Shown here piece after piece: positions 1 through 64,000 of a stretch of DNA of 64,000 nucleotides (position 1 is the first letter of the stretch; each line of letters opens with the position of its first letter). The notes below the pieces were generated by a model that did not search any database, was not told where the DNA came from, and was given only the letters and a program-made list of their open reading frames with translations. Made by a program: the position numbers and the translations under genes. The stretch is from assembly GCF_041381155.1 (NCBI RefSeq), contig NC_091134.1:38213338-38277337 (forward strand), in the 5' to 3' direction. This DNA is from Argopecten irradians. Its lineage: Eukaryota > Mollusca > Bivalvia > Pectinida > Pectinidae.

Positions 1-240
1 CCATACATAGAAATTTTTTTTTTAGTCTATGTGAATTTTGAACCCTTGTCATCTTTTGTATTAGACATATTATACATTTTTAATGTGTAATGGAAAAATA
101 TAAATCCATTTTACCCTGAAGGTATGATGGCTGTATTGAATTTACTTTATCTATTGATACTTTTTAAACACTTTCTCACCTTCATATTCTCTCACTTTAT
201 TGTCCATTATACAAATTGGTTGTATATCTGATTTTACACT

Positions 241-370
241 AATATATTAGATTTAGAGGCCACAATTGCTTTGGAATATCAATGATAACGATATTAATTA
301 CATGTAATATATTAGATTTAGAGGCCACAATTGCTTTGGAATATCAATGATAACGATATTAATTACATGT
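241..370. repeat. 65-bp tandem duplication (2 copies)
   Basis: Two essentially identical 65-bp units lie head to tail (241-305 and 306-370), each containing TTAGATTTAGAGGCCACAAT. The near identity points to a recent slippage or unequal-exchange event. No coding potential is visible. Confidence 0.95.
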
Positions 371-1924
371 ATAAGAAATGCAAAACGGCCCAGCCATCAG
401 CTGGTGAAAAGCCCTATAGAGTATAAGTAACATAACAATAACAAAAGGTAATGAAAGCCCTAAATAGGAAGTCCGACAATGAACCATATAAAAATACATA
501 AATGCATGTAAATATAATAAAGTACATGTACATAGTACAAAGGAAAGTTACATCATACATACAAATACATGTATTTAATAAACAGAGATTGATACTATGT
601 TAATTTTCAATGTGCAAGGCCTATAAATAATTCATCCTACTAAACATTTTGTATTAAATCATAGGTTTTTTAGGTCAAAGACCCACTACAGACTAAGATA
701 TAGAGAAAGGTAAGGAGCTCCTCTGTGATGCAAAATTGGGAACTGGTAATTCATTTCAAAGTCCTGGCCTACAGTATGGCTACAGACTAATCTCTATATA
801 TTAGTCCATATTAGGTCTTTGACCTACCAGCATATGATTAAATCACAATCAGATATGATCTAATGATTCATATGGATTTTAAATCCTTACTACACCTAAG
901 AACATTCATTTAATTGATTGGCCACTGATTCATAGTTTTATAGTGTTACCACACTGAATCGTCATTTAAATGGGTCGTGTTGCAAGTGGCGAGTTAAATT
1001 TCAACACATATGCCAGTGCACATACCTACATACATGTATATATATGTTTGGTGAACTAAGCTAGCGAGCGTATGTCAGTAACTTGAAGTGTTATAGATTA
1101 TATGACATGTAGAGTATAAACAATCCATCGTACTTTGATTTGTTGTTGTTGTTTTTTAACTAAACATGCCGTGGCAAGACTGTCACTTCTATATGACATT
1201 TTGTTGCACGCTTCCCTTTGTTGACGCGGCCTCGTTTTGGAAAAAAATATGTCATGTTCTATGTAAAGCTTGACTTCGCTCTATTTTTAGAGGAGTATTT
1301 TCCTGGTCAAGCTAGGCAACTGACCACCCATTTTGTTCGCTGTATGCATCGAAAATGATCTGAAGATTATATCTATGAACGGGATAAATTTCAATTTCGT
1401 AAACTTTATATTTCATTGGGCGAAACCTACATTTAACAGGTTTTGCTTGTAATTTCATCATTTTAAACAAAACTTAAAGGTATGCTATGCATGTTCTACT
1501 ATTAACCAATATATTCAGAACAATTTGTTTTTATGATTTAAGGATACTAACGTTCTATTACTCACATATTTTGCAGAAATTAAATACACTATGTACAAAC
1601 ATATATTGAAATTTTATAAATAAACACACTCTTATCACAGATTAGCAATCTCCAGATATACCATTCTTTCATTCTTAAAAAATCTCATATTCTATGATCA
1701 CTATCACATGTAAACATTTGTACATTGCCATTCACATCTAAAAATCTTTTGAAATACAACTTTGGAATGTCAGGATCTTTTCTTCTTTATGTCAATCTCT
1801 TAATTCTTTTGTGAGTCTTATTTCTTGTGAGTTACAAAAATTCCTTTTCAGAAGAAAATTATTTTCATAAACTGGATAAACTAGGGTTGACTTGGAATCT
1901 TTATCAAATATACCCAGGTAAAGC
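371..1924. other. Non-coding stretch with one imperfect inverted repeat
   Basis: No gene could be supported here. An imperfect inverted repeat of about 45 bp per arm lies at 667-830. The left arm has TTAGGTCAAAGACC and the right arm GGTCTTTGACCTA, around a loop of roughly 75 bp, as in a decayed foldback element. The stretch lies downstream of the OSTM1 stop and may hold its 3' UTR. I saw no convincing AATAAA signal on the minus strand. Confidence 0.5.
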
Positions 1925-2092
1925 CAGGGTTCTCACTAAATTTTTAAATAGATGGTTGAAAATTAACAATAGATGGTTGAGGGCCACAAGCCCCCATGGG
2001 GGACAATACTTATTTATGACAAAAATAGCCGGTTGTAAACAAGGAAATACACAGCTGTTTTTGCTGGCAACCGGCTGTTAACGAGAACCCTG
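1925..2092. mobile_element. Short TIR element (CAGGGTTCTC ends)
   Basis: A 168-bp element begins CAGGGTTCTC and ends GAGAACCCTG, so the ends are a 10-bp inverted repeat. AAAGC lies on both sides (1920-1924 and 2093-2097) and is a possible 5-bp target duplication. An 8-bp duplication, as expected of hAT elements, is not seen. It sits 20 bp past the OSTM1 stop codon and so probably lies in that gene's 3' UTR. Confidence 0.65.
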
Positions 2093-2112
2093 AAAGCAGT
2101 CTACAAACTTCG

Positions 2113-5100
2113 TCATGACGATGAGGTTAAAAGCTGTGTCTCTTCTTCATCTTTACAGCTAGCATCATCAAGTGAAACAAACAATGTTCGTGCAGCAACT
2201 TGTGACATCCTCTTCTCTATAAACATAGAAAATAAAAACTTCAAGTCTTTATGTGGAAAAATACAATGAAATACACGTAATTAGAGAGACAATACTCCTA
2301 AGATATCTAATTAAGTTGCCTCAGCTGGACACCCATTCAATGACAAGTAATCAACAGGTATATTATGGTACATCAGGTATTAGGTAAAGTAACAAAATTT
2401 TACTTTTTTTTTAGATTTATGTCCTATTAACAGCCAGGGACTGGTAAGGATTTGCCAGGTTTGATGATAGAGGAAAACTGGAGACTTTCGTGAACAAGAG
2501 GCCCAAAGGGCCTTAACGGTCATCTGACTACCTTGGCAGTAGTAAAATTAATAATATAAGGTGTTATTTTATTCGTCAGGACCATGTCAGGATCATTTTA
2601 AACTTCTTTCAGCAAATTTTATTTCAAACAAGTGGCCCAAGGACCTTAACATATAGGAAATTAATTAGATATAGTGTCATGGTAGCCATCTTCGATTTGG
2701 GATCAACCAGAGATGTAAAAATACTTTGTCAGGACCATGTCAGGATCATTTCATGCAGGTTTTAGCCAGAACTTGAGAGGAAGTTCAAAATGTGTTTTCA
2801 AGATGGCGGCTGTGGCCAAAATTATACAAGTTCTGTTCCCCTTCCCCCAAGGATATTTGTGGCAAAATTTTGTTACAATCCATGCAGAACTCTAGAACAA
2901 GTAACGATTTATAGGATTTACCTCTATTTCCCCTATTGGGCCCTGGCACTCCTGCTCCTGAGGGGTTAGAGCCAAAATTTAAGCAAGTTCTGTTTCCCTT
3001 CCCCAAGGGATGTTTGTGACCAAATTTGGTTACAATCCATGCAGAACTCTCAGACAAGTAGCGATTTATAGGATTTACCTCTATTTCCCCTATTGGGCCC
3101 TGCCCCTCCTGTTCCCGAGGGGTCAGAGCCAAAAGGAGGTGTTGCATGGCCGCCCACGATCGATTTTTAATTTTTTGGTGCAAATACATCAATCGGCACA
3201 TAATACGTATCGGACCAGTACTTATTCCATGAATAGATTAATCATGCGACTACAGCGCCACCTTTTGTAAGTTTTACGTCCGATTCCTACTTGTGCGCCT
3301 TTAATGCATCATATTAAGACATACAAAACAAAGAGATAAATTATTTTGGTGTAATAACATAGCATTTCGTATTATCTTTTTAACGATATACAATACGTCA
3401 TTAGATCTGTTGGGGTTTTCTTGCAATTTCCAGTTTTGCTCTTAATTTTTCATGAAAATAGAGGAATTTCATTTCATTAGTTTTTAATAAATTCCTTAGA
3501 TAACAATGGCAAACCCCGAGTACCCTAAAATTTCAGCAATCAAAAATATCTTCATATATCATTTATTGACTCAAGAAAATATTGTGTCGATGAATCACTG
3601 GGTATGCCGACTTTTTTGCACTTTTGTACGGCTACCCCCTTTATTTCTTACCCAATATCAAAGTACTGAGAGTACTGAGAGTTAAAAATGTTAAACGAAA
3701 TCTGTCCTTCTCTCGGCTCTATCATGTATCAAAAGCCGCTTTAGCGACGTCATACTTGAGTAAAACGTATCCTATGTAAGTTGGTGTACCAAAGTTGGTC
3801 AAACTGACTTACCGTATTTTTGCGCGTATAGTGCGCACCCGCGTATAGTGCGCAGGTACGTTTTTGAGTTTTATTTTAGAAAAAAAAAATTTACAAAAAA
3901 AATCTCAGTTTTTGTATCTTCGTTCACAACATTTTGCATTGCCTCCAAACACTTTTGAAGAACAAAATCAAACGGTTCCTATTGTTTATCAGTGCTTAAA
4001 ACAACTTTCTGTTCATTAAAATTAACTGGCGAGAGGAGTTTGACACGATGATTGACACTTTGTTTACACAACGGCAGGCCTAGTTAGCTTGTGAATTGCC
4101 GGTGACACTATAATGAGGATATCAACAACGATGTTTTTACAATCAAATAATTAACCATACCTTGTGTAATTCCAAGTGGTATCAATTAAGTCTATTGTGT
4201 ATCTGTTCGGCATTTAGATTTAATCATTGTCCAAGATATTAGCTGGAAAGCCGGCCGAGTAGGCTAATCAACCACAGGTGGCCGCCATATTTGATTACTG
4301 ACTGCACGCTTCCGTATTCTCAATTATTTCAATTAGTATTAAAATCAGGATGATATCCTACAGAACCATTTCAAAAGATAGTAATAAGAGTAAATTTTAC
4401 AGTCATGCCATCATTTATAGTGCCGATTGGTCAGTGTTAATGTAAGAAGGTTTTAGTTTCGTATTTAATTTGCTGGCTCTGCATGTGGGATTACACTCAC
4501 TTCCGTAAACATTTGCAAGTTCAAAAGTTTTCACATGCTGGAGAAACATATTTATAAGGTAATCTGTCTAATGTGACGAATTAATTACACACTTATACAT
4601 CGTTTCAAGCTCCAGGCTATATTCATTTAGCCATTTAGATTTGGAGATATCTTACTGAAGATTCACGATCGTAACATGAATCCGGTCATGAACACACGTG
4701 CTCTCAAAACGGACTTTCAAGGAATTAAAGATAAAAATTTCAAGATATGTTTTCCTTTTATATTGAATATATGCATTGACTTAAAGATCCAAGTATTTAA
4801 TCATAATTATTTCACGACAACGTGTACAAAATGTTACTGCACAGCTCGGACCTGCCGGTCGGTGATCATGACCCAGGACCTGGCCATGCCTTGTACCTGC
4901 GTATAGTGCGCACCCCCAACTTTTCACTTGATAAATTATGAAAAAAAGTGCGCACTATACGCGCAAAAATACGGTATATATTGACATTTGACCTACATCT
5001 AAATAAAAACTTCTTTTGCCTATATCACAAAATGTTAATTTTAGGGTCATATATTGAACTAGACAATATGTTAAATAGGGTCCTATAGTATTTCCTACAC

Positions 5101-8100
5101 CAATCGTCAGAAGTATTTCTGTCTTCATGGGTATATTTACTTATTAATAAGCAAATGTTCCGTTTAGCGAAACGTATTATGGAATATCGTTGTAACTTAT
5201 ATGTTGAACTTAGATATTTCTCAAAAGAATATACTGTTGTTTTTATGTCATAAAAATGTCATGCATAATTTGGATTTCATTCTTCAGCCAAACAGCCCAT
5301 CTCGGACTATTATTCACACAATAAAACATAGTCAAACTATACAGTAATGAAAAAAGAATACAGTGGACTGAAATTGCTTAACTTTTTGGGGCACAAAATA
5401 AGATATTTCACTCTAGGAACTCTTCAATTGACGTTCTTGGTGTCTGATATATTTAAAAACTGTTACTATGAAAGTAGGTAAAGTAAACAAATCATGCGGA
5501 ATATTACAGACCCACTATCTGAGTTCTTTAGGCCTTTCACATATTAAAAAGCTGTTTGAAGATTTTCATATATTTGACTTGTCTGACGCCCTTTATTCCA
5601 GCATACTGCAAGGCGTCTTAGTTATTGTCAAGAAGTCGTTTATGTTTGCCAATTTGAACCCTGTGACCTTCAATTAACGTCAATGTAATTCATTTGACAA
5701 ACAACTTAGTAGCCCTTTATTTAAGAATATGTTAGGTCTAACATCATGTATTGATGCCTTCCAATTATTGAGAAGTCGTTTGAATGAAAAGTTTATGAAC
5801 GACGGCGCACGAAGTACGATCACTCAAGGTCACCCTGACCTATCGGGCAAGATGATTTAGGAACATTTGCCCTTCATCCCAACATGCTACATGTACAATA
5901 CCAGGTGTCTAGTCCTCTTAGTTATCCACAAGAAGTCGTTTAAAGATTTTAGTCTATTTGACTCATGTGACCATGAAGGTAGGTCAAGGTCATTCATTTA
6001 AACAAACTTGGTAGTCGTTTAAGCTATCATTCTACAGTCCCAATATCAGATTCCAATGCCTCTTAGTTATTCACAATAAGTCGTTTAAAGTTTTTAGCCT
6101 ATTTGACCCTTGTAACCTTAAATGAACTTGGTAGTCGTTCATGCCAGCATACTTAATGCCTTATATCAGGTATCTAGGCATCTTAGTTATTCACAAGAAA
6201 TCGTTAAAATATTTAGCCTTTTTAAATTCTTTGACCTTGAATGAAGGTCAAGGTAATTCATTTCCACAAATTTGGTGGTCCATCATTTCAGCATTCTACA
6301 TGCCTAATATCAGTTTCTTGGGCCTTTCGGATATTGAGAAGAAGTTGTTTGAATGAAAAGTTTATACGTACGACGAAATGCGAACAGCGCACGACCATGG
6401 ACAAAGCATGGTGACTGTAGGTCATCCTGACCCTTCTGGTTAGATGACCTTATGACATTAAAATGAAATAACGATGAAAATGCGGTCCTGCAGGTAGGGA
6501 GTTAGAATTGTACCTACTGCCCTTATCGCATGATAAGAAAAGGCGACTAAATTTAGGATCGTATCATAGCATCTCTTCTTCCTAACTTTATTTATACTTC
6601 TTAACGTCTTCCTTGACACTGTCTCACATTTGGCCTTCCGTTGAGAGCTCGCCCCTGTGAGGTAGGCTCTGGGTTCTGTCACCTGGCGGAGACACACCCT
6701 GCTTAGCTCTCAGCATTAAGGGAGTAGGACGACTTGTTCGTCTGTTGTCAGTATGATGTGACTGGGGGATGTGTTGCTTGGTGTCTTCGGCGGCATGTTT
6801 CAGTGATATAGCACTATGAAAAGGGCAAGAGTTCCACTATAGAAGAAGACACAACATGAATATACCGAAGTCTCCCATATCGCACACTACGCACTTCATA
6901 CACTCATGATCAGGACACTGCATACATAAGATGCCTTCCTTACATGATCCTGGCTATCAATAGGGCTTTGATTTAATCAAACAAACAATGAAAACAATTT
7001 TATAGAGTCAAGAATGCAGGAATTGGTCTACTGCAAAAGTAAACTGGTTGATTTTCATATATTCTATGGTGTTGCCCCATCAAAGGACAGAACCAAGATA
7101 TTTCATCAAAGTTTTTCCCCCATAATTAATTTAGTAACAATAGTATTTTTTTTTTGAAAATAGTGAATCTGATATAAACATTTACCGACCAATTCTAATA
7201 TACTCATTGATATAGGTATTTCGGTCTCCTTTTGTTCTAAGAAGTTAGACGAAAATATCTAGCAAAATGAAGCTGCTAGAAATCATGCACTTTCATGAAG
7301 GTTGTTGGATGAGAAACAAACTTATAACTTGTAATCAGTACCTGGTAAACATTTTAGTGGTATTATTTCGCAATACCTATATGTTACTAAAGGTAAAATG
7401 AGACATAGCGCCTCGTCTGATGTCTGATTGACGCCAGCAAAATAGTTACCAAATTCAGTCGCCTTTTACGATCATGCAATGGGTATAGCAGGTGCAATTC
7501 TAACGCCCTACCTGAGATGATGGCAACATTGATGGTTCCCTTTAAATAACAATGGGCAAAGGACACATACTGTCCTATTTATTACCTTAATGCTTATACA
7601 GTTTCTGGAATGCAACATGGCATTGTGTATATGTTAAATCATAACTGTCAGTTTTATGTGTCCCACTGTTTCAAAACGGATAAGTAGAATTTCTGAAAAA
7701 TATTATTTAAACATGAGTTTATGATGATTATTTCAAGGTTTGGTCGAAATACGCACCTCATCATCACATTCTACTCCAACAGTAAAGTCGGTAATATTAG
7801 ACAGTGTACTCTCAGTACTTTGATATTATGAAAAAAAACAGGGGGTAGACGAAATTAACCTAAAAAAAACGTGGCATATCCAATGATTCATCAACTTGAG
7901 CTGTTTATGGTAAATCGATGATAACCTGAATATAATTTTAAACATCAAAATTTTAGGGTACTCGAGTAGTGCCTTACTTATTCTGGTGCTCGAACGAAAA
8001 ATTGAAAACTTCAAAAAGTCGTATTTTCTGTCAAATTTGATATTTACGTTCGATTTGTGATCGAATGATATTGGATACAGCCAAGTGTGATATGTCGTTA

Positions 8101-11100
8101 AAAAGGCAATTTTATGTGGTATTTTAAATCACAAGAAAAACATGATTTAAGTGTTTTTACTATGACTTATGCTAGGTAAAAGGCCCAATGGACATTAAAT
8201 TTACCAGTGTTAATGTAGGGGGCGCTGTAGTCCTAATGATGGTCCAATCGGGTTTTAAGTATTATAGACATATGTGTATTAATGCAATTAACTAATTTAA
8301 ATTCAAAAATCAAAAAAATATCGTGGGCGGATTTTCACCCTGTATGCAACACCTCCTTTATACAAGTTCTGTTCCCCTTCCCCCAAGGATGTTTGTGGCC
8401 AAATTTGGTAACAATCCATGTAGAACTCTAGAACAAGTAGCGATTTATAGGATTTACCTCTATTTCCCCTATTGGGCCCCGCCCCTCCTGCCCCTGGGGG
8501 GTCAGAGCCAAAATTTATACATGTTCTGTTCCCCTTCCCCAAGGGATGTTTGTGGCCAAATTTGGTTACAATCCATGCAGAACTCTAGGACAAGCAGCGA
8601 TTTATAGGATTTACCTCTATTTCCCCTATTGGACCCCGCCCCTCCTGCCCCCGGGGGGTCAGAGCCAAAATTTATACAAGTTCTTTTCACCTTCCCCCAA
8701 GGATGTTTGTGGCCAAATTTGGTTACAAACCATGCGGAACTCTATGACTAGTAGCGATTTAAATTAAATGTTGACGGACGGACGGACACCGCGCCATGAC
8801 ATTCGGGCCAGGTGAGCTAAAAACCATGATCCAGTGGCCAGTACCTGGCAACTGCCCCATATGGGATTCAAACTCATGACCTAGAGACAGCCAGGAGTTA
8901 AATATTTTATTTGTTACTATAAGTAAACTGGTATAGACAGATTATACCTATCATTTCATGCTTCCGATTCCTCTCTTGACATTGCATCTCGCATATCAAA
9001 CAATTTAGATCAAAAGCATTCAAAATCTACAGTGGAAAACTACCTAAGCTATCGTAACCTGAGACAAGAATAAATTGTAAGAGATACATACGAAGCATCA
9101 ATTTTCGCTTGGTCCTGGCTACAAAATATCTGGCTCCACCGTAGAAGAGAACTGGCATGGTCAGAAGGATGATCGCTAGGATGACCACTATAGCATCATC
9201 GGCAGAGTGTCTGGAACAGTGTAACTGTTTCCCCCACATTAACCTGGTGTAATTCATCTGAAATAACATGTTCAAATGTATTCACCTAATACAAGCCCTT
9301 ATCCCTATATACACTCTCGTCCAACTATTCATGGCTTATATAACCTTGAATTTGACTGAAAATATCAATACTGTTTAGATTCTTTATTTTATTTCTGTTG
9401 CAGATTGATTCAATGTGGCTTCATTTGTACAATAATTTTGTGAAAAGTTCAAGTTTTGGTTCCATTTACTGCTCCTTTGATTTCCCAACGTGCCTTTGGC
9501 ACTTATCATGTTGAAAAAGTTCAAAGGAAACACCAACAGTGTGTAGTTCAAAGGAACACTATTTCATCTCATGGGAGATAACTCCTCTCTTACCATATCC
9601 ACCAGATCCATACACACTAAGTCGTCTTTAGCGGCTCTGACTTTCTTAAAAAAGGTATTAAGTTGTGTGTAGTTGCTTCGACATACATCACACACACTAT
9701 CATTGTGACCCTGAAACACAAAAAGAGGAACATCAATTTAATCAATTTTCAAAAAACTGAAGATGAAATTAATTCCTTTTGTAAAGCAAGTTGAGCTGTT
9801 TCCAAATATCTATGGTACAAAACCCACAATGCAAACTTTCTCCGAAAATCCTTAGTTCAACAATACCAGATAAATCTGTCTTGAGAATAAATATTTAATT
9901 CTGAAGAGAGCAACTAAATTACTTTGTTGCACATGATGCATTTCATTGAAATTCAAACAGTAACAAGTATTATGCATACAGTAATTATTTCTCCTGCCTA
10001 TCCCACTTTGCATATTATATGTACGTGAAAAAGACAAAGAGAATAAATATTTCTCCATATAAATGATTCACTTTTAAAACAAATTCACAAAATCTACCAA
10101 ACTCAGACTATAACTAGAGCCAGCTGAAATATTTTCCTCAAGCATTGTCTGTTGTGTTTTGATGGATGCAAAAAATTGTTGCGACCAACGTTTAGTAGAA
10201 ATGGAATTTATTATCATTTATTCTCATTTCTCAAAATGCACTTAAATTCTGATATTTTAGCTCCCAAAATACCATATGCATTTTTTGTACGCGTATTTCA
10301 AAACAGGACTATTTTTTCAAATCTCTGTCCATGCATTCTAAATGATGCAAAGAGCAACTTTACCAATGTTCAAATCAATCCGATATAATTAATAAATGCA
10401 AAAAGTAGAGTTGACTTATGCTAGTTTTGATACCACTGCTGGAAAAGTCATCCTTGATAATCCTCAAACGCCAGACAGAACAGTTAGTTATGAATGTACA
10501 AACTAATGACAGAGTGAAACTAAGGGAAGTAACTCTGATATAGAAGACTCTACATGGTGATCGATGGTTACCTTTGGCAATGAATAATGGCGAAAACATG
10601 ATGACACTGTTTTATATTTGTCTATGAACTCTGTTGTATCCTTGCTGTATTGAAAAACCACTGTACCGTTGATATCAATGGACACGCTACTGAAACATCC
10701 TGTAAATTATAAAATACGTTATGTTAACATCTGTACACATATGTATATAAGCAAAATGACACAGTAAAATAAATCTTCATCCAAAGTGTGTTATCCAAGA
10801 TTCTTGAAATTTCAGAGAGCCCTTTAAATTTACAGAGGTGAGAATAATTGCAAGGAACTACACAACAACTTAAGTAGATTGTAATAATTCTAGTATCATG
10901 ACTAAATATGTAGTTGTGAAAAGAAGGTTTAACTTATGATAATTCAATATTGCTTGTTACGAGCATTTTCATTGGCTTAAAAAATTACTTTATCAGCCCA
11001 TAAAGGAAAAAATGGCGTCGCCGTTTGTAACGTTGCTTCTGATTGGCTGAGATGACGGTGTAATGCTTTCATAGACAAAAGAGTCCCGAAATGAATTTTG

Positions 11101-14100
11101 AATATTGAAGAGATTATCTTTAGTAAATTGAATTATAAGGATTAATTTGAATAGATTTTTTATGTTATGGAGATATAACACAAAAATAATAGTGTACTCT
11201 CATCATAAACCGCTTCGCGGTTTATTTAGAGTACACTCAGATTTTTGTGTTATATCTCCATAACATAAAAAATCTATTCCAGTTAATCCTTGAATAAATG
11301 TTTATCATAAATTGTTTATAGATACATTATCATGATGTATAGATACATTTAATCATAATGTTTAGATACATGATCATAATGTACATGTTGGTTTGCTATA
11401 TCTGACGTTACAATTGGTACTATTTGGTTTACATTTTGTACAAGTAGCTACAGATCATTATACTTGTACCTTTACAGTTAGCTTCGCTCCAGATCTGATG
11501 TATGTTGTTGTAAATCTCATTTAAGACCTGAATACGGTCAGCATTTAACAATAAGCCTTTACATCCATCATTATCTTCATCATCCTGTAATAAGATTTCA
11601 AATATTTTTAACAAAATTAAGGTCTCAACAATCGGAGGGTACTGATCGAGCCATTATTAAACAGCCAATTAATATTACAATTAAATGTGGGTATATATAT
11701 ATAATGCAATGATGATAAGCAGTACCAACAAAACAAATGTTATGTACAGTTTCAGAAGTAAAATGGTAGACCATCATCCAAAAGAACATGAAAGTACAGT
11801 ATCTGTTTTTTTTATACAAATTGTAATTGATAAATTTATTCAGAAACATATATACACAGAATCATCGAAAAAATAAGAGATGCAACACCTGAGTCAGGTA
11901 CTAAATGGTATATTCTAGGTTCATCTGGTGCTGCTGGTTGCCGACATGTTTCGGCTTATATTAATCTATTATGGCCCTTTCAAGAGGGAACTGTTCTCCT
12001 ATAGTGTTGTCTGGAGAGGTATAGTCCCCAAGTCGAACGAGGGGACTATACCTCGCCAGACAACACTATAGGAGAACTGTTCCCGAGGGAAAGGGCCATA
12101 ATAGATTTAGTATGTCACATGACATTCATTATGACGTCATATATTTGGTCGCGTGTTCATTCCCGGGGGACTATACTTTGGTATAGTTTATCCAATCGCA
12201 TTCCTAGTAATTATCATGTGATGTACTAAATGCATAGAACGTATATACGTACCAAGCCTACTATACCTTTTGGCCGGTTACCAATTGGTCCCTATGTGTC
12301 GTAGTGGAGCACTACCTCCAAAATTCACTCGGGCACAGTTTTCTATACTTTTTTGTAGGTTTCCAACTATTTTGTGTGTATACATGCATTTACATATTAT
12401 TTTTGTCCAAAACAAACATAACTACCATTCTTAATATCTACTGTACCGCTCACACGACGTCAAATTCACAATTTGTGGACTTGTCATATAAATTCCCTTC
12501 AGAAAGACCTTCATATGTATTATGTAAAAATGTAATGCTTCGATGAGAATTTTATATTTTATGTGGTTCAGTTTTATTGCCTAGTAGGTAAGCAATATAT
12601 CAAACAAGTACGATAAAATTAGTGTTGGACCGATTCTCGATTTTAATCGATGATCGATCGATTATGATTTTTCCAAAGACTATCGATTATGAAAGGTAAT
12701 AATCGATTATTAAAATGGGAGATAACTCATGCTTATCTTATACTGTTCTGAACCTTTATTATGTTATATATCAGTGCAAAATCACATATCAAAATATTTT
12801 AAACATCATAGATACTCAAGAATTTGAATTAAAAAAAATACTTCTTCATGACTGTTGGTTCAGTGGATATCTTTCTAAAATTCTTCAGAAAAACTAAAAG
12901 GTGAAATATATAAATATAGTAGAGCTTTCTATAAATAGTATCCGATTATAAAATCGATAATTAGTAAATTGTCCTAAACCGATGATCGATTACCATTTTA
13001 CAACCGATTCCCAACACTAGATAAAATGCAAACAAACGTTTTATAATGGTTTGCATATAAATGCTCCATTAGCGGTAATAGGCACCAATTGTAGCTCTAA
13101 AGACGACACCATTTTCTGTCTAAAAGTCTGTTTGAGCTACAATATTGCAGCTTATATATACAGAGAGTTGACAGTCAGAGTGATCTCTGGTTTATAGGCA
13201 TTTCCCCTTGGATTACTATTTTAAGTGTAATATTTTAAACATTAAAATTATATAATGGTTTGATATGACCAATATTCCAGATTAATAATATTTAATATGA
13301 TTTTACCTGCTTTTTCGAGAATGAGACATTCAGAACCGGAAGTGTATTTTGTTTTATTTGCATATAAGGTAAAATTTTATTTTTTAACTTTTGTAATAAC
13401 ATATCAAAGTTATTCTCCTATGTTTAATTATTCAAGAGTATCATATCTAAAATCCCCGAAGCATATACATTGTACTGCCAGTTGTAAAAATGGCAGAGTT
13501 GCCAATATCTCTAATATATATGTTTCTGATTTCATGATATTCTATTCAACACCATCAACACATACAAAATATTAATTTATATGGTATGACGCATAACATT
13601 AATCTCTAGATAAAATCAAATAGCATTTTATATTTCTAGGGGCACATTTGTGTAACCACAGGCGTCTACATCTGGTTTTGGAAAAATAAAATATCCTACC
13701 CCTACTTAATGAACATATAGTAGGGGTAGGTTGTTATATTTTATCAAACCAGAAGCAGACGCCTGTGGTGTAACAGTATTTGGGATGTAATGGATTTTTG
13801 GGTGTTTACAATGAGAGGGGTGTAATGAGTAAATTTGGGCTAAAGTGATTGGAGAGGGGGGCTCTGTTAATTTGTTACAATGTATACTATTATTATGTAT
13901 ATACATACGAAACGATACAGTAATGTGCCTAACATGTCCAATATCTTCACAGAGATGTCCTTTGACTTGAAAATTACCTCCAAAATATCTGCATATGATT
14001 GCATTGTATGTTTGTAGTAGGCTACACACTCCTCACAAAAACGAAATGGTCTCGCCTTTTCAATTGTACATTTGATAAACTTCGAGGCATGTACTCCGAA

Positions 14101-14319
14101 TTCTTCTAGGTAAGCGAAACAACTATCATAAACAGGATATGGGGCCGAGCTATTCGATATCGTCATCAGTGCGCCGGTGTGTTGTATCTCCAAGAAATCT
14201 ATGGAAAGATCCCACGGAAATTTGATGGAGTGCTCGTGTACATGTTCAGCAGCAACAACAACAACAGAGCATGCAATAAAGACACGAATATATGCGATCT
14301 TCCTTTGGCCTATATGCAT
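2113..14319 (-). CDS. OSTM1: Osteopetrosis-associated transmembrane protein 1 (OSTM1), 6 exons, 323 aa
   Basis: Exons in transcription order: 13978-14319, 11470-11584, 10572-10699, 9594-9710, 9092-9257, 2113-2216. All have GT donors and AG acceptors, phases agree, and 972 nt give 323 residues (human OSTM1 is about 334). An in-frame TGA 30 nt upstream supports the start. Residues 10-24 look like a signal peptide. A Cys-rich lumenal domain follows, with family-like blocks ADRIQVLNEIYNN, IWSEANC (exon 2) and SSCFRHY (exon 3). Five N-glycosylation sequons are visible (N56, N163, N198, N208, N236). One membrane span lies near 256-278, followed by KRKLML and a short cytosolic tail. In vertebrates OSTM1 is the type I beta subunit of lysosomal ClC-7 and is needed for its stability. 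The last exon lies 6.9 kb away beyond a transposon nest. It is assigned from phase, its LQKRM continuation and total length, and is the least certain exon. Confidence 0.93.
3812..4974. mobile_element. Non-autonomous DNA transposon with TA target site (1.16 kb)
   Basis: The ends are CCGTATTTTTGCGCGTATAG and its inverse, flanked by TA on both sides (3810-3811 and 4975-4976). Next to the ends, GCGTATAGTGCGCA recurs as extra subterminal copies near 3840 and 4900. A TA duplication and similar tips are seen in Tc1/mariner-pogo type elements, so that class is likely but inferred. The short plus-strand ORF at 4676-4906 has no recognisable domain. I regard the element as non-coding. Confidence 0.85.
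5360..6445 (+). mobile_element. Two adjacent pearl-like copies (GTCGTTTAAAGATTTTAG core)
   Basis: Core units of about 120-150 bp recur (AGTCGTTT near 5635, 5773, 5934 and 6079, with diverged forms near 6198 and 6344). They carry AGCCTATTTGACC and GGTCAAGGTCATTCATT. Two tail-like segments, GTTTGAATGAAAAGTTTAT at about 5775 and 6345, each run into a stretch with GGTCANCCTGACC, so two copies lie end to end. The family is the same as at 16403-17300, where it is inverted. Confidence 0.7.
6460..6985 (+). mobile_element. SINE-like repeat, family B, near full length
   Basis: About 500 bp. The 5' part has AAAAGGCGACTAAATTTAGG, the middle GGCTCTGGGTTCTGTCACC, and the 3' part CTTACATGATCCTGGCTATC. The same family occurs at 18545-19035, 34028-34370, 42430-42790 and in part at 7430-7530. 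Its 3' tail matches that of the tRNA-derived SINE in this window, so the two families may use the same LINE for mobility (inference). Confidence 0.75.
7430..7530 (-). mobile_element. SINE-like family B fragment
   Basis: The segment AGTCGCCTTTTACGATCATG followed by GCAGGTGCAATTCTAACG matches the 5' part of family B in reverse orientation. Only about 100 bp is present. Confidence 0.6.
11149..11279. mobile_element. Near-perfect foldback (MITE-like) palindrome
   Basis: Arms of about 60 bp, from GAATAGATTTTTTATGTTA to its inverse, meet at AAACCGCTTCGCGGTTT. Weaker pairing extends to about 11125 and 11306. It lies in OSTM1 intron 2 and would form a stable hairpin in the pre-mRNA. Confidence 0.9.
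11963..12107. mobile_element. Near-perfect foldback (MITE-like) palindrome
   Basis: Arms of about 65 bp begin AATCTATTATGGCCCTTTC and include GAACTGTTCTCCTATAGTGT. They pair around a 13-nt loop (CAAGTCGAACGAG). It lies in OSTM1 intron 1. The two arms are almost identical, so it is young or conserved by conversion. Confidence 0.9.
12620..13019. mobile_element. hAT-type MITE, 400 bp, 8-bp TSD
   Basis: The element starts TAGTGTTGG and ends CCAACACTA. It is flanked by the exact 8-bp duplication GATAAAAT (12612-12619 and 13020-13027). The 8-bp duplication and YAGTGTTGG tips are typical of hAT elements. The subterminal regions are rich in ATCGATGATCGAT motifs on both sides. No coding capacity is seen. 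It lies in OSTM1 intron 1. Confidence 0.9.
13657..13767. mobile_element. Foldback MITE, 111 bp, GTGTAAC duplication
   Basis: Inverted arms of about 50 bp run from CACAGGCGTCTACATCTGG, through CCTACCCCTACT, to CGCCTGTG. GTGTAAC flanks both sides (13650-13656 and 13768-13774). It lies in OSTM1 intron 1. Confidence 0.85.
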
Positions 14320-14580
14320 TGTGTATGATTGTTCTCTCTTCCTCTGTCATGTCATGTGATCCCACTTCGATGGCGGAGTATAGGCCTATGTCATCCAGCT
14401 AAAAAAATATCGACTATATTTTCCTGGATACACTGTTGCAGTAATAGATTTTTACGGAAGCGGGATACAAGGAACTCTTCTGGGTAGGAGGTAGAAAATG
14501 TTGATTTGGTCATGTGACCGCGAAACATTTAGGGCACATTTTTCCGTCATGGCGGTGACACTTATAGACAGAGAATACCA
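14320..14580 (-). promoter_or_regulatory. Candidate OSTM1 promoter with CLEAR-like E-boxes
   Basis: Directly upstream of the OSTM1 ATG lie GTCATGTGAT (14351-14360) and GTCATGTGAC (14509-14518). Each is close to the CLEAR consensus GTCACGTGAC bound by TFEB/MITF factors at lysosomal genes. GATGGCGGAG (14370-14379) and CATGGCGGTGAC (14554-14565) resemble the YY1 core-promoter motif. No TATA box is obvious. Function is inferred from motifs and position only. Confidence 0.5.
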
Positions 14581-15165
14581 ATGTCCGGGTAAAGGTCATA
14601 GTCGGTAATACTTGCTCGATATTGGAACTAAGATAAACTGTTATGTTTTGTGTTTCTTATTTTTGTTGTTTTTGGGAAATGCACCAAGGTAAGTTATGTA
14701 CGGAAGCGTATTTAGGACATCAGACAAAAAAAAAAAAAATAGCAATCTGCCCCCGGCAAATAAGCTTAAATAATCTGCTCGGGCAAAATAATAATCTGCC
14801 CGGGCAATATAATAATCTGCTCGGGCAATATAATGTTATGAAATATTTGTGAGTGAGACGTTAGATACCGCTGATTTCCAACTGCTAACAGTTAGACGAC
14901 AGCTCCATTTGATGCCGTAATTTACATGTCATTTCCTTGTGAAGTGTCTAAATTCAATTTTCGTGCATATTTAGATTAAATTTAATACAAGATGTTCTGA
15001 TAATTAATGTTAAATGTTCTATCATGATACGTAATTTTCCACCCGTGTTCAATCATAACATATGCCGCCATTTTGTTTCAAATGTGCCCTAAATTAAGTC
15101 ACGTGGTGATGAAAGTCACATGACTAAACTGACTGAATGATGTATCCCGGAATCGGCGAATTCTT
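14445..15165. repeat. Inverted duplication of promoter-like block
   Basis: The block at about 14445-14570 reappears inverted at about 15045-15160. Shared pieces are CGGGATACA, a GTCATGTGAC-type E-box, TTAGGGCACATTT and an ATGGCGGY motif. The right arm carries GTCACGTG (15098-15105) and GTCACATGAC (15115-15124). The 470-bp spacer holds a short tandem repeat and an A13 run. Confidence 0.7.
14745..14833. repeat. 21-bp tandem repeat (~4 units)
   Basis: Units of the form AATAATCTGCYCGGGCAAWAT are repeated about four times, the first being degenerate. Confidence 0.85.
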
Positions 15166-16402
15166 ATTCGTTAAGGATGTAATCCTCTGAGAAGTCAAAA
15201 TTAACATGTATAAAACTTTTTTTCCATATAGATTTTTGGAAAGAGGAGTTCATACCCTGAAAGAAATTGAAAGAAAAACATATGTCCGTGTGCTCATTTT
15301 TGAGCTACTGTCACTCAAAGATACCTAGGCCTAGTTGACAAAATAGCCTTCTTTTGAAATATATCAGTTTTGATTAATAAGACTAATATTTTTTCTCATA
15401 ATAACAACATATGCTACCCCTACCCCTGAATTTTGAGCTAAAAAATGCACCATTTTCAGCCATTTTTGCCAAATCTAACCCTTTATAGAAAAAGTTCTGG
15501 TATTAAACTTTTGTTTATATTTTGCATATCAATAGGGAACAACCTGAACGACATCGGGGAAGGGGGGGGGGGGTGTCCGTGTGCTTACTTTTTTGCCCCA
15601 CTTGAATATTTGTTATTTTTCAGTATTTTACAGTAAAAAATAAAAGTGCTCAAATTACCATTAAATGTAAAATAAAGTGAAAAAAGTAGGCCTAGGCCCT
15701 AGTGAATCATTTCACTTTCACACATTAATGCTCAATATTTTAATTATCACAAACCAAGTAAAGATTTACAGCAAAAATTAGCTCGATACAGCTAAAAATG
15801 CTGGTGCAGCGATGATGTAAGTAAAAACAATTTCAGTAAAAAATGTTAAAACTTTGGCTCTACTCAAAGCGAAAAAAGACACAATTTCAAAATGGCCGCC
15901 AAATGGGCTCTTTCTTAAAATCAATGTATAAACAAAAATCTGCTAAAGTTAGAACTGTAATTTTTTGACAAAATTTGCAACTGGCAACTTGCTACAGATA
16001 TTGATAAATTGTATTTGAAAATCTCACAACTTCTTTGATCTTTGTCGAAACGAGACTTCAACGGGATTGAAACCTCAGAACCACTTAATACTTTAAATTT
16101 CTTATAAGCTATAAAAATGAAACGACGTGCTTCAAGTTGTTGTGCGGCCAGATGAAGAAAATGGATGTATCACGAAGAGGTTATTCTGAAAGAAAATTCG
16201 AATCCAACAAAAACAAAAAAAATTATTTGAAAATCGATCCAGAAATCTTCGAGATATTCAAGATCGGCCATTTGCACCTGTTTGAAAAACAATCACCGCA
16301 ACTTCCGGTTTGGCTTCCAGTATTGTGAAGTCATATGAGCATGCAACATTCAAGGCAGTGAGAGCGACCACCTGGTGGTAGCGCGAACGAAGAAATAGCT
16401 TT
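15166..16402. other. Intergenic DNA, no gene recognised
   Basis: No exon could be supported. A G12 run lies at 15562-15573. CCGTGTGCT recurs at about 15286 and 15577, so this may be a decayed dispersed repeat. Confidence 0.5.
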
Positions 16403-17300
16403 TTAGGTCATCCTGACCTATGAACCATGACCTATTGCCATCATGCACCGTCCGTGGTCGTGCGCCGTCCGCCGTGCGTAAACTTTTCATTCAAACGACT
16501 TCTTATCAATAACCGAAAAGCCCAGGGTACTGATATTTGGCCTGTAGCATGCTGGGATGAAGAGCTACCAAATTTGTTTCAAATGTATGACCTTGACCGT
16601 CATTCAAGGTCACAGGGGTCAAGAAGGTTAAAATCTTCAAACGACTTCTTCTCAAGAACCAGAAGGCCCAGGGTAATGATATTGAGCCTGTAGCATGCTG
16701 GGATGAAGAGCTACTAAGTTTGTTCAAATGAATGACCTTGACCTTCATTTAAGGCCACAGGGGTCAAATAGGCTTAAATCTTCAAATGATTTCTTCTCAA
16801 GAACCAAAAGGCCCAGGATACTCATATTGGGCCTGCAGCAAGCTGGAATGAAGGACTACCAAGTTTGTTCAAATGAATGACCTTGACCTTCATTCCAGGT
16901 CACAGGGTCAAATAGGCAAAAATAATTTAAGCAACTTCTTGTGAATAACTAAGTGGCCTAGAGACCTGATATTGGGCCCCTGACATGTTGGGATGAAGGG
17001 CTATGAAGTTTGTTCAAATGAATGACCTTGACCTTCATTCAAGGTCACATGGGTCAAATAGGCTAAAATCCTTTAAACAACTTCTTGTGAATAACTAAGA
17101 AGCCTAGAGACTTGATATTGGGCTCCTGACATGCTAGGATGAAGGACTATGAAGTTTGTTCAAATGAATGATTTTGACCTTCATCCAAGGTCACAGGGAT
17201 AAAATAGGCTTAACTCTTGAAATATTTTTTTGCGAATAACTAATAGGCCTAGAGACCTGATATTGGGCCTGTGGCATGCTGGGATGAAGGGCCAGGAAAC
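16403..17300 (-). mobile_element. Pearl-like element, inverted, ~6 core units of 146 bp
   Basis: Core units recur at about 16498, 16640, 16788, 16932, 17078 and 17226, marked by ACTTCTTNTCAANAACC and GACCTTGACCTTCATTCAAG. The left edge (16403-16490) holds GGTCATCCTGACC and CCGTCCGTGGTCGTGCGCC, which is the tail of the family on the minus strand. It is the same family as 5360-6445. Confidence 0.75.
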
Positions 17301-17644
17301 CTGATTTTACAATTAATTGCAATACAAACGTAAATAATTGATTTCGACAATGTCAAAGACCCCATACACGTAACTTTTCAGTTTTTTTACCACAAACATA
17401 TATGTAGGCTATATGTTGCAGACTTGGGTACGACTCGACGTCAAAAGTGATTATGACGTCACATCTAAAGGGAGTTTCGCTCGATAGATTTTTGACACAG
17501 GTTACTGGACTCGCGAGAGGTATCTTGACTGAGCCCAGTAACCTCGCGTGCTTTTCGCTGCCGATTTCGGGGTTGATATCGCAGTTGATGAATACTTCTG
17601 AGAAACATATCGACCAATCAAACAAAAGCACCAGTTATATAATA
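17301..17644. other. Intergenic DNA with a small hairpin
   Basis: No gene is supported. AGGTTACTGG (about 17501) and CCCAGTAACCT (about 17539) can pair into a short hairpin. Confidence 0.4.
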
Positions 17645-18130
17645 AGTCGTAATAACGACATAGTATCTCGTAATAACGACATAGCTATGTCGTTATAACG
17701 ACTTGGTTATGTCGTAATAACGACATGGTATCTCGTAATAACGACTTAACTATGTCGTTTTAACGATTTAATATGTCGTAATAACGACATAGTATCTCGT
17801 AATAACGACTTAACTATGCCGTTATAACGACTTTGTATGTCGTAATAACGACTTAGTTTGTCGTTATAACGACATAGCTAAGTCGTTATTACGACATACA
17901 AATGTATTAAGTCGTTATTACGAGATAATAATAGCTAAGTCGTTATAACGAGATACTTAGTCGTTATTACGACATAGGTAAGTCGTTATTACGAGATACT
18001 AAGTCGTTATTACGACATATTATGTCGTTATAACGACATAGGTTAGTCGTTATTACGACATAGGCAAGTCGTTATTACGAGATACTAAGTTGCTATAACG
18101 ACATAGGTAAGTCGTTATAACGACATCATA
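17645..18130. repeat. Palindrome array: 22 GTCGTWATWACGAC-type cores
   Basis: About 22 copies of a near-palindromic 14-mer (GTCGTAATAACGAC, GTCGTTATAACGAC, CTCGTAATAACGAC and variants) occur every 22-24 bp. In the left half the cores read CGTAATAACG. In the right half, after about 17884, most read CGTTATTACG. The whole array is therefore also a large inverted repeat of two ~240-bp arms. Linkers are short, such as ATAGTATCT and ATAGCTAA. Confidence 0.95.
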
Positions 18131-18544
18131 TTTTTTTTCAATATGACCCTAACAGGCTTCCGTAAATATCAGCAGAATCACTAAAATGGGATTGAACCCT
18201 CACTGGCTCTCGGTAGCTCACCAGGGGCAGATCGCGGACTGGTTCTCGACTCCGCGATCGGAGAGCGTAATTTCTTATCAAAAATTCAAAAAAAAGTTTT
18301 ATCAATTCCAAAACAACACATGTTCATTGGGCCGAACTTGACGACAACCAAGAGGTAATGGATGCAACAATTGATCATATGTCTTGCTTAATGAATTATC
18401 ACAGGACAAACTGATAGTAAAAACTGGACACCTAACTGCTGAAACTGTCTAAATATATTTTCACAGACCGTTGTGTGATATGATGATCGGATTTTCATCT
18501 ACCGGATTCTATAGTCTTGCAGGGTGTTGTAAGAACGTTTTTTT
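18131..18544. other. Intergenic DNA with GATCGCGGA hairpin
   Basis: GATCGCGGA and TCCGCGATC (about 18230-18260) form a 9-bp stem around a 12-nt loop. The neighbourhood looks faintly tRNA-like (GGTTCTCGACTCC), but no cloverleaf could be drawn. Confidence 0.4.
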
Positions 18545-19035
18545 TATTAATTGTATTTACGTCCTATTAACAGCCAGGGTCATTTAAGGACGGCCTCTCG
18601 TGGATGGATGTGATGTGATGTGCAAAGTGCGTGTTCTGGGAGATTGTGGTATCTTCGTGTTATGTCTTCATGTATAGTGGAACTCGTCCATTTTTATAGT
18701 GCTCTATCACTGAAGCTTGACACCAAAGACACCAAGCAGCACATCCCACCCTATCACATTATACTGACAACGGGTGAACCAGTCGTCCCACTCCCTTTAT
18801 GCCGAGGGCAGCAAGAGCAGAAACTACCACTTAGACTATGGTGTGTCTCGGCTAGGGACCAGAACCCAGATGCTTGCTCACAGGTGCGAGTACTCAACCA
18901 AAGCCCAAAAGTGAGGTCAAGGGAGACATTTGGAAGAAGAAAATAAGTTAGGAAAAAAAGACAAGATCCTAAATTTAGTCGCCTTCTACGATCATGCAAT
19001 AAGAACAGCAGGTACAATTTGCAGGAGAACGGAAG
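18545..19035 (-). mobile_element. SINE-like repeat, family B
   Basis: The near full-length copy reads 3' to 5' along the plus strand: CGTCCTATTAACAGCCAGGG near 18565, GACACCAAAGACACCAAGC near 18720, TAGTCGCCTTCTACGATCAT near 18977. It provides the reference for the fragment that seeded the 40-bp minisatellite at the window end. Confidence 0.8.
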
Positions 19036-19214
19036 GATCTTTTACTGATCAATACGGTATTCTTTCTTTTGGCGACTCAGTTCAAGGTGGTCCGTTTTTA
19101 CAGGAGGGAGCAACCCAGAATTTCAATGTTTAGTTTCGCTGTTTCAGTCCATGTTTACGTATTTGCAGTAATGTGGTCAATACATGCTAGGATAAAGTGC
19201 AATCGAATCCTATC

Positions 19215-19419
19215 AACAGCTATAGAATATAGGCGACATTGAACGTTGATGGATTAACAGCTATAGAATATAGGCGACATTGAACGTTGATGGATTAACA
19301 GCTATAGAATATAGGCGACATTGAACGTTGATGGATTAACAGCTATAGAATATAGGCGACATTGAACGTTGATGGATTAACAGCTATAGAATATAGGCGA
19401 CATTGAACGTTGATGGATT
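19215..19419. repeat. 41-bp minisatellite, 5 copies
   Basis: Five essentially identical units start AACAGCTATAGAATATAGGC and fill 205 bp exactly. The uniformity suggests recent expansion. Confidence 0.97.
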
Positions 19420-20242
19420 TTGAGTAAGTCTATAACTGTGACCAGGTGAGATTCGAGTCTGTCCCAGTACGTATCTCCATGGGTTTGTCGGAAGCGATTT
19501 TTAATTTGTGGACTTGATTGTTACGGCGTCATAAAGGTGGAATGTATATATCTAAACAACAACTTCTTCTCATTGTCCCTGACCTATCGGAAGTGGCAAT
19601 GGAATTCAGTATTTTCGCTTATTTTTTGTCGAAAGCTGACGATTTTCCCGACAGTACTTGATATATCGTTATGGTGTCTAAAAGTGAGTATACCACTTAG
19701 GATGGACACTGTTTGGGAAAAAAAACAGAAATGGTTGTTTTTGTTTTGTTTTTTTTTTAGATTTCTGAGCTTCTATCTATACAGGGCGCCCTGATTATTC
19801 TGGACGACTGAGGACTTGTTGACCATAATAATGGTTTTGACAAAGAAATGAAGATGTCGAGTAGTCTGCGACATTCTTATCTTTACGTAGAATAAACCAT
19901 TTGTTTTTTGCATCCTTATTTACAGCTGGTTGGCGTCGGCTAGATTATTTAGCGCTGATTATAGTATAAAGGATTTCGGGTTGCCCTTTCTCGCCATGCT
20001 TATATTCTTCAATTAGATAAACTGAGCTTGACAAAGACACAATTATTTCTCTTTGGCACTTTCTGTAAAAGAGAATCACGTTGGTTTCTTCTTGCTCATT
20101 TTGTGTTCATATAGATGTTGGTGAGTGGTCCTATAACGTTAACGTTGTTGGTCAGCTTTGGAGTGTGTTCTCCCTGGTGCTGAAAGTAAAGGTTATTCGC
20201 TGGAGTATTGAATAATGCAGTGCAAGCAAATTTACTTAAATG

Positions 20243-20248
20243 TTTATT
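20243..20248 (-). promoter_or_regulatory. Polyadenylation signal of PON copy 1
   Basis: AATAAA on the minus strand lies about 100 nt past the stop codon of PON copy 1. It is the first canonical signal I found downstream. Confidence 0.5.
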
Positions 20249-20348
20249 TAGACTACGGTTCTTAGTGACATAAAGCATATGTACTCGATGCTGTACACTG
20301 GTACTGTTTGACGTCAAAATGGATAATTTAAGTTTACGGATTAAATGT

Positions 20349-23300
20349 TCAGTCTGTGTAAGTGACATCACAAAGGATGAGTTGTCTTGCCACTGTGCCA
20401 GCTAACATTCGTCCATTATATATAGAAGCCACAGAGGAACCCGTCATTCTTGTTCCAGGATCCATGTATACTTCCACCACATCGGTAAAACGACCACCAG
20501 AGTTCGCTACCTTCAGGACCTATGACAGCAGAGAGAATAAATTGTACATACAAATGAATCATTTAATGATTATTTTTCGGTGAACACACAAACTAGTGAT
20601 GATGTACACAATTACTTATGATAATCAACACACTAACCTGTGACGGAGTAATGGTATCTCCGTAATGTCCGTCGTACGCATGTTTAACGAGTTGGTGGTA
20701 GCGAGGATGACAGCCGATCCACAAGTCTCCTGTTAGTCTGTCCACCTCTATGTTGTCCATTGAAGTGTCTAGAAATAAGTCCTGTAACACATACGTCGAT
20801 ACGGAACTATGGCCCAAATGGTTATACACTATGTTACAAATTAAAACCACTTGAACAATAATTGGTGTTTAATCGTGTATATATGTGTATAATTAACACA
20901 AAAAATAATACTTCGCCTATGGTGCATGCGCAATCATTACTTCATTCCATATAGGATATAGTGGCACGGAATTTTTTCGGGATGCAATTAATTATTTTTT
21001 ATATTTTTAACTTGAAGTAAAATTAGAAGCTCAAACTTTTCAATGGTGGTAATGGTGTAAAGTAAGTAAGTTTTGTAACTGAAGAAAAATACTAAATCGT
21101 CTGCTCCAGTTTTTAATAGTGAAAAAATACCATTTGTCAGCGGTGGAGCATCTTTAAAGATGCTCCACCGCCGTCAGAGCATAAATGATATTCATCATTT
21201 GAAGAATAATTGGTATTTAATCCTATATATATATGCCTAATTAACATAAAAAATAACATGAAATAATTTATTTCGCCTTTGGTGCATGCGCAATCATTAC
21301 TTCATTCCATATAGGATATAGTGCGACGGAATTTTTTCGGGATGCAATTAATTGTTTTTCATTTTTTAACTTGAAGTAAAACTAGAAGCTCAAACTTTTC
21401 GATGGTGGTAATGGTGTAAAGTAAGTAACTTTTGTAGCTGAAGAAAAATACTAAATCGTCTGCTCCTGTTTTTGATGGTGAAAAAATACCATTTGTCAGC
21501 GGTGGAGCATCTTTAACTTTATGTTGATAGGAGAACAAAAATCATATGGAATGGGAAGCAAAATGGGTTTTTTTCACGGTAAATGAAGAATTGGCATACC
21601 TTTTCATTGAACTTATCTGTGTGGTGCGTTTATGACAATTGAAACAACTTTTCGTAGCTTAATGGCGTTTTAATCAGCTGGCCCAAAGATCATGAAACAC
21701 TCTTAGACAAGATTTGCCTAGGCAATAAAACAAATGTGACTCTTTGTAACTTCATCTAGACTAAGATTGTTTCATGATCTTGGAGCCTAAAATAAGCAAT
21801 TAAACTATTCCCAATGTAAATAAAGAATTGGCAAGTTACAACGTTCCTTTAATTTACTTTATCTGTGTGATGCATTATCATACCAATTGCCTTAAGTAAA
21901 GCCATGCATCATTAACACTAACCTCTATAAACTTGATGTCATTATTATCAAGAATTTCGTAAGATTTGAGCTGATATGCACCGCCATTTGTGACATACAG
22001 AACCCTGAAAAAGATTTTTTTTTCACAGATAGGTTTATAGATGTTTTGTATAGTCCATTGGTTAAAGGGAACGTTGCATAGTTTCTTGTGGTTTTCTTAA
22101 GCCTAAATGATCAGAACAGTTAGGTTTAATGAAACTGAAGTGTCTAAAGACGACACTTATGTTTTAAAAGAAAAACAATATTATGTTGATTTACCAGAAG
22201 TATTATTTAGTACCGATAAATTAAAAATGAAGAATTTTGTCATTACGGAATTATCTGTATAAAGGAACACGTTAGAATTGTTGTTTTGTAGATGTAGATC
22301 TGTGACGAAATAACTTACTTTCCATCTGGCGATATGTTGATACCATTTGGCATGCGTTGACCTGATGCTACACTTCGGACACTGGCGCCATCGTAGAACA
22401 TGACCTCTCCGAATGACAGCATGAATCTGTGTTCCAGCGTCCTCAGTAGAGGGCGAGGGGAATGGAGGATCTGAGTAACGTAGAAAGACTCCTCACCTAC
22501 CATTACCAGGTCGTTAATACTGAACAGAACAACATTTTAATTGCATCACATTAACGGATCAGCATGACCATTAAACATCTAATGGGACCAGGATTTCGGA
22601 CTAAAATTTAACTGCGATTAGATTGCCATATTGTATGGATGGTTATGTTGGACAAAGTTGTATTTTAATTGTATTAAGTTAATGGTTATTCATGACAGAT
22701 TTTAATAGGATTGTGTAAATAATGCATGGTTATACTAGGCAGATTTAACATTTGAATTTGATCGTAAGGGTAGATTTATAGTGATAATGGTAGTTGTTTA
22801 ATCGGTAGGTTGGCGAGAACAACATTTAAATATTGTGGAGACACGAGATCCGACAAAGAAAACAATTAAAGGAATCAAACAATAATATTATTATGTAATA
22901 ATGCTTCATGGGTATCACATAATGGATTAAATAATAACGTCACTTACGATCCCCATAAAGGACTTGTTATTGACTTCAAATGTACCAGAGACTTAGAACC
23001 ACTCCTATAACGAAATACTTCCATTCTCTCCTCATGGACATGATTGATCACCATTAGAGTTATTTCCCCTGTAGAAACAGGTAAAACAATGCGTACAGTT
23101 TTAATATTAAATCTTGCCGAAAGTTTCAACACCTTTTTGTGAAATGATTACTAAAGGAAATATCGTTTAAATCCACAGTAAATATCAGAAACGTCAAAAT
23201 ATTACGTCAAAAGATCTATATCTTAACGCTATTTTCTCATATCTACACGTGATATAGGTGTTGGGCAATATACTGATGTCGTCAAAGGCTGTATTGCAAT

Positions 23301-26242
23301 AAATCCTCATGACGTCACAGCTCTTTCCACTCTTTCCTTTTTGACATGATTGATCACCATGAGAGTTATTTCCCCTGAAAAACCATACAAAACCTTACCA
23401 GTAGAATTATGATTAAATTTTGTTGATTTTTCAATACCTATTATCACCAATACAGTTATTTCTTTTGCATAAAGGCATATAAAATATAGTTTTGTGATTA
23501 TATGACAAGAATCTTCCCAAAGTCAAGATAAGTATTTCTATACACTAGACTACAACTGCCCAAGGAGGAGCGATGGCCATAGGGCATAATCTTTAGGAAT
23601 TTCTCTTTAACGTGTTAGTTTGAAACGAGATAAACGAGAAAATTTATTTTCTCACTCGTTAAAACAAAATAGATAATGGCTATTGACTTTTTAGGAGTAA
23701 ACTTATTTCTTTTAAATCTTAAGAATTCCTAAATAGTTTGTATGTACCTGTGTTAGGGTTAGTCCATGTACTGATTCCGTGGGGGTTGAAGGTGGTCGAG
23801 TCCAATTTAGCTCCTATAATCTTTGCCTCTCTCACTGTCGGCAATGATTCATTCATGTCAAGCAGAAGTATACGGCCTTGTTTATTCGGATAAACCCCCT
23901 GTACAAAAATGATTATAATTTGGAACGTATTCTTTAAATTTTCAATAATGATATCTAAATTCATTTATATAATTGGACGAACATGAGAAAAAACAAGAGC
24001 ATAAGGAAACCATGGCGGATAGGAAAAGGTGAAGCAGAAAAAGAAAAGGGGATGAGTGAGTAAGGGAGATGGAAAGGAAAAAAATGGGATGAAATGCATG
24101 AGGAATGAAAAATGAATAGATGAGTAACATGAATGATCTATAGGAGGAACAGGAGGAGAAAGTGTAAGAGTTTGAGAAATTGGAGCAGAAGGACAAACAT
24201 TGTAAATTACATATACTTACGGATGATATGAATGTTAATCCACTAGGCTGAATGGTAAGATCTTCTGATCCACCATCTACAAGATATGTCCGGAGTACAA
24301 TTATACGAACAACAATGTAATAAATCAATCAAACAACTACATATATATATTTTTTTTTTGGAAATGAATATCAAATGATATTTGGTGAACAGAAATGTTA
24401 TTGGTTTTTGTTTCAAAGTTGAGATGTCTCATTTTCACTGCCCGACTTCAACGCGATGTTATAAAGCCGGCGGTTTCTCTCAGAGCTGTCAGCTATGACG
24501 CAAATTCTAATTTCCAATTATATGTTTTTCAGTTTTCCGTCGTTTCATCGATTTGTTTTAAAACTTTCATTTCAGATATTGGTACTTACCAGCGCCGTCT
24601 AGTTCCACACACGGACCCGGAGCATGTCGCGCTATGACGTCATACTTGTCATAGTCCATGAAGAAACTGAAAATTAATTTTCCAGGTAAAATATATAGAC
24701 GAATCGCAATGTCTACAAAACACATAATTTGTATGAAGTCACAAAGAGAAATTAAGACAAAACCTAGCAATGGTCGTAACTGTTTAGTCGCATCACACTG
24801 GCTAAAGAAACTAGAGGAACAAGCTTACAGTAAGTGCTGCAAGCAACACACGTCCCCTGCCGTCAACACACGTCCCCTGCCGTCAACACACGTCCCCTGC
24901 CGTCAAATTTCATTTTTCTAATCTATGGCCAGTTATTATTGCTTAGTTATGCTATCATTGTATGAAGGTTGAACAAATTCTATCTCAAATTATCGTCCGG
25001 ACACGAAAATTTGTGAAACAAACTATTTTTAGCAACAGTAACTTTTTTACCCGAAGATTGATCGAAATCCGTTAATGTTTTCTCAAGTTATCTTCTGGAA
25101 ACTAATATTTTGTGAAACAATTTATTTTTAGTAGCAGTGACCTATGTAGTTGACCTTTTGACCCCAAATCCAATACCAAGCTGTGTTATCCCTGCGTTAC
25201 CTTTGTATGAAGTTTGAACAAATTCCGTTGAAGTGTTCTCAACATATCATCCGGAAACTAAAAAGATTTGTGAAACAATCTATTTTTAGTAACAGTGACC
25301 TTTGTAGTTGACCTTTTGACCCCAAATCTAATCCCAAGCTGTATTTTCTCATATGATACCATTGTGTGAAGATTAAACGAAATCCGTTAATGTTTTCTCA
25401 AGTTATCTTCTGGAAACTAATATTTTGTCAAACAATCTATTTTCAGTAACAGTGACCTGTGTAGTTGACCTTTTGATCCCAAATTCAATCCTAAGCTGTT
25501 ATCCCCTATGTTACGATTATATGAAGTTTGATCAAAGTCTGTTTTTTTCCTCAAGTTATCTTCTGGAAACGATTTCCGGACAGACAGACAGACAGACAGA
25601 CAGGCAGACGGGAACAAACAGTATAGTCCCGTCCGGTTTCACCGACAGGGGACTAAAACTTGTGACATGTAACACTAACACTAAATCAATAAAGCACATG
25701 TCTGAGATATTCCGTTATATATCAGCAAAAGGATCTTGAAGCAATTTTGTAATGTTGGCTGATCCTGAAAAAATACTGTATTTTCAGATATATTTCTTGA
25801 TGAAAAAGATTATCAATTTTTCGGTTTGTTTAGTTTTACGTCCTATTAACAGCCAGGGTCATGTAAGGTTTGTTGGTGGAGGAAAGCCGGAGTATCCGTG
25901 AAAAACCACCGGTCAGCGGTCAGTACCTGGCAACTGCCCCACATGGGATTCAAACTCGCCACCCAGAGGTGGAGGGCTTGTGGTAATATGTCGGGACATC
26001 TTAACCACTCGGCCACCGCGGCCCCGTAAGATTGTCAAGATAGCAACAACCTGAATAGTCAGCAAACGTTGACGATGCTACTTTACACAAAATTAATCTG
26101 TATCAGCCAACGAGAACATTAATACAGACCGATAGAAAGATAGATAGAATGGAAATATAAAAAGTACTTACTAATATTGGGTATAAAATCGAGCTATACC
26201 CGATAGCACTGCGATTATGATGATGGTCCGGAGAGTCGACAT
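20349..26242 (-). CDS. PON: Paraoxonase/arylesterase (PON family), copy 1, 9 exons, 357 aa
   Basis: Exons: 26172-26242, 24590-24666, 24221-24276, 23748-23898, 22948-23068, 22319-22519, 21923-22004, 20638-20781, 20349-20519. All splice sites are GT-AG, phases agree, and 1,074 nt give 357 residues (human PON1 has 355 and also nine exons). PONs are six-bladed propeller, calcium-dependent lactonases/arylesterases, usually secreted or membrane-anchored. By alignment from memory, calcium ligands E54, D55, N161, N217, D262 and N263 are kept. So are the histidine dyad H108 and H128, H278, and the C43-C351 disulfide pair. The hydrophobic N-terminus (residues 4-17) resembles the retained signal anchor of PON1. 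Exon 8 has two codons more than copies 2 and 3. Intron 4 carries a broken second exon 5. Native substrate is unknown. Confidence 0.96.
20850..21515. repeat. ~310-bp MITE-like repeat in two direct copies, with 32-bp perfect palindrome
   Basis: Copies at about 20850-21155 and 21202-21514 share GGTGCATGCGCAATCATTAC, TTTTTCGGGATGCAATTAAT and TTTGTCAGCGGTGGAGCATC. The first is followed by the inverted end, making a perfect 32-bp palindrome at 21140-21171 centred on ATCTTTAAAGAT. It lies in intron 7 of PON copy 1. Confidence 0.85.
23326..23374 (-). pseudogene. Truncated duplicate of PON exon 5 inside intron 4 of copy 1
   Basis: About 49 nt match the 5' part of exon 5, including a usable acceptor (TTTTTCAG before GGGAAATAACTC), but the 3' half and donor are missing. 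DNA upstream of it in transcription (about 23375-23480) matches intron 4 of copy 2. DNA upstream of the working exon 5 (about 23069-23160) matches copy 3. Copy 1 is thus a mosaic of the two types. Confidence 0.85.
24844..24905. repeat. 20-bp tandem repeat (~3 copies)
   Basis: Three perfect copies of ACACACGTCCCCTGCCGTCA-type units lie in intron 1 of PON copy 1. Confidence 0.95.
24955..25655 (+). mobile_element. Pearl-like element with CAGA microsatellite
   Basis: Core units of about 155-160 bp (GTGAAACAATCTATTTTTAG near 25113, 25268 and, with changes, 25428; a shorter-spaced one near 25013) carry AGTTGACCTTTTGACCCC. They end in (CAGA)n at about 25580-25610, then GGGACTAAAAC. It has the same architecture as the other pearl-like elements here but a different sequence family. 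It lies in intron 1 of PON copy 1. Confidence 0.75.
25817..26027 (-). mobile_element. tRNA-derived SINE, near complete
   Basis: On the minus strand the head reads GGTGGCCGAGTGGTTAAG, a tRNA-Ser/Leu-like A box. A B-box-like GAGTTTGAATCCC follows about 65 bp on. The body ends CTGGCTGTTAATAGGACGT. It is flanked by AAGATTATCAA (25806-25816) and AAGATTGTCAA (26028-26038), an 11-bp target duplication with one mismatch, as left by LINE-driven insertion. Confidence 0.9.
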
Positions 26243-26376
26243 CCTCCACTCTCTAGATACAACACTGGGGCAGGGTTCAACACTGGGTATCTCTCGACAC
26301 TCTTAGAACAACGACAACCAATATGTGTGGACATACCATCTGAGTTGACTTTAGGAACGATGCTTGTTTATGCACA

Positions 26377-26386
26377 AATTTATATA
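26377..26386 (-). promoter_or_regulatory. Candidate TATA box of PON copy 1
   Basis: TATATAAATT on the minus strand lies about 135 bp upstream of the ATG. The matching site in copy 2 (about 34720-34730) has lost the TATA core. Copy 3 has unrelated DNA from about 13 bp upstream of its ATG. Confidence 0.5.
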
Positions 26387-26884
26387 AAAAAAAAATAAAA
26401 AAATAAATAAAAAATAATATAGGCAACACACTGCATTAGTTTTTCCCTACCAATAATGCGACTTTATTCAAGGTCATAAGAAAGTGTGTGAACACATCGC
26501 ATGGGTTCATTTATATATATGCTGCATGTTTATGCACATATCGATAATAATGATATACAAAAAAAACTATATTTTGTCTACAGTGTATATAAGCTATTAA
26601 GACCAAAATCGGCGTGTTTAGGTTGCAAAAACTTTACCATGGTTAAGTGATCTTAATCAAGAGAGCTTACATATAGGAGGCCATGGTTACCGAGTAATAT
26701 TATTCACCGCTATCACTGATAATGTATATATTACGCATTTTAGAACCGGATTAGGAAATGTTCCCGAGTCAAAAATACCTAACAGATAATGTACCGACTG
26801 TTCAGGGGAGATAATAATTCCTTCATAAATTGTACCAAGGACAAAAACAACCTAGTGGACTAAATCAATTCATATTAAAGGGAC

Positions 26885-27350
26885 AAACAACAAAACCCAA
26901 ATTAACTACAAATCAACTCTTAACAAACGACAAAACCCAAATTAACTACAAATCAACTCTTAACAAACGACAAAACCAAAATTAACTACAAATAAACTCT
27001 TAACAAACGACAAAACCAAAATTAACTACAAATCAACTCTTAACAAACGACAAAACCCAAATTAACTACAAATCAACTCTTTACATATGACAAAACCCAA
27101 ATTAACTACAAATCAACTCTAAACAAACGACAAAACCCAAATTAACTACAAATAAACTCTTAACAAACGACAAAACCCAAATTAACTACAAATCAACTCT
27201 TTACATATGACAAAACCCAAATTAACTACAAATCAACTCCTAAAACAGGACAAAAAACTAATTGCAAATCAAGTCCTAATATAGGACAACACCTATCTGC
27301 AAATCAAGTCCTAACAAAGGACAAAACACACCTACAGATCAACGACTTAT
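26885..27350. repeat. 40-bp minisatellite upstream of PON copy 1
   Basis: About nine good units of 40 bp (AAATTAACTACAAATCAACT and spacer) are followed by diverged units to about 27350. A related 35-bp array sits at the matching place upstream of copy 2 (35005-35430), so the seed pre-dates that duplication. Confidence 0.93.
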
Positions 27351-28539
27351 ATAGGACCTACTGTAATTTATTTAGATATAAAAAAAACTATCATATTAGG
27401 TTCGTATCTTAATAAGTAGATATTTCTGAATTGAGATATGGACATTCTCCAAGAAAAAACAGGAAATCATATCCGGTCATTTTTGAACGCTTATATATCC
27501 TGTACTTCGTAATAATACCTGAACCTGAATTCATTAACGTTATTTCATACTCGAGCCAATGATTTTTGTTTTTCATTACAATTATATGTTCATACTTTAA
27601 ATAGCCTTATCATACAGTTGATTTGTTTCATCTTACCTTACTAAATTAGTTGATACATAACGATCGTAACCCAAACCGGAAATAGATCTATATAAGAGAG
27701 CACAAAATATACGGCTGCAGAGATGCAAATTTTGATTCTATATTTCCGGAATACTTTTGTTATCGGTAATCTTAATGCCCAAAGAACACCTGTTGATTGA
27801 AAACAATGCAGGGAGAAATAGATATTAAAAAAAAAACAGTTTTCAAGCTCGGATCTATCAAGGGCGTCCTAATTCTTCTGGAAAAGCTGAATGGTGATTT
27901 AGAAACAGTAGAACAGAGAAAAACAGGTTCGTAAATAGAGATGTCTAATACTCAGCGACATTTGTATCTGTACATTAAACATTTGGTTTGTTGGTATCGT
28001 TATTTACCGTTGGTTGACGTCGACATGATTTTATTTTTATTTTTTATTGATCTGAGGTTACTCCTTTAATAGAGAACTTCAGCTTCGCCTCTATATTCAG
28101 GCTTCTTTTCAACAGTTTGAAAAATCGAAATCGGCAAACTGACATTTATTTCTCTTGGGCGTTCTGTCAACGAGATTCGAGATGGTTTCTTCTTGCTCAT
28201 TCAATTGCTGGTCATTGTTATCAAAGGCAAGTTTTAATTAGCTTTCCGCCTTTGCTAAACGCATGGTTGCTTGTTGGAGTGTTGAAAGATATATATATAA
28301 GTGGTCTTTTTTAACTGAATGGGTTAACTTTTTTAAATTTTTTTAACCAAAACATTACTTAATAAGGTAAGGTTTTTAACACATTGTTTTTGCAGCTGTA
28401 ACGATGAGGGCTACATATATAAATAACAGAGCTTTAAAGACTATAATTATGTTTTTATTTATTTTGTATTTCAATGACAATCTTGCCCTACAGATGAAAA
28501 AGTCAACACAGGGGAATGTCGATGATCCCAAACATTAAA
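27351..28539. other. Spacer between PON copies 1 and 2
   Basis: No gene is seen. The part at 27830-28330 is homologous to DNA downstream of copy 1 (19740-20200) and copy 3 (35540-35900). This marks the edge region of the duplicated unit. Confidence 0.65.
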
Positions 28540-31289
28540 ACCCGTCATTTTTGTTCCAGGATCCATATATCCTTCTACCACATCGGTAAAACGACCACCA
28601 GAGACAACCATTCATACAAAACAATCATTTAACGATCAGTTCTCATTAATATGTTTTATTTTTTACAAACACCTGGTACTTGACGAAGTAATAACTATTG
28701 ATGTTTTCCCATCTTTATTGTGACGATGTATACACCCATGACCAATACGAAGAATACGCTGACCTTTGGTAATGTAAATATGTTTATCACATAACTATAC
28801 ATGTTTCATAATGGAAAAATCATAAAATGATTTCTATAGCAATTGGTTATATGTTTACACACCCCATAGTGTATACACATAAAGCGCCTCTAATTGGTCA
28901 ACTCCTACATATCTTGATTCCGAATAGCTTTCAACTTCGGGCTACTTATCATAGCGCATCTTCTTTAAGATAAAATTGCATTTACTGCATAACAGGTGGT
29001 TGCTTATTCAAATTATTAAGCAACAGAATATTGTCTTCTATTAATGCACTATATTTCATGGCTGAAAGATATTATGACGCAGTGTATGGTGGAAAGTTTC
29101 CTTGAATTCCCCGAATGAAAACGAGAAATAGAGTTCAAGTTCCCCAACGCGTGACTGTTGTTTATCATGTTTATCAAACTCGATTTTGTTTATCTTTTAA
29201 CTTGTTAGGGAACCTCTATACAGGATATAACTATTAATGACGGAAACACTAGTCTTTGGTGACCTACACGATAATCTGTGTTGATGAAGAAAATCTGTAA
29301 GAATAATATGACACTGGTCAGGGATGCTTAAGACATCAGTCTGAGATGATAAACACACTAACCTGTGTCGATCAACACGCATACTAGTGATGATGTACAC
29401 AATTACTTATGATAATGAGCACACTAACCTGTGACGGAGTCATGGTACTTACCATATGAGCGATGTGTTCAATGATCTGGTGGTAGCGAGGATGACAACC
29501 GATCCACAAATCTCCTGTTAGTCTGTGAACCTCTATGTTGTCCAAACCCGTGTCTACAAATAAGTCCTGTAAAACATACGAAACTATGACTAAAATGATT
29601 ATTCGCTGTTGCATATATGCCAATTGAAAATCATTATGGCAATTAAAACAACTCCTCATAACTTAAATATAAACAATAAATTATTGAACTTTTTTCTATG
29701 TAAATATATTAAGGAAATTACAACATATCATTACCTAAATCTATATGTGTGATGCCTTTTAATATCATACATTATTATACTATATACTTTGTGACTTAAA
29801 GACATGCACCATTAACGCTAACCTCTATGAATTTGATGTCATTGTTATCAAGAATTTCGTAAGATTTCAGCTGATATGCACCGCCATTAGCGACATATAA
29901 AACCCGAATAAAAGCAGAGTATGGTAGTAATGTAGGTAAATACATTCAATACAATATGTCTTGTCTTATGTATGTCAGTTGGTTAAGGAGAACATTCCAT
30001 AAATGTTTGTAATTTTCTGAAATCCAAATGATCTGAACAGTTAGAACGTAATGGGTTGGATGGAAAAATGGGTGTTATCGGCGTTATGACGGCCCTTTGA
30101 CAGTTGTGTTTAAAAGAAAAATAAATGTTGAATTACCAGAAATATAAACTGATAGACGGAAATGTCTGTATAAATCATTTCAATATTTTGTTCTGTAAAT
30201 ATAGACCTGCGCCGTAAGACTTACTTTCCATCCGGGGATTTGTTGATACCGTTTGGTACGTGTAGACCTGATGCTACACTACGGACACCGGCGCCATCGT
30301 AGAACATGACCTCTCCAAGTGACAGCATGAGTCTATGTTCCAGCGTCCTCAGTAGAGAGCGAGAGGAATGGAGGATCTGAGTAACGTAGAAAAACTCTTC
30401 ACCTATCATTACCAGGTCGTTAATACTAAACAGAACAACATTTTGATTGTATCTCATGTGATTGTGCTTCATGGGTATAACACATCATATGATTCCGTCA
30501 CTTACGATCCCCATAAAGGACTTGTTATTGTTTTCAAATGTACCAGAGACTTAGAACCACTCCTATAACGAAATACTTCCACTCTTTCCTCTTGGACATG
30601 ATTGATCACCATCAGAGTTATTTCCCCTGTAAAACCATACAAAACCTTACCAGTAGGATTTATGATGAAATCTTGCTGAATATTCGATACCTTATATCAC
30701 CATTAGAGTTGGTTCCTCTGCTTAAAGGCATATAAAATATAGTTTTTACTTTCCCTGGCAAGTACAAGAAGAGCGTTGTCCATAGGACATCATCTTGAGG
30801 AACTCATCTTTGGGCTCGAAATTGAATTCAAAACAGCAATATTGTCCTATTGTGGCGTCATAATAGTTATATTAAATTTATGTTTCTATAAAAAAAAGAT
30901 GTGACTGATGAGAATAAGTTTGTTCTACCAATTTTACCATATACTGCGCAGTAATATGTTATACTTTTAATGCCCCAATCGACATTTTCAAGTGTTTTAT
31001 ATATGATTAAATAATGATTGAAAAGCAATGTCGGCTGAACATCTTTTACAAATTTGAATATAAAGAATATTTTATGAATGACTGTAAATTGTATAGATGT
31101 GCGACACTAATGTGAAATGTTAATTGATTGATTGTATTGTTCACAGAAATAAACAACCACTAACGACGGTAAAAACACTTACCTGCGAAAGTTTATTAGG
31201 ATAAATTAGAAAATTAAGATAAACTTTATATTTCTCTTTTATTCACCACTGATTTCGGTGCAACACAAATTTTGTCTTGTTATGGAGTT

Positions 31290-31399
31290 AACGTTGGGTA
31301 CTCTGTAAAGTTCACCTCCAATCAAACACCGCGTGACGATTTATAACGTTGGGTACTCTGTAAAGTTCACCTCCAATCAAAAACCGCGTGACGATTTAT
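31290..31399. repeat. 55-bp tandem duplication (2 copies)
   Basis: Two nearly identical 55-bp units starting AACGTTGGGTACTCTGTAAA lie in intron 4 of the PON pseudogene. Confidence 0.96.
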
Positions 31400-32919
31400 C
31401 ATGTATAGTGATTTTGTGTGGGAGATGAAACGCTAAAGTATGACCAGACTTGGTCATTGTTGTTGACGTCTCCGGTCCAACCCAGTATTATTCAGTCTAT
31501 TATATAATCTAAAGAATCATACCTTTGATAATTTATTCACCGATATGATCGCTATATCTGAGTAGTATTTTTTCGTTATTAATTCACTAGGTCAGAAAAT
31601 CACGATTCCAATCCCTTTCAATTAATTCGGCAAATGATAACCTATTATATAGTTTATAAAGTAGACTCATTAATATCATCAGTAGAAAATGTGTACATAA
31701 GTACTTAATGGGCGTTTCACGATATAACCGATTCACAAACTATAATATTAAGTCGGATCCATGTTATGTCACCTTTATGCATTCACATATTTACACCTGT
31801 TGACATTTACAGTCTTTTCGTCTACCTTTGACAGACTTAATAACTGTAACAAATGTTTAGGCAACTGTCATAGAAATACATTTCGTATGTTGCAACCATC
31901 ACATGTGGTATCAACATGAGTATCAGCTTTTGAGTATGTCTTTGTTCATAAGATAAATATTCTTTTTTCGTAAAACGCGATAAATATCTTTCTTTAAACG
32001 CGTGACTTACATGTATACCAATTAGCTAGAGATAATTAACGCACTAAAGCGAGATACCTATCGTGTTTAATGGAGATAGTTTATCCGTTAAACAAGATAC
32101 AGTAAAATCTTTTTTATAACGTTTTTACGTTTTTTCGACTTTAACGTATGAATAAAAAAATCCCCGTCAAAACCACTCTAAAATCCTTAATACTGTATTT
32201 GTTTTTCTCTCGGTATAACGAAATAGATAATGACGTATTTTATTACGTTTTTTATTACAATTTTTAAAATTACCTAAATAGTTTGTTCGTGTACTGATTC
32301 TGTGGGGGTCGAAGGTATGGTATTCATGTCCATTTTAGCTCCTATAACTTTTGCCTCTCTTACTGTTGTCATTGATTCATTCATGCCAAGCAGAAGTATG
32401 CGGCTTTGCTTATTTGGAAAAATCCACTGTACGTCAAATGAATATCAATTGGCACATATTCTTCACAATTATCAAAGATAATATATAGAGAATTTGTCAC
32501 TAGTTTCCCTTCATATTAAAAACAAATAAATGGCCTATTTGAAATGATATTCTTATTTTATCATGCACTTCACAATTGTACATTACAGTGTAAATTAATT
32601 ATAGATAAAGCGAGAAATAAATAGAAGAGAAATGTTTAAATCTATGAATTTTGTAGAACATAACGCAAACAGCCTTTTATTATGACGTTTTTGTGACGTC
32701 ACAGCTTAACATTTTGCGCGGAATAATGCTGCATCGTCGGACACATTTTTGTGACCGCTTATATTGTTTTTATTTTCTATTTGAATAAGTAGATGTTAGA
32801 CATATTTTCATCGATTATTATGTTCAAACTGACACAAAAAGGTGAAGGTTGATACTGATTTTAAGCAACACTTTCATTAATTTACGGGTGTTGTCCGTTT
32901 ATGTCTCAGCTGGTTTTAC

Positions 32920-33185
32920 GTGTTTTTGATTTCAAGATAACTGGTGTAGAGAAATTTTCAAATTGAACGTAGCTTATAATGCTAAAAATGTATTCGCTGA
33001 GTCTCTTTAATTTTTTGAACATTTGGTTTTGGTTTTGTAGTAAAATTTTCTAGTGTTTTTGATTTCAAGATAACTGGTGTAGAGAAATTTTCAAATTGAA
33101 CGTAGCTTATAATGCTAAAAATGTATTCGCTGAGTCTCTTTAATTTTTTGAACATTTGGTTTTGGTTTTGTAGTAAAATTTTCTA
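32920..33185. repeat. 133-bp tandem duplication (2 identical copies)
   Basis: Two copies that look identical begin GTGTTTTTGATTTCAAGATA, with period 133. They lie in intron 3 of the PON pseudogene and look very recent. Confidence 0.96.
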
Positions 33186-34027
33186 GTGAAAAAAGATAAC
33201 ATTCTCTCTGAAACAACCAATCACAATGCATAAAGGTCATATTACATGTGTGTAATAAAAAATATGAAATGGCTTTATTGCATGGGAAATTCGGAGGTCA
33301 TTTAATAACTAATTTTATTTACTTCATGTAGTTGTTATTAGGCGTATAAGGAGAAGGAAAGACGAACAGGAGGAAAAACTGGAGGAATGAAAGATGGAGA
33401 GATGAGAGGGATGACTAGCATACAGGAGGAATAGGAGGAGAAAGTGTAAGAGGATGAGTAAGTGGAGCAAGAAGAGAAATATTATTGTAAATTACATATA
33501 CTTACGGATGATATGAATGTTAATACACTTGGCAAAATGGTAAGATCTTCTGCTACACCATACGAACAACAATGTAATAAATGAACAATTATTTTTTTAT
33601 GGAAATGACGATCAAATGTTATTCCTTTGTAAAATAGCAGGGGATGACAGGAGTCATATTTTATGGGCATCATGATTTGTGATGGACATCTATATTATTG
33701 TTTCTATTTGAAAGTTGAAATGACCAGTTTGGTTATCACTACTCAATTTCAACGCGATGTTATCATTATAAATTGACTTGCATATATGTAGTTGCCGACG
33801 GTTTATTCCAGATTTGGGTATATTTGATGTTATGAGACTTACCAGCGCCGTCTAGCTCCACACGCGTACCGGTAACATGCTGTGCTATGACGTCATACTT
33901 TTTATACTGTATGAAGACACTGAAGTCAATTTTCGAGGTGAATAGCGATGTCTTCGATACATATGCTTTGCATTAAGCCACAAAAACAAAACCTAGCAAT
34001 AACCGGAACTATTTAGGCGGTTCAACA

Positions 34028-34370
34028 AAAATGAAACATGATGCCGAAGACACCGAACAACACAACCCACCTGGACATGTTATACTGAAAATGGGCGAAC
34101 CAGTCGTACAACTCTTGATATGCTGAGCGTTAAGCAGAAGCAGAAACTATCACGTTTTAGACATTGGTGTGTCTAGGCCAGTGGACAGAACCCAGAGCCT
34201 ACCTCATAATGCGAGCACTCAAATAAAGGTCAAAATTGAGGGGTGTCAAAGGAGACGTTTGGAGGAAGAAAGTCAGTTAAGAAGAAGAGAAAAGGTAATA
34301 TCATGAATTTACGATCATGCAATAGGGACAGCATGTACAATTCTAACGCTCTACCTGCAGAGTCCACAAA
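34028..34370 (-). mobile_element. SINE-like repeat, family B, partial
   Basis: It matches the copy at 18720-19035 in order and orientation (GCCGAAGACACCGAACAACA, GGTGTGTCTAGGCCAGTGG, TTTACGATCATGCAATAGGG). The 3' tail is missing. It lies in intron 1 of the PON pseudogene. Confidence 0.75.
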
Positions 34371-35004
34371 AGAATATATACAGTGTATCGATTTTTGAAA
34401 ACCCGGAATAGTCAACAAACTGTGACGAATCTTTCTTACACAATATATAATCATGGCTATTGGCCAACGTAAACATTATTAAAGGATGATATAGTAAGAC
34501 AAATAAATGTTCTTACTAATACCGAGTACAAGATGAAGCTATACTCGATAACACTGCGACTATGATGATGGTCCAGAGAGTCGACATCTTCTACTCTCTA
34601 GATACAACACCAGGACAGGGTTCAACACTTGGTATCTCGTGACACACTTAGAACAACATCATCCTATATGTGTGGACACACCATCTGAGTGGATTTTAGA
34701 TAGGATGCATGTTCATGCACAATTTTCTCAAACAAATAGATAAAAATACGAAAATTAACAAGAAAAAAACTAGAAAAAAATAAAATGAAATAGGCACCTA
34801 ATTGCATGACTGCATTTGTTATTCGCTACCGATAATACGATGTGACCATCTGAGTTGATTTATATGTATGATGCATGCTTATGCACATATAGACAAAATT
34901 TACATCCAAAATAAATATATTATATAACATAAGTTATTAAGACCACATCAGCGTGTTAAGGTATCCAAAACTTGAGCGTGGTTAAGTTATCAAGAGGGCT
35001 TACA

Positions 35005-35430
35005 AATAGGGGACAAAAATACCTACAAATAAAATCCTAACAAAGGACAAAAAGTTACTACAAATCAATTCATAACATAGGACAAAAAGTAACTACAACT
35101 CAACTCATAACAAAGTATAAAAAGTAACTACAACTCAACTCCTAACATAGGACAAAAAGTAACTACAACTCAACTCCTAACATAGGACAAAAAGTAACTA
35201 CAACTCAACTCCTAACATAGGACAAAAAGTAACTACAACTCAACTCCTAACATAGGACAAAAAGTAACTACAACTCAACTCATAACAAAAGACAAAAACT
35301 GACTACAAATCAAATCCAAACAAAGGACAAAAATTTACTACGTATCAAATCATAAATAGGGCGAAAAGCAACTACAAATCAACTCCTAACAAAGAACAAA
35401 AAATATAACAATTCAACTCTTAAAAAAGGA
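35005..35430. repeat. 35-bp minisatellite upstream of PON copy 2
   Basis: About 11-12 units are present, the central ones (35106-35280) nearly identical: CTAACATAGGACAAAAAGTA plus 15 bp. It is positionally and partly sequence-homologous to the 40-bp array upstream of copy 1. Confidence 0.93.
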
Positions 35431-36348
35431 CAAAAATATACTACTTAAAAAGTATATATATCTGAATCGAAATATCGACATTATCCGAGAAGAACTCGAA
35501 ATAATTTTATTATGTCCTGCCAATTTTAAACGCTTATGCATCATATACACTAGAACAGAGAATAGTAGGTACGGAAATGAAGATGTTGAATAGTCAATTA
35601 CATTTGTATTTGTACATAAATTAAACATTATTTACCGCTGATTGATTTGAGGTTTTCCCTTCAGCTTGACCTCTATATCCAGACTTCTTTTCATCAGTTT
35701 GAAAAGTATAAATTGGCAAACTGACAATTATTTATCTTGGGCGTTCTGAGATTCACGTTGGTTTCTTCTTGTTTATTTTGACGATGTCATTCAGTTGCTG
35801 GACATTGTTATCAAAGATTTTTTTTAGTGTGCTTCCCGCTTTTGTTAAAAGTACTGCGTGGTTGCTCGTTGGAGTGTTGAAAAATACACCACTAGTGGTC
35901 TTTTTTTTAACTGAGTGAGTTTGATTTACCAGAATTTTACCTAATTAGGTTAGGGTTTAACACATTGTCTTGCAAACGTAACGATGCGAAAAATATATAG
36001 ATAACAGTTTAAATTGTGCAATTATGTTTTCATTTAGTTTGTATTTCATTCACAATAGTTACATTCGTGGTCCAATTCTCGCGCTACGATAAAAAACAGT
36101 GTACATAAGAGAATGTCGATTCATCCCAAACAAGTGGATTTTATTAAAAAAAGAAATTAATGACCCAAGTTGGAAAAATATCATATATGAACAAACTACC
36201 ATTCAATCATCGAAGACATTTCTGAAATCCCACAACGCAATCTACCTCAAATACACTTTCCATTGTTAACATAAAACACATGTACTTGATGAGATAGACC
36301 GCTACTGTTTGATGTTAAAGTGAATATTGTAAGTTTACGCATTAAAAG
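35431..36348. other. Spacer between PON copies 2 and 3
   Basis: No gene is seen. It contains the duplicated downstream flank also present near 19740-20340 and 27830-28330. An AATAAA on the minus strand (36140-36145), about 205 nt past the copy 3 stop, is a candidate polyadenylation signal. Confidence 0.6.
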
Positions 36349-39300
36349 TCAGTCTGTGTAAGTGACATTACAGAGGACGAGTTGTGTTGCTAATGTGCCA
36401 GCTAACATTCGTCCATTGTATATAGAAGCCACAGTGGAACCCGTCATTCTTGTTCCAGGATCCATGTATACTTCCACCACATCGGTAAAACGACCACCAG
36501 AGGTCGCTACCTTCAGGACCTATGACAACAGAGAGAATAAGTTGTGTATACAAATCAATCATTTGTTTTTACGAGCATATGTATATTAATTCATACACAC
36601 ACTAATCTGCGTCGATCAATAGCCAAAACAGTGATGATGTTTGCACTAACCTGTAACCTCTAACAAAATAGTGACGATGTACACAATTACTTATGATGAA
36701 GAACACACCAACCTGTGACGGAGTCATGGTACTTCCGTACTGAGCGTCGTGTACAATGATCTGGTGGTAGCGAGGATGACAGCCGATCCACAAGTCTCCT
36801 GTCAGTCTGTCCACCTCTATGTTGTCCATAGTAGTGTCTAGAAATAAGTCCTGTAAAACATACCTCAAAAATACAAAATAATTATGACAATCAAAATAAC
36901 TTGTCGTAATTTGAAGTTTTTGCTGTTTTTAGAAAAGTAAACAATTGAACATTTTCCAATATAAATAAAATTGTACCTTTACTTGCTTTATCTGTGTGAT
37001 GCGATTTTACATTATTATACTAAGTGACTCAAAGGCATTTATCATTAACACTTACCTCTATAAATTTGATGTCATTGTTATCAAGAATTTCGTAAGATTT
37101 CAACTGGTATGCACCACCATTAGCGACATAAAGAACCCTGAAAAAGAAGAATAAGGTAGTATTTTAGGTAAATATATTCAAAGTCAATGTCTTCCCATTC
37201 ATAGTCCGTTGCTTGAAGATATCATTGCATAATTGCTTGTGATTTTCTGAAACCAATTGATCGTTGGCTTGAAAAATGGTTATGACGACTCTTTGTGCAG
37301 TTATATACAGTTATGATTTGAAAAGAAAACATATTATTTATATGTTGATTGACCAGAAGCATCATTTAGTACCGATAAACGGAAATTTGTAATTTTGAAT
37401 TATCTGCGTAATGAAATCATCGGAATCGTTTGTTTTGTAGGTATATTAGATATAGACCTGCGCCGTAAGACTTACTTTCCATCCGGGGATTTGTTGATAC
37501 CGTTTGGTACGTGTAGACCTGATGCTACACTACGGACACTGGCGCCATCGTAGAACATGACCTCTCCAAGTGACAGCATGAGTCTATGTTCCAGCTTCCT
37601 TAGTAGAGGCCGAGAGGAATGAAGGATCTGAGTGACGTAGAAGGAATCCTCACCTACCATTGCCAGGTCGTTAATACTGAGCAGAGCAACATTTTGATTG
37701 TATCAAATTAGTTGATCTGCATGACCATTAAACATCTTATGGAATTGGGAGGTTAGAGTAATTACAATGGGCACAGCAACACGGGATTAAATTGGCACAG
37801 TATATCAATGGATATGTTGGACAAAAAGCTATTTTAATTTATTAAATTAATGGTTATATATGACAGATTTTAATGGGATCGGGTAAATAAAATAGTTATA
37901 ATAGGGAAATCTACCATTTAAATGTGATTATAAGGTTACACGTTTAGCTATAAAGATAAGATTAATAGTTATGTTGGAGATCATAAGATTTCAATCGGGC
38001 AGAAACACTATATACGACAAGGAAGACAATTAATGGCATCAAACAAATCTATCATGTGATTTTGTTTCATAGCTATAACATAACATATTATATGATTCCG
38101 TCACTTACGATCCCCATAAAGGACTTGTTATTGACTTCAAATGTACCAGAGACTTAGAACCACTCCTATAACGAAATACTTCCACTCTTTCCTCTTGGAC
38201 ATGATTGATCACCATCAGAGTTATTTCCCCTGTAGAACCAGGCAAAACAATACTTATATAAAAACAATAGTTTTAATATTAAATCTTGCCGAAAGTTTCA
38301 ACTTTTTTGTGTGAAATGATAACAAAAAGAAACATTGTTTTAATCCCAACTACAATTCAGAAGCACAATGTATGTTTATGACAAGCAATTATCACTTCAA
38401 AAGATCTATATCATATGCTATAGCCTTCAATAAAATTGTTTACGGGAGTACATACATCCGTAGGTTAACCCCGTTTTAATAGTAATTTTTATTAAAGAAA
38501 CATTTACTAATGTAAACAACAATTTATAACAGGTACCTGTGTCAGGGTTGGTCCATGTACTGATTCCATGGGGGCTGAAGGTAGCCATGTCCAATTTAGC
38601 TCCTATGATTTTTGCCTCTCTCACTGTTGGCGATAATTCATTCATGTCAAGCAGAAGTATCCGACCTTGTTTATTTGGATAAATTCCCTGTGTGATAAAT
38701 GAATATCTGATAGAATTAAGAAGTCAAAATGCAAATGGAGATATCTGTATTATAATTTTCCTCGTTACTGTTAGATTAGTTTTGGCATTGGTTGTGTTGA
38801 AATGGAGAGGAGACGAGAAGGTGACACAGCAGAAGTGGGCAGAGCAGAAAGCAAGGAAAGGAAGGGGGGGACAAAAAGAAGGAAGCTCAGAAAACGAGTA
38901 GTATAAAACAAGGAGAATAAAATCAGGTGATGGGGAAGGAAACGAGAGGCAAGAATGAAATATAGAAGGAACAAAGAAATTGACAAGAGGATACAAATGG
39001 AATGACGAAAAACAGGGGAGATAAAAGGGAAGGAGGGGAGAAGAATAATCGGATAAAGTGTCAGAAAAACAGAGAGGGTAAAGGAGAAGGGATCAGAAGA
39101 GAATACTGAAGTGTATGATAAACGAGGTGAGAAAGTGAAAGTGAAAATACAATTAGGTGTAAGGACAACGTGTACAGAAGATGTAAAGGGAGGAATAAAA
39201 GTAATAGTTACAGAAGCGAGAAAGAGGGAATGGGAAATATATCTTTATTGTATGAAATGTTGGATAAAGGGGTAGAGGGAAAGGGAGGAGTGAAAAAGGG

Positions 39301-42300
39301 ATAAGGCGCAAAAGACATATTGGATGAGAAAAAGGAGGAGTAGAGAAGTAGCAGATGAAGTGAGTATAGGACAGAAGAAGAAGAGAACGGAAAAACAGAT
39401 AAAATGATGGATGAACATTAACAAATAAAAGGAGAGGATGAGACGAGGCTTCAAGAGAACTAAAGGAGAGAAAATGATGATGGAGAGTTGAAAAGTGGAA
39501 TAATGTGAAGACGGAAGAAAGTGGGATTAGTGGAAAAGAAAAAATGGGGTGTGTTGTAGGGGGAACAAGAGTAGAGAAGGGAGGGTTGAGAGACGAATCG
39601 GATGAGGTGTGCACGAGGAACACGGGTAGAGAAGAGAGAGGGTGAGAGACGAATCGGATGAGGTGTGTAGTAGGAACAAGAGTAGAGAAGAGAGGGGATC
39701 AGTGACGAATCGGATGAGGTGTGTAGTAGGAACAATGGTAGAGAAGAGAGGTGATGAGAGACGAATCGGATGAGGTGTGTAGTAGGAACAAGAGTAGAGA
39801 TGAGAGGAGATGAGAGACGAATCGGATGAGGTGTGTAGGAGGAACAAGGGTAGAGAAGAGAGGGGATCAGTGACGAATCGGATGAGGTGTGTAGGAGGAA
39901 CAATGGTAGAGAAGAGAAGGGATCAGTGACGAATCGGATGAGGTGTGTAGGAGGAACAATGGTAGAGAAGAGAGGGGATCAGTGACGAATCGGATGAGGT
40001 GTGTAGTAGGAACAATGGTAAGAGAGAGAGGAGGGGATGAGAGACGAATCGGATGAGGTGTGTGGAGGAACAATGGTAGAGAAGAGAGGGGATCAGTGAC
40101 GAATCGGATGAGGTGTGTAGGAGGAACAATGGTAGAGAAGAGAGGGGATCAGTGACGAATCGGATGAGGTGTGTAGGAGGAACAATGGTAGAGAAGAGAG
40201 GGGATCAGTGACGAATCGGATGAGGTGTGTAGGAGGAACAATGGTAGAGAAGAGAGGGGATCAGTGACGAATCGGATGAGGTGTGTAGGAGGAACAATGG
40301 TAGAGAAGAGAAGGGATCAGTGACGAATCGGATGAGGTGTGTAGGAGGAACAATGGTAGAGAAGAGAGGGGATCAGAGACGAATCGGATGAGGTGTGTAG
40401 GAGGAACAATGGTAGAGAAGAGAAGGGATCAGTGACGAATCGGATGAGGTGTGTAGGAGGAACAATGGTAGAGAAGAGAGGGGATCAGAGACGAATCGGA
40501 TGAGGTGTGTAGGAGGAACAATGGTAGAGAAGAGAGGGGATCAGAGACGAATCGGATGAGGTGTGTAGGAGGAACAATGGTAGAGAAGAGAGGGGATCAG
40601 TGACGAATCGGATGAGGTGTGTAGGAGGAACAATGGTAGAGAAGAGAGGGGATCAGTGACGAATCGGATGAGGTGTGTAGGAGGAACAATGGTAGAGAAG
40701 AGAGGGGATCAGTGACGAATCGGATGAGGTGTGTAGTAGGAACAATGGTAGAGAAGAGAGGGGATCAGTGACGAATCGGATGAGGTGTGTAGTAGGAACA
40801 ATGGTAGAGAAGAGAGGGGATGAGAGACGAATCGGATGGAGGTGTGTAGAGGAACAATGGTAGAGAAGAGAGGGATCAGAGACGAAGGATGAGGGTAGGA
40901 GGAGAGACAATGGTAGAGAAGAGAAGGGATCAGTGACGAATCGGATCGTGAGGTGTGTAGGAGGAACAATGGTAGAGAAGAGAGGGGATGAGAGACGAAT
41001 CGGATGAGGTGTGTAGGAGGAACAATGGTAGAGAAGAGAGGGGATGAGAGACGAATCGGATGAGGTGTGTAGGAGGAACAATGGTAGAGAAGAGAGGGGA
41101 TCAGTGACGAATCGGATGAGGTGTGTAGGAGGAACAATGGTAGAGAAGAGAGGGGATGAGAGACGAATCGGATGAGGTGTGTAGTAGGAACAAGAGTAGA
41201 GAAGAGAGGGGATCAGGGACGAATCGGATGAGGTGTGTAGGAGGAACAAGAGTAGAGAAGAGAGGGGATGAGAGACGAATCGGATGAGGTGTGTAGTAGG
41301 AACAAGGGTAGAGAAGAGAAGGGATCAGAGACGAATCGGATGAGGTGTGTAGGAGGAACAATGGTAGAGAAGAGAGGGGATGAGAGACGAATCGGATGAG
41401 GTGTGTAGAAGGAACAATGGTAGAGAAGAGAGGGGATCAGTGACGAATCGGATGAGGTGTGTAGGAGGAACAATGGTAGAGAAGAGAGGGGATGAGAGAC
41501 GAATCGGATGAGGTGTGTAGGAGGAACAAGGAAAGAAGGAAGTGAGGAGAATATGAGGAAGTGTGGGAAGAACGATGGTAAAGAAAGAGTGAGAGAAGAG
41601 AACAACGGTAACGTGGACTGAGGAAGAGTAAGGGAGTTAAAAATGGGTGAAGGTGTACGAGTAACGAAGGAAAACAAAAGAGCAGGAGAGTCATGAATGA
41701 GTAAGTATCACACATAACAAATTCAACTCACGGATGATATAAATGTCAGTCCACTAGGCAAAATAGTAAGGTCTTCGGATCCACCATCTAACAAACAAAA
41801 ATGAATATGTCTTTATAAATAAATGTCTAGATGTGTAACATAAGACTCTTTCATATGTGAAGGTGAAGGATAGGGTTATTCTTCCCGGGGGTCACAAAAT
41901 GTTGTACATGTATAACTCGAGGCTTGCCGAGGGTTTTATAACATTTTGTGATCCCGGGGGTAGAATATATCTATACTTTGTATCCGCATATGAAAAAAAG
42001 AATGTTTCCCTCATACAATTTATGCCATTTATTGCAATTCTGCAACTAGAATATCCCACCAGTTTGAAATGAGTTTGCCTGCAAGTCAATTCTCCAAACA
42101 TGAAAATTGCGTTTTATTTTCAACGCAAATTCTACTGTCGCCGTGACATCACCAGGCTGTATTGCATGGGTAGCCATGTAATACAGCCTCAGAGTGTTAT
42201 GTTTGAGACCAGCTAGTGTTACACCCGTAGGTATAAGAGAATAAGTCATATGCATCATCAACTATAATTACAGGTATATCAGCTCATGATATGAAATTGG

Positions 42301-43674
42301 TCGTATTATAGTTTTAAAACATGTTCATGTTTTACCCGAGTTCAACACGAAATTTTATTCGCATATTTAACCTTAATTTGTATTCATTAGCACCTGTATA
42401 ATGTAGAGAGACATTAACGTTTTCTGTTCATCTCTGCCTTGCAGGTAGGACATTAGGATAAAAGGTGACTATTTTGTCTGACCAACTTTTTTCTTTCTTT
42501 CTAACGCATCCCTTGATACATCCTCATGTTCGGCATTCAGTTGAGTGTTTCCTAGTGTGAGGAAGGCTCTAGGTTCCGCCCCTAGCCGAGATATACCATA
42601 TATATTTATCAAAGTTGTAGATTCTGCTTCTGCTTTTAACAGTCATCATACAGAGACAAGGGACGACTGATTTGCCCGTTGTCAATGTGACCGGGGTGTA
42701 GTGTTTGCTGTTGGATGTCTATGTCAACATGCTGCAGTGAGAAAAGCACTTTGCAATGACAAAAAGTTCCACTATCACAAATATATACAATACGATGATA
42801 TTGCAAACTAAAACACAAAAGCTCTTTTACACACAGCATAAATGATCTTGGCTCACCACGGGACTTTTCACATTTGTGATATTTAATGACCTCTGCCAGA
42901 TGACTTACCAGCGCCATCTAGTTCCACACACGGACCCGGAGCATGTCGAGTTATGACGTCATACCTTTCGTAGTGCATAAAGAAACTGAAAATCAAAACG
43001 TATTTTACTAATATAGGAAAATCGAAATCGAAAAATCACTGTAACAAAACGTCTATCAAATTAAATAAGAAAGACACACTGCTGCAGAGAAGTATCGGCG
43101 TAAGAATTTTATTGTAAAGCAAGTGAAAATATCTTTTTGACTAAGCTTACATTGAAAATTACGTAATTTGAGACAAATATCTGTGATTTTGTAAGTGATA
43201 ACATAAGATAATAGTACATAATGCTTGTATCTTGTATCTTGTATCTTGATCATAAAGAAGCAGGGGAAAACATGATCAATTATGTCATTGCAACAAATTA
43301 TGACGCCATGTTTGGGGTCTGCTTGTTGATGTATTGAACTTGTTGTCACTATGAATGTGTGCTACGGGACTATCTATCAGGATTATATGGCTAATTTTAC
43401 CATCTGATTATGTTAGTAACTGTCCTTTAAATGTTCACCTATCACGCTTATCAATTCCTTTATAGCTAACGAACTTTGCCAGATACTTTACCTTGAAAAC
43501 CATCCAACGTGAAACCTGTAAATAATCGGCGATCACTTAAACATCAGACCGATAATGTAAGGCAGATAGACAGATAGAATTTATAATTGTAAAATGTACT
43601 TACTAATATCGGATACCAAATCGAGCTATACCCGATAGCACTGCAACTATGATGATGGTCTGGAGAGTCGACAT
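36349..43674 (-). CDS. PON: Paraoxonase/arylesterase (PON family), copy 3, 9 exons, 355 aa
   Basis: Exons: 43604-43674, 42909-42985, 41732-41787, 38537-38687, 38109-38229, 37476-37676, 37056-37137, 36713-36850, 36349-36519. Every junction is GT-AG, in the same phases as copy 1. The coding length is 1,068 nt (355 residues, the length of human PON1). Visible PON signatures: GGSEDL (calcium ligands), SPHGIST and VINHV (histidine dyad), INDL, VPNGIN, MDNIEVD and GDLWIGCHP, with both disulfide cysteines (GPCVEL near the start, LVLCNV near the end). The N-terminus is a hydrophobic signal-anchor-like segment. The enzyme is expected to be a calcium-dependent lactonase/arylesterase on the secretory route. 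Intron 3 is swollen by a 2 kb polypurine minisatellite. The 5' flank differs from copies 1 and 2 from about 13 bp before the ATG, so expression may differ. Confidence 0.96.
38700..39589. repeat. Purine-rich (GA) tract in PON copy 3 intron 3
   Basis: Nearly 900 bp is strongly A+G on the plus strand and so C+T on the transcribed-sense strand. Shorter GA-rich stretches sit in intron 3 of copy 1 (about 23990-24210) and copy 2 (about 33340-33480). The bias is therefore ancestral to the cluster. Confidence 0.85.
39590..41530. repeat. 56-bp polypurine-biased minisatellite, ~35 units
   Basis: Units contain AATGGTAGAGAAGAGAGGGG then GACGAATCGGATGAGGTGTG, period 56. A few units have indels, mostly between 40010 and 40960. 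Two-state positions recur across units (GATCAGTGACG or GATGAGAGACG; AGGAGGAAC or AGTAGGAAC), giving a readable variant map. Neither strand shows a gene. Long minus-strand ORFs arise only because the unit lacks stop codons. Confidence 0.97.
41877..41966. mobile_element. Foldback MITE core in PON copy 3 intron 2
   Basis: Arms of about 43 bp: TTCTTCCCGGGGGTCACAAA on the left and its inverse on the right (TTTTGTGATCCCGGGGGTAG), meeting near CTCGAGGCTTGCCGAG. A second small hairpin, AGGCTGTATT/AATACAGCCT, lies at 42153-42189. Confidence 0.85.
42430..42790 (+). mobile_element. SINE-like repeat, family B, diverged
   Basis: It contains AGGCTCTAGGTTCCGCCCC, AGGGACGACTGATTTGCCCG and AAAAAGTTCCACTATCAC, matching 6640-6840 in order. 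It lies in intron 2 of PON copy 3. Confidence 0.7.
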
Positions 43675-44116
43675 CCTCCACTCTCTCGTTATAATTTACA
43701 TCCACTAAGCCGATGTGAGAACGAGTGGTTAATGTGAACTCTAGCGGGGTTCATCTCAAAATGAAATGGTTTATGTTTATTCAAAGTCACTTTTTCTCTA
43801 TGGTTGTCTACATCCAGCATGCATTTCACCTATTAATTACTATTCTTTGCGTGCACGCATGTATTGTTTGTATTGCTAATTAGATTAAGCACCGGTAATT
43901 ATAAGTTCCCTGATTGGAAATTATATTTATCAAATAATTCAAAATGGGAACATAAAAAGAACGGATTTATTTTCTAAGTAAAAGAACATTGCACGATTTG
44001 AACATTATTTTGAATATTCTGTATCATTCAAGACACTTCACATTAACATAAAACTATCTTCTGCTTCGAAATATCTTTAGTACAATATATATATATAAAA
44101 AGCAGACACGCTAGAC

Positions 44117-44156
<40 letters not shown>

Positions 44157-44895
44157 TATATTGTTGTCTGTGTGAAGGCTGTCCTATCCCGTGTATGTAT
44201 ACAATATACAATGTACTATCGACACACAGAGGCTTGATAAATTTCTATAACGACGAATGTAATTAAAACATAGGAACATGTCATGATTGATAAAATACAG
44301 TAGAATTTTTTTCAAGGTGTCGAACAAATCCTTCGGTCCGGATTTTTTCTCCTATATAATATTATTAATAATCTAACTACTAATTAGCCGACGTTTTATG
44401 AGTCGATTTATTCTATGAGTCGAGGTTAATTGGACAGTCCATTTATTATATAGCTGTTTCTGTTAATGCTTATCGGGTCTGCAGTACATCCATGTATATT
44501 AAATCTTGCCGCGGCTGAGACGCGCGGTGTTACCTGTACATGTATGCAGACCACGTTTCTGCATCAATACGAAGTCCTTATGATTATGTTAACAGCTGCA
44601 TTAGTCGCACAAAGTGTTGAGATTTTGTTTATAGATTAGTATATTTAACTTGTGTACATGTAATTGCTTGCATAACAATTCGCCACATTTCATCTTATGC
44701 AGTGATTCGTTAAATACACATGGTAGGCAGTGATCCGTTCAGTTGATTTTATCGCAGGAAGAAAGTTTTTGAAAAAAAAACCTTGAAAACTTGTGACAAC
44801 ATCAATAACACCACAAGTATATGCACTGTCTAGACCCAGAAGGTAGCTGATTCGACGGAAATTTTGTGGGTCATTGTCTACAATTTATAAGTCGA
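43675..44895. other. 5' flank of the PON cluster
   Basis: No gene is seen. Similarity to the 5' flanks of copies 1 and 2 stops about 13 bp above the copy 3 ATG. A (TATCTTG)3 run occurs at 43229-43250 in the neighbouring intron, and a TA microsatellite at 44119-44160. Confidence 0.6.
44119..44160. repeat. (TA)n microsatellite
   Basis: About 20 TA dinucleotides, interrupted once by C. Confidence 0.97.
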
Positions 44896-45115
44896 TTAGT
44901 AAGGTTTTATTAGTTTAACGTCCTATTAACAACCAGGATCATGTAAGGACGTGCCAGGTTTGCTGGTGGAAGAAAGCCGGAGTACCTGGAGCAAAACCAC
45001 CAACAAAGCGGCCAGTAACTGCCCGACATGGGATTTGAAATCGCGACCCAGAGGTGGAGGGCTTGTAGTAATAATATGTCGAGACATCTTAACCACTCGG
45101 TCAACGGAGCCCCCG
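44896..45115 (-). mobile_element. tRNA-derived SINE, full length, perfect 11-bp TSD
   Basis: TTATAAGTCGA flanks both sides exactly (44885-44895 and 45116-45126). On the minus strand the head has GACCGAGTGGTTAAG (A box) and GCGATTTCAAATCCC (B-box-like). The tail is GTTGTTAATAGGACGTTAAA. It is about 220 bp. This copy and the one at 25817-26027 define the family. Confidence 0.93.
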
Positions 45116-45126
45116 TTATAAGTCGA

Positions 45127-46382
45127 AGTATACAACTATATAGTATATATAGCCCCTCCAAATTCGACTCATCGAGGTTTTACCGTGCATATATCTGTCG
45201 GGTTAGCGGTTAAGCTGTGTCAGTTAATGATGTTGAATTTATTTTTAAAAAAGGCGAAGGTGAGCAACTCAAAAAATTGATAAGACCCATGAATTTCAAT
45301 CGAATATTATTGAAATTTATAATACATAAGAAAATCAAAGCATCAAAATAATAATTACACAAAATAAAACCAAAAGCATGTGTGGGGGTTGCCAAACTCT
45401 ACCACAAAACTCGCTAGTGAAACTTGCAGGTTTGTATTATAACGAAAGTACGAATCAAAGGCTATGAATCGTATATGTATGGCTACCGATCTACTTTCAT
45501 ACGTAAGACACAGTGTACGAATTTCGAAAAAAAAAGTGAATTCGACGCTCAATTTTCATGCTCTATATCATCTTGATGATTTTAAGTCGTATTTATTATA
45601 TGAGAATGTGTGATACGAAGTCTCTAAATAAAGTGCCATTGAAGGTATTTCCATATTAAAGAACAGTGATTTACATGTGTAACCATAATTATTATAAGCA
45701 CTACTGTCATTGATTTTAATGGGTAATTTTATCAAATTACACGTAATTCTGATCCTTTTCTGCGCTTTATATAAAATCTAGTTATATGTGTATACAGTTT
45801 TATGTGTGACAATAAAATATATATTTTGCAATACTGACTGGTGAGTTGTTCAATTTACTGATTGATTTGAATACTTAAATGAACAAATTAATAAATGTTA
45901 TAATGCGTTTCAGTAGATAACAATAAACTGATGCTATGTTTTGTAATCATTTGAACGTACCTGTACCCATTTAGTCAAATGACACTGTCGACGGCGATAA
46001 TTAACATGGAGCAGTATTTATTGATTTAACTGTAATTCGTCTCCTCTTTTCGAATATTAATATCTATAAATACAAATGTAGGTGGGCGAAGATTTACCTA
46101 CCATTTCTTTTCAGAGAAACAAATAAAAAATTAAAGCATCCATATTTTACACAAAAATAAATAAAAATAAAAACATTGAATGCTCAGTAATTACAAAAAT
46201 TGCGTTATGTAAAAAAAAAAAGGTTATGAGTGATTAATAAATAAATAGGGAGGTACTGAAAATATAAATATTTTGCAAGATCGATGGTTCCTTTCATATA
46301 ATCATACAATTAAGCTTAGATAGGAATCCGTACTCTTTCAGAAGCGCAATGTATCAACATATAATCAAATCTCCCCAAAACC
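45127..46382. other. Intergenic AT-rich DNA, nothing recognised
   Basis: No supported exon, RNA gene or terminal repeat was seen. Short open frames lack splice-site or family support. Confidence 0.5.
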
Positions 46383-46699
46383 CATCCTCGATACTCCAGG
46401 GCTTCCGATCACTTACGATCTCTACACCCCTGGACTATCTCATAGTGAAATTGAAGGCAGCTCAGCGGAAAACATTTGACCAATCACAGGCTAGCAAATA
46501 TTTCATATGAAGACTACAGAGAGAGCGACGCCTAACATCAAAGCCACAGAGTCAACCACAGTGTACCGTTATACGGCTCTTTTGATGTACATCAAATGAC
46601 TAAGTTACCTGTTCTATTCTGTTGCCTCCAGTTTTACTATGAGATAGTCCAGGGGTGTAGAGATCGTAAGTGATCGGAACCCCTGGAATATCGAGGATG
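46383..46699. mobile_element. MITE, 317 bp, 9-bp TSD (Mutator-like candidate)
   Basis: Terminal inverted repeats of about 70 bp start CATCCTCGATAYTCCAGGG and include GATCACTTACGATCTCTACA. CCCAAAACC is repeated exactly at 46374-46382 and 46700-46708. A 9-bp duplication with long TIRs suggests the Mutator group, but the interior holds no gene to confirm it. Confidence 0.88.
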
Positions 46700-49025
46700 C
46701 CCAAAACCCTGATTGGTCTCTTCCTATATGCTCCCTGATTCAAATTTAGATTGTTACAGTCTACTGATACTACACTTACATATACTTGTGTAACATTCCC
46801 TCTGGATACTCCTACTGTGATAGGATAGGTGGGTCTGTATATTAGAAGTTCCTACTTTTGTAGGTATTTTGCCTGATGCACTAGTCATTAGTAGTTGTCT
46901 CTTTGGGAACACGCCAATAGGATGAATGTTTGGGAGAAAGTGAGAGTGATTGTGAGAGTGAGAAAGGGAGTAAGCGAGAATGGGTGAGGGAGTTGGTGAG
47001 TGATGGCGTAATGGCTCATGTGTTTTTAATTATATCACTGAGATTATTATTTTGTTTTATTTCTTAATATTGTCTCTATAAGAAAACTTTCAGAACTTGA
47101 CAAGACTTGAGGCGTAAAGGTCTCCAGACCTGGGAATAAGGGTCAAAGTTTAAAATTGCAATTTTTCGAGAGAAAAAAATCATTAAACAATCTTCTTCTT
47201 TAGTTCTGGAAGGACTCGAGAGTGGTTATTAAGCATATAGCATGCTAACTTCGTTAATATCAATGACATTGACCTTCATTAAGATCACAGGGGCCAAAAC
47301 ACCTAAACCATTTAAATGACTTCTTGTGTCAAGTTCTAGAATGCCTAGAACTATCAAATAGCCATGTTATGTATTTAGGCTCTTATGTATGCAGAATTGA
47401 ATTAATGATTTGTGAAAAAAAAGAGTCTAGAGGGCCTATACCGCTCATCTGGTGGTTATGCCAAGTAATTTTGAGATGACCCCCGCTAGAGTTCATGTTC
47501 ACAGCTCATTCTTACTTTCGCTTGGTATATGGAAATGTTTAATAATTAGGGCCTCCTGATGGATACAATGTACTTTGATTATACTATGTAAGAAATGATA
47601 GAATCCAAAACACCAGGATAATTCATTTGTATGTATAAGTTATCAAGGGAAACCTAGCTCGCGTAGATAACAGAACCTTTATCGTCAGTGAACTAGTGAC
47701 CTTTATCAGTATATTAGCTCCCGAACAAAGACCCCACACACGTATGAGGGATATATCCTATTTGTTATGCTGTCATCCGCGGTAACCCATGGGCTATATA
47801 CACTTACTTTAAGCTATATGTGCCGTAACTTGGCGAACATTTTGACATGTTAATATTATTTCTTCAGTAATCTACAGGAAACAATAAGGTTTGATAGATT
47901 AAGTTGTGGAAATCATACAAAGGCACAGACAAAAAATGTATCACGCCTTATGAACCTTAGTTACAACACAGAATATTTACATCGTAAAAGTTTAAATAAT
48001 ACTATCTGCAGAAGTCATTTTTCAATTACTGTTATAACACTGTGAAATGTACAATGAAATTGTAGACTGTAAACTTGGGTTAAGGACCTGATCATACGTA
48101 CTTATTTCACTGCACAGTGATTTTTTTTGCAGTACTCGTACAAAATTCATTTTGATCTCTTATTTGTCTGTATCAAATTCAAACCTATGTATTGTAAGTA
48201 TTTTAATTCTCAACATGTTGTTAACTTTTGGTGTTGAATAGCATATTAAAAAAATCTTGATTGTTGAGTATGAAAATGATGCCACATATAACTTTAATAT
48301 AATATAATAGAGTATTAACGTTAGTAAATGTTATATCGCCTGTGTTACCGAGGATGTTCCGCTGTTATCGTAATAGAAATGTATTTTTTCATTAAATACG
48401 TTGTTTCTTCGAATATCATATGTACCTATGATTCTATGCGAGTCATTGCTACTTCGTATAAACCATGCTTGCATTAAAGGAACAATTACGTGAGGCTACA
48501 TCTGTTACATAACCACGAAGCAAAATATGGCATTAATGTATTGTTCAACAAAGACACGTTCGACCCCCTGCTTATTACATGTATATGCCCCTGTCTTCAC
48601 AATGTCGTGGATTTTTTTTCAATATTTCCACGACTACGCATACTAATGATTACGTGCACCGAAATAAAATGATCAGTACTGTAAATTCACCAATTTCACA
48701 CAGTGGAAACATGGTAAACATTGTTTGAGAGGTTCAGGATTCTCTCTATCATACGACTGTTCTTACGAACTACAATTTCACATTCAGCCAAACAAATTCC
48801 TGCGTGAAAATCGCGTGGTTTTTCTTCAATATATTTTTATTTAAGTGAGGACAGTAATTATCTGTCGCATTTTTAGAAACTGCAATCATTTTGTCACTGA
48901 AACGCAACATCTATAAGAGTGTTGCATGAATCATAGAAGAGTCATGAGTGATTTCCCGATCACGGTTGATACTCGAAGCGGAGCTTTCGACGCCATATTT
49001 GCTTCGCATACCAAATTACACCTTC
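46700..49025. other. Intergenic DNA with ancient segmental duplicate
   Basis: No gene is supported. The part at 47810-48300 is a diverged copy of 52740-53220 (CCGTAACTTGGCG/ACGTAACTGGGCG and following). Confidence 0.55.
47095..47460. mobile_element. Decayed pearl-like fragment
   Basis: ATGACATTGACCTTCATTAA, ATGACTTCTTGTGTCAAG and AGAGGGCCTATACCGCTCATCTGG resemble the core and end of the pearl-like family at 16403-17300. Only about two weak core units remain. Confidence 0.55.
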
Positions 49026-49676
49026 GCATACCAAGACACGTTCGATCCCCTGATAAAGTTAACACACACTTCTGTAAGAACGATTTGAGTAGTTCTACAC
49101 AAAAGTTGCTTTACTCCACTACCAAGAGTCAGTTTAAACACTTCACACACATTTCATATTTTCATACTTGCATATCAGAGTAAAATTAACTAATCTCACT
49201 TTCATTAGCACTGGTTTATTTCCGATATATGTGCAAATTTTAATGTACTCTTAGACTGAATTGTCTCTTTAAAGTTGTATGGTCTATAACTTTCGCTCTT
49301 TTTGCTATAGTGAAAACTGTTTAAGTGTTATACACATTTTTCTCCGTCTGGCATACCAAGACACGTTCGATCCCCCGATAAAGTTAACACACACTTCTGT
49401 AAGAACGATTTGAGTAGTTCTACACAAAAGTTGCTTTACCCCACTACCAAGAGTCAGTTTAAACACTTCACACACATTTCATATTTTCATACTTGCATAT
49501 CAGAGTAAAATCAACTAATCTCACTTTCATTAGCACTGGTTTATTTCCGATATATGTGCAAATTTTAATGTACTCTTAGACTGAATTATCTCTTTAAAGT
49601 TGTATGGTCTATAACTTTCGCTCTTTTTGCTATAGTGAAAACTGTTTAAGTGTTATACACATTTTTCTCCGTCTGG
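49026..49676. repeat. 325-bp tandem duplication (2 copies)
   Basis: Copies 49026-49350 and 49351-49676 are nearly identical (GCATACCAAGACACGTTCGA start; only a few substitutions). An older partial match, AAGACACGTTCGACCCCCTG, lies at 48554. Confidence 0.95.
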
Positions 49677-50992
49677 CTGAGTTTTAAACGTAAATTTAAA
49701 CTAAACTTAAAGTCTAATTTTACCACTTTTTATTAAGTTGCAAGACTGGAAGTATTTTCAATAATAAAAGTAAGAAATCTTTTTATTGTGTACACGAGAA
49801 AAAAATAGGCTCGAAAACTGCCGAATCATTCCGAACTCTTCCAAAAATCGTCGCGACAATCTCGAAGTAACACGAGAAGTAAAACCAAGAAAAAATGTCA
49901 AAATGTGTTTTCATAAAAAGACAATGTGGTCGACCTCAGCAGACTGGATCTACAAAGAAAATAATGCTCGCACATTACAATATATTTGATACATACAATA
50001 TTTTACGGCGATGTGTGAATTAGATGTTTCAAATACTCACTGTATGTGGACATATACCAACATGATTTGCTCATATTAGCCAGAAGGAAAAAGTAAACAA
50101 ACACATGTGCGCTGATGCTAGTTACCTCGCTTACCACGAGCAGGTCGTTTCGACGTCAAGTCAAGTGATACGATTCGGAATTCCGACAAAACTCGAAGGT
50201 ACTGAACATGATTGAAGGCGCCTTATTCAAAACCAGCAATACATGAATCTAGATTTCGCCTCTCTTATAAGCCGACATATGCTTTTGGGGAGCTAAATCA
50301 TCAAGTTACATGTCTATGTTCAAATATCAAATGTTTAAGCGACAAAGCGTTACAGTGAAATTCGCATGAAATATAACTTTAACAATTGTATTAACGAGTA
50401 TGTCCCCTTTGTGAAAGCTTGTCTCATGCAACGAATAAAATCTACTTAGGGTATGATAAGCATGGACTAGAAGGTTTAGAATATTAAATTCTAAGAAATA
50501 TAATCTATTGTGATATTTTATTTCATGGATTTGAAGCCGAAGACGATTATAATTATAATAAATTGACAATATTACATCAACATTATTATAAACCTATATA
50601 AATACTTGCCATATTAAGAACATAACACATATACAGTTAAAAAAATAAGTCACAACATTCAATAACCCAGGTTGAAAGTTAATCAAAATAATTTTCATTC
50701 ATTCGAAAATGCATTGAGATTTTGCCAAAATTTGCCAAAAATGGATAGCAGAATCAACGACATAGCTAGAAGCAATTATACTTTTTCCAATTACTCAGTT
50801 GCAAATTGGTATTGTTTAAACATTTAAACGCTATCGCTTGATCAGTCATGGAAATATAAGGATCTATTCAACCATATGTAAACAAACGAGTTAATGTTGG
50901 TAGTCCCCTATTTAAATTGCGTGTATGTTTATTTTCATCCAGCGAAATAAATCATACATTTTGAAGACGTCATATAGGATGTGTTACGGCTG

Positions 50993-51208
50993 ATATATAA
51001 ATATCAATAAGTCATTCTTTTCTTCAGCTTAATCACAGCAATTAAAGCCGACAGTTAAACAGGTTGTGCTATCCGGGGCGGTTAACCTACCGTGCTTGAA
51101 GTTGTCAAGTTTGGTTTCCCAAATCGAAGATATACTCAAATGTATTGCTAACACGTCTCTGCTGGTGAAATTGGTTTATACAGACTTTTGTTGACAAGAA
51201 GAAAATAA
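50993..51208 (+). promoter_or_regulatory. Candidate promoter and non-coding first exon
   Basis: A TATA box (ATATATAAATA, 50993-51003) is followed by about 200 bp ending at AAATAA before the donor GTGAGT (51209). With the acceptor at 58857 this could be the 5' UTR exon of a plus-strand gene. The link is inference and no transcript evidence exists. Confidence 0.3.
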
Positions 51209-54003
51209 GTGAGTGTAAATCTGTACCATTATGGCTTGTGCTTCTGTTCTACTTTCTATGCATTATTCTTTGGGCTCTACCACTCGTGGGTGTTAAGTAT
51301 CTGTAATGTACACATTTTATGTAATCCTCATTTATCTTAAACATGTCAAATTACATTTGCAGTTTAATTTAAACACTCCATTTTAATATCGATTTTGATA
51401 ATGCGTTTAGGGAAATTTAAATGTTTATTTTCTTTCATTGAATATGCTAACAAAACAATAATTACTTTTCCTAACATTGCCAACAAAACAAGTTAAAACG
51501 CAACCTACCCTGGACATCTAACACTAATTGTGTGTCTTGTCGTCCCACTGGAGGTGTTTTGGGTTTGTTTTAATTTTGTCATGCGATAACGGTTTTATTT
51601 AAGTTATATTAAAAAGTCAACACTGGTGTAATGTGGATTACGGAAATGTAGTAGAATCGTTTCTACTTTTTTCTTTTCTCAATTAAATGGATTATATCGA
51701 GAATTCTTGTCCATTTTATGTAGTCTTCTATCACACATTAAGCATTACATGCATATTGCATTATGTTTTACGAGATAAGTCTGTGTTCCGTGTAAGTATT
51801 TTAAGCAGTTAGTTTCCGAATAGTTAAAGATTCATTTGGCAAAAACATTTATTATGATAAGATAAGCAGATTCTTTCTCTATGAGCTGATTATAACGTAC
51901 TTGTTTGCCGAAAGTTAAGTTTGACTGATATATACAGGTATACAGGTGTGCAAATCTCAAATAAAAGTCTTTTTGGTTTGCTAGATTGCTTTATGAATTT
52001 AACAGCATTATACGTTATGTATACCACATGTTATTTCTATTTTAACAGCCAAATGCTAATCGCTTATTCAGAAGTAGAATAATGATCGTATATTATTTGG
52101 AGTATATCTATATTATTAATATACTATTTTAAAATAACGTTGAATATGTTACATAGCTGTTATATGTAGACGGTGACGGGCTATAACCTTTCATAATTTC
52201 TTCTGTAGAATCGTTTATAATGGTTGTTGAATTTGTGAGATTTACCATATAGGGTTTTACCGTTAAACAAAAATAGACATTACGTATTAAAGCTGCTCTA
52301 TTATATATTTATTAATAGAACATGGATATGTCTTTCTGTGGCGTTGTGTACGACCGAGTCCTTAATACTGTATTTCTATTCCCCTTTGGTTGTATACCAG
52401 GTTTAAGTTAGTCATAAGAGCACAATAGGTACTGTCAATTAAACAATACATTCTGCGTCGATTGTATATTTAGTCAATGATGCCACGATTGCAGTTTGCT
52501 ATATATTGTTTAAAAATACTTAACGATAATCTTTTATTCGTCTTATAATCGTAGAGGAAAGGAGAAAACAAATGGTTCACACCAAATGATTGCAATATTT
52601 TTATTTTTATTCCAAACTCTATTTATCAACTGTATTTTTTTCTAAGTTTTAATGAGTGTTGTTTACTAGGCAATTGAGTTACTATAGACTTTCATGTCAG
52701 TGTAATAATCCTACAGCCTATACCTTAGGTTTAACAATAAACGTAACTGGGCGGTATTTTGACGTGTTATTTTTTCATCATTTATCTATTGAAAACCATA
52801 AGATTCGATGAATTAAGCTGTTAATATCATCCAAATGACTTCAGATGTCTTGTAACCATCAGTTACAGAGTTATGTACTGCAAAATTGTTTTTTGTATGC
52901 ATTCTTAGATGGAAACATACCTGTAGAAATCACTTTGCAGCTACTATAAAAAATGTAAAAATGTGAAATGAAATTGAAGACCACAATTTGTTTCCCTGGT
53001 CTTACCGTATGTACTCTTTTCACTTCACTGTAGATGTAAATATAATGATTTTTGGCAGTTCTTCCAAAAATCATTTTCAGTTCTTATTTGTACTTGTAAA
53101 ATTAAAACCTATGCATTGAAAGTACTGTAATCATCAAAATATTGGTAACTATTGGCGATGAATAACACTTTTTTAATCATTTTGATTCGTGAGTATGAAA
53201 AATACGGCACTTAAAAACTTTAAACGTTGATAAGTAAACTACCTAACGCATTCAGCCGAATAATTACCCATTGTGCTAAATAATTCAGAAACAAATATTG
53301 CACAATGTAAGATATAAATCACCAATTTGCAAAAGAAATCAAAATTTTTATTGATTCACTCAGACACACGAAAATGCATTACATGAGGACATCATGTACA
53401 TGTTATACAACGAAATATGAATGACAAGATGGATGCACCATCTACAAGGTATAGACAATACATAGAAAGTTAGTGTTGTATAATGTTCAATTTATCAAAA
53501 TCGCAAAAAATCATAACTTGGATATTGCAAACATTTATTAGACGTTCTAGTTTTAAAATGTAGGATATTTAATAAAATACTCATCAAAATATTTTTCTCT
53601 CATACATGTAGCTGTAATTTCCGTATTTTCACATTTGAAATTCTTATCCGATATCAAAATCACATACATTTAAATTCATATTCTATTCTCTTTTAGGATA
53701 CCAAGTCGTCGTCTTTCAGAAACTTTATATAAGAGTTACGGAATTTTGTAAAAGTAATTCCGTTTTGTTCCGACAACTTTGTTAAAAAGCTTCCGAAAAT
53801 AAATAAAAGGTGTTTCCCAAATTTAAACTTTCTTAGCTTTACTTTTAGCATTAACGGTGATGATGCATTTTTTTTCGCTCTGCATTTGAATCAAAACAAG
53901 AGAAATTGAGACTTTTTGGCAATTTGCTACAACCAGAGATTAATGCAATATCGCTCGTGGTGTTTGCAGAAAAAAAACCACGATAACATCGCTTTTGCAA
54001 CAA

Positions 54004-54004
<1 letters not shown>

Positions 54005-54034
<30 letters not shown>
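54005..54034. repeat. A30 homopolymer
   Basis: An uninterrupted run of 30 A. It creates low-complexity Lys or Phe frames on either strand. Confidence 0.97.
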
Positions 54035-54036
<2 letters not shown>

Positions 54037-54438
54037 CGACGACACGACAAAGTGACAACACAGAAACACGTCTTTTGAACACGCTTATTAGCAAGATGGA
54101 CGGTATCACTCATCATCGACCATAGGTAGACCAACTGCATAATAAATACCAGATGAATCCGTCTCTTGCCTATTGGGATTGTCACTCCTAAAGAATACAT
54201 TACATTTTCAATAGGCTCGTTTACCCTCCACTGATGTGACCATGGCGTTGGTTTTTAAATCTGCAGATACAACATATTAAATAACATATCTTATTTGTTA
54301 TTGGGTATCCGTAAAAACTACACTCTATGTTAATAGTAGAACGTGTGCGATATATTTAAATCTGAGTTCTCTTTACTTTCTTACTTGGAATAGAACCACT
54401 CATCCGTATCAAGGATAATTGGCACTATGATGTGTAGA

Positions 54439-54530
54439 TATATAAAGTGTCCTGGGGATTTAACGTCTACTGGAAACAATTTGACTTGTATTTACTGTGT
54501 TAATTACTTGAGCCGATAGCCGGCGCCAAG
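54439..54530 (+). promoter_or_regulatory. Second candidate TATA box and first exon
   Basis: TATATAAAG (54439-54447) is followed 80 nt later by GGCGCCAAG and a textbook donor GTAAGT (54531). In the duplicate near 56430 the donor is lost (GGCGCCAATGTTATT). It could be an alternative first exon for the exon at 58858 (inference). Confidence 0.3.
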
Positions 54531-55227
54531 GTAAGTACTCCAGCGAGTTAACAGATTGATTCCATGCAGTATCAGTACTCTAGGTTCCACAGAGTCTTGT
54601 GTGGTTCTATAAATCTAGATATTAAATTCTAGCATGAATGTATTACCCGAAGAAGTTTTTCAATTATTTTGTAAATTTCATTCAGACAAAACTAATGACA
54701 GCATAGTTAACTACGATTTAAAGGCATGTAAAGGTTATTAAATATAGTGTAGTGTTCGATGATTATTAGAATACAGCAAAACATTAATACCGTACTTGGG
54801 AACGTCGTTCTATATAGATGAAATCACATCGCACCAGACATGGACAGGGCAAATACATGCCGCGAGCTCTACGATTTTAACGCTAGAATATGTCCTATAC
54901 CGAATATATATAAATTATTTTATTTCTCTTTTCTTAACTTTTTTGACAATTTCCTACGTCTTCACATGATATCAAAACATCGTAATAGACTCACATGCCA
55001 TTACTAGCGAACACTACTCTTACATTTCCAAGGTTTACATCAACTGATAACTGTATTGTTATAAAAACTTCAATAATGAATACATCACGATAATTATATT
55101 TCTTTGTCTATGTTTGCGAGCTGAAATTATTAATAAAAACATCTCATAATGATAATTCTCACAACATTTGAGTCATTTCCTATTACAAATGACCAAGTAA
55201 TGCTCAATAATGTGTTTTTCTATGTAA

Positions 55228-55622
55228 AATATAGTAAATTTGATCCCCTCCCCAGGGGTAAACATGAGACCCCGGGGTCAAATTATTCACAATTTTTGTA
55301 AAGGACCTTAAGGCCTTTTTATCTATGAAAAGTACTTGATTCTACTATTTCCGGAGTTTCAGAAGAATATCTTTGAGGTTTTAGCCTATTTGACCACTTT
55401 CGACCCCACCCCTCAGGCCCCTAGGGGGCTGGGACGATATCATTCACAATTTTGATTGACCTTTGCCCATGGAAGATTTCTAAAAATTTTCATTGAATTT
55501 GGTTTAGTGGTTCTGGAGAAGAAATCGAAAATTACAATTGTTTATCGTCGCACGTCGCTCACCGCACGACAGACGAAGACGGACTAAAGCCGATTAGAAT
55601 GGCTTCGCCTCAAAATCAATGT
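55228..55622 (+). mobile_element. Pearl-like element, short
   Basis: Two core units carry GACCCCGGGGTCAAATTATTC and TTGACCTTTGCCCATGGAAG. They are followed by TCGCACGTCGCTCACCGCAC, GACGAAGACGG and an end GGCTTCGCCTCAAA. The architecture is as in the other pearl-like copies. The sequence family is different. Confidence 0.65.
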
Positions 55623-56600
55623 TCATTGGTGTAATGTGTAATGTAGAAATGTAGTAGAATTGTTTCTACTTTTTTCTTATCTGGAAATATTCTGAAGGCA
55701 ACAAATTGACCGGAGTATTTTCGAAAGTTCTCTTCATATAAAGTCACTGAATCAGAAATGTCTAAATGCAGTTTACACAATATTTCGTTTTAATGATTAA
55801 AAACCTAACTTAAATATATTAAATAGTTTACATCACAGCAGATAGATATGTAAGGTGTAATGAACAGTACACTCATTTTAACATTGGATGGCCGAAAGAT
55901 TTTTTTTCAAACAACTTTTACCATACATTAAGCATTAGATGTACATTGCATTATATTTTAGGAGATAAGTCTGTGTCCCGTGTAAGCATTTTAAGCAGTT
56001 CGTTTCCGAGTAGTTAACGATTCATTCGGCAAAAAGTATAAACATTCTTTCTCTACGAGCTGATTAGTACGTACTTGTTTGCCAAAAATTAAGTTTGACT
56101 GATATATACCGGTGTACAAATCTCAGATAAAAGTCTTTTGGTTTGCTAGATTGCTTTGTGAATTTGTTGTAGTTTTATTTTAAATGACGTTGAACATGTT
56201 ACAAAGCTGTTATTTGTAATCGTTGACGAGTTATAACCTTTCATAATTTGTTCTGTAGAATCGTTTATAATGTTTGTTGAATATGTGGGATTTACCACAT
56301 AGTGTGTTACCGTTAAACAAGAATTACGTATCAAAGCTGTTCTACTATATTACTTAATATGACATAGCAATATTGTAAATAAATTGACGTTTATTTACGC
56401 GATTAATTACTCGAGCGGAGAGCCGGCGCCAATGTTATTACTCCATAGAGTGAACAGATAAATTCCATACAGTATCCTTGCTCTAGGTTCCACAGGTTAA
56501 TGTGTGCTTCTAAAATACTATATAAATGCTAGTACGGGTTTATAACAAAAGAAATTTTCAGTTCTTTTCTAAATTCATTCTTACATTGACTTTTCAATCT

Positions 56601-58857
56601 ATTCTTAACATTTATTTAGTCGTGTAGGGTGATAGATACTGAGATAATCTGATACCCTCGACACTTTATGTCCTGACAAGATAAAAAAAGACTCGATGTG
56701 TATTGCCAAATCAAATCCGGTCAAACCAGCGTTCCTAGTATATGATATAAACACTAGTAAATATAATGGCATAGTCATTTGGTGACAGAAATATGTACCG
56801 AACCCCATGGACTTTCTAAACTGAAATGTACATTTTTTCGCATTTTTGCCAAAATTTACAAGCAACACACCAATCTTCGAGTCAACAGTAATATCTTTGG
56901 TCAGGCCTGATGCATACACACTTTTTATCAACTCAGTTATGTTCTAGTACACCTAACAAGTGATATATAGTCATACAAAATATCACTAATTTAAACATTG
57001 CTTTAACCTTAACTTTGTCTGTGTAAAAGGCTCCTCTCTACCTAATGTAGCTCTAACAATAAGGGCTTTACTAGTCGTCTCGATCGCTCGGTTTTTTTTT
57101 TTTTTTTTGTTTTTTTTTTGTTAATGCTTCTTTATTGAAGTATATTTGAAAGGAAATTGTCGCTTTAAATTCATAGAAATTTACAAGCAATCATCTACTT
57201 GTCGATATATTAACAAATATACATCTGCGTATTACATTTTAGGATTTGAATAAACACAGATCTTTTTTAGCGTTTTTCAAAAGTGTTTTGAAAGTGAAGA
57301 CATATATAGATCGTTTATATCGAAATACACTGTGGGGTTGTATATTCATTAATATTAAAGAACCGAAGTAGTTTTACTGAATTGTTATCATTCCTAACAG
57401 TGCATACTTACATTTGCTAGTTACACCAGTACCATTCAATACTTTCAATACTAAATTGACATATGTTTATTAATAATATAGCCTATATATCAAGACTTTT
57501 GTTTTAAATATTACGCATTTGTTTGCCTAGATTTGAATTCAACGTATATTTAGATTCTTATCTAATACATTTTCGTTTTACACAAAGCATGTATTTAGAA
57601 GATTTTTTAGCTGACTAATTATTACGTCCAAACTTATTAATGATAGTATACTTTCGGTTTATATATGATATATCGTTGTATATTTTATATGCTTTGGAAC
57701 TTACGCGGAGCACAAGATGTATTGCGTAACCTGTATATAAATATAGCGTCGGAGTATTTAAATGCTATTGATTAGTACACAAATATGGGGATTATTTCAC
57801 AGTTCAAAACACTCAAACAAGAAATTGAAAAATGATTGAATGGAACAAGTGCAACATAATTACAATGATATCCCCCCTTAAAGGCCCAATATCCGTATCT
57901 TTCTAAAAAAATCGTGATTTAGAAGATTGTAGAAAAAAATCCTGTTGTAAAATCATGCAGAGACAGGACTAAATCGAAGTCAAGATAAGCGATTATGTTT
58001 TGGAATATTTTGATAAACATCAAATAAATATTAAACATCGCTAGGTGGGTCCCACTTAGTCAAAAAAGCCGAAGTTAGCCGACATTATAACGTCGTTGCC
58101 GAGAACGTCATGTGACTACCGTAACTACGTAACGTCTGTCAAAACTCTTCCGAAAATGGGTCATGAACTTTCCGACTTCCGTTCGGCAATAATCGTAACT
58201 TCTATGGCGACCAGTTTAAAATGAAAGCATGTTTACATGCATCGACTTTCAACAACTGCTGCACCAAGGTTATTAAAACATTATAAATATTCTTTAATAT
58301 ATCTTAATTTCAACTACATCTGAAAATACAAACAATATCGGAGTCGAGTTTAACTTGAATATTTGCTGATAGTTACGTATAGTGTGGCTTTAAACTCTGC
58401 ATTTCAATGAAATGTGCATTTTCGTGTAAAATGGTTTATAATTCCTTAGATATGACGTTCTAGATACATCTGTTTGTTGCTCAACCTGATTAAAATAAAG
58501 ATACTTAATTTGTATCAGTCCGTTTGATTAAAGATCTAACAACATTCCATTTGAGGTCATGTTCTGGTGACCTTTTGAATTGACCAATCAAATTAATGCT
58601 TCCATGCAAATATTAGGGGACGAAATTGGTTGAAAGAGATGTCAGAATTTCGTGTACGTATTTATCTCGCTCAATGAGCACAACAAAGCATGTGTATGTA
58701 CAGTGGAACGAAATGTTAAGCTGGTTGTAGAAAATGGATTCTATCCAAAGTAGATGTAACAACTAGAATTTTCAAATAAAACAGTAAATAGGATTGAAAT
58801 ATGACTTTGTTTGTATCCACCAGTTCTATAACTTTCTACTGTTTTCTTATTTTTTAG
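56601..58857. other. Non-coding stretch before the candidate exon
   Basis: No supported gene. It contains T17-G-T10 at 57092-57119. A dispersed-repeat-like block lies at about 57875-58260, with CTTAAAGGCCCAATATCCGT and an E-box ACGTCATGTGACTACC. Confidence 0.5.
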
Positions 58858-58911
58858 TTCTAAACATGTTCAAGATCAAATATGCCTTGAAAAAGCTCTT
58901 ACCAATTACAG
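58858..58911 (+). CDS. Candidate 5' coding exon of an unknown gene (partial)
   Basis: A strong acceptor (TTTTCTTATTTTTTAG) is followed by 54 nt with an ATG at 58866 and a good donor (ACAG, then GTAGGA). The frame gives MFKIKYALKKLLPIT and ends in phase 1. No family is recognisable from 15 residues. Any further exons would lie past the minisatellite and outside the window. Confidence 0.3.
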
Positions 58912-59056
58912 GTAGGAATATTTTTTATTTCTTCATTACACTTTCATTTAAGATATAATTTATGTCACTTTATTTGGTAAAGTAAATTTGAGAAAGGAAA
59001 ATGTTTGTATTTTATAAGTTTTTGAGTATGATCATGGTTTGCAATTGTTAGCTGTT

Positions 59057-59200
59057 TGGTTGATATTGTTTTAATGTCCGAATTATAGCTAAGGTCATTT
59101 AAGGACGGACTCCCCTATATGATATGTGTTGCATGCGTAGATGTGTGTATGTTTTTGGAGGCTATATTATATTCGTGTTGTATCCCCTTGTAATAGTGAG
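59057..59200 (-). mobile_element. SINE-like family B 3' part, source of the minisatellite
   Basis: GTCATTTAAGGACGGACTC (about 59092) matches the family B tail at about 18577 (GTCATTTAAGGACGGCCTC). The following sequence lines up with 18600-18680 up to and into the first minisatellite unit. Confidence 0.75.
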
Positions 59201-62200
59201 GCTGTATTATATTCGTGTTGTATCCCCTTGTAATAGTGAGGCTGTATTATATTCGTGTTGTATCCCCTTGTAATAGTGAGGCTGTATTATATTCGTGTTG
59301 TATCCCCTTGTAATAGTGAGGCTGTATTATATTCGTGTTGTATCCCCTTGTAATAGTGAGGCTGTATTATATTCGTGTTGTATCCCCTTGTAATAGTGAG
59401 GCTGTATTATATTCGTGTTGTATCCCCTTGTAATAGTGAGGCTGTATTATATTCGTGTTGTATCCCCTTGTAATAGTGAGGCTGTATTATATTCGTGTTG
59501 TATCCCCTTGTAATAGTGAGGCTGTATTATATTCGTGTTGTATCCCTTGTAAAGTGAGCTTGTAATAGTGAGGCTGTATTATATTCGTGTTGTATCCCCT
59601 TGTAATAGTGAGGCTGTATTATATTCGTGTTGTATCCCCTTGTAATAGTGAGGCTGTATTATATTCGTGTTGTATCCCCTTGTAATAGTGAGGCGTATTA
59701 TATTCGTGTTGTATCCCCTTGTAATAGTGAGACTGTATTATATTTGTGTTGTATCCCCTTGTAATAGTGAGGCTGTATTATATTCGTGTTGTATCCCCTT
59801 GTAATAGTGAGGCTGTATTATATTCGTGTTGTATCCCTTGTAAAGTGAGGCTGTATTATATTCGTGTTGTATCCCTTGTAATAGTGAGGCTGTATTATAT
59901 TCGTGTTGTATCCCCTTGTAATAGTGAGGCTGTATTATATTCGTGTTGTATCCCCTTGTAATAGTGAGGCTGTATTATATTCGTGTTGTATCCCCTTGTA
60001 ATAGTGAGGCTGTATTATATTCGTGTTGTATCCCCTTGTAATAGTGAGGCTGTATTATATTCGTGTTGTATCCCCTTGTAATAGTGAGGCTGTATTATAT
60101 TCGTGTTGTATCCCCTTGTAATAGTGAGGCTGTATTATATTCGTGTGTTGTATCCCTTGTAATAGTGAGGCTGTATTATATTCGTGTTGTATCCCCTTGT
60201 AATAGTGAGGACTGTATTATATTTCGTGTTGTATCCCCTTGTAATAGTGAGGCTGTATTATATTCGTGTTGTATCCCCTTGTAATAGTGAGGCTGTATTA
60301 TATTCGTGTTGTATCCCCTTGTAATAGTGAGGCTGTATTATATTCGTGTTGTATCCCCTTGTAATAGTGAGGCTGTATTATATTCGTGTTGTATCCCCTT
60401 GTAATAGTGAGGCTGTATTATATTCGTGTTGTATCCCCTTGTAACAGTGAGGCTGTATTATATTCGTGTTGTATCCCCTTGTAATAGTGAGGCTGTATTA
60501 TATTCGTGTTGTATCCCCTTGTAATAGTGAGGCTGTATTATATTCGTGTTGTATCCCCTTGTAATAGTGAGGCTGTATTATATTATTTCGTGTTGTATCC
60601 CCTTGTAATAGTGAGGCTGTATTATATTCGTGTTGTATCCCCTTGTAATAGTGAGGCTGTATTATATTCGTGTTGTATCCCCTTGTAATAGTGAGGCTGT
60701 ATTATATTCGTGTTGTATCCCCTTGTAACAGTGAGGCTGTATTATATTCGTGTTGTATCCCCTTGTAATAGTGAGGCTGTATTATATTCGTGTTGTATCC
60801 CCTTGTAATAGTGAGGCTGTATTATATTCGTGTTGTATCCCCTTGTAATAGTGAGGCTGTATTATATTCGTGTTGTATCCCCTTGTAATAGTGAGGCTGT
60901 ATTATATTCGTGTTGTATCCCCTTGTAATAGTGAGGCTGTATTATATTCGTGTTGTATCCCCTTGTAATAGTGAGGCTGTATTATATTCGTGTTGTATCC
61001 CCTTGTAATAGTGAGGCTGTATTATATTCGTGTTGTATCCCCTTGTAATAGTGAGGCTGTATTATATTCGTGTTGTATCCCCTTGTAATAGTGAGGCTGT
61101 ATTATATTCGTGTTGTATCCCCTTGTAATAGTGAGGCTGTATTATATTCGTGTTGTATCCCCTTGTAATAGTGAGGCTGTATTATATTGTGTTGTATCCC
61201 TTGTAATAGTGAGGCTGTATTATATTCGTGTTGTATCCCCTTGTAATAGTGAGGCTGTATTATATTCGTGTTGTATCCCCTTGTAATAGTGAGGCTGTAT
61301 TATATTCGTGTTGTATCCCCTTGTAATAGTGAGGCTGTATTATATTCGTGTTGTATCCCCTTGTAATAGTGAGGCTGTATTATATTCGTGTTGTATCCCC
61401 TTGTAATAGTGAGGCTGTATTATATTCGTGTTGTATCCCCTTGTAATAGTGAGGCTGTATTATATTCGTGTTGTATCCCCTTGTAATAGTGAGGCTGTAT
61501 TATATTCGTGTTGTATCCCCTTGTAATAGTGAGGCTGTATTATATTCGTGTTGTATCCCCTTGTAATAGTGAGGCTGTATTATATTCGTGTTGTATCCCC
61601 TTGTAATAGTGAGGCTGTATTATATTCGTGTTGTATCCCCTTGTAATAGTGAGGCTGTATTATATTCGTGTTGTATCCCCTTGTAATAGTGAGGCTGTAT
61701 TATATTCGTGTTGTATCCCCTTGTAAATAGTGAGGCTGTGTATTATATTCGTGTTGTATCCCCTTGTAATAGTGAGGCTGTATTATATTCGTGTTGTATC
61801 CCCTTGTAATAGTGAGGCTGTATTATATTCGTGTTGTATCCCCTTGTAATAGTGAGGCTGTATTATATTCGTGTTGTATCCCCTTGTAATAGTGAGGCTG
61901 TATTATATTCGTGTTGTATCCCCTTGTAATAGTGAGGCTGTATTATATTCGTGTTGTATCCCCTTGTAATTGTGAGGCTGTATTATATTCGTGTTGTATC
62001 CCCTTGTAATAGTGAGTGTATTATAGGCTGTATTATATTCGTGTTGTATCCCCTTGTAATAGTGTGAGGCTGTATTATATTCGTGTTGTATCCCCTTGTA
62101 ATAGTGAGGCTGTATTATATTCGTGTTGTATCCCCTTGTAATAGTGAGGCTGTATTATATTCGTGTTGTATCCCCTTGTATAGTGAGCGTATATATTCGT

Positions 62201-64000
62201 GTTGTATCCCTTGTAATAGTGAGGCTGTATTATATTCGTGTTGTATCCCCTTGTAACAGTGAGGCTGTATTATATTCGTGTTGTATCCCCTTGTAATAGT
62301 GAGGCTGTATTATATTCGTGTTGTATCCCCTTGTAATAGTGAGGCTGTATTATATTCGTGTTGTATCCCCTTGTAATAGTGAGGCTGTATTATATTCGTG
62401 TTGTATCCCCTTGTAATAGTGAGGCTGTATTATATTCGTGTTGTATCCCCTTGTAATAGTGTGAGGTTGTATTATATTCGTGTTGTATCCCCTTGTAACA
62501 GTGAGGCTGTATTATATTCGTGTTGTATCCCCTTGTAATAGTGAGGCTGTATTATATTCGTGTTGTATCCCCTTGTAATAGTGAGGCTGTATTATATTCG
62601 TGTTGTATCCCCTTGTAATAGTGAGGCTGTATTATATTCGTGTTGTATCCCCTTGTAATAGTGAGGCTGTATTATATTCGTGTTGTATCCCCTTGTAATA
62701 GTGAGGCTGTATTATATTCGTGTTGTATCCCCTTGTAATGAGGCTGTAGGCTAGTGAGGCTGTATTATATTCGTGTTGTATCCCCTTGTAATAGTGAGGC
62801 TGTATTATATTCGTGTTGTATCCCCTTGTAATAGTGAGGCTGTATTATATTCGTGTTGTATCCCCTTGTAATAGTGAGGCTGTATTATATTCGTGTTGTA
62901 TCCCCTTGTAATAGTGAGGCTGTATTATATTCGTGTTGTATCCCCTTGTAATAGTGAGGCTGTATTATATTCGTGTTGTATCCCCTTGTAATAGTGAGGC
63001 TGTATTATATTCGTGTTGTATCCCCTTGTAATAGTGAGGCTGTATTATATTCGTGTTGTATCCCCTTGTAATAGTGAGGCTGTATTATATTCGTGTTGTA
63101 TCCCCTTGTAATAGTGAGGCTGTATTATATTCGTGTTGTATCCCCTTGTAATAGTGAGGCTGTATTATATTCGTGTTGTATCCCCTTGTAATAGTGAGGC
63201 TGTATTATATTCGTGTTGTATCCCCTTGTAATAGTGAGGCTGTATTATATTCGTGTTGTATCCCCTTGTAACAGTGAGGCTGTATTATATTCGTGTTGTA
63301 TCCCCTTGTAATAGTGAGGCTGTATTATATTCGTGTTGTATCCCCTTGTAATAGTGAGGCTGTATTATATTCGTGTTGTATCCCCTTGTAATAGTGAGGC
63401 TGTATTATATTCGTGTTGTATCCCCTTGTAATAGTGAGGCTGTATTATATTCGTGTTGTATCCCCTTGTAATAGTGAGGCTGTATTATATTCGTGTTGTA
63501 TCCCCTTGTAATAGTGAGGCTGTATTATATTCGTGTTGTATCCCCTTGTAATAGTGAGGCTGTATTATATTCGTGTTGTATCCCCTTGTAATAGTGAGGC
63601 TGTATTATATTCGTGTTGTATCCCCTTGTAATAGTGAGGCTGTATTATATTCGTGTTGTATCCCCTTGTAAAGTGAGGCTGTATTATATTCGTGTTGTAT
63701 CCCCTTGTAATAGTGAGGCTGTATTATATTCGTGTTGTATCCCCTTGTAATAGTGAGGCTGTATTATATTCGTGTTGTATCCCCTTGTAATAGTGAGGCT
63801 GTATTATATTCGTGTTGTATCCCCTTGTAATAGTGAGGCTGTATTATATTCGTGTTGTATCCCCTTGTAATAGTGAGGCTGTATTATATTCGTGTTGTAT
63901 CCCCTTGTAATAGTGAGGCTGTATTATATTCGTGTTGTATCCCCTTGTAACAGTGAGGCTGTATTATATTCGTGTTGTATCCCCTTGTAATAGTGAGGCT
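59156..64000. repeat. 40-bp minisatellite, ~120 units, runs off the window
   Basis: Unit GAGGCTGTATTATATTCGTG then TTGTATCCCCTTGTAATAGT, period 40. Most units are identical. A minority have AACAGT for AATAGT, single-base losses (ATCCCTTG) or short indels. It lines up with ATTGTGGTATCTTCGTGTTA in SINE-like family B, so it grew from inside that repeat. The repeated plus-strand frames (LYYIRVVSPCNSEA) are by-products. Confidence 0.98.

Follow-up and report, generated by a model that had tools for sequence, protein, structure and literature searches.

The locus considered here raises the question of whether a long minisatellite can arise inside a single copy of a dispersed retroposon and, beyond this one case, whether the same retroposon family has given rise to tandem repeats elsewhere in the genome. 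The window, i.e. the whole stretch of 64,000 nucleotides of Argopecten irradians that was analysed (C1:38213338-38277337 of the 845.8-Mb genome), ends within an array of 40-bp units, which the initial annotation had described as a minisatellite born inside a SINE-like element, hereafter family B. At least sixteen chromosome-sized contigs belong to this genome. A muscle myosin gene at C5:45.937M agrees with the species: two of its exons match PDB chains 1dfk, 1b7t and 1kk7, which are bay scallop proteins, at 107 of 107 and 101 of 104 aligned residues, the three mismatches being located at exon edges, while 2os8 and 2ec6 have lower scores. The features of the window and of the continuation of the locus (L009) are shown in Table 1.

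Table 1. Family B copies, the focal array and other tandem repeats (window positions, unless a contig or region is given)
Feature	Position	Strand	Basis
Host family B copy, tail-side (3') remnant left of the array	59045..59157	- (SINE sense)	Consensus match
40-bp minisatellite array (focal array), from consensus 160-198	59158..64000, on to C1:38279215 (L009:1878)	-	TRF, unit analysis, mapping on consensus
Rest of the host SINE beyond the array	L009:1879-2051		Matches consensus 205-374, 77%, E 2.1e-32
Family B copy, single unit, reference copy of the initial annotation	18537..19014	-	Consensus 51-549, 83%
Family B copy	6511..6993	+	Consensus 48-549, 79%
Partial family B copy	34032..34337	-	Consensus 231-549, 81%
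Partial family B copy	42469..42816	+	Consensus 150-495, 71%
157-158 bp tandem repeats	2815-3134, 8357-8761, 25053-25570, 25579-25609		TRF; one beside GACA microsatellite
Minisatellite, 56 bp x 35	39555-41529		TRF
Minisatellite, 41 bp x 5, perfect	19215-19419		TRF
Minisatellite, 40 bp x 9	26883-27255		TRF
Minisatellite, 35 bp x 12	35011-35444		TRF

The 157-158 bp repeats of the window presumably resemble the BIV160/Pearl repeats of bivalves. As for the minisatellites with 56-, 41-, 40- (nine copies) and 35-bp units, no match to family B was found at E 0.001.

The family B copy at 18400-18960 was used as a query and gave 44 matches (40 scored of 6,620 first-look candidates), and a consensus was built from 28 copies, which are about 90% alike in pairwise comparison, short flanks included. 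Identity among the copies drops at both ends, on one side past a (TTTG)n tail. Target-site duplications of 11-13 bp, lying directly beside the TTTG tail and the far end, were found in eight of the 19 copies, out of these 28, in which both ends could be placed; in the control, unrelated flank pairings reached 9 bp in 6% of the cases. This tail and these duplications give family B the appearance of a LINE-mobilised SINE, as far as its sequence features indicate. Promoter-box matches in the consensus were degenerate only, with the A box matching at many places, and the likeness to tRNA was not convincing.

The focal array is enclosed on both sides by one family B copy. Window positions 59045-59205 match consensus positions 45-205 at 69% identity (E 2e-16) and the left flank alone matches positions 45-119 (E 4.9e-11), while on the right, outside the window, family B resumes at consensus position 205 and runs to position 374. 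This right flank, which lay beyond the view of the initial annotation, is stronger evidence than the left half, and the proposed birth inside a SINE-like element is supported by the presence of family B on both sides of the array, by the marks of a mobile SINE described above and by the arrays that arose within family B at other loci (see below). The unit itself differs from its consensus counterpart at several positions (31 of 40 identical); aligned alone to the consensus, it scores 47, more than any of 1,000 dinucleotide shuffles (mean 31.3, maximum 41.5). The flank and the first unit had also been aligned with the family B copy at 18545-18700, and this likeness holds: between 59057-59200 and the copy at 18545, 94 of 135 positions are identical, with a local score of 50 vs. 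at most 20 for 500 shuffles. Two outcomes had been named beforehand as speaking against a SINE origin, namely a unit no closer to family B than shuffled sequence and a consensus lacking the 59092-59200 flank; since the unit exceeds its shuffles and the consensus contains this flank, neither was found.

The initial annotation had counted more than 120 near-identical units running past the window, which was confirmed: TRF finds 120 copies within the window and, once the continuation is included, the array totals 6,721 bp with 166 unit anchors, length and unit number both being taken from one assembly. It thereby clears the minimum of four monomers for a SINE-derived satellite. In the unit analysis, 129 of 165 units are identical, 28 forms are distinguished, and the variant units are spread along the length of the array. 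Identity to the consensus is 74-77% for the host copy, vs. 99.5% among the units themselves (sample of 30); late growth of the array, or its homogenisation, would be expected to leave such a difference.

From 138 similarity matches, the focal continuation and 19 other regions were taken, mostly because the match covered several units. In each of the 19 regions there are tandem arrays, and their units align to family B; since the regions were picked by likeness, this proportion is not a rate. Their units are mostly of 49 bp, with others of 40, 41, 43, 45 and 47 bp, and they fall on consensus positions 151-198 (most of them), approximately 124-180, 160-198 (the focal array and L028) or 176-216 (L023); other stretches add units at positions 149-183, 237-325 and 311-350. 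Among the 23 arrays of the 20 regions, the expected SINE parts were found on both sides in nine and on one side in 12, the remaining two being L010, whose SINE pieces do not follow the order of the element, and L022, where none of these parts was found. In 11 further stretches, SINE sequence lies on both sides in six, i.e. L062 (41-bp unit), L063 (26 bp), L064 (43 bp), L065 (43 bp), L066 (50 bp) and L067 (47 bp), and the SINE flanks are less complete in L059 (74 bp), L060, L061, L068 and L069, for several of these five because the stretch ends within the array.

Some of these loci have a structure of their own. At L022 (G000:C16:28646000-28652500, 1794-2302), a younger family B copy with 93% likeness to the consensus interrupts an array of 45-bp family-B-like units; here, a SINE seems to have landed within an array of its own kind. 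L026 (G000:C4:1917500-1926500) holds a 158-unit array of 45-bp units (1061-8188), followed at 8239-8561 by three 107-bp units from a different part of that SINE, so two expansions took place in one family B copy. Identical tandem SINE matches also lie 12-17 kb apart at C1:24.955M/24.972M and at C1:12.555M/12.567M, a pattern that a recent segmental duplication would leave, as would haplotypes not collapsed in the assembly.

As a whole, tandem family B units (two or more) occur at no fewer than 51 places, 30 of them read as sequence and 21 seen as pattern matches only. This count, which includes some mere dimers and an array at C4:19.10M that is SINE-like only in part, is made up of the 20 similarity-chosen regions, the focal locus included, 17 additional places among the 18 loci with exact-core dimers, two from a looser core motif, nine from a segment at consensus 277, one from a segment at consensus 336 and two from a core 14-mer. 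Unit length ranges from 26 to 74 bp, and no fewer than five distinct boundaries are used. The idea that family B copies with expandable cores serve as a genome-wide source of minisatellites thus stands as regards the number of places, but not as regards a single core, several segments and boundaries being involved.

Genome-wide, there are 154 places at which two exact core motifs lie 29-59 bp from each other (control, 0), and the first 100 of these comprise the 18 dimer loci. A looser form of the motif gave 502 dimer matches (control, 1), about half or more of those listed coming from the focal array. A control segment at consensus 277, located 110 bp from the core, had been expected to give a number near zero; it gave 997 dimer matches, and 259 in a narrower form of the pattern with the largest array left out, with units of 31, 41, 43, 44, 45, 49 and 59 bp. 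Up to C4:36.72M, this segment is duplicated at nine or more separate loci, two apparent segmental copies being left out, vs. 15 core loci over the same part. A third segment, at consensus 336, gave 12 matches, all from one array. The 40-bp core as a unique hotspot is therefore ruled out by the consensus-277 control: expansion is a property of much of family B, and is uneven along the element. Even so, the core may expand somewhat more readily than the control segment, since fewer copies retain its motif intact (15 of 44 vs. 28 of 46). Expansion also takes place at the scale of the whole element, as in L042 (1069-1917) and L057 (1063-2346), where nearly whole family B copies lie head to tail, two and three times, respectively.

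With regard to frequency, there are 2,528 exact occurrences of the core 14-mer (control, 4). The first 100 correspond to 69 places in one 19.5-Mb stretch, of which 65 hold a single copy; the other four are two arrays in which the motif recurs every 74 bp, a dimer, and a pair separated by 159 bp. The share of family B copies with arrays thus seems not to exceed a few per cent (four of 69, in this one stretch), a rough figure because the patterns require exact matches, only the first 100 places were counted, and an exact match is likelier in an array. Among the 32 sources that were not selected for arrays (the window, L009 and L029-L058, with 94 tandem arrays), and leaving the focal array aside, part or all of family B was seen duplicated in L030, L042, L055 and L057; these four were left out of the 51 places.

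The explanation that best accounts for these data, and which we hold to be quite probable, is that single-unit SINE insertions are followed by duplication between short repeats and by growth in place. At the focal site, a family B SINE would have inserted as an ordinary single-unit copy, and a 40-bp internal segment would then have been duplicated in place between short direct repeats (GAG...GAG). Unequal exchange or replication slippage would have enlarged this dimer to the approximately 166 near-identical units, leaving the remainder of the SINE as flanks, and like events would have taken place at many other family B copies, with other segments and unit boundaries. What we infer from the structures seen today is that the arrays grew in place, that slippage or exchange was the step involved, and that they are unstable at present.

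The duplication junctions carry more microhomology than random positions do: where the edges could be read (11 loci), exact direct repeats are 2.09 bases long on average, vs. 0.85 at random positions (P = 0.0005). Repeats of three or more bases were found at four of the 11 (GAG at the focal locus, ACC in L062, GTGTT in L063 and ACAC in L064) and none at two. In the consensus, CGTGTT repeats lie 26 bp apart, which is the unit length of L063. The junction data thus modestly favour duplication between short repeats. Counting against birth in place are the shortness of the microhomology and its absence at the two junctions, as well as the 12 of 23 arrays with one recognisable flank, the disordered L010 and the lack of SINE flanks at L022.

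A family B source that already carried two or more core units could also have been retroposed as a dimer, which then grew separately at each site. Most of the similarity-chosen regions share a 49- or 47-bp unit at consensus 151-198, and the junction common to many of the 49-bp-unit loci could be one old event spread by retroposition. However, such a dimer cannot account for all loci, given the different junctions and segments elsewhere, and the focal 40-bp unit is unlike the 49-bp unit. Moreover, the single copies of one subfamily have GTG on each side of the core, spaced as in the 49-bp unit, which means that the same junction can arise repeatedly. Retroposition of a ready-made dimer is consequently regarded as unlikely. 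That the SINE origin is correct and the number of units an assembly artefact is very unlikely: near-identical arrays are hard to assemble and the count comes from one assembly, but the variant units are distributed along the array, and elsewhere in the genome there are further arrays built of different units. Helitron-like or Pearl-like elements with central tandem repeats, which are common in bivalves and described there (PMC9659126, PMC6947457), might have carried the arrays around the genome, and the window does contain 157- to 158-bp arrays of another kind. Yet 24 of the 26 similarities between the flanks of the 20 array loci are SINE B, the other two being a local duplication within L016 and a weak similarity of L015 to the focal left flank; shared ends of a Helitron-like carrier were not found at these flanks, and such a carrier is highly improbable. 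Finally, a chance likeness between unit and SINE, to which the moderate score of the unit alone (47 vs. 41.5 for the best shuffle) lends some colour, is as good as dismissed, since none of the 1,000 shuffles reaches that score and both flanks are family B, the right one refuting it.

The birth of tandem repeats within SINE copies has precedents. The SINE-derived satellites (sSats) of squamates (PMC10702118) are likewise tandem repeats built from one portion of a SINE and bordered by SINE sequence, are born independently from several parts of the element, and are more homogeneous in longer arrays; they differ by units of approximately 70-290 nt, vs. 26-74 bp in family B, and by mostly one extended SINE terminus, vs. 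often both in family B, and are reported to prefer subtelomeric sites. Minisatellites have also arisen inside copies of mouse B1 and of human Alu (Bois 1998; Jurka and Gentles 2006; both as cited in PMC9659126 and PMC6947457), where instability was studied; both cases involve another SINE and another phylum, and the mouse unit, (GGCAGA)n, is much shorter. For Alu, Ahmed and Liang (2012, PMC3389668) report birth from any region and, as for family B, short direct repeats are implicated. Among molluscs, the PcH-sat of the limpet Patella caerulea (PMC11121367), derived in large part from a Nin-SINE, is a 179-bp pericentromeric satellite making up approximately 10% of the genome, whereas the family B arrays are dispersed minisatellites arising locus by locus. 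The model of Haber and Louis (1998, as summarised in PMC6947457) similarly invokes duplication between short flanking direct repeats and subsequent growth, with repeats of 5-10 bp vs. exact junction repeats of 0-5 bp here. In the literature searched, which covered few subscription papers and was judged by titles and opening lines of abstracts, no recognised report of SINE-derived minisatellites in scallops or bivalves was found. The family B arrays belong with the SINE-derived satellites; the principle is already known and the novelty modest.

Tentatively, and with somewhat more doubt than confidence, family B may be viewed as a genome-wide nursery of minisatellites, in which a few per cent of the copies would hold arrays from several segments, internal arrays arising because short direct repeats are spread through the element. 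Such arrays would then represent a large share of the VNTR loci of the scallop, and their birth could be counted per copy. Near-identical starting copies, mostly with a single unit (65 of the 69 places counted), amount to replicates of one experiment, which could reveal which segments duplicate, which junctions are used and which dimers grow. The first step in the birth of a minisatellite would thereby become measurable instead of being reconstructed from one locus. The arrays would also be candidate genetic markers in a farmed shellfish, and family B is potentially a countable system for minisatellite birth.
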